The notes beneath the pieces are model-generated. The model saw nothing but the letters and a program-made list of their open reading frames with translations. It did no database searches and was not told the origin of the DNA. A stretch of DNA of 32,240 nt. It comes from Nannocystineae bacterium (lineage in GTDB: Bacteria > Myxococcota_A > Polyangia > Haliangiales > Haliangiaceae). Positions 1 to 32,240 of the stretch are shown piece by piece. A program made the position numbers and the translations under genes. The stretch covers positions 1 through 32,240 of the forward strand of contig SLNH01000435.1 of assembly GCA_007133195.1 (NCBI GenBank), in the 5' to 3' direction. Within the stretch, counting starts at the first letter, position 1; each line of letters begins with the position of its first letter.

Positions 1-2000
<2,000 letters not shown>

Positions 2001-2189
2001 CGGCTTCCCGAAGCTCTGCGTCGGGACACCGCCTTGGCCGGGAGCATCCGGCCACGCGCGGCGGTGGTGGCTGGGTGAGATTGCCCCACCCGGTCCGGGG
2101 GGCGGGCGTTCCAGCCAGCCCGGCACGCGCCGGCTGTGGCGTCGCGATGGCCGCGAATTTGGGTACGCGAGGCGGGCTCGCAAGTTGCA

Positions 2190-2981
2190 ATGACAGTGCG
2201 CGTGGACGTCTTCGCCGCCATGCGCACAGCCCTCGTCCTTCTGGACCAGGGCCGCTTCGCGGAGGCCGAAACGCGCTGCCGCGCGGCGCTCGGCGAAAAC
2301 CCGAACTACGTGCCGCTCCGGCTCGCGCTGTGCGAGGCACTGCTCGGACTTCACCGCGACGCCGACGCCGAAGAAAACCTTCGCCACTGCCTGAAGCTCG
2401 ACCCGATGTGCGGCGTGGCCTACCGCCACCTCGCGGAGCTGGCGTTACGGCGCGACCACCCCAAGGCGGCGGCGCGGCTGCTCGAAAAGGCGTGCCGGTT
2501 CGCGCCGGGCGATGGCAAGGCGCGCCAGCTCCTCGCCGGGCTCGAGGAGCGGCTGCGCCGGGCGGCGGGCGAGCTCGTGCGATTGCCGGCGGCGGGACCT
2601 TCGCCTGGCGAAGATACGAGCCGCTTTACGCGCCCCGGCGCGGCGGCGTCCCCGAGGCGGCGCCGCGCTCCGAGCGCGCGGGGATCGCGAGACGCCGCGC
2701 GCCACAAGCTCGCCCGCGGAACCGACAGCCCCGGCGCGAGCCGTCCGAGCCACGGCGGCGAACCGGCTTACCGTGGCGGCTCGCTCCGTGACGGGTTTGG
2801 CGACTACCTCGCCGCAATCGGGCTCGTGTCGCGGGCCCAAGTGCGGGCCGCCCTGATCTACAGACGTACCCGCGGGGGCCAGCTCAAAGACGCCATCATG
2901 GCCCTGGGGTTCGTCTCCGAGCCCAAGCTCCGGTGGGCGGAGCAGGCCTATCAGGCCTCGGGGAGCGGAGACGTTGCCTAG
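2190..2981 (+). CDS. TPR-repeat protein with C-terminal GspE-N/MshEN-like domain
   Basis: The N-terminal half has tetratricopeptide-like helices: an alternating pattern around ALVLLDQGRFAEAETRCRAAL, then a second unit (DAEENLRHCLKLDP) and a third (HPKAAARLLEKACRFAPGD). A low-complexity Arg/Pro/Ala linker covers roughly residues 140-205. The last ~60 residues (GDYLAAIGLVSRAQVRAAL to LGFVSEPKL) match the helical pattern of the N-terminal domain of GspE/PilB ATPases (T2SSE_N/MshEN), which in some proteins binds c-di-GMP. This suggests a scaffold or regulatory protein in the cytoplasm. I chose the ATG at 2190 because the longer frame from 2136 begins with an unconvincing basic stretch. There is no clear Shine-Dalgarno at either start, and ATG 2220 is also possible. 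Confidence 0.75.
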   Translation: MTVRVDVFAAMRTALVLLDQGRFAEAETRCRAALGENPNYVPLRLALCEALLGLHRDADAEENLRHCLKLDPMCGVAYRHLAELALRRDHPKAAARLLEKACRFAPGDGKARQLLAGLEERLRRAAGELVRLPAAGPSPGEDTSRFTRPGAAASPRRRRAPSARGSRDAARHKLARGTDSPGASRPSHGGEPAYRGGSLRDGFGDYLAAIGLVSRAQVRAALIYRRTRGGQLKDAIMALGFVSEPKLRWAEQAYQASGSGDVA

Positions 2982-3333
2982 CTGACCAACGCCGCGGTCC
3001 CGGCGCGCAACCAGCGAGGCGGCTGCGGCTTCATCGCGGCGCTGAAATCACCCTCCCCACGGAGCTCTGCGTGGGCGGCCTCGCCGGCGGGCCTTGCCGG
3101 CGGACCGAAATGACCCTCGTGCCGGCGCCCGTCCGTCCACGAAGGCTCTCGGTGTTTACCCCGCGCGAGGGGCCTCGCGGTCTCGAGCGAGAAATCCGCG
3201 TCACGCCGGCGAGGGCGCGAGAAGTCGTTGCCCGCAGGGCGTTAGGTTTCAGAGTTAACAACAGCCTCGCCGGCCCGAACGTGCCCAAACGAGTCGGCGC
3301 GTGAGGCGAACTCGGAGGTGTGAAAGCGAAGCC
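2982..3333. other. 352-base gap without a convincing gene
   Basis: Short open frames here lack recognisable domains. The stretch holds one inverted repeat with arms at 3082-3088 and 3096-3102 (7 bp, 7-base loop, core gccggc). This could end transcription of the TPR gene, although it lies about 100 bases after its stop and has no T tract. A ggaggtg motif at 3313-3319 lies 14 bases before ATG 3334. Confidence 0.4.
3082..3102 (+). terminator. Weak hairpin after the TPR gene
   Basis: Arms at 3082-3088 and 3096-3102 pair perfectly over 7 bp with a 7-base loop. No T tract follows. It is the only notable inverted repeat found between the TPR gene and the receiver fragment. Confidence 0.25.
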
Positions 3334-3678
3334 ATGGCGGCGGCAGGCAGGCAACGAGGTAAGCCGGTGGTGCTCGTGGTCGAGGACGACCCGGACACGC
3401 TGCAGGTAACCGAAATGGTCCTCGAGGGCCGATCCTGCCGCACCGTGGGAGCCGAAAACGGGCGCCGAGCGCTGAGCGTACTCGAAGTCCTCGACCCCGA
3501 CGTGATCATCACGGACATGATGATGCCGGAGCTCGACGGGCTCGGATTCATCGAGGAGTACCTGAAGCGTGCTCGGAAGTCGTGGGCATCGCGCCGCGCT
3601 TTACGAGCCGAGGCGACGCCGGAGCCCGGGGTGAGGCAGACTTCGGAGGTCTGGCTCGCAGGCTCCCGGCCGTGGTAA
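3334..3678 (+). CDS. Truncated CheY-like receiver domain, possible pseudogene
   Basis: The first ~79 residues are a clear response-regulator receiver: the acidic pair D18/D19 in VVEDDPD and the phosphoacceptor D61 in [12 protein letters not shown]. After helix 3 (FIEEYLKR) homology stops. The Thr/Ser of beta 4 and the conserved Lys of beta 5 are absent, and the remaining ~35 residues are Arg/Ala/Ser-rich with no receiver character. At 114 residues it is close to receiver length, but the C-terminal third is replaced. In the frame one base along (about 3633-3698) the DNA encodes [20 protein letters not shown], which resembles a receiver's last helix. This hints at a frameshift plus deletion. 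ATG 3334 was preferred over GTG 3301 because the receiver fold begins shortly after it. Confidence 0.6.
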
Positions 3679-3738
3679 AAGCGCATCGAAGAACCAATAC
3701 CCGGGGCGAGTCCGCCTTCGGGCCGCGCGGTGGACCCG

Positions 3739-3804
3739 CCGACCCTCCTGCGAGGGCGGCGAGGTCGGGGGCCGCCGGCTCGGCGCGGGCGAGCGAGCCG
3801 AGCC
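3739..3804 (+). promoter_or_regulatory. Tandem hairpins in the panB leader
   Basis: Two inverted repeats lie in the 169-base gap before panB. The first pairs 3739-3744 (ccgacc) with 3763-3768. The second pairs 3777-3784 (ggctcggc) with 3797-3804 over 8 perfect bp and a 12-base loop. There is no T tract, and the last arm ends 43 bases before the panB ATG. This could be a terminator for the receiver gene or a leader structure controlling panB. The sequence alone does not decide, and GC-rich DNA produces such stems by chance. Confidence 0.3.
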
Positions 3805-3847
3805 CAGCGAGCGGGCCGCGCCCGGGAAAAGCGAAAGGAAGGGCGGA

Positions 3848-4789
3848 ATGAAGGCCGACAAGGTCACCATCCACACCTTGCAGGACAAGAAGGCGCGCGG
3901 CGAGAAGATCGCGATGCTCACCGCCTACGACGCCAGCTTCGCGAGGCTCCTCGACGAGAGCCACATCGACGTCCTCCTCGTGGGGGACTCGGTCGGGATG
4001 GTCGTGCAAGGCCACGACACGACGCTGCCCGTCACGCTCGACGAGATGGTCTACCACAGCCGCGCGGTGGCGCGCGCGTCGCGCCGCGCCCACGTGGTGG
4101 CGGACATGCCGTTTATGTCCTATCAGGCGAGCCTCGACGAGGCGGTGACGAACGCCGGCCGTCTCATCAAGGAGGGCGGCGCGGGGGCCGTGAAGATCGA
4201 GGGCGGAGCGCGGTGCGCGGAGCTGGTTTCCCGGCTCGCATCCGTGGGGATCCCGGTGATGGGCCACATCGGGCTCACGCCTCAGTCGTTTCACCAAATG
4301 GGAGGGTTCCGCGTGCAGGGGCGGGACCGCGAGGCGGCCGAAAAGCTGTTCGACGACGCGCGCGCGCTCGAGGAAGCGGGCGCCTACTCGCTGGTTCTCG
4401 AGGGGATCCCCCGTGAGATCGCGGCGGACATCACGAGCCAGCTGTCCATCCCCACCATCGGCATCGGCGCGGGCCCGGCCTGCGACGGACAGGTGCTCGT
4501 CATCCACGATCTGCTCGGCATGAACGACACCTTCAGCCCGAAATTCGTTCGGCGCTACGAACACCTGGCCACGCGGATCCGCACGGCCGTGGAGGAGTAC
4601 GCCAGCGACGTGCGGGCGGGATCGTTCCCCGCCCCGCGCGAGTCGTTCTCCCTGCGCGGCGGAGGCGAAAACGGCCCGACGCCCGCTCGCGTCACCGCCA
4701 TCGCGGATGTAGGCGGGTGCTCGGCGCCTGCCGGCGGCGGATCTCCGGGGCACGAGCCCGCGGCGCCCGCGAAGCCGACCTCTCGCTGA
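3848..4789 (+). CDS. panB: 3-methyl-2-oxobutanoate hydroxymethyltransferase
   Basis: First step of pantothenate (coenzyme A precursor) synthesis: it transfers a hydroxymethyl group from methylene-tetrahydrofolate to alpha-ketoisovalerate, giving ketopantoate. The (beta/alpha)8 barrel motifs are all present: [13 protein letters not shown], the Mg ligands D47 ([10 protein letters not shown]) and D86 (VADMPFMSY), and the catalytic E185 ([10 protein letters not shown]). The family motif [15 protein letters not shown] and the DLLGM segment follow. A ggaagg site precedes the ATG. The protein is 313 residues against ~264 for E. coli PanB. The extra ~45 residues are a Gly/Pro/Ala-rich C-terminal tail after the normal end near ESFSLRGG. 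panC follows 13 bases after the stop. Confidence 0.96.
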
Positions 4790-4802
4790 AGGTGATGGCG
4801 CC

Positions 4803-5660
4803 GTGCCGCTGTCCTTCGAGATCCTTCGCGACGCGGCCGCGATGCGATCCCGCGCAGAGGCGCAGCGCCGGTGCGGAAAGCGCATCGCCGTGGTGCCCAC
4901 GATGGGTGCGCTACACGACGGACATCTGTCCCTGATCCGCGCCGCTCGGGCGCGCGCCGACCTCGTCGTCGCCACGATCTTCGTCAACCCGACGCAGTTT
5001 TCGCCAGGCGAGGACTACGCGCAGTACCCGCGAAGTGAGAGCGAGGACGCCGCCAAGGCGCGCGCCGCGGGCGCCGATCTGATTTACGCACCGAGGGCGG
5101 AGGAGATGTATCCCGCCGGCTATGACACATACGTCGACGTGACAGCGCTCTCGGAGCCGCTGTGCGGGGCGTCGCGGCCGGGGCACTTTCGCGGCGTGGC
5201 CACGGTCGTAACCAAGCTCTTCCACGCCACCCGCCCACACGTCGCCGTGTTCGGCGAAAAGGACTATCAGCAGCTCGTGATCGTGCGCCGGCTTTCGCGG
5301 GATCTCGATCTCGGCGTCCGGATCGTGGGGATGCCGATCGTTCGGGCCGACGACGGGTTGGCGCTGTCATCGCGAAACGCCTATCTATCCCCTGACGAGC
5401 GACGGGATGCCACCGCGCTATACCGGGGGCTCGAAGCCGCGCGGAACCGCCACGCAGACGGGGAGCGCGAGGCCGACGACCTGGTCGCCTGCGCTCGCGC
5501 CGCCGTCGACGCGGCGCCACGGGCGGAGCTCGAGTACGCCGAAATCCGAGATGCCGAAACGCTCGAGCTCGTGCGGCGGGTCGATCGACCGGCGGTCCTC
5601 GCCGTCGCGGCCCGCGTGGGGAGCGCCCGCCTCATCGACAACACCGTGCTGAGCGAATGA
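4803..5660 (+). CDS. panC: Pantoate--beta-alanine ligase (pantothenate synthetase)
   Basis: ATP-dependent joining of pantoate and beta-alanine to make pantothenate in the cytoplasm. It belongs to the cytidylyltransferase-like HUP fold. The HIGH-type motif is HDGH (H38, H41) in PTMGALHDGHL. The FVNPTQF segment, GHFRGVATVV, the FGEKDYQQL pantoate/ATP site and the KMSKS-type loop LALSSRNAYLS are all present. At 285 residues it has the usual family length. The start is GTG 4803, supported by gaaggtg at 4788-4794, which overlaps the panB stop region. The gene is one unit with panB, so ketopantoate production and pantothenate formation are probably co-expressed. The intervening ketopantoate reductase (panE) is not in the window. 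Confidence 0.96.
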   Translation: MPLSFEILRDAAAMRSRAEAQRRCGKRIAVVPTMGALHDGHLSLIRAARARADLVVATIFVNPTQFSPGEDYAQYPRSESEDAAKARAAGADLIYAPRAEEMYPAGYDTYVDVTALSEPLCGASRPGHFRGVATVVTKLFHATRPHVAVFGEKDYQQLVIVRRLSRDLDLGVRIVGMPIVRADDGLALSSRNAYLSPDERRDATALYRGLEAARNRHADGEREADDLVACARAAVDAAPRAELEYAEIRDAETLELVRRVDRPAVLAVAARVGSARLIDNTVLSE

Positions 5661-5694
5661 GCGCTGCGAGCCGCCCGCCGACACAGGAGGATAC

Positions 5695-6612
5695 ATGCCG
5701 CTTTCGAGACAGGAGATGGAGGCGCACGTCCGCGCGCAAGGCGCGCTGTCCTGGATCCCTGCGAGCGCGCTCGGCGGCGAGTGCAGCGAAGCCTGCGTAG
5801 ACGGCCGCGCAGGCGCCGGCGTGATCGCGGCGCCAGGGGGCAACGCCGGTGAGCTCCTCGCGCTCGTCGGCGCCCTCGAGAAGGCGGCGGGCGTGCGTCT
5901 CGATCCGGCGGACATGGACGCGATCCTGAGCCGCTACCTCGCTCGGTTCGGGCGGTTTTGCATGCACGGAGACATCCGCGCGCTGGCGACGTTGCCCGCC
6001 CACCTCCTCGCGCCGGCTGAAACCGATGACGACCGGGGGGCTGGCGATTTGGCCCGTCGCATCGCCGAGGCTCCCGCCGACGGCCAGGACGCGCTCCTCG
6101 ATGCGCTGTGCCGCCCGGAGAGCGTCGGCTGCGGTCACCTCAAGGCGATGCTCACCGACCCAGAGAGCTACGGCGTTCGGGCCGAGCTCACCGAGGCGCT
6201 CTTGCGCTCGTTTTTTCGCGCGCTGTGGCGGGGCGCCGACGTGGAATATACCGTGCTCGCGGGGGCTCACCGCGAGGCGGCCGTGGCGCTCGTGACCGTG
6301 GATGGGGACGTGTCGGCCGAAACCCTGTTCCCTCGCATCGCGCCTCGGGTCGGCGACGTTCAGGTCTTCGTGGCCCACCCGCAAGCGGCGTCGCTGTTGC
6401 GCGGGTGGGAAGCGCGAGCGATCTTCGAAGTCGCCGAGGTATCGACCGACATCCCGACGCTCGAAGCCGAGCTCGCCAGACTCGCAGACCTCCAGCAGAG
6501 CGTCACCCTGAGCCGGCTCGCGCCGGGCTTACCGGTCTACGAAGTCCGATTCGAGCGCTCGGGCGAAGGCGCCTTCGAGGTGATCGACCGAGGCCACGTC
6601 CCGGCCGCGTAA
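5695..6612 (+). CDS. Unknown protein with Cys/His pairs, in the panBC run
   Basis: I do not recognise this 305-residue protein. No signal peptide or membrane segment is visible, so it is probably cytoplasmic. A perfect aggagg site lies just before ATG 5695, 34 bases after the panC stop, which supports co-transcription with panBC. Notable are C89-x-H91 (RFCMHGD), C146-x-H148 (VGCGHLKAML) and H192 (LAGAHREAAV), which could form a metal site. The block GCGHLKAMLTDPESYGVR followed by LLRSFFRALWRG looks like the conserved core. The C-terminal ~100 residues alternate strands and helices (VQVFVAHPQAA, ARLADLQQSV). A metal-dependent enzyme is an inference only. Confidence 0.75.
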   Translation: MPLSRQEMEAHVRAQGALSWIPASALGGECSEACVDGRAGAGVIAAPGGNAGELLALVGALEKAAGVRLDPADMDAILSRYLARFGRFCMHGDIRALATLPAHLLAPAETDDDRGAGDLARRIAEAPADGQDALLDALCRPESVGCGHLKAMLTDPESYGVRAELTEALLRSFFRALWRGADVEYTVLAGAHREAAVALVTVDGDVSAETLFPRIAPRVGDVQVFVAHPQAASLLRGWEARAIFEVAEVSTDIPTLEAELARLADLQQSVTLSRLAPGLPVYEVRFERSGEGAFEVIDRGHVPAA

Positions 6613-6657
6613 CGCGGTGCCCTGCGACGCCGCCACCGGCGCGCCGCTCGATCCAAA

Positions 6658-6718
6658 ACGCCCCGGCGGCTCGCGGAGGGCGCGAACGGGCCGGGGCGTC
6701 CGGGCGGCCAAAGCCGCC
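6658..6718. terminator. Double hairpin between convergent genes
   Basis: Arms at 6658-6667 (acgccccggc) and 6690-6699 pair over 10 perfect bp with a 22-base loop. A second hairpin, 6703-6708 with 6713-6718 (ggcggc, loop caaa), follows at once. They sit in the 130-base gap between the stop of the unknown gene (6612, plus) and the stop of the protease gene (6743, minus), where a shared bidirectional terminator is expected. There is no T tract, as is common in high-GC genomes. Confidence 0.5.
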
Positions 6719-6742
6719 GCCTGTATCCCAGGTGGCGGCGGC

Positions 6743-8041
6743 CTACTCGACGCAGGTGAGCTCGCCGCCGTCGTCCTCGCCGCAGGTGAGGCCGAGCACG
6801 CTGCAGTCGGTATGAACCGGGCGACGATCGCCCTCGTTTTCCTCGGTGCAGCGAATGACGGTGTCGCCGTCGCACATGCCGTCCTCGGGGATGTCCGCGC
6901 AGCTGTCCTCGACGCAGGTTACGTCGCCGGCCGCATCCTCGCCGCAGGTTAGGCCGATGGCGGAGCAATCGGTCTCCACCGGCCGCCACCCGCCCTCTTC
7001 GGGGGGCGCGCAGCGCTTGGCCACGTCGCCGTCGCACGTTCCGCCGCTCGGCATCATCGGGCAAGCGACACCGCGCTCGAGGAACTCCTCGGCCGCGGGA
7101 CCGAAGGTCGCGTAGCTGGTGCCCCAGTTGCAGATGAGCTCTTCGGTCCTCATGACCCACGAAGCCACGCCGTAAACGACGAAGTCCCCGTCCTCGTTTC
7201 GCAGCACGGGGCCGCCCGAGTCGCCGTTGCAAGCCTGAGCGTTACCCGGCGCGTGGCCGAAGGTGGCCTCGTAATCCTCGATGAGCTCGAGGCTCTCGTA
7301 GACCTCGGCGGGATCGACATCGTCGGGCAGACCGAGCTCGTGCACGTGCTCGAGGAAGCCGTCGAAGTCGCCGAACAGGTTGTCGGCGACGTTGCCGCCG
7401 AGCCCGCGGAGCGTCTGGGCCCCGAGCATCCGCGTACCCGAGTCCTGATCGTTGTTTTGGAAGCCATAGCCGATGCTCACGTAGTCGGTGCCTACATCGT
7501 CGTCGCTCAAGCTACCGAGGGCCGCCGGCTCGATCCCCTCGACCTCATCCTCGAGGTAGACGAGGGCCAGGTCGCTGCCGAAGCCGACCGCGCCGCCCAC
7601 GATCGTATCCTCGGCCAAGACGCCTTCGATGGCGTAGGAGCGGTCCGGGTGGGTGCCGTCGAACCCGATGAGAAACTCCTCATCGCCTTGGAAGTTCGAA
7701 AAGCAGTGTTCGGCCGACAGCACGATGTCCGGCTCGATCAGCGTGCCGGTGCAGAACGTGATGTACTCCTCGTCGCCGCGGGCGGCCGGCGTATCCTCGA
7801 GGTAGGGCCGAAGGTCCACCACCTCCTGGGGAATCTCGCCGCCGCGCTCGTCCTCGAAGATCGCCGAGAAGGGGATCCCGAACGCGCCCACGACATCCAG
7901 GTTCGAACTGGTCGCGGGAAAGCCGCCGATGATCTCCTCTGCCTCGCTGGTCGTGGTCGCCGGATCTCCGTTTACGCACGCGACCAACGCGACCGGTGCG
8001 CTGAGCGCCCACGCACACGCTTTGACTCCGAGGTTTTTCAT
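6743..8041 (-). CDS. Trypsin-like (S1) serine protease lipoprotein with Cys-rich tandem repeats
   Basis: Predicted secreted chymotrypsin-fold endopeptidase anchored by lipid. The signal peptide ends in the lipobox LVAC (Cys22). The mature protease N-terminus motif IIGG lies at 37-40, matching the IVGG activation site of trypsins. The triad is visible: His in VLSAEHCF, Asp in GSDLALVYL, Ser in CNGDSGGPV. The last ~105 residues are two tandem ~52-residue Cys-rich units with the pattern C..G..(T/M)CDGD...RC...DCS..GLTCGED...TCVE. These are likely extracellular adhesion or stabilisation modules. The start at 8041 (MKNLG) is preferred over the longer frame to 8131 because it begins the signal peptide and has a ggag motif upstream. 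The substrate is unknown. Confidence 0.92.
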   Translation of the reverse strand: MKNLGVKACAWALSAPVALVACVNGDPATTTSEAEEIIGGFPATSSNLDVVGAFGIPFSAIFEDERGGEIPQEVVDLRPYLEDTPAARGDEEYITFCTGTLIEPDIVLSAEHCFSNFQGDEEFLIGFDGTHPDRSYAIEGVLAEDTIVGGAVGFGSDLALVYLEDEVEGIEPAALGSLSDDDVGTDYVSIGYGFQNNDQDSGTRMLGAQTLRGLGGNVADNLFGDFDGFLEHVHELGLPDDVDPAEVYESLELIEDYEATFGHAPGNAQACNGDSGGPVLRNEDGDFVVYGVASWVMRTEELICNWGTSYATFGPAAEEFLERGVACPMMPSGGTCDGDVAKRCAPPEEGGWRPVETDCSAIGLTCGEDAAGDVTCVEDSCADIPEDGMCDGDTVIRCTEENEGDRRPVHTDCSVLGLTCGEDDGGELTCVE

Positions 8042-8377
8042 GGCTGGCTCTCCTTCTCGGGACTTTGGGGTTCCCGGTTCCCGTGGTGATCGTCGGCGGC
8101 GGTTGCCTGAGACCTCGCCTACAGTGCACATCTCCTGCCATCCCCTACCTCACCGATAAGGTGCGCTATATCCGATCGTTGCGGAGCTACTACCACAGCG
8201 CATACGTGGCTAGCCGAGTATCCAGGATAGGACGTTAGGCATCAGGGGCTGGGACTCGGGTCCCCACGCCCGCTTGCCCGAGTTTCGCCGCTGTAGGCCC
8301 TGCCGGGCCCACAGCGAGGTCTGTTCTCCCCGGACTCGCTACGGGGGCGACGAGGGGGCGCCAACCGGGCGCGGCGC
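8042..8377. other. 336-base gap upstream of the protease gene
   Basis: No convincing gene lies here. It holds the promoter region of the minus-strand protease gene (no clear sigma-70 match found; one GATATAG-like stretch on the minus strand near 8166-8172) and, toward 8300, the hairpin listed separately after the NlpC/P60 gene. Confidence 0.4.
8291..8314 (-). terminator. Hairpin downstream of the NlpC/P60 gene
   Basis: Arms at 8291-8300 (ctgtaggccc) and 8305-8314 (gggcccacag) pair over 10 bp with one mismatch and a 4-base loop. They lie 64 bases after the stop of the minus-strand lipoprotein gene. No T tract follows, so it is a probable but not canonical intrinsic terminator. Confidence 0.45.
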
Positions 8378-11300
8378 TCAGCGAGCGGGCCGGCTTCGCT
8401 CCGTAAACCAGGGCCGGTAGTCGGCCATGCGCTCGCGCTGGGGCGCGGGGGCGCGGCGATCACATGTCTCCCGCTCCTCGGAGCCCTCGGGCGCCGCCCA
8501 CCTCACCTCGGGGCAGTCGTTCGGATTCCACGACATCTCGAACGTCTCGATGCGATCGATCACGTCCTTGAGCGTAAGCTCCCAGTCGCTGCCGTCCGAC
8601 CGCTCGTAGGTAAAGCTGCGGCTCGCGAGCTGGTCGTCTAGCCGCTCGCGGAGCGCCCGGACCTCCGCGTCGACGTCGTCCGAGCTCAGCTGAAACTGGT
8701 CCGGGTTGCGCTTCACGGCGTCGGGAAACTCGGCCACCGTGTCCATCGACGCGAGCAGGCGCCAGTCGCGCGACGGCGTCGAGTAGTTCTCCCACGGGCC
8801 GGTCGTGAGGAAGATGTCAGAGTCGTAGGGCATGTCGATCGGGCGGAAGCTGCGCCCGCGGAGAAACTCTTCGCCGTTTTCCACGGCGTTTACGCGCCGG
8901 GCGACCTCGTCGTCGAGGGCATCGACGAGCGAAGCCATCATCGAGTCCGCGTCGAGCGGCCGCGGGTTGATGAGCGCGTTCATCGCGTCGTAAAAATCGT
9001 CCTCCGAGCCCTCGTACTGCTCGAGGCTGTGCGGCACGCGCGGCCGGCTTTTGAGCTCTTCGTTCGTCGCCTTGACGAGCCGCCCCCCATCGCGCCGCCA
9101 CGGCCGGAACGCCTTGAAGCCGGCGCCTCCGCTGTGGGTCTCGGGGATGAACAAAAACGATCCGCGCCAAAACCGCCGCATGCCCACCGTGCCGTCGGGC
9201 TGGGCGTCGGACCCGATCAGGATGCCGTAGTCCTCATGGGTCTGCGGGATCCACGAGGTCAACACGATGAGGTGCCCATAGGGATCGATGAACGTGGTGC
9301 CGGGGCGCAGGGCCTCCCGCGTCAGCGGGACGGGATAGTAGTCACTGTCCTCGTACTCGGGCACCGTGCGCCCGGCCGACGAGTGCACGATGCTGCGCAT
9401 GCGGTTGTGGATGAAGCGCTGAAACGCGTGCACGTCGTCGCTGCGATCGACACTGCTCCGGCTCATCTCGTTGGTCCCGCCGGGCCCGCACTGAGGCGGT
9501 CGATTGTCACGGGCGCGCGAGCAGCCGTGATAGCCGAACGGGAGCTCGAGCTTCCACGCGAAGTAGGCGCGGAGCGTGTAGGGGAGCTCGGCGCAGTCCG
9601 GCACGAAGTTCAGGTCGTCTTCCTCGCCCCGCCCCAAGTAGCCGTAAAGGAGGTTGCGCTCGCGATCGGCGACCACCTCGTTTAAGTCGGTCCAGGTGAG
9701 ATCTTCTTCGATCGAATAGTCGAACAGGCGCTCGACGAACACGGAAAACAGATCCTCGTGCGCCGGATCCCACTCGTTCCGATCGTTCCAGATGGGCCCG
9801 CTCGCCGGGCCGCGATCCTCGACACCCACGCGCTCGCCCACCTCGAATCGCCGGCACGCGTAGACCTGGTCGCCGTCACCCAAAACGGCGGTGTAAGAGC
9901 CCGGCTCGGGATCCTCGATCTCGGAAATCCACCCGTAGGGCGGACCGCCGGTGCGGATCGGCTCGGGCACATCGCGCTCCGTGGGCCCGAAAATCGCGAG
10001 CTCGGCCGCCCCGGGATCCGACTCGGTCGCCGCGGCTATCCGAACCGGCTCCCCCGCGCCCGGCTGCGCGGGCGTGACGAGCAGCCGGTCACCGCCGGTG
10101 CATTCTCCAGCTGCGGGCTCGGGCACGGGCGCCGCCGGGCGCACGTCCGCCACGCCGGCGAGCTCCACGCCGGGCGCCGCCCCGAGCACGGCGATGCGCT
10201 CGACGCGCTCGATAAGCGCGCCCCGAGACGTGTGGCGCCCGAGCTCGAGGTCGCTCACCTGGACCGTATCGACGGCGACCGTGATCTCCCCCTCACCGTC
10301 GTCGCACGGCTCGAGATACTCGGCCAGTGCGTGAATCGCCATGGGCCGCCCGTCTTCCTCGCGGCCGAGGTAGAGCATGATGTGCCCGGGAAACGCGAGC
10401 AAGACCACGCCCTTTTCCTCGGCCTCGTCGAGCACGGGGAGGAGCTCGTCCTCGTCCAAATCCTTCACGTCGATGGAAAACGACCCCGCGTCCGCTTGCC
10501 AACCGCTGTGGCGCGGCATCTCGATGCCAAAGGTCTCGAAGACGTCCAGCAGATAGCGCGAGCAGTCGCGGCCGCCGTCCTCACCGCCAAAGCCGTAGGG
10601 CGTCCCCAGCAGCGAAAACGCCTCCTCGAGCACGGCCGCCCGGGTGAACGGACGCTCGGCGTCGCGCGCGCCGTCCGGCGCCGGCGCCGCGGCGACGCCC
10701 CGCTCACCCGCGACGTAGACCTGCCTTTGTCCGCCGCCGTCGTGAACGGGCAGACGCGACCCCGGCGGAACTTCGCGCGCCCCGGCGGTCCCGGGACGAA
10801 ACGCCGAATCGCCGGTGGTGACGTGCGGGCCGCGCACGAAGCGCTCGGCCGCCTCCGAAGACAGCGCCGGCGACAGCGGCGCATCTGCTGGGATGAACCC
10901 CCAAGTGTAACGCGCGCGGGCGAGCAAAAAGTCGTCGCTCGCAAGGCCGAGCACCTCGATCGGCTCCTGGCTGCGCGCCGTGCTGCATCGATTTCGGTCG
11001 AGCGGCAGCACGCTGTCACGCTCGAAAAACCGCTCGGACGTCGGCGCGCAGTAAAACGGGACATCGCCCAGCGCCACGCGGTGCTCTGGGTCGAGCTCCA
11101 TGTCCTCTGCCAGCCCCGAGAGCGCCACGGACGCGTCGCCACCGCCGTCGCCGGCCACGTACACCCCATTTTCCAGCCTCGTCGCGAGGTACTCCTCGCG
11201 CTCGAACAGCTGGTCTACGACCTCCTGCCGCGACAGCGGGTCCATGAGGTCGACCTGGCCGTAGAAGCCCTCGCGCGGGACCCGCATCGACTCATTTAGC

Positions 11301-11608
11301 GCGCGGATTTGCTCGGCTGTGAGCAGCGGCTCGTCCCACGCGCCCTCACCCAACCGCTCCTCCGTCCGCTGGCGCCAGTATTCCAGCTCGGCGTGCGCCG
11401 GCTCGACGCCCGGCATCCGCTCGTCCGCCCTCCGCGCCGCCGGACAGTCCTCCGTCCGCTCCCGCTCCACGGCCTCGGGCCGAAATTCGGGATCGCCCGG
11501 CGACGCGGAGTCGCGCTCGCCTCCGCTGCAGCCCGCGCTGGACGCGGCTAGCGGCACGGCGAGCGACGTGAAGACGAATGCCCATCTCAAAGCCTGAATT
11601 CGCCGCAC
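8378..11608 (-). CDS. NlpC/P60 lipoprotein with a second papain-like domain
   Basis: Large 1076-residue predicted envelope hydrolase. The signal peptide ends at SAGC (Cys27). Residues ~85-160 resemble the N-terminal stabilising domain of NlpC/P60 SH3b1-type proteins. SH3-like segments follow around PLDRNRCSTARSQ and SRLPVHDGGG. The first NlpC/P60 domain has C349 (GRDCSRYLLDVF), H409 (FPGHIMLYLG) and H426 (AIHALAEY), the expected Cys-His-His set for cutting peptidoglycan stem peptides. A beta-sandwich-like linker covers ~500-590. A second papain-like region has C672 (PDCAELPYTLRAYFAWK) and H779 (DPYGHLIVL), followed by ~270 residues I do not recognise. The start is GTG 11608 and lacks a clear ribosome site. 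Two catalytic domains on one chain is unusual. Confidence 0.88.
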   Translation of the reverse strand: MRRIQALRWAFVFTSLAVPLAASSAGCSGGERDSASPGDPEFRPEAVERERTEDCPAARRADERMPGVEPAHAELEYWRQRTEERLGEGAWDEPLLTAEQIRALNESMRVPREGFYGQVDLMDPLSRQEVVDQLFEREEYLATRLENGVYVAGDGGGDASVALSGLAEDMELDPEHRVALGDVPFYCAPTSERFFERDSVLPLDRNRCSTARSQEPIEVLGLASDDFLLARARYTWGFIPADAPLSPALSSEAAERFVRGPHVTTGDSAFRPGTAGAREVPPGSRLPVHDGGGQRQVYVAGERGVAAAPAPDGARDAERPFTRAAVLEEAFSLLGTPYGFGGEDGGRDCSRYLLDVFETFGIEMPRHSGWQADAGSFSIDVKDLDEDELLPVLDEAEEKGVVLLAFPGHIMLYLGREEDGRPMAIHALAEYLEPCDDGEGEITVAVDTVQVSDLELGRHTSRGALIERVERIAVLGAAPGVELAGVADVRPAAPVPEPAAGECTGGDRLLVTPAQPGAGEPVRIAAATESDPGAAELAIFGPTERDVPEPIRTGGPPYGWISEIEDPEPGSYTAVLGDGDQVYACRRFEVGERVGVEDRGPASGPIWNDRNEWDPAHEDLFSVFVERLFDYSIEEDLTWTDLNEVVADRERNLLYGYLGRGEEDDLNFVPDCAELPYTLRAYFAWKLELPFGYHGCSRARDNRPPQCGPGGTNEMSRSSVDRSDDVHAFQRFIHNRMRSIVHSSAGRTVPEYEDSDYYPVPLTREALRPGTTFIDPYGHLIVLTSWIPQTHEDYGILIGSDAQPDGTVGMRRFWRGSFLFIPETHSGGAGFKAFRPWRRDGGRLVKATNEELKSRPRVPHSLEQYEGSEDDFYDAMNALINPRPLDADSMMASLVDALDDEVARRVNAVENGEEFLRGRSFRPIDMPYDSDIFLTTGPWENYSTPSRDWRLLASMDTVAEFPDAVKRNPDQFQLSSDDVDAEVRALRERLDDQLASRSFTYERSDGSDWELTLKDVIDRIETFEMSWNPNDCPEVRWAAPEGSEERETCDRRAPAPQRERMADYRPWFTERSRPAR

Positions 11609-11668
11609 CTCGGCTAGGGTACTGCGCCTTCTGCCCAGCGTCGAGGGGCGGACGGCCCCGTCACGGAC

Positions 11669-11689
11669 GGCCCCGCCAAAGGCGGGGCC
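11669..11689 (-). terminator. Perfect GC hairpin after the flavoprotein gene
   Basis: Arms at 11669-11677 (ggccccgcc) and 11681-11689 pair over 9 perfect bp with loop aaa. The site is 70 bases beyond the stop of the minus-strand FAD oxidoreductase gene and before the start of the next gene. No T tract is present. Confidence 0.55.
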
Positions 11690-11758
11690 CGGGCGCGCCG
11701 GGCCGCGCCGCGCGCGCTGTAGACACCGGAATTTTCGGCGCCTTACCCCGGCGCGGCG

Positions 11759-13252
11759 TCACTCCCGGAACATGCCGAAGCCCGGGGTGAGCACGTTATC
11801 GGGATCGTGGCGGCGCTTCGTGCGCACGAGAAAACCCCACGCGGGGCGAAAGTGCCGCCGCCACTCGCCCAGTGTGGTGTTCGGAACCGAGCTGATCACG
11901 TAGCGCGTCCCGCCCCGCGCCACGATTTCGTCGTGGATCCGGCGGTTGTCGGCGAGCATGGACGCCACGATGTCCGGGTCGTCGGGCGGAAACCGGAGCA
12001 GACTCAGGAAAAACGCCACCCGCTCCTTGGGAAGCCGAAAGAGCGGCCGCTTTACCGCGCGGGTGTCGATCGGGTAGACGAGCGCCAAGCCGGCCCCGAG
12101 ATCCTCCGGGGTGAGGCGCTCGGTAAAGGTCCGTATGTAGCTCGCCGCTTGCGAGCCCGGGATCCACATACTGAGCCACGGGTGCGGCGCGGCCCACAAG
12201 CTTTGGGCCTTGAGCACCGTCATCAGCGGATCCACGCGGAATTGCCATTCCCGGTAGGTGACGGGGAAGATCTCCGCCGACGGGCGATCGTCGCTTAGGC
12301 CCTCGAGGAGCTCGCCGGTGTCGGGCGCGTCGGGCGCGTCGAAATAGGCGGCCGCCTCGATCATGAAGCCCCACCCCGATCCCTCCTGGCGCGGAACGAC
12401 GTGCCCTTCCTGGTAGTCGAAGCGTCCGTCGTCGAGCAAAAGCGTCTGATCCCGGACGTAGGTCTCCGCGTCGCGGTAAAACAGATGAAAGATGAGGGCG
12501 TGGGTGCGCGCCGGGGCGAGGCGCACCTTCGCGCGCACGATGAGCGCCACCTGCCCACACCCGGCGAGGACGGCCTCGAACAGGCTGCGATGTTGGCTCG
12601 GCGAGCACACGAGGCGCTCGCCGGCGCCGGTCACCACCTCGAGCTCGTCGACCTGATCCGCCTGAACGCCGAGCCTCGGGCTGTGCCCGCCGACGCCGCC
12701 GACGCTCAGCGTACCGCCGACGGAAAGGTGGAGGTAATCCGTCATCACGGCCGGCGCCAGGCCGAACGCCTCCGCCGCGTCGAGAAGCTCCGACCAGCGG
12801 ACTCCAGGCCCCACGTCGGCAAGGCGCCGCTGCGGGTCGATGCCGTGGATCGTCGCGAGCGGCTTCACATCAATGACGATGCCCCCCTCGACCTGCGCCT
12901 GCCCGAAGCTCGAGTGCGACTCGCGCAGATCGCCCGTGCCCGACTGCCCATTCATCGCCACTTGGATACCGCGACGCCTGGCGAAGCGGACGATGGCGAC
13001 GACGTCGTCCACGGAGCCGGGTTTCAAGACCGCGACCGGCGCCCGAAAGCGCACGCGGCCAAAATCCTCGGTGAAGCGCTCGATGACATCAGGGTCCGTA
13101 TGGACCGTTCCGTCGAGGTCGGGGAGCTCGTCGAATGGCTCCTCCGCGTTTGCCTCGGTGACCCAAGCACGCCTCCCGGGGTGCCACCCGAGTACGAGCG
13201 CGCCTCCCGCGAGCGCGCCCAAGCCTTTGACGAAGGTGCGTCTACTCTGCAT
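11759..13252 (-). CDS. Tat-exported FAD-linked oxidoreductase, cytokinin-dehydrogenase-like
   Basis: Flavoenzyme of the FAD_binding_4/PCMH fold. The N-terminus carries a twin-arginine signal (SRRTFVKGLGALAGGALVLG), so the folded protein is probably exported. The FAD domain begins near VRFRAPVAVLKPGSVDDV. The segment ESHSSFGQAQVEGGIVIDV aligns with the GHS..GQA..PGGVVIDM block of cytokinin dehydrogenases, making H113 the candidate covalent FAD ligand. The stretch TDYLHLSVGGTLSVGGVGG, then ELEVVTGAGE and LFEAVLAGCGQ, matches the same family closely. The C-terminus ends NVLTPGFGMF, typical of the fold. ATG 13252 was chosen because the Tat motif follows directly; the frame extends to 13285. The real substrate may be another amine or alcohol. 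Confidence 0.88.
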   Translation of the reverse strand: MQSRRTFVKGLGALAGGALVLGWHPGRRAWVTEANAEEPFDELPDLDGTVHTDPDVIERFTEDFGRVRFRAPVAVLKPGSVDDVVAIVRFARRRGIQVAMNGQSGTGDLRESHSSFGQAQVEGGIVIDVKPLATIHGIDPQRRLADVGPGVRWSELLDAAEAFGLAPAVMTDYLHLSVGGTLSVGGVGGHSPRLGVQADQVDELEVVTGAGERLVCSPSQHRSLFEAVLAGCGQVALIVRAKVRLAPARTHALIFHLFYRDAETYVRDQTLLLDDGRFDYQEGHVVPRQEGSGWGFMIEAAAYFDAPDAPDTGELLEGLSDDRPSAEIFPVTYREWQFRVDPLMTVLKAQSLWAAPHPWLSMWIPGSQAASYIRTFTERLTPEDLGAGLALVYPIDTRAVKRPLFRLPKERVAFFLSLLRFPPDDPDIVASMLADNRRIHDEIVARGGTRYVISSVPNTTLGEWRRHFRPAWGFLVRTKRRHDPDNVLTPGFGMFRE

Positions 13253-13319
13253 GTCTTTCAATCCCCCTGAACGAAGCCGACTCAACGTCCAGGGTAGATC
13301 ATCATCGGGAGCGGTTGCA

Positions 13320-13345
13320 GATCGAATGTCTCGGATCCGATCGAA
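13320..13345. promoter_or_regulatory. Palindrome with flanking direct repeats
   Basis: A perfect 10-base palindrome (tcggatccga, 13331-13340) lies between direct repeats gatcgaa at 13320-13326 and 13339-13345. It sits 68-93 bases upstream of the flavoprotein start and just after the receiver stop, inside a locally AT-rich patch. It could be an operator for the flavoprotein gene. No regulator is identified. Confidence 0.25.
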
Positions 13346-13357
13346 ACGTCTTAATTT

Positions 13358-13741
13358 TTATCCCACCACCCGCGCCACCGTCGCGAGCAGCTCCCCGAAG
13401 TCCACGGGCTTGGTCATGTAGGCATCGGCCCGAGCGGTCAATACCTGGTCCCAGTCCCCGACGCCCGTCATGACGATCACCGGAATCTTTGCCAGCTCCG
13501 GGTCTGTGAGCTGACGGTCGCGGAATTCCCAGCCGCTCATAACCGGCATCATCAGGTCGAGGAGGATCAGATCCGGCAGCGTTCCGCCGCTGCGGAGGTA
13601 CTGGAGGGCTTCGGCGCCGTGCTCCGCTCGCACCACCTCAAACCCCTCGGAGGGCAACAGGAGGCCGAGCATTTCGGTGATATCGCTATCGTCCTCGACG
13701 ATAAGCACGGTGCGCTCGCGAGATCCTGGGGCCTGCCTCAT
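13358..13741 (-). CDS. Single-domain response regulator (CheY-like)
   Basis: A stand-alone receiver of 127 residues with every key residue: acidic pair D17/D18 (IVEDDSD), phosphoacceptor D62 (LILLDLMMP), T92 (VIVMTGV) and K111 (YMTKPVDF). It has no output domain, so it would pass phosphate on or act by protein contact. Its ATG overlaps the stop of the hybrid kinase gene by four bases (ATGA, 13738-13741). The two are therefore translationally coupled, and this is the likely direct phosphotransfer partner of that kinase. The gene ends in a TAA within a small AT-rich patch. Confidence 0.95.
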   Translation of the reverse strand: MRQAPGSRERTVLIVEDDSDITEMLGLLLPSEGFEVVRAEHGAEALQYLRSGGTLPDLILLDLMMPVMSGWEFRDRQLTDPELAKIPVIVMTGVGDWDQVLTARADAYMTKPVDFGELLATVARVVG

Positions 13742-16700
13742 CGATCTGCGTGTCCGTGTCGCGTCGGCGCCGAAGGCGAGGCCGCCGGCCCGCGCATCGG
13801 TAGCTCCACTGTGAACGTGGTGTACACCCCGGGCTCGCTCCGAGGCGCGACGGAGCCGCCCAGGGCAGTCACGATTTGCTTGGTGATATACAGCCCGAGC
13901 CCGAGCCCTCCGTAGTGGGCGGCCGGCGCCGCACGCTGAAACCGATCGAAGATACTGTCCATCCGCTCGGGGAGAATGCCCACACCGTGATCCGTCACCT
14001 CGAGCGTAGCGCTGTGCGCACCGCCACTCAATTCGATCTCAATCGGCTCTCCGGCGCCGAACTTGAGGGCGTTTGCGACGAGATTCGTGACGACTTGCTC
14101 GAGGCGAGCCCGGTCCCAGCGGCCGACGACCGCCTCGCCTGTGCGTACGCTGATCGTGCAGCCGGCGCGCGCCGCCTGCGACTCGAAGCTATCCGCGACG
14201 TCTCGCACGACGTCGGCGAGATCCACATCCTCCACGTTGAGGTGCAGGCGCCCCGCGTGAATCCGCGACACGCTGAGGAGATCGTCCACGAGCTTCGAGA
14301 GCTGAGCCACCTGCCTGTCGAGGATCTGGAGGACGCGCCCTAGATCCCGGGTCCCTCCCTTTTCGATCGCCCCCTGCACCAACCCCTGAGCGACCAGGGT
14401 GAGCGACGTGAGCGGCGTCTTCAGCTCGTGGGAGGCGATGGACAAAAACTCATCCCGCACGCTCACGGCCCGCTGAGCCTGCGCGTAGAGGCGGGCGTTG
14501 TCCATGGCGAACGCCGCCCGGTGGGCGAGCTCGCGCGCCAAAATTCGGTCTCCTTCTCCGTAGGGACGGCCTCCCCCGCAGACCAGGACGCCGAGGCCCC
14601 TATCCCGCGCCGCGAGCGGCACGGACAGGATCGCTTGCGTGCCCGGCGGAAGATGGCTCCCGCGGCCGTCTCCCACGCCCCAAATGCTCGCCTCTCCCGA
14701 CGCCGCCACCTCGGCGATCGCTTCGCTGAGGAGGCTGTGCGCGGGCGGATCCAGCATGCTCCGATCCGCGAGGTGCGCCGGATGCAAAACCGCGCCCTGA
14801 ACGTCCGGATCCTCATCATTCGACGGATAGACGGCGCACCAGTCGGCGAGAAAGGGCACGGCGAGCTCGCCGATCCGGCTCACGATGGTTGTGTGGTCGA
14901 GCGAGCGCACGAGCGACGCGCTCGCGTCGGCGAGAAACCGCACCGACTGCTCGGCGCGCTTCCTGTCGGCGATCTCCACGTTCAGACCTTCGAACAGGAG
15001 GCTGTTTTCCAACGAGGTCGCGATCTGCGAGGACAGGAGGGTGAGCACGCGAACGCGCGCAGCCGGGAACGCGTTCGTGGTGAGCCGGTTTTCGAGGTAA
15101 AGCACGCCGGCCGGTCCGGTCTTGCGAGGGATCGGGAGCGCCAGGACCGAGTGCGCGCCACCCTCTCGCAAGGCCTGCTCCACGCCGAGCTCTCGGCCCT
15201 GCCACGGCTCACCGAAGACGATCGGCTCGTCCCGCTCGCGCACCTCGTGAGCGATCGCGCGTATTACATCCGGCGGCCGCTCGGCGGGCGCCGACGCCCG
15301 CTGGACGAGCGTTCCCCCGTCGTCGAGCAGGAGCGCGCCACCTGTCGCCCCTGCCACTTCCAGAGACAGCGTCATCAGCTTGTCGAGGAGGCGATCCAGA
15401 ACGACTTCGCTCGACAGCGTCTCGTAGGCCCGATGGAGCGCCATGAGGTCGAGGGTCGCGTGCTCGGCGCCCGCCTCGGCGCCCGCCCGCCACAGCGCCG
15501 GGCCGCCGGCGGCCACCTCGGGGAAGGCCTGCTCGAGCGCCGCGACCTTCGCGTTCGCGCCCCACTGGGCGTACCCCTCGAGCGCTGCGCTCGCGTAGAG
15601 CTTGGCGATCCGCCGCCTGCCCTGGCCGCGCCAAAACCGGGCCGCCGCCTCGTTGGCGATCGCCGCGTCCCGCGTGGCCTCGACCTGGTCCGCCGCGTCG
15701 ATCGCCTCGTCGTAGCGCGCCGCCGCCGCCGACACATCGCCGGCCAGGCGCGCGAGCTCCGCCAGAACGAGGAGGTATTTGTGGCGGTAATTCGTCGGCG
15801 CCCGATCCGCCCACAGCGCGAGCTCGCCGAGGCGCTCCTCGATCGCTTGGCAAAAGCGCCCCGCGTCCTCGCGCGCTGCGAGGGCCAGCGCGTGAAAGAA
15901 CCGGTGGTCCGCGAGCGGTGCGATGCCCCCGACAAGCCCCAGATGGCGCGCCGCGCGGTCGGCCATGGCGATCGCCTCATCGTAGCGGCCGGCCAAAAAC
16001 GCGACCTCGAGTCGCAATGTGTAATAGAGCGAGAGCGACAGCGGGTTGTCGCCCGACGAAGCGAGATAGATCGACTCGTCGAAGGTCTCGTCCTCGAAAT
16101 CGCCGAGCTCCCGCGTGCTCCCCTTGAGCGACCGGATCGCCTGGCGATACGCCAGGAGGTAGTCTTGCCCCGCCTTGGCCCGCACGCTCGCGGCGAGCCC
16201 GAAAAACGACTCGATCTCCGCCGAGATGTCCGCGAGGGGTTCGCCGCGGTGATAGCGCGCGACGACGACGGTCCCCGCCGCGTAGACGGCGAATTGGAGC
16301 TCGCCTCCCTCGAGCCCGCGCGAGACGGCGCGCCGCAGGATCGACACGCTCATCGACAGCGGCGCCCGCCAGTGGTTAATGAAGCAGCCAAAGACGTGCA
16401 GCGTGCGGCACTCCTGCACCGGGTCGTCGAACGAGCGGCTGAGCTCGGCGCCGGCACGTCCGAGCGCATGAGCGGTCTCGTAATCCCGCTTGAGGGCGCA
16501 CAGCGCCATCCCCAGGGTCGCGTACGCGAGCGGCGAGTACACGGCGTTGCCGTGCTCGAGGGATGTGTTGACCATGCGGGCCGCGATGAACTCCAAAAGC
16601 TGCGGATCGCTCACGTACGCGGGCGAGATGAGGTTGGCCAGAAGCTCCATGCGGGCGAGCCTCGTCCGGTCCTCCATCACAGGGAGACCGAGCAAGCCGG

Positions 16701-19329
16701 ATTCCTGGCCCCGCGCCAGGGAGGTGCGGACGGCGGCGAGCTCGCGCTCGGCCGCTCGCTCTCGATCGGCTGGGAGCTCGAGCCCGAGCGCGGCGAGCCC
16801 TTCGCGGCCGCGTTCGATCGCCGCCTCCATCTCGCCGCGCGTAGACGCGGCGATGACCTCGAGGTTGGCGAGGTCGGCGACCTCGAACCCCGAGCTCGCC
16901 AAAGAGCGGCCGTCGGCGATGAGCTGACTCGCTCGGTCGTCGTCGCCGCTCAAAAACGCGCACTCGGCCGCGTCGCGACTCAGCCGAAATGCGAGCTCAC
17001 GTCGATCCTCCAGGGGGCCGATGGTTCGCAACAGGTCGAGCCCGCGCGTTAGGTAGCCAAGGCCTGAGCCATACGCGTTGGAAGCCCGCGCCGCGTTACC
17101 GGCTTCCGCGCACTCGCGGGCGAGTTCGAGACGCTCGGCGTCGGAGTCGATGAGCGGCGCGCCGCGGCTCCCATGATCGACCACGTCGAAGATCGAAACG
17201 CGCCTCCCGCGCTCTCGCTGTTCGCGAAGGTGCCGTCCGATGACGAGGTGAATCTCCTGTCTACGGCGCTCGTCCGCGATCAGCTCGTAGGCCGCCTCAT
17301 GGACTTGATCGTGCGCGAACCGATAGGAGGCCGTCTCGGACGCGTCGCCGCGTCCGGCGAGCAGCCCCTCGCGGACCGGGGCCCAAAGCCGCCTCGCCAC
17401 GGGCTCTCGATCCTGGCCGGCGATCGCAGCGAGGTCGTCCAGATCGAAAGGGCCCTTGAAGCAGGCCGCCATGGCCAGCAGGTCTTGAATGTCGCCCGAA
17501 AGCCCCTTCATCGTGTCGAGCATGAGGCTGCTGACGTTTTCGGTCGCCTCGGCGCCGTCGACCCGGCCTTCGTCCCAGGTCCACGCGCCCCGCGACACGT
17601 CGAAGACGAGGGCGCCTTGGTCGTGGATCCGGCTCAAGAACCGCCGGACGAACAGCGCGTTGCCCGCGGTCTTGCGGAGGATCGAGCGCGCAAGCGGGGC
17701 CACCGCCTCCGGCGAGGTTTGCAGCGTATCGGCGAGGAGCGCGGTGATCGCGGCCTCGTCCAGGGCCGTGATCGGCAGGGTCTCCACGCGAGTCCCGGCG
17801 TCCGGCGCCGCGGCCAAAATTGCATCCACCCGCTCGCGCGCCGCGGCGTCGTCACCCCGGTAGGCGGCGATAAGGACGAGGGATACGGGGCTCTCGGGAT
17901 CGAGGCGTTCGGTCGCCAGGAGGTGCAAAAGGTCGAATGAAGACGCGTCCGCCCACTGCAAGTCGTCGAGAAACAAGACCAGGGGTCGAAAGCTCTCCGC
18001 GAGAGTGCGCACCAGGCTCACCAGCGTGCGGTGAAAGCGTTTTTCGCTCTCCACCGCCCCGAGGCTGGCCACGGGCTTTTGCGGCCCCGCGAGGTCCTCG
18101 AGCTCGGGAAGCAGGTCGAACAGCAGTTGTACGTTCCGCCCGATTTCCTCATCGAGGCTGTCACGCAGGCGGCGACGCTCGGCCTCCGAGGCGTCAAGGC
18201 ACTCGCGGAGGATCGGGCGGAGCGCCTGCGCCCAAAGCGCATAGGGGACGTCAGCGCCGGCCAGCGCCGCCTTGCCCGACGCCAAGGCGCTGCCGGCCGG
18301 CAGCAACTTGCCGAGCTCGAAAATCAGCGCTGACTTTCCCGCGCCGGCCGGCCCGAACACCGCGATGAGCGAGCGTCCCCCGTCCGCCGCCGCCCGAGCC
18401 ACGTTGTCGCGAAGCCTTTCGAGCTCGCGCTGGCGGCCGTACAGGCGCGCGGGGAGCGGCAGCGGCCGCTGGGTGTCGCCCCGCCCCAACTCGAAAGGCG
18501 GCAGGCTTTGCGCGCGCCGCCATTGCCGCAGGGCTTCTTCGAGGTCGAGCGCGAGCGCCGCAGCGCTCTGATAGCGACGCTCCGGCGCCTTGGCCAAAAG
18601 CTTCAAGACGAGCTCGGAGAGGAGCCGGGGGACTTTCGGGTTGATCGTGGTGGGCTCCACGGGTGCCCGCGCGAGGTGGGCGTGCGTCACCTCGACCGGG
18701 TCGGAGACGGCGAACGGCGGTGAGCCCGTGAGCACCTTGTAGAAGGTCGCGCCGAGGGAATACAGATCTGCCCGATGATCGACGCCCCGATCCATCCGGC
18801 CCGTCTGCTCCGGCGCGAGATAGTAGAGCTCGCCGGGGTGGGCCGCGGTCATCGCCTCCGGCGACAGGCCGAGAATCTGGGTAGCCGCGTCGAAATCGAC
18901 GAGCGTCGGCCGCCCATCCTCGCCCATCACCACGTTTTGCGGGCTGATTTCCCGATGGAGGACATGCTGGTCGTGGAGGGCGGCGACGATCTGCGCGAGC
19001 TCGACAAGGAGGGGGAGCGCCTGGCTGACCTCCAAGGGGCGATGGCGGAGGAATTCGTGGAGGTTTTGCCGGCCGGCGTCCGCGAGGACGAGCGCCGGGC
19101 CGGCGATCCCTTCGTCCAAGGCGAGCGCGTTGGAGATCCGCGGCCTGTGCGGCGAGCTGGCGACCTTGCAAAGGATCCCGTACTCGTGGCGGAGCGCCGC
19201 GCCCGCGTCTTTTCCGCTCGCGCCTTCGCGGACTGACTTAACCACCACCGGCGCACCGGCCGCTGTGTGGCAGCGTCGGACGACAAACCGCCAGCCTTCG
19301 TGGACCGTATCTCGGCACTCGTACTCCAC
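13738..19329 (-). CDS. Hybrid Ser/Thr kinase - AAA ATPase - GAF - histidine kinase
   Basis: A 1863-residue multidomain sensor. Residues ~1-280 are a protein-kinase fold with K31 (VVVKSV), an HRD-type loop reading HRE (H125-R126-E127), N132 and D145 (VDFDAA). An AAA/STAND-type ATPase follows with Walker A GPAGAGKS (K332) and Walker B LFLDDLQWAD. The middle (~650-1300) is an alpha-helical TPR-like region. Two GAF domains lie at about 1310-1455 and 1470-1620. The histidine kinase has H1634 (IASHELKTPL), an N box (NLVANALKFG) and G boxes (DHGVGI, GLGLGLYI). The start is GTG 19329 behind a gggagggg motif. This domain order is known in Myxococcota and cyanobacteria. The Glu in place of the catalytic Asp suggests weak or absent Ser/Thr kinase activity. 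Confidence 0.95.
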   Translation of the reverse strand: MEYECRDTVHEGWRFVVRRCHTAAGAPVVVKSVREGASGKDAGAALRHEYGILCKVASSPHRPRISNALALDEGIAGPALVLADAGRQNLHEFLRHRPLEVSQALPLLVELAQIVAALHDQHVLHREISPQNVVMGEDGRPTLVDFDAATQILGLSPEAMTAAHPGELYYLAPEQTGRMDRGVDHRADLYSLGATFYKVLTGSPPFAVSDPVEVTHAHLARAPVEPTTINPKVPRLLSELVLKLLAKAPERRYQSAAALALDLEEALRQWRRAQSLPPFELGRGDTQRPLPLPARLYGRQRELERLRDNVARAAADGGRSLIAVFGPAGAGKSALIFELGKLLPAGSALASGKAALAGADVPYALWAQALRPILRECLDASEAERRRLRDSLDEEIGRNVQLLFDLLPELEDLAGPQKPVASLGAVESEKRFHRTLVSLVRTLAESFRPLVLFLDDLQWADASSFDLLHLLATERLDPESPVSLVLIAAYRGDDAAARERVDAILAAAPDAGTRVETLPITALDEAAITALLADTLQTSPEAVAPLARSILRKTAGNALFVRRFLSRIHDQGALVFDVSRGAWTWDEGRVDGAEATENVSSLMLDTMKGLSGDIQDLLAMAACFKGPFDLDDLAAIAGQDREPVARRLWAPVREGLLAGRGDASETASYRFAHDQVHEAAYELIADERRRQEIHLVIGRHLREQRERGRRVSIFDVVDHGSRGAPLIDSDAERLELARECAEAGNAARASNAYGSGLGYLTRGLDLLRTIGPLEDRRELAFRLSRDAAECAFLSGDDDRASQLIADGRSLASSGFEVADLANLEVIAASTRGEMEAAIERGREGLAALGLELPADRERAAERELAAVRTSLARGQESGLLGLPVMEDRTRLARMELLANLISPAYVSDPQLLEFIAARMVNTSLEHGNAVYSPLAYATLGMALCALKRDYETAHALGRAGAELSRSFDDPVQECRTLHVFGCFINHWRAPLSMSVSILRRAVSRGLEGGELQFAVYAAGTVVVARYHRGEPLADISAEIESFFGLAASVRAKAGQDYLLAYRQAIRSLKGSTRELGDFEDETFDESIYLASSGDNPLSLSLYYTLRLEVAFLAGRYDEAIAMADRAARHLGLVGGIAPLADHRFFHALALAAREDAGRFCQAIEERLGELALWADRAPTNYRHKYLLVLAELARLAGDVSAAAARYDEAIDAADQVEATRDAAIANEAAARFWRGQGRRRIAKLYASAALEGYAQWGANAKVAALEQAFPEVAAGGPALWRAGAEAGAEHATLDLMALHRAYETLSSEVVLDRLLDKLMTLSLEVAGATGGALLLDDGGTLVQRASAPAERPPDVIRAIAHEVRERDEPIVFGEPWQGRELGVEQALREGGAHSVLALPIPRKTGPAGVLYLENRLTTNAFPAARVRVLTLLSSQIATSLENSLLFEGLNVEIADRKRAEQSVRFLADASASLVRSLDHTTIVSRIGELAVPFLADWCAVYPSNDEDPDVQGAVLHPAHLADRSMLDPPAHSLLSEAIAEVAASGEASIWGVGDGRGSHLPPGTQAILSVPLAARDRGLGVLVCGGGRPYGEGDRILARELAHRAAFAMDNARLYAQAQRAVSVRDEFLSIASHELKTPLTSLTLVAQGLVQGAIEKGGTRDLGRVLQILDRQVAQLSKLVDDLLSVSRIHAGRLHLNVEDVDLADVVRDVADSFESQAARAGCTISVRTGEAVVGRWDRARLEQVVTNLVANALKFGAGEPIEIELSGGAHSATLEVTDHGVGILPERMDSIFDRFQRAAPAAHYGGLGLGLYITKQIVTALGGSVAPRSEPGVYTTFTVELPMRGPAASPSAPTRHGHADR

Positions 19330-19484
19330 TGCACTTTGGCCCCTCCCGAGCCCGTCGCTCCCGCTCGCATTACAATTGTCTCACCGCACCACCCACGTGC
19401 AAACCGACCGGCCGGGACAGCCCGAACCGTCACCACTCCAGCGTCGATTGGGCGTCCGGGCCGTACGAGGCGTACGAGGCGCCG

Positions 19485-20885
19485 TCACCGCGCGTAGCGG
19501 GCGCTCAGGTAGGCGGCGATGCCGCGCAAGCACTGCCCCTCGCCGCCGGCGGGGCGGCCCGGCTTGGCGCTATCGTTCCAAGCGTAGAGATCGACGTGCG
19601 CCCACCGCGGGGCATCGTCCGCGAACGCCGCCAAAAACAGCGCGGCGGTGATGGCGCCCGCGTGTCGTCCGGACGCCGCGTTCGTCATGTCGGCGACGGG
19701 GCTGTCGAGGAGCGCCCGGTAGGGCGTATACAGCGGGAGCCGCCACAAGGGCTCGCCGGCGCGCCCGCACCACTCGACGAGCCCGTCGGCGACCGTGTCG
19801 GCAGGGGAGAACAAGGCGGGGATATCGGGCCCGAGGGCCACGCGGGCGGCGCCGGTGAGCGTGGCGAAGTCGAGGAGAAGGTCCGGGTCTTCGGCTGCGG
19901 CGTCGGCGAGCGCGTCGGCGAGGATCACGCGCCCCTCGGCGTCGGTGTTGTGGATCTCCACCGTGAGGCCTTTGCGCGAGCGCAGGATGTCGCCGGGCCG
20001 GTAGGCGTCCCCGGCGATCGCGTTTTCCACGGCGGGCACGAGCACGCGCAGACGCACCGGGAGCTCGCGGGCCAGCACCGCCTGCGCCAGCCCGAGCGCG
20101 TGGGCCGCGCCCCCCATGTCCTTCTTCATGTGGCGCATTCCATCAGCGGGCTTGATATCGAGCCCACCGCTGTCGAAGCATACGCCCTTGCCGGCGATCG
20201 TGAGTTTCGGGGCCTGCGGGTCGCCGAACCGCAAATCGACGAGCAGCGGGGGCCGTGACGCCGCGCGGCCGACGGCCCACACGAGCGGATACTCGGCGGC
20301 GAGCTCATCACCCCGGACGACGCGGAGCTCCCCGCCGAACTCCTCGGCTATTTTTTTGGCTTCATCCGCGATCTCGTCGGGACCGAGGTCGTCCGCCGGC
20401 GCGTTGACCAGATCGCGCACGAGCTCGAGCGCTCGGATATCCGGCGTAGCCTCGGCGGCCTCCTCGGGCAAAACGAGCACCGCGCGCTCGCCCGCGCCCG
20501 CGCTCGCGCTCGCGCGATAGCGGGTGTAGCGGTACGCCCCCGCGGAAAACTGGTAGGCGGCCTCGGCGTACTCCGCGCGGTGGAAGGTCTCCGCCAAGCA
20601 GTAGCGCCCCTTGGGGAGCGCCTGGGCGAGGGAGGCGAGCGCGCGCATCGCGCTTTGCGCAGACTCCACCACGGTCACCACACCGCTCGGTCCGTCCTCG
20701 CCCGGTAAGAAGCACCAGGCGCCGGCGCTCGGCGCGGGCAGCGCGGTCTCGATCCACCGCGCGATCCGGTCCCCCTGCGCGCGGCTCCAGTCGAAGAGCT
20801 CGTCCTCCGTCTTGAGAAAAATCGGGAGAGCGCTCTTTTCGGAGCCTCCGAACTCGATCACTTCGCTTGTGGGCGCTTCCTTCAT
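19485..20885 (-). CDS. M17 family leucyl aminopeptidase
   Basis: Cytosolic dimetal aminopeptidase that removes N-terminal residues, usually working as a hexamer. The catalytic domain has GKGVCFDSGGLDIK (K233 and D238 as metal ligands), MKKDMGGAA, and the family signature NTDAEGR (D315, E317, R319). At 466 residues the N-terminal domain is somewhat shorter than in E. coli PepA (~500), closer to PepB-like or myxobacterial leucyl aminopeptidase family members. The C-terminal part (DMTNAASGRHAGAITAALFL and WAHVDLYAWND) is intact. It diverges from the transporter gene, with 66 bases between them. It could share transcription with the downstream kinase gene, 155 bases further on. Confidence 0.93.
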   Translation of the reverse strand: MKEAPTSEVIEFGGSEKSALPIFLKTEDELFDWSRAQGDRIARWIETALPAPSAGAWCFLPGEDGPSGVVTVVESAQSAMRALASLAQALPKGRYCLAETFHRAEYAEAAYQFSAGAYRYTRYRASASAGAGERAVLVLPEEAAEATPDIRALELVRDLVNAPADDLGPDEIADEAKKIAEEFGGELRVVRGDELAAEYPLVWAVGRAASRPPLLVDLRFGDPQAPKLTIAGKGVCFDSGGLDIKPADGMRHMKKDMGGAAHALGLAQAVLARELPVRLRVLVPAVENAIAGDAYRPGDILRSRKGLTVEIHNTDAEGRVILADALADAAAEDPDLLLDFATLTGAARVALGPDIPALFSPADTVADGLVEWCGRAGEPLWRLPLYTPYRALLDSPVADMTNAASGRHAGAITAALFLAAFADDAPRWAHVDLYAWNDSAKPGRPAGGEGQCLRGIAAYLSARYAR

Positions 20886-20894
20886 GGGCTCGGC

Positions 20895-20923
20895 AGTCTA
20901 CTCGCCTCTCGGCGCCCTACAAA
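20895..20923 (-). promoter_or_regulatory. Candidate promoter of the M17 gene
   Basis: On the minus strand TTTGTA (20923-20918) and TAGACT (20900-20895) are 17 bases apart. TAGACT matches TATAAT at 4 of 6 and the -35 at 3 of 6. The -10 ends 9 bases before the ATG, so a transcript would start almost at the start codon. Confidence 0.3.
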
Positions 20924-20951
20924 CCCCGGGCGGCGGTGCTACCGTGGCTGC

Positions 20952-21878
20952 GTGCCCGGCCTTGCGGGCGCCACCGGCGGAGGCCCGACCCGGCGCGGCG
21001 CGACATACATGCTCTCGGCGGCCCTGGCCGCGGCCATCTACCTCATCGCCTTCCAGTCGGCGCGCGAGGCCCCGCGCGAGAGCTTCGTGCTGGCCGTGCT
21101 CGCCATCGGGGCTGCCATCAACGTCGCGTGGCTCTTTCTCCTCGGCCGGCAAACCGGCGCCCTCAGCCCGCCGCCGCGCCGCGAGGCCGTCGTGACCGGC
21201 GCCCTGGCCGTTTGCACCGTCGCGGGTAACTACTTCGTGGGCCGGGCCAGCGAAACCCTCGACAGCGGCGCCATCGCCGCCCTGTTCCAGACCGAAATCT
21301 TCTTCGTGGCCGCCGCCGGCTGGCTGCTGCTCGGCGAGCGCCCCCGTCCGTCCGTGGCGCTGGGCGCCGTCGTGGCCACCGCCGGCGTGACCGTGGCCCG
21401 AGCACCGGGAGCCGACGCCGCCTGGGATCCCGCAGGCGTAGGGTTCGCGCTCGCGAGCTCGCTGGCGGCAGCCCTTTTGCTCGTGATCGTCCGCGGGACC
21501 GCCGCCAACATCCACCTCGAGCGCGTCAACGCCTACCGCCTGGTCGCGGCCGCGGCCCTCGCCCTGCTCCTGCCCGGCGCAGCCACCGGGCTGGGCGCCC
21601 TGACCCCGGCCGACTGGGGCGCCGCTGCCGTGGCGGCGGCGGCCGGGCCAGTCCTGAGCCGGCTCTTGCAGATGTACGCGGTGCGCGAGCTACCCGCCGT
21701 GAGCGTCAAGCTCGGTCTACTCACCACCGCGGTGTTCGCCTACGCCCTTCAGGCCCTCGTGTTCGGCCGGCTCCCAACAGGCGTGGAGATCGCCGGCGCC
21801 AGCCTCATCCTGGCCGGGGTGAGTATCCCCCAGCTCGCCCAATGGACGCTCCCGGGAGGCCGCCGCGGCGCGCCGTAA
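20952..21878 (+). CDS. DMT superfamily transporter (EamA family)
   Basis: Inner-membrane protein with about ten hydrophobic segments in two EamA-type halves, for example MLSAALAAAIYLIAFQ, FVLAVLAIGAAINVAWLFLL, then later LVAAAALALLLPGA and GVEIAGASLILAGVSI. The conserved helix with SGAIAALFQTEIFF followed by LLGERP is typical of EamA drug/metabolite exporters. The substrate cannot be predicted from the sequence. The start is taken as GTG 20952, and ATG 21009 is an equally reasonable start directly before the first membrane segment. There is no good Shine-Dalgarno at either. Confidence 0.85.
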   Translation: MPGLAGATGGGPTRRGATYMLSAALAAAIYLIAFQSAREAPRESFVLAVLAIGAAINVAWLFLLGRQTGALSPPPRREAVVTGALAVCTVAGNYFVGRASETLDSGAIAALFQTEIFFVAAAGWLLLGERPRPSVALGAVVATAGVTVARAPGADAAWDPAGVGFALASSLAAALLLVIVRGTAANIHLERVNAYRLVAAAALALLLPGAATGLGALTPADWGAAAVAAAAGPVLSRLLQMYAVRELPAVSVKLGLLTTAVFAYALQALVFGRLPTGVEIAGASLILAGVSIPQLAQWTLPGGRRGAP

Positions 21879-21905
21879 AAAAGTTTCGCCCTGAGCGGTC
21901 GTTAC

Positions 21906-21934
21906 TTGGGCACTGGCGGCGATGCCGATACAAT
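21906..21934 (+). promoter_or_regulatory. Candidate sigma-70 promoter of the L,D-transpeptidase operon
   Basis: TTGGGC at 21906-21911 and TACAAT at 21929-21934 are separated by 17 bases. The -10 matches consensus at 5 of 6 and the -35 at 3 of 6. Transcription would start near 21941, within about 10 bases of the ATG at 21949 (or at GTG 21943), and no ribosome site is visible. The gap to the preceding transporter gene is only 70 bases. Confidence 0.4.
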
Positions 21935-21948
21935 GCCATCCCGTGACC

Positions 21949-23478
21949 ATGAAGAAGCTCCTTCGCACGCTTTGGCTACTCCCGCCGTCCCTGCTCATCG
22001 CGACGGGCTGCACTGACGAGGATGCTGGTCAAAAGGGCGCCGAGCGCGCCTCCGAGAACCCGGGCTCGGAACCGGACACGGCGGCGCCCGGCGAAGCCTC
22101 GGAGAACGGCGAAGCCTCCGCCGCGCCCGACGGCGCCGACAGTCTCGACAGCGCCGCCGCTCGCGGCGAGCCCGGCCAATACCACCTGCCCGGCCCAACG
22201 CTCGCAGGCTGGGAGCCCAGCTACTACACCGACCTCGAGCCCCTCGAGGAACCTCCCGACGGCTATTCTCACCTCGCGGTGATCACCGGGCGCCAGGTGG
22301 GGCTGTTTAGCGAGCCCGGGGACCGCTTCCCCTCCGGCATCGCCCGGACCGGTGGGCGCATACCCGCGAATCCGGCGTCGGGGCCGGGCTGTGACGGCGG
22401 CGAGTGGTACGAGGTCAAAGGCGGCGCGTATCTCTGCTCGTCGGTCGGCGTCCACATGACGGAGGAGCGATTTACCGACGAGTCGTTCCACGACGCGACC
22501 ACCGCGCTGCAGCGCGCCCGGCTGCCTCGCGTCGGCCAACCGAACCTCTTTCAGCACGGCGTCGCAGAAGACGGCGCGCCGTTCCTAAACGACATCCCGT
22601 CCGAGGCACAAATCGAACAGATGCGCGAGGGCGACGTCCCCGACGAGCTCGTGCGCCTGCACGCCGACGGCGCCTATGTCCTCGCGCTCGCCGACGAAGT
22701 CGAAGCGCACGGAGAGCGCTTTTTCCAAACCATTTACGGCTCGTATATCCGCGAGAGCGACGTCGATCCGCGCCCGCTGTCCCCGATGCACGGCGAGTGG
22801 CTCGAGGACGTGGAGGAGGATTTGCCGCTGGCGTTCTCCTACCGCGAGTCCGAGCTTTACTGCCTAGGCGACGAGGCCGCCGAGCCCTGCGGCAGCGTCG
22901 CCAAGCACGCGCGATTCCGGCCGCGGGGCGAGATCGAGCTGGGCGGCCAACAATTCGTCCTAGCCACCGACGAGCTCGGGGTCCCTCGCGAAGATCTCCG
23001 CATCGCCACATCCGTCGATCGACCCTCGGATTTCGGCGCGGACGAAAAGTGGTTCCACATCGATCTCGACGAGCAGATGCTCCTCGCCTACGAGGGCGAC
23101 GAGCCCGTGTTTGCCACGCTCATCTCGAGCGGCCGCGAAGGCTTCCACACCCCCACTGGATCGTACCGCGTCGATCGCAAATACCATTCGAAGACGATGC
23201 GCGGCACCGGCGGCGACGGACGCCCCTATCAGGTGCAGGAGGTGCCTTGGGCGCTTTACTACGACGGCAACTACGCCGCTCACGGCGCCTACTGGCACGA
23301 AAACTTCGGCACGCCCCAGAGCCACGGCTGTGTAAACATCCCGCCGCTCGACGCGCGTTGGTTGTATTACTGGGGCGATCTCGAGGTGCCGGAGGGCTGG
23401 CACGCGATTAAGCACGCGTCGGGCACTGGCATCCACGTCACGGGCGAGACACCGCCGGACGAGGAGGACCGCGCGTGA
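21949..23478 (+). CDS. L,D-transpeptidase (YkuD) lipoprotein
   Basis: Periplasmic enzyme expected to form 3-3 peptidoglycan cross-links or to attach proteins to peptidoglycan. The signal peptide (MKKLLRTLWLLPPSLLIATGC) ends at lipidated Cys21. An acidic Gly/Ala/Glu linker covers ~25-85. An SH3-like segment may lie at ~105-170 (GRQVGLFSEPG to GGAYLCSS). The YkuD domain is C-terminal, from ~365, with H445 (HGAYWHENFG) and the signature SHGCVNI carrying H459 and nucleophile C461. At 509 residues it is longer than most, due to ~200 uncharacterised residues before YkuD. The frame extends to 21922, but ATG 21949 begins the signal peptide. The stop overlaps the next gene by four bases. Confidence 0.93.
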   Translation: MKKLLRTLWLLPPSLLIATGCTDEDAGQKGAERASENPGSEPDTAAPGEASENGEASAAPDGADSLDSAAARGEPGQYHLPGPTLAGWEPSYYTDLEPLEEPPDGYSHLAVITGRQVGLFSEPGDRFPSGIARTGGRIPANPASGPGCDGGEWYEVKGGAYLCSSVGVHMTEERFTDESFHDATTALQRARLPRVGQPNLFQHGVAEDGAPFLNDIPSEAQIEQMREGDVPDELVRLHADGAYVLALADEVEAHGERFFQTIYGSYIRESDVDPRPLSPMHGEWLEDVEEDLPLAFSYRESELYCLGDEAAEPCGSVAKHARFRPRGEIELGGQQFVLATDELGVPREDLRIATSVDRPSDFGADEKWFHIDLDEQMLLAYEGDEPVFATLISSGREGFHTPTGSYRVDRKYHSKTMRGTGGDGRPYQVQEVPWALYYDGNYAAHGAYWHENFGTPQSHGCVNIPPLDARWLYYWGDLEVPEGWHAIKHASGTGIHVTGETPPDEEDRA

Positions 23479-24395
23479 GCGCGCGCGCCGCGTCGGGAGA
23501 TCGCCAGGTGCTGTCCCGTGCCGCGCTCCCCCTGCTCGAGCGGGGCGATCAGCTCCTCGAGCGCGCGTTCGAGGTCGTGGGCGACGCCTCCCGGACCGTC
23601 AAGTTCCTGCGCGCCCGCGCCCACTTCGACGCGCGCCCCGACGACGTGTACGTGGCGAGCTATCCGCGCTCCGGCACGACCTGGACACAGCTCATCACCT
23701 ACATGCTCGTGAGCGGCGCAACGGACTTTCACTTTCGCCACCTCGCCGACGTCTCGCCGTGGTGGGAGCGCTCGCTCGCCCGCCGCAACGACGCGGTAGC
23801 GGAGATGCGGGCGATGGCCAGCCCGCGTGTGCTGAAGTCTCACCTTCCCTACCGATGGCTCCCGCGCGGGGCGCGCTACCTATACGTGTGGCGCGAGCCC
23901 GAGGACGTGGCCGTGAGCTACTATCACCTCTACCGCCGGTTTCTCGCGTTCGACGGCGACTTCGAGACTTTCTTCGATCGGTTCGTCCGGGGCGATGTGC
24001 AGTACAAGTCGTGGTTTCGGCACGTCGCCGGGTGGCGCGCCCGCGAGGGCGACCCGCGGATTCTGTTTATCCCCTACGAGGAGATGGTGGCCGACCCGCG
24101 CGCATGGGTGCGGCGCATAGCCGATTTTTTGGACATCGAGGCATCCGACGAGCGCTGCGACGAGGTCGCTCGGCAGAGCGACTTCAAAGCGATGAAGGCG
24201 GCCGAGGAGAAGTTCGATTTCAAAAGCGAGCTGCTCCACGAGCTAGACATCCGCGACGGCTCGTTCCTCCGCCAGGGGCGAGTGACACGCGGCGACGCGC
24301 TCTCTGCCGACCAGCGCCACACCCTCGAGCGCGCGCGGTCGCGCCGGGTGCCGCTCGCCGACGTGGAGTGGCGCCTCCCATCGTTTCTGCATTGA
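23475..24395 (+). CDS. PAPS-dependent sulfotransferase
   Basis: Cytosolic-type Sulfotransfer_1 enzyme that moves a sulfonate from PAPS to a hydroxyl or amine. The 5'-phosphosulfate loop is SYPRSGTTW (residues 62-70), the likely catalytic base is H123 (LKSHLPY), and the 3'-phosphate site is WREPEDVAVS (R140, S148). The C-terminal family motif is present as RQGRVTRGD. At 306 residues it has the normal length. No signal peptide is visible. Its GTG start overlaps the L,D-transpeptidase stop (GTGA, 23475-23478), so it is translationally coupled. The acceptor molecule is unknown; an envelope or secondary metabolite is possible from the context. Confidence 0.93.
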   Translation: MSARAASGDRQVLSRAALPLLERGDQLLERAFEVVGDASRTVKFLRARAHFDARPDDVYVASYPRSGTTWTQLITYMLVSGATDFHFRHLADVSPWWERSLARRNDAVAEMRAMASPRVLKSHLPYRWLPRGARYLYVWREPEDVAVSYYHLYRRFLAFDGDFETFFDRFVRGDVQYKSWFRHVAGWRAREGDPRILFIPYEEMVADPRAWVRRIADFLDIEASDERCDEVARQSDFKAMKAAEEKFDFKSELLHELDIRDGSFLRQGRVTRGDALSADQRHTLERARSRRVPLADVEWRLPSFLH

Positions 24396-25357
24396 TGCGA
24401 GTTGCGCCCGCCATATCGGCCCCCGCGCGGTGGCACGAGCGCGTCTTGGAGCGCGCTCGCCAGCACCCGCTCATCGACACGCGCGCGACGCTCGAGGGGC
24501 TCCGGCGCGCGGGCCGCGCTCCGAAACCCGGTGCGGTGTACCTGGGCGTGGGGCTGTGCGGCCGCAGCGAGCTGTCGAAGGCAGTCCCGCTCGACCTCCT
24601 CGGCCTGGTCCTGCCCGCCGAGGCCGTCCGCCGAGCCGCCGGCGCGCGCGAGCTCGTCGTCCTGATCGCCGACCGGCACGCCCGCGAGAGCGGGTTTTGT
24701 GCCTCTCGGGTCGAGGAACGCAGCGCCGCCGTCCACGCTGCGCTCGCCCGGATCGGCCGGCAGTGCGGCCTGCCGTCGCTCTCGGTGGTGCGCGCCACGG
24801 AGATCAGCGACGAGAAGGCCTACCGCGATGGGCTCGCGACCGTGCGGCGCGTGCTCGGGCCCGCGCCCGACGATTACACGGCGCGCCAGCTCGCCGACGC
24901 ACTGTACTTGGAGCAGCGCGCCGGCGGGCTCCTCAAGGTGGGCTGGGTGCTGCGCGGCGCCGATCCCGCGCGCCGCCGCGACGAGGTCGCCTTCGACACC
25001 GCGCTCAGGCGGGTGGTCGGTGACCGGGTGCCGTTCGTGTACTGCAAACCCGGGCGTTCGCTGGCCGCCGGCGCGCCCCGCGTACCGCCCTACATTGTCA
25101 CGCAGCCAAAATCTCGGCTCTGCCTGGACGGCGCCGAGGACCCGGTGGCCAAACTGAGGGCGGCCCGGCGCACCTCGCCCCGTGACGCGATCGAAGGCTA
25201 CCGGCGCTACCTGCGCGCCCTCGTTTACACCTTCAACCGCGACATCGACCGCCTGCCGCGCGGCCCGCTCGAAGACCGCGCGGCGGCGCTCATCAGGCTC
25301 CTGGCACCGCGGGCGGAGCTCGCGGAGCCGCTCGTTTTGGAGCGCGACGCTTCGTAG
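24395..25357 (+). CDS. Unknown protein, weak class I aaRS-like (HUP) pattern
   Basis: A 320-residue protein I cannot assign to a family. Its ATG shares base 24395 with the sulfotransferase stop (TGATG), so it is coupled to that gene. Several blocks look like a class I aminoacyl-tRNA-synthetase catalytic fold, especially TyrRS/TrpRS types: an early strand-turn YLGVGLCGRSELSK, then ELVVLIADRHA (compare the ADxHA segment), ARQLADALYLEQ followed by KVGWVLRG, and a late PKSRLCLDG where a KMSKS loop would sit. The HIGH histidines are not evident and no tRNA-binding domain is seen. No signal peptide or membrane segment is visible. This relationship is a visual impression, not a search result. Confidence 0.8.
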   Translation: MRVAPAISAPARWHERVLERARQHPLIDTRATLEGLRRAGRAPKPGAVYLGVGLCGRSELSKAVPLDLLGLVLPAEAVRRAAGARELVVLIADRHARESGFCASRVEERSAAVHAALARIGRQCGLPSLSVVRATEISDEKAYRDGLATVRRVLGPAPDDYTARQLADALYLEQRAGGLLKVGWVLRGADPARRRDEVAFDTALRRVVGDRVPFVYCKPGRSLAAGAPRVPPYIVTQPKSRLCLDGAEDPVAKLRAARRTSPRDAIEGYRRYLRALVYTFNRDIDRLPRGPLEDRAAALIRLLAPRAELAEPLVLERDAS

Positions 25358-25368
25358 CTCGCGCCGTT

Positions 25369-25435
25369 GGCGCCAGCGTACGGCTCCGGCGGCGCCGCAC
25401 CCGCTCAGAACCGGGTGGGCGCCAGCGGAACGGCT
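25369..25435. repeat. Imperfect direct repeat pair
   Basis: ggcgccagcg followed by acggct occurs at 25369-25385 and, with one extra base, at 25418-25435. The copies flank and overlap the hairpin at 25391-25423, between two convergent genes. They may only reflect the terminator's symmetry. Confidence 0.4.
25391..25423. terminator. Bidirectional hairpin between convergent genes
   Basis: Arms ggcgcc (25391-25396) plus cacccg (25398-25403) pair with cgggtg (25412-25417) plus ggcgcc (25418-25423). This gives 12 bp with one bulged G and an 8-base loop. It lies between the stop of the aaRS-like gene (25357, plus) and the stop of the small lipoprotein gene (25453, minus), fitting a shared terminator. 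Confidence 0.55.
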
Positions 25436-25452
25436 AGCAGACGCTCAGCCCC

Positions 25453-25755
25453 TTAGAGGGTGGGGTCCGGGCACTCTTCGAGGTCTTCGGCCGAGTCCGC
25501 GCCGATCAAGCAGTCGAGGGCTTCCTCCACTTCGTCGGGGTTCTCGGCGAGCGCTTCCTCGCACTCTTCTACCGCCTCGTCCATCTCGTCCTCCATGTGC
25601 GCCGCCATCTCCTCGCCGAGCTCATCCGCGAGGAGGCTGGAGACCGAGTCGAACGCCTGCTCACACTTGTTTCCGCCGTTATCACAACCGGCGGCGCCGA
25701 AGGCCATGCCGCCAGCGAACAGGAGGGCGAAAACCGTACGCGAAATCGTGCTCAT
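25453..25755 (-). CDS. Small acidic four-cysteine lipoprotein
   Basis: A 100-residue predicted lipoprotein. The signal peptide ends at the AAGC lipobox (Cys24). The mature part is strongly acidic and helical (for example DELGEEMAAHMEDEMDEAVEE). It contains four further cysteines, one near Cys31 (NKCEQ) and three in VEECEEAL, ALDCLIG and LEECPDP, which could form two disulfides. An aaaggat motif lies about 8 bases before the ATG. It resembles short periplasmic proteins frequent in Myxococcota, but I cannot name a family. It is transcribed toward the L,D-transpeptidase operon. Confidence 0.8.
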   Translation of the reverse strand: MSTISRTVFALLFAGGMAFGAAGCDNGGNKCEQAFDSVSSLLADELGEEMAAHMEDEMDEAVEECEEALAENPDEVEEALDCLIGADSAEDLEECPDPTL

Positions 25756-25926
25756 CTCAGATCCTTTTCAGTGGTTCGGGTCTCGGCGCCCGACCTTAGC
25801 GGAAATCGATCCCGCTGGGGAGCCCCCTTTTTTCACGGCCGGCTCCAGGCGGATAGGCCGGCGGGCGGCCCGGCATTTCGCGCGGCGCGGGGCGGCGTCC
25901 GCGCCAGGCTCCGATACACTGGCGAC

Positions 25927-26658
25927 ATGGAGCTCGAGGTCGCCTACGAGGACGAATGGCTCATCGTCGTCGCCAAACCCGCCGGCATGGCCACGCACGC
26001 GTCCGCCGACGTGACGGACGATTTATTCTCGCTCGTTCGCGCTAAGCTCCCGTACGCGGGCCTGCTCCACCGACTCGATCGCGGGGCCTCCGGGCTCGTG
26101 CTTTTGTCCAAGAGCCGCGACGTGAACGCCGCTCTGCAGCGCGAGCTCGAGGCGCACCGCATCGACCGGACCTACACCGCGGTTTTGGCCGGCCGCCTCA
26201 CCGAGCCCACGACCGCGACGCGTCCCATCGCCGCTCGCGGCCTCGGTCGGGACTCGGTAAACCGGCGTCCGCCGCCAGACGCCAAGCCCGCCACCAGTCA
26301 CTTCGCGCCGGTCCGTCGCGCGGGCGCCCACACGTTGGTCGAGGTCATGCTCGAGACCGGCCGGAAGTACCAGATTCGCTTTCACGCTGCGACGTTGGGC
26401 CACCCGATCCTGGGCGATCGCCGGTTCGGCGGGCCCGCCGCGGCACGGCTCGCCCTGCACGCCCACCGGCTGTCGCTCCGCCACCCGATGACCGAGTCGC
26501 GGGTCACCGTCGAGTCGCCCCTGCCCGCAGATTTTCGTCACCTCGTCGCGCGAGCCTCGCGCGGCGACGATGGGTACGCGGCGGATTCGTCGCCGGCAGG
26601 GAGGAGGCGGGGGCCGAGGGGCCAAGGGCGAGGGCGCTCACCCTCCCGGCGCTCGTGA
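25927..26658 (+). CDS. RluA-family pseudouridine synthase
   Basis: Converts uridines to pseudouridine in rRNA or tRNA. The active site motif is HRLDRGASG with catalytic D51. The family opening YEDEWLIVVAKPAGMATH, the segment ALQRELEAHRIDRTYTAVL, and the later GRKYQIRFHAATLGHPILGD (normally HQIR) are present. There is no N-terminal S4 domain, so it is a short RluA/TruC-like form of 243 residues. The last ~35 residues are a basic Arg/Gly/Ser tail that is not part of the fold. ATG 25927 was chosen because the family fold starts immediately; the frame stays open upstream but without homology. No ribosome site is visible. The target site cannot be deduced. Confidence 0.92.
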   Translation: MELEVAYEDEWLIVVAKPAGMATHASADVTDDLFSLVRAKLPYAGLLHRLDRGASGLVLLSKSRDVNAALQRELEAHRIDRTYTAVLAGRLTEPTTATRPIAARGLGRDSVNRRPPPDAKPATSHFAPVRRAGAHTLVEVMLETGRKYQIRFHAATLGHPILGDRRFGGPAAARLALHAHRLSLRHPMTESRVTVESPLPADFRHLVARASRGDDGYAADSSPAGRRRGPRGQGRGRSPSRRS

Positions 26659-26671
26659 GCCCCCGCGAAGA

Positions 26672-26691
26672 CGCGCTCGCCGCCGAGCGCG
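26672..26691. terminator. Hairpin between convergent genes
   Basis: Arms 26672-26679 (cgcgctcg) and 26684-26691 pair over 8 perfect bp with a 4-base loop. The site lies between the pseudouridine synthase stop (26658, plus) and the NTF2-like lipoprotein stop (26734, minus). Confidence 0.4.
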
Positions 26692-26733
26692 AAGCCCGCC
26701 CGGCGAAGCGGTGCGCACTCCGGATGCACCCGG

Positions 26734-27867
26734 CTAGCGACACGCGCTCGCCAGCGGCGCCAGCCCTGGCTGAAGCGGGCGCGCGTGCCCCGACAGCGCC
26801 CCCCGGCCAAACAGGCGCTCCCATACGAGCGCGTCGGCGACGCCCACCGAGACGTGCATTTGCAAGAGCACCCACCCGCGTCGGGGCCGGTTTTCGAACA
26901 AGAACGTGCCGCGAAGATCGACGCCCACCGGGTCCCCGGCGCGAGCTGCGCCGGGCACGCGCACCTTCAGGTTGGACATCATCCACGCCATGTCACCCGA
27001 GTCCGCCACCTCGATCAGGTGGTCGCCGATGCGGACCTCGGCGTCCTCGCCTTCGCCCGCCCCGAACGCCGAAGCGACCGTAGGCGCGTCGCGGATGTCC
27101 CGCCCCGTGTACTCGTGGCGAGGTCCGGGCAGGATCACGAGCGCGTCGGCCGACTCGGCCACGTGCCTCTCACGGTAGTGCGGCCCGACCTCGCCGGCCA
27201 CGACACGCTGAGCGATGCGCCGAAGCTCCCTCGCCGGTCCCCCCGCGTCGTAGGCCGTTTGAAACGACGGCGCCGCCGGGAGCTCATCCGAAGCCGCCCG
27301 GGCCAGGATCTCGTCGATGTGCATGGGGTAGGACTGATGCTCCATGGCGAGCACCCATGTATCCACGTCCCGGGTGTAGACGCCCGTCACCCGTAGCGGG
27401 ATCGCCGCTTCGCGCTCCCCGCGGGTGATGCGATAGCTAACCTCGTCGAAGGCCCAGCCGACGTGCCCGCTCGCCGACAGGTGCGTGTCCAAATTTCTGG
27501 ACAGCATGCGCAGTCTCTCGCCGGCGAACAGGCGCTTGTCCTCGTACAGGGACGGCGGAGAGATCCCGGCGACCACGTGATCTGAAGACGCCCCGAAAAT
27601 GCCCACGGCGCGGCCCGGCGCGACGCGATCGGCGAAGGCGTCGAGATTGCCGAGCTCGAGGAGCGCGTAGTTTTCGAGCACAGTGGCCTCCAAATCGCGG
27701 CTAAGCCGCGCGGCGTCGGCCTTCGGCGTGGGCACGATCTCCCCGGGCGAGGGCGCCGCGTCCTCGGGCACCCGTCCGGCGCAGGCGGCGAGGCCGACCC
27801 CGACCAACACCAAGCCCAAAACCACGACGCCGCGGCGCGCGCGACATCGCGCATCGACGCCGATCAC
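26734..27867 (-). CDS. Lipoprotein with two NTF2/SnoaL-like domains
   Basis: A 377-residue predicted lipoprotein. A hydrophobic signal (VVVLGLVLVGVGLAAC) ends at Cys29. Two tandem NTF2/SnoaL-like alpha+beta barrels follow. The first (~50-200) opens with a helix (ATVLENYALLELGNLDAF) and closes with VDTWVLAMEHQSYPM. The second (~215-360) includes ADALVILPGPRHEY and ends RRGWVLLQMHVSVGV. The W..(x)..H.S ending of each is typical of SnoaL_3 or DUF4440-like domains, which bind small molecules and sometimes act as enzymes. GTG 27867 overlaps the stop of the MobA-like gene (GTGA) and has a ggaggg site, so the gene is the last in that operon. The ligand is unknown. Confidence 0.82.
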   Translation of the reverse strand: MIGVDARCRARRGVVVLGLVLVGVGLAACAGRVPEDAAPSPGEIVPTPKADAARLSRDLEATVLENYALLELGNLDAFADRVAPGRAVGIFGASSDHVVAGISPPSLYEDKRLFAGERLRMLSRNLDTHLSASGHVGWAFDEVSYRITRGEREAAIPLRVTGVYTRDVDTWVLAMEHQSYPMHIDEILARAASDELPAAPSFQTAYDAGGPARELRRIAQRVVAGEVGPHYRERHVAESADALVILPGPRHEYTGRDIRDAPTVASAFGAGEGEDAEVRIGDHLIEVADSGDMAWMMSNLKVRVPGAARAGDPVGVDLRGTFLFENRPRRGWVLLQMHVSVGVADALVWERLFGRGALSGHARPLQPGLAPLASACR

Positions 27868-28472
27868 CACGGGCCCTCCGCGCGCGCCAGCCGTGCGCGA
27901 TCCCGCGGGGTGTCGATATCGCACACGGCGCCCGGATCGGCTACGTCGAGGACGCGCCTTCGCGCGCCGCGTTCGCGCAGCACGGTCCTGGCGCCTGCGG
28001 GCGCCGCTTCGCATCTCGCCAGCTCTCCCCACAGCGCGCGCCCCACGGCCACCGGGTGACCGCCACGGCCCACATACCGCGGAACGACCACGCCTCCCTC
28101 CTCCGCCGCACCTGCGAGGCAGGCCAGGGTTTCGGCCCACACGAGGGCGTGATCCACGGGCCACAAAAACGCCGCCCGCGCGGCGAACGCGGCACGGGCG
28201 AACGCAAAGCCCGACGCCACCGACGAGGCCATGCCCCGCTCGGCGCTCGGGTTGACCACGACCGCAAGGCCCAGCCGGCCCGCCTCCGCCTCGGTGGCGG
28301 CGCGGTGACGGCCGCCGGTGACGACGACGATCTCGGCACCCGCGGCGCGCCTGAACCGACTGGCGATGGTCTCCAAAAACGTCGCCCCGTCAGGACCGCG
28401 CAAGACCGCCTTGGGCACCTCGCCCAAGCGCCGCCCGCGTCCCGCCGCCAGAATCACGGCCCCGAGCCTCAC
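27864..28472 (-). CDS. MobA-like nucleotidyltransferase (molybdenum cofactor type)
   Basis: A 202-residue NTP transferase. The nucleotide-binding opening AVILAAGRGRRLGEVPK is typical of MobA/MocA proteins, which attach GMP or CMP to molybdopterin. Other family features are EIVVVTGGRH, the metal-binding WPVDHALV segment (PxDxP type in relatives), and the late GHPVAVG block. It starts at GTG 28472, overlapping the XdhC-like stop by four bases (GTGA), with a gaaggggg site upstream. Pairing with XdhC suggests it prepares the MCD form of the cofactor for a xanthine dehydrogenase family enzyme. No such enzyme is in the window. Other sugar or phosphate nucleotidyltransferase roles cannot be excluded. 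Confidence 0.88.
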   Translation of the reverse strand: MRLGAVILAAGRGRRLGEVPKAVLRGPDGATFLETIASRFRRAAGAEIVVVTGGRHRAATEAEAGRLGLAVVVNPSAERGMASSVASGFAFARAAFAARAAFLWPVDHALVWAETLACLAGAAEEGGVVVPRYVGRGGHPVAVGRALWGELARCEAAPAGARTVLRERGARRRVLDVADPGAVCDIDTPRDRARLARAEGPW

Positions 28473-29404
28473 CCCGGCCCCCTTCGCCGCACGGCGACGA
28501 GCTCGGCGACCACGGAGACCGCGATCTCCGCGGGCGTCTCGGCGCCGATGGCGAGCCCGATCGGGCCGCGAACGCGCGCCCACCTTTCGGGCGTCGCGAT
28601 GCCCTTGGCCTCGAGGCGGCGCCGAAACCGCTCGAGCTTTCCGCGGCTTCCGATCACGCCGAGATAGGACAGCCCCTCGGCGGGCAAAAGCCTCTCCAAG
28701 AGCCGCTGGTCGATCGCGTGATCGCGGGTGGCGATGACCACGTAGTCGCCGGCGCCGAGATCGCCCGCCGCGCGCTCCACGTCGGCGAGCTCGAGTGACG
28801 CCACGGTCGCCGCGGCCCACGGCAAAGGCTCGGACAGGGCGCCGCCTTCGCCGTCGTCACAGGCCAGGATCTCGAACTCGACGGCCGCGGCCGCGGCGCC
28901 GATGGCGCGTCCGACGTGCCCGCAGCCGAGGAGCACGAGACGCTCGGCCGGGACGATGGGTTCGACGAACGCCGCGCCCTCGCGCCGCGGCGCCGCGGGC
29001 GGAGCGAGTCCGCGCACCCGCTTTTCCCCGCTCTCCAGGTCGGTGACGAGAACGCCCCGCCCGCGCGCCTTCGTGAGCTCGACCGCCTCGGCGACGGCCT
29101 CTCGGCACCGCGAAGCCGGCTCGATGTAAAGCTCCATGCTGCCCCCGCAGCACATCGCGAGATCGCGCACGAGGTGGTGCGTCACGAGGCGCGGCGCGCC
29201 GGACGCGGCCACGGCCGCGGCCTCACGCGACACCTCGAGCTCGACGCGACCACCGCCGATCGTGCCTTCGGCGCGCCCGTGCGCATCCACGATCATCTTG
29301 GCGCCCGGGTGCCTGGGCGTAGACCCCGACGTTCCCACCACCGTGACGAGCGCAACCTCGGCCCCTTGCGCCAACCGCTCGAGCGCGCGGGCGAGCACCT
29401 GCAT
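28469..29404 (-). CDS. XdhC/CoxI-family molybdoenzyme maturation protein
   Basis: XdhC-type proteins bind the molybdenum cofactor, help sulfurate it and deliver it to xanthine dehydrogenase family enzymes. The N-terminal XdhC/CoxI domain has GSTPRHPGAKM, GTIGGGRVE and the Cys motif AMCCGGSMELYIEP. The C-terminal Rossmann domain has LLGCGHVGRAIG, then YVVIATRDHAID and YLGVIGSRGK. At 311 residues it is a normal full-length form. ATG 29404 (MQVLARALE) was preferred over the longer frame to 29476, whose first 24 residues lack homology. It is the first gene of a three-gene run with GTGA overlaps. It diverges from the histidine kinase gene. Confidence 0.92.
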   Translation of the reverse strand: MQVLARALERLAQGAEVALVTVVGTSGSTPRHPGAKMIVDAHGRAEGTIGGGRVELEVSREAAAVAASGAPRLVTHHLVRDLAMCCGGSMELYIEPASRCREAVAEAVELTKARGRGVLVTDLESGEKRVRGLAPPAAPRREGAAFVEPIVPAERLVLLGCGHVGRAIGAAAAAVEFEILACDDGEGGALSEPLPWAAATVASLELADVERAAGDLGAGDYVVIATRDHAIDQRLLERLLPAEGLSYLGVIGSRGKLERFRRRLEAKGIATPERWARVRGPIGLAIGAETPAEIAVSVVAELVAVRRRGPG

Positions 29405-29478
29405 GGGCCCAGCGTAGCACCCTCGCGCCGCCGATTCGGAGCGCGCGAGAGGAGGGCGTGGTTTGGCCCACCGCACCC

Positions 29479-29508
29479 TTCTCAGCCCGGCCCGCTACCC
29501 CGTATAGT
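29479..29508 (+). promoter_or_regulatory. Candidate sigma-70 promoter of the histidine kinase gene
   Basis: TTCTCA at 29479-29484 and TATAGT at 29503-29508 are 18 bases apart. They match consensus at 4 of 6 and 5 of 6. This is one of the few AT-rich islands in the divergent gap between the XdhC and kinase genes. Confidence 0.45.
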
Positions 29509-29569
29509 GGAAAACCGCTGTCGCTGAAAGACGTCGTCAATCCGCCGCGGGGTGCGCCCGCTCGCTGCG

Positions 29570-30952
29570 ATGGCCCGCCAGCCCGCCAAGCGCGGCCGCG
29601 GCCCGCGAATCCGTAACATCATGGCTCAACGCACGCCTTCGCGGGTGTCCTACGCCCCCCCGCTTCCCAAGCGCCTGTCCGGCTCGGGCGCCCACTTATC
29701 GGCCAAGCTCGCCACGAACCTCGCCGGCGCCGAGCCCGGCGAGATCGACGCCGAAATCGAGGAAGCGCTCGGTGTCGTCGGCCGGTTTTTGAGCGCGGAC
29801 GCCGTGTCTTTGTGCGTCCTTGGCAAAGACCGCGCCCTCCGGGCGAGCCGCGAATGGCGCCGCGTGGGTTGGATGGAGCCGTCCTTCGCCATCGATCTCG
29901 ATCGCGCCCCGTGGTGGCGCGAGCACCAGGATACGGGCGAGGACGTGATCGTCAGCGACGTCCGCGCCCTCACCGACGACGCCGGCTACGAGCGCGAGCT
30001 CTTGGACGGCCGCGGCGTGCGCGCGCTGCTCGCGGTGGACTTCGGCGACCGCGACACCCAGCGCGGCTACATCGTCGCCGAAATGTTTCGCGAGCCGAGA
30101 GACTGGCTCCCTGATGACGTCAATCTCTTGTCCGCGCTCGCGGCGATCGTCACGTCGGCCCTCGCGCGGGCGCGGCACCAGGAACGCCTCCTCGAGAGCG
30201 CCAGGCAGGCCGAGAAGGCGAGCTCCGTCCGCAGCCGTTTCATCGCGATGCTCGCCCACGAGATTCGCACGCCGCTCACGGCCATCACCGGCTACGCGCA
30301 GATGCTCGAGTCCCAGCTCGGCGGAAGCGACCGGCCGGAGGCGGCGTCGTGCATCCGTGACATCCTCGAGTGCACGGCCCACGTGACCTCGCTCATCACG
30401 GATACGCTCGACCTCGCTCGCATCGACAGCGGGCACATGCCGCTCGAGCTCGAACAGGTCGACGTGAAAACGGCGCTCGATAGCGCCCTGGCCGCGATTC
30501 GCCCGCGTGCGCGCTCCCAAAACGTGGACATCGATTGGGAGCCTCCCGAGGCCCCCTTGCACGCGCGCGCCGATCCCCGGCGGCTCCGGCAGCTCGTGAT
30601 CAACCTCGTGGCGAACGCGGTGAGCCACAGCCGCGAACGCGATCGCGTGATCCTTGGCGCCTGGCAGGACAGCGAGCACTACGCGATCATCGTCGAGGAT
30701 TTCGGGCCCGGCATCGCGCCGCGCGACCGCGAGCGAATCTTCGAGTGCTTCGACCGCGCCGGCGAAACCAGCGGCGACGGCGCGGGCATCGGCCTCGCGC
30801 TCGTAAAGCGCCTGGCAAAGCTGCACGGGGGCGAGGTGTTTTTGGACAGCGAGCTCGGCCGCGGAACGCGCGTCGAGGCCAGGCTGCCGAAGCGCCCCCG
30901 ACGCGCCGTCGCGCCCGGCCCCTACGTCCCGACGACGGGCACGAACCCGTGA
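29570..30952 (+). CDS. GAF-domain sensor histidine kinase
   Basis: Cytoplasmic sensor kinase without membrane segments. A GAF domain (~40-190) runs from EEALGVVGRFLSADAVSLCV to PDDVNLLSALAAIVTSALAR. The dimerisation domain has the phosphoacceptor in AMLAHEIRTPLTAITGYA. This is the His at 30257-30259. The catalytic domain has an N box (NLVANAVSH), G1 (DFGPGIAP), F box (IFECFDRA) and G2 (DGAGIGLALV). The C-terminal Pro/Arg tail has no domain. No receiver is adjacent, so its partner lies elsewhere. The start is uncertain: GTG 29552, ATG 29570 and ATG 29621 are all in frame without a clear ribosome site, and 29570 is a compromise. Confidence 0.9.
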   Translation: MARQPAKRGRGPRIRNIMAQRTPSRVSYAPPLPKRLSGSGAHLSAKLATNLAGAEPGEIDAEIEEALGVVGRFLSADAVSLCVLGKDRALRASREWRRVGWMEPSFAIDLDRAPWWREHQDTGEDVIVSDVRALTDDAGYERELLDGRGVRALLAVDFGDRDTQRGYIVAEMFREPRDWLPDDVNLLSALAAIVTSALARARHQERLLESARQAEKASSVRSRFIAMLAHEIRTPLTAITGYAQMLESQLGGSDRPEAASCIRDILECTAHVTSLITDTLDLARIDSGHMPLELEQVDVKTALDSALAAIRPRARSQNVDIDWEPPEAPLHARADPRRLRQLVINLVANAVSHSRERDRVILGAWQDSEHYAIIVEDFGPGIAPRDRERIFECFDRAGETSGDGAGIGLALVKRLAKLHGGEVFLDSELGRGTRVEARLPKRPRRAVAPGPYVPTTGTNP

Positions 30953-30986
30953 GCCCGCGGACTGCTCGGCGCGTAATGATTCGGCG

Positions 30987-31760
30987 CTAGCCGAGGGTGA
31001 GCGCGCGCTCGGCGACCTCGCGAAACCCCGCCCCCTCCTCGAAGGTGGTGAGGAACTTCGGCTTGGCCGCGAGGTCGTCCCACCAGCGGGCCACGTTTTT
31101 GACCCCCACCGAGCGGGGAAACCCTTCGAACATCGACGCGTCGTTCAGGGCATCGCCCACGAAGACATAGGGCGACAAATCGGCCGGATCACCCCCGAAG
31201 GCGCGGCGCACGACCGTCTTGCACGCGGAGAGCTTGTCGAACTCGGGAGGCCCGAAATTGACGTGCACCGACGAGCGCACCGCGGCAAACCCCGCCTCCC
31301 GCAACCGGCTGCCCACCCGCTCGGCGTCCTCGACCGTGAGGTCGGCCTCCTCGTTCCAGTCGATGGCGAGATCCACCTCGCGGTAGCGGCTGTCGGAAGA
31401 CAGGCGGGCCCCCGGCACGTCGGCGGTCGCGTCGACGGCCGAAGCGTGCATGCGCCGCCTCCACTCCGGCAGCGTCGCCGCGGGCACGCCGTAGAGCTTC
31501 TCGAGCCGGCCGCCTTCGCGGATGAACGTGACGCCGCCATTCTCGGTCACGACGGCCGCGGCGCCCACGAGGGTGGCGATCGCCTGCCCCCAGCCCGCGG
31601 GACGGCCCGTGACGACGACGATGGGTATCCCCGCCGCCTCGAGTTTCTCGAGGAGCGCGCTGGTCTTTGCTTCGACCCGGCCGTCGGACGTGAGGGTACC
31701 GTCCAAGTCGGTAAACAACGCCCGTACCCGGCCGGTCAACTCCATGATCGGCGTGGTCAT
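30987..31760 (-). CDS. HAD-IIB phosphatase, mannosyl-3-phosphoglycerate phosphatase-like
   Basis: Cytoplasmic hydrolase of the HAD superfamily with a C2 cap. Motif I is FTDLDGTLT (nucleophile and acid/base Asp), motif II VVVTGRPAGW, motif III the Lys in FDKLSACK, and motif IV FVGDALNDASMF. The cap segment lies at about 80-200. The sequence is closest in pattern to the COG3769 type, predicted mannosyl-3-phosphoglycerate phosphatases that make the compatible solute mannosylglycerate. The partner synthase is not in the window, so the substrate is uncertain. At 257 residues it has the usual length. ATG 31745 (MELTGR) is an alternative start five codons in. Confidence 0.9.
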   Translation of the reverse strand: MTTPIMELTGRVRALFTDLDGTLTSDGRVEAKTSALLEKLEAAGIPIVVVTGRPAGWGQAIATLVGAAAVVTENGGVTFIREGGRLEKLYGVPAATLPEWRRRMHASAVDATADVPGARLSSDSRYREVDLAIDWNEEADLTVEDAERVGSRLREAGFAAVRSSVHVNFGPPEFDKLSACKTVVRRAFGGDPADLSPYVFVGDALNDASMFEGFPRSVGVKNVARWWDDLAAKPKFLTTFEEGAGFREVAERALTLG

Positions 31761-31870
31761 CGGCGGCTTCTATATCACATGGACGGGAGCTTGGGGACCG
31801 CGGCGTCTGCCTGGGCTGAAATCGCGAATCTAGCTCGCTAACCCTGCGACAACACACCAGCACCCGCCGC

Positions 31871-31900
31871 CTGGCAGCATCGCTTGGATGCCGCTATGCT
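31871..31900 (+). promoter_or_regulatory. Weak candidate promoter before the S55-type gene
   Basis: CTGGCA at 31871-31876 and TATGCT at 31895-31900 are 18 bases apart, each 4 of 6 to consensus. The -10 ends 8 bases before the ATG at 31909, so any transcript would be nearly leaderless. Confidence 0.25.
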
Positions 31901-31908
31901 CACGATCG

Positions 31909-32240
31909 ATGGCGTCGAAACTCCTCTCCGTCGCAGGGACGTTGGCGGCGGTACTCGCATCCGGCGAGCTGCGCGCGGAAGCATTGGACATCGCCCACGA
32001 GGATCTCGAGGTGCTACCGCTCTCCGAGGTGAGCACCGGGCAACGGGGCTACGGCCTCACGACATTCCAGGGGACGGAGCCCGAACGGTTCGAGTTCGAG
32101 GTCATCGGAATCAACCGGAACTTCCTCCCCAAAATGGACCTGATCCTCGTCAAATCCGATGATCCGAAGCTCGAGGTCAGCGGCTTTTGGCGGGGCATGT
32201 CGGGAAGCCCGCTGTTCATCGACGGAAAACTGGCCTGTGC
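31909..32240 (+). CDS. SpoIVB/S55-type serine protease, 5' end (partial)
   Basis: The frame from ATG 31909 is open to the window edge, giving ~110 residues. A short hydrophobic signal (SVAGTLAAVLASG) with a possible cleavage after RAEA suggests export. The rest matches the start of a SpoIVB peptidase S55 domain: an opening LPLSEVSTGQRGYGLTTFQG, then EFEVIGINRN, DLILVKSDDP, and the catalytic-serine motif GMSGSPLFIDGKL. S55 is best known from Bacillus sporulation, where SpoIVB is a PDZ-linked signalling protease. In other phyla homologues without a sporulation role occur. The domain composition beyond the window is unknown. It diverges from the HAD phosphatase gene. Confidence 0.82.
   Translation, partial: MASKLLSVAGTLAAVLASGELRAEALDIAHEDLEVLPLSEVSTGQRGYGLTTFQGTEPERFEFEVIGINRNFLPKMDLILVKSDDPKLEVSGFWRGMSGSPLFIDGKLAC

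Follow-up and report, generated by a model that had tools for sequence, protein, structure and literature searches.

A synthetase-like protein family paired with a sulfotransferase in scattered myxobacterial lineages

Some myxobacterial lineages, scattered through the group, encode a hitherto undescribed protein family, here called aaRSL, which resembles class Ic aminoacyl-tRNA synthetases in predicted fold. In the window, the whole stretch of 32,240 nucleotides analysed here (contig SLNH01000435.1, Nannocystineae bacterium), its gene follows those of a YkuD L,D-transpeptidase and a PAPS-dependent sulfotransferase (ST). This trio represents, in the window genome, a genuine gene cluster that occurs patchily among myxobacteria. 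The part of the cluster that varies least is the pair of aaRSL and a dedicated ST, which an L,D-transpeptidase usually joins. The linkage of these genes is very probably functional. The association of aaRSL and ST with a cell-wall cross-linking enzyme suggests a pathway that yields a sulfated amino-acid product for the envelope.

The gene trio and its upstream region

The trio consists of three intact open reading frames, all of which score as coding by codon usage.

21907-21934, + strand: sigma-70-like promoter candidate TGGGCA-16-TACAAT, directly upstream of the trio; a consensus match only (9 of 12 positions)
21949-23478, + strand: gene 1, YkuD L,D-transpeptidase, 509 aa (Pfam PF03734, E 5e-19, residues 367-475)
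23475-23478, + strand: overlap of genes 1 and 2, GTGA, 4 bp (gene 1 stop TGA, gene 2 start GTG)
23475-24395, + strand: gene 2, PAPS-dependent sulfotransferase (ST), 306 aa (Pfam PF00685, E 6e-50)
24393-24397, + strand: overlap of genes 2 and 3, TGATG, 1 bp (stop TGA, ATG at 24395, shared base 24395)
24395-25357, + strand: gene 3, class Ic aaRS-like protein (aaRSL), 320 aa, undescribed family (AlphaFold2 and Foldseek)

The original prediction had read from the letters three consecutive genes with overlaps of 4 bases and 1 base, and this was confirmed. Overlaps of these lengths are common in bacterial operons; here they are ordinary and prove little by themselves. The unusual aspect of the trio is its gene content, and what exceeds chance is not the overlaps but the recurrence of the trio in six of eight families. 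One promoter-like site was found, against 0.2 expected by chance in shuffled sequence. An alternative in-frame ATG of gene 1 lies at 21922, but the start at 21949 is favoured because the promoter-like site is located just upstream of it. An EamA permease gene (21009-21878) stands beside the trio, separated by a 70-bp gap. It could be the first gene of the operon, although the promoter-like site falls within this gap and no other ST-aaRSL pair was seen with an EamA neighbour. RNA elements and tRNAs were searched for in the window and none were found, and PADLOC gave no match to a defence system.

Distribution and linkage

The aaRSL gene was detected in 25 of 318 genomes of the class, distributed patchily over eight families. 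Of the roughly 30 genomes in the window genome's own family, no other carries it; the window genome is a MAG with 4.4% contamination, which leaves some room for mis-binning. Searches of plasmids, phages and viral contigs for aaRSL gave no match. Weak matches in the phylum (L013-L017, E 1e-5 to 5e-3) and the three weakest in the class (L067-L069) were dropped as other reading frames, unrelated or too weak.

The ST subfamily, defined at E<=1e-48, was present in 21 of the 308 class genomes searched, all 21 of which carry aaRSL within 3 kb. Relatives of ST at E<=1e-5 were absent from nine of 12 genomes checked. The divergences of ST and aaRSL correlate across six lineages (Mantel r 0.64, P 0.02). 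Restriction of the trio to a single genome had been named as a possible objection, but the trio recurs in others. The other objection, that the genes are routinely found apart, does not apply to ST, which never occurs away from aaRSL in the 21 genomes.

A YkuD gene adjoins in six of the eight aaRSL-holding families, in varying order and strand; for YkuD alone, this adjacency has P ~1e-6 under a deliberately generous null. In families f7 and f15 the ST and aaRSL genes run towards each other, in f74 away from each other, and in f70 and f72 neither ST nor YkuD is found on the aaRSL contig. The operon arrangement of the trio is not conserved, though the linkage is real. Neither the gene order nor the overlaps of the window are conserved, so that co-translation is peculiar to the window genome and not a general trait of the cluster. 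Genes for a TauE exporter and a murein hydrolase (M23) adjoin in f15, and murein hydrolase, TauE or PgsB/CapC genes join the cluster in some lineages. No paper joining YkuD, sulfotransferase and aaRS-like genes was found in the open-access literature.

The transpeptidase and the sulfotransferase

The Pfam matches of genes 1 and 2 bear out the enzyme classes first proposed for them. The PDB relatives of gene 1 are L,D-transpeptidases, and its N-terminus carries a signal with a probable lipobox (Cys21 at 22009-22011).

23281-23331, + strand: catalytic HGAYWHENFGTPQSHGC of gene 1 with Cys461; HGAYWHxxFGxxxSHGC in every YkuD aligned from related clusters

The active site HGxYWH...SHGC is intact, so that gene 1 has both the catalytic His...SHGC and the Pfam domain expected of a YkuD protein. 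It shares the catalytic domain with SHGC with YkuD L,D-transpeptidases (PF03734) but differs from them generally in an N-terminal region of about 360 residues, which is common to a multicopy myxobacterial subgroup. YkuD genes are multicopy and occur in 284 of the 308 class genomes, and in the tree those adjoining the ST-aaRSL pair do not form one clade. YkuD was ruled out as an obligate core member on account of its multiple copies, its mixed tree and the paralogues situated away from the pair.

The nearest PDB chains of gene 2 are cytosolic SULTs, phenol- and amine-type SULTs being its closest solved relatives. It possesses the 5'-PSB loop and the catalytic His motif of Sulfotransfer_1.

23658-23684, + strand: 5'-phosphosulfate loop SYPRSGTTW of gene 2; [ST]YPRSG[TN]T in 7/7 STs aligned
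23835-23849, + strand: KSHLP of gene 2; K[ST]HLP in 7/7 STs aligned

The histidine of KSHLP is presumably the catalytic base, a role taken from the SULTs. Gene 2 and cytosolic SULTs (PF00685) have the PAPS loop, K[ST]HLP and the overall domain in common. In contrast to the SULTs, the PAPS-loop Lys is replaced by Arg, and in the genomes searched the subfamily occurs only beside aaRSL. APS kinase was found in all six genomes tested, and PAPS can be made by the cell.

A synthetase-like fold lacking the ATP motifs

Searches of gene 3 against Pfam, NCBIfam and PDB sequences gave no relevant match. Its AlphaFold2 model has a pLDDT of 81 and a pTM of 0.84. With Foldseek, the models of two different aaRSL members found TyrRS/TrpRS as top PDB match (E ~1e-7 and 4e-8), and for both the 50 PDB matches listed were TyrRS/TrpRS, at prob 1.00 and TM ~0.4-0.6. 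The two predicted structures agree with the class I aaRS-like pattern that had been suspected in this protein. A BFVD structure search placed a cyclodileucine synthase at rank 7 (E 5e-3). By hhalign, aaRSL showed no kinship to bacterial TyrRS/TrpRS profiles (P 0.44 and 0.21) or to the CDPS profile (P 0.32), and Pfam gave no match to PF16715. The assignment of aaRSL as class Ic aaRS-like is backed by predicted structure plus motifs and not by sequence homology.

An alignment of 12 diverse aaRSL sequences contains 29 invariant columns, many of them charged or aromatic, in the predicted active-site strands and loops.

24575-24595, + strand: SKAVPLD, at the HIGH position of TyrRS/TrpRS; family pattern [ST]x[GA][VL]PxD, P and D invariant
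24668-24682, + strand: ADRHA, end of the second core strand; A92, D93 and A96 invariant
24875-24898, + strand: YTARQLAD, Y-x3-[QE]-x2-[DQ], amino-acid-binding motif of TyrRS/TrpRS; Y161 invariant
24935-24946, + strand: KVGW, after the amino-acid-binding helix; K, G and W invariant
25088-25156, + strand: PY...R[LI]...E....KL, expected KMSKS region; KMSKS missing, flanking pattern invariant

At the HIGH position, 11 of 12 members have [ST]x[GA][VL] and none has HIGH; KMSKS is missing in all 12. The idea that aaRSL activates an amino acid is therefore doubtful, both ATP motifs being lost. Y-x3-[QE]-x2-[DQ], also present in TyrRS/TrpRS, is kept in all members tested. Position 168 is the TyrRS-like Asp in the window, G288 and G432 types of aaRSL, and Gln elsewhere. 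The aaRSL proteins are basic (pI 8.6-11.1), as expected for a tRNA binder.

Comparison with known systems

Like TyrRS/TrpRS (class Ic, PF00579), aaRSL has the predicted fold over most of the chain and the Y-x3-Q-x2-D pocket motif with the following V-G strand. It differs in lacking HIGH, KMSKS and any detectable sequence similarity, and in being an extra copy, encoded in addition to a TyrRS and a TrpRS that the genome retains intact. In the window genome, TyrRS has HIGH intact and TrpRS has HVGN, and the two carry KMGKT/KMSKS.

With CDPSs (PF16715), aaRSL shares a class Ic-like Rossmann fold (predicted for aaRSL), the loss of HIGH and KMSKS and, in the looser form Y-x3-[E/Q], the Y-x3-E motif of CDPSs. 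CDPSs measure about 225-260 aa against about 295-340 aa for aaRSL, which keeps C-terminal helices. The comparison set was fetched with an approximate AlbC query, and only database records annotated as CDPS were used. Where CDPSs have their nucleophile Ser, in the loop that follows strand one, aaRSL shows Ser in ten of 12 members, Thr in one and a shifted Ser in one, so that the residue is not strictly conserved. In the pair equivalent to AlbC Y178/E182, the Tyr is invariant and the second residue is Glu in 2/12 and Gln in 10/12. A search for CDPSs in 284 phylum genomes gave no match, but its control matched nowhere either. According to a published survey, sulfotransferases belong to the biosynthetic domains most often encoded near CDPS genes (PMC5767969). 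Paralogous aaRS-like proteins (CDPS, MetRS-like) occur in peptide-metabolite clusters (PMC2922099), where, as with aaRSL, the aaRS fold is reused outside translation with tailoring enzymes adjacent. Unlike those proteins, aaRSL is of TyrRS/TrpRS type with a sulfotransferase partner, and the word 'sulfotransferase' is absent from the text of that paper.

Proposed mechanism and alternatives

The best explanation, tentatively proposed as a serious possibility, is a tRNA-dependent, CDPS-like or amino-acid-binding aaRSL that feeds ST, with the product used at the envelope. The conserved pocket Y-x3-[Q/E]-x2-[D/Q] may bind either an amino acid as such or the aminoacyl moiety of a charged tRNA. Having lost HIGH and KMSKS, aaRSL would make no aminoacyl adenylate; most likely it would, in the manner of CDPSs, transfer a tRNA-activated amino acid onto another amine, so that an aminoacyl compound or a dipeptide results. 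ST, a PAPS-dependent enzyme by class, would then move sulfate onto a hydroxyl or amine of this product, tyrosine being a plausible substrate. After export, the L,D-transpeptidase encoded nearby might attach the product or adjust the surrounding wall, and the murein hydrolase may also take part in the lineages where its gene is adjacent. This envelope step is the weakest part of the mechanism, because the YkuDs of the triads are not one clade. It is quite unlikely that aaRSL represents a new class of tRNA-dependent, ATP-independent aminoacyl-transfer enzymes, derived from TyrRS/TrpRS separately from the CDPSs, which with ST makes a sulfated amino-acid or dipeptide unit anchored in peptidoglycan by the L,D-transpeptidase; a full-text literature search retrieved no report of such a sulfated murein modification.

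Alternatively, aaRSL may work without tRNA: it would bind free amino acid, namely tyrosine in the types from the window, G288 and G432, and hand it to ST or couple it to a small partner, e.g., as a sulfotyrosine derivative. In TyrRS the retained motif forms the free-tyrosine site, these three types have Asp at position 168, and among solved structures phenol- and amine-type SULTs stand closest to ST. However, the lost ATP motifs leave no obvious energy source for coupling, sulfotransferases normally work without a separate substrate binder and aaRSL is strongly basic, which makes this explanation somewhat unlikely. Regulatory roles are known for some inactive aaRS paralogues, and the loss of both ATP motifs in all members would suit a TyrRS/TrpRS paralogue that no longer has catalytic activity and serves as tRNA sensor or scaffold in the control of ST or envelope genes. 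Such a role is very unlikely given the 29 invariant columns, whose many charged and aromatic residues resemble an active site.

The pair might also constitute a small secondary-metabolite locus unrelated to peptidoglycan, with YkuD and M23 protecting the producer's wall or merely co-travelling. The patchy distribution fits transferred biosynthetic loci, and TauE and EamA permeases are adjacent in f15 and the window, respectively; the recurrence of two kinds of murein enzyme in separate lineages speaks against this explanation, which we regard as unlikely. That a common YkuD, a sulfotransferase and an orphan gene are ordinary neighbours sharing no pathway is already disfavoured and hardly credible. 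The ubiquity of multicopy YkuD (284/308), the unconserved order and strands and the scattering of the adjoining YkuDs in the tree would agree with it, but the ST-aaRSL linkage in 21/21 genomes and the YkuD adjacency in 6/8 families (P ~1e-6, generous null) do not.

Significance

CDPSs are the main known case in which class Ic synthetases have been put to use outside translation. If the proposed mechanism is true, aaRSL would be a second family, without sequence kinship, that has the same HIGH and KMSKS losses and the same pocket, and this route would have been taken more than once. The exclusive pairing of aaRSL with one ST subfamily provides a direct hint to the chemistry. A link to the envelope is suggested by the L,D-transpeptidase and murein hydrolase genes that recur nearby.

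Gene layout in the window

The source assembly measures 5.6 Mb in 496 contigs (completeness 99.2%, contamination 4.4%), and the window is one entire contig. The three ORFs and both overlaps match the original description exactly, and identical frames were chosen by a coding-potential gene caller written for this analysis.

Features of the window
8378-11557, minus: NlpC/P60-type protein, 1059 aa, mostly unrecognised
11759-13252, minus: TAT-signal FAD oxidase with cytokinin-dehydrogenase-type substrate domain (PF09265, 6e-28)
13358-13708: response-regulator-like gene, after the kinase fusion
13738-19329, minus: Ser/Thr kinase-AAA-two GAF-histidine kinase fusion, 1863 aa
21907-21934: promoter-like site, immediately 5' of ATG 21949
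21949-23478, plus: YkuD gene (gene 1), ORF
23475-24395, plus: sulfotransferase gene (gene 2), ORF
24395-25357, plus: third gene (gene 3, aaRSL), ORF
27864-29404, minus: MobA-like nucleotidyltransferase beside XdhC, likely a molybdenum hydroxylase maturation pair

The NlpC/P60-type protein has a full-length relative, 41% identical, in genome G441 (L108:4492-7842), where a YkuD gene sits at a distance of about 3 kb. The identities proposed for the first two genes hold, with matches to PF03734 (5e-19) and PF00685 (6e-50) in Pfam and catalytic motifs unbroken here and in counterparts from other genomes.

The synthetase-like protein

Gene 3 had no match in Pfam, NCBIfam or PDB sequences, and 15 aligned relatives gave no convincing match in Pfam and NCBIfam. 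Its AlphaFold2 model (10-sequence alignment; pLDDT 81, pTM 0.84) was compared with the PDB, and each of the 50 matches listed was a natural or engineered TyrRS or TrpRS (probability 1.00, E 1.1e-7 to 2.9e-5). A second model, of the relative in genome G466 (16-sequence alignment; pLDDT 85, pTM 0.87), likewise had TyrRS/TrpRS-kind synthetases in all of its top 50 places (best E 4e-8). These two predicted structures bear out the synthetase-like character first proposed from sequence. Because TM-scores are about 0.4-0.6 and identities 10-18%, the modelled relation to the synthetases is a remote one.

The 12-member aaRSL alignment has 29 invariant columns; [ST]x[GA][VL]PxD occupies the HIGH position and KMSKS is absent, whereas both signatures are present in the TyrRS and TrpRS of the host itself, as HIGH/HVGN and KMGKT/KMSKS. 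With these ATP motifs lost, it is less likely that gene 3 itself activates an amino acid, as had been suggested. In TyrRS and TrpRS, the pocket motif Y-x3-Q-x2-D has an established role in substrate binding; aaRSL retains it as Y-x3-[QE]-x2-[DQ], which precedes K[VIL]GW. Cyclodipeptide synthases (CDPSs) are described as class Ic-like enzymes that no longer have HIGH, have acquired a conserved serine and hold the amino acid via Y178/E182 (PMC2922099, PMC7566563). The invariant Ser and Y-x3-E were present in seven aligned CDPSs. By motif logic, gene 3 is CDPS-like. Profile comparison with CDPS, TyrRS and TrpRS was negative, so gene 3 is filed under none of these families; it looks like a protein working in the manner of a CDPS, although it did not pass the membership tests applied here.

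Distribution and recurrent neighbours

Real aaRSL relatives, partly from metagenome-assembled records, occur in 25 of 318 genomes of the class, in families f1 (window only), f7, f10, f15, f20, f70, f72 and f74. Matches to the aaRSL alignment in a phylum sample were restricted to the host's class, and named records with relatives are mostly labelled Myxococcales or Deltaproteobacteria MAGs. A lone copy in genome G432 (L075:4688-5707, minus) lies amid cysteine-rich lipoprotein genes on a 7.6-kb contig with no sulfotransferase or YkuD, possibly reflecting a stand-alone role or an incomplete genome.

The sulfotransferase subfamily (E<=1e-48) was found in 21 of 308 genomes, every one an aaRSL carrier, and coordinate comparison placed the two genes less than 3 kb apart in all 21. 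Among 12 genomes checked, nine had no relative of this sulfotransferase at E<=1e-5; the best distant relative reached 3.5e-27. In six lineages a Mantel test shows the divergences of the two proteins to be correlated (r 0.64, P 0.02), and YkuD divergence correlates with neither.

YkuD adjacency recurs in six families (f1, f7, f10, f15, f20, f74), with varying order and orientation. The chance estimate for this adjacency assumed 50 YkuD-like genes in 5,000. In f15, the row M23-aaRSL-sulfotransferase-TauE-YkuD is kept in nearly all checked members with a long enough contig, and beyond it several members carry PgsB-like, CapC and third pgs-like genes. In the f15 genus, these poly-gamma-glutamate-like synthesis genes (PgsB/Mur-ligase-like, CapC and the third pgs-like gene) adjoin the cluster (L024:11072-13999; also L019, L020, L021, L025, L032); amino-acid polymer genes next to a synthetase-like protein are suggestive. 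In the single-contig f15 assembly G495 (L076, L119), YkuD and a TauE fragment lie about 380 kb from the aaRSL-sulfotransferase pair, which keeps only an M23 remnant, a layout due to rearrangement or assembly error.

Since M23 is absent in the window genome and G466, it is accessory. YkuD is multicopy in the class, and the trio copies do not form one clade in a poorly supported tree with long branches. This leaves aaRSL plus sulfotransferase as the firm core, with murein enzymes repeatedly associated.

Proposed function

A published survey counts sulfotransferases with the most frequent biosynthetic domains in the vicinity of CDPS genes (PMC5767969), which makes the aaRSL-sulfotransferase pairing chemically sensible. 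APS kinase, for PAPS supply, was found in six genomes. Since it lacks the ATP motifs but retains the pocket, aaRSL may take an amino acid pre-activated on tRNA, in CDPS fashion. The sulfotransferase would sulfate the aaRSL product, and the sulfated product may act at the envelope.
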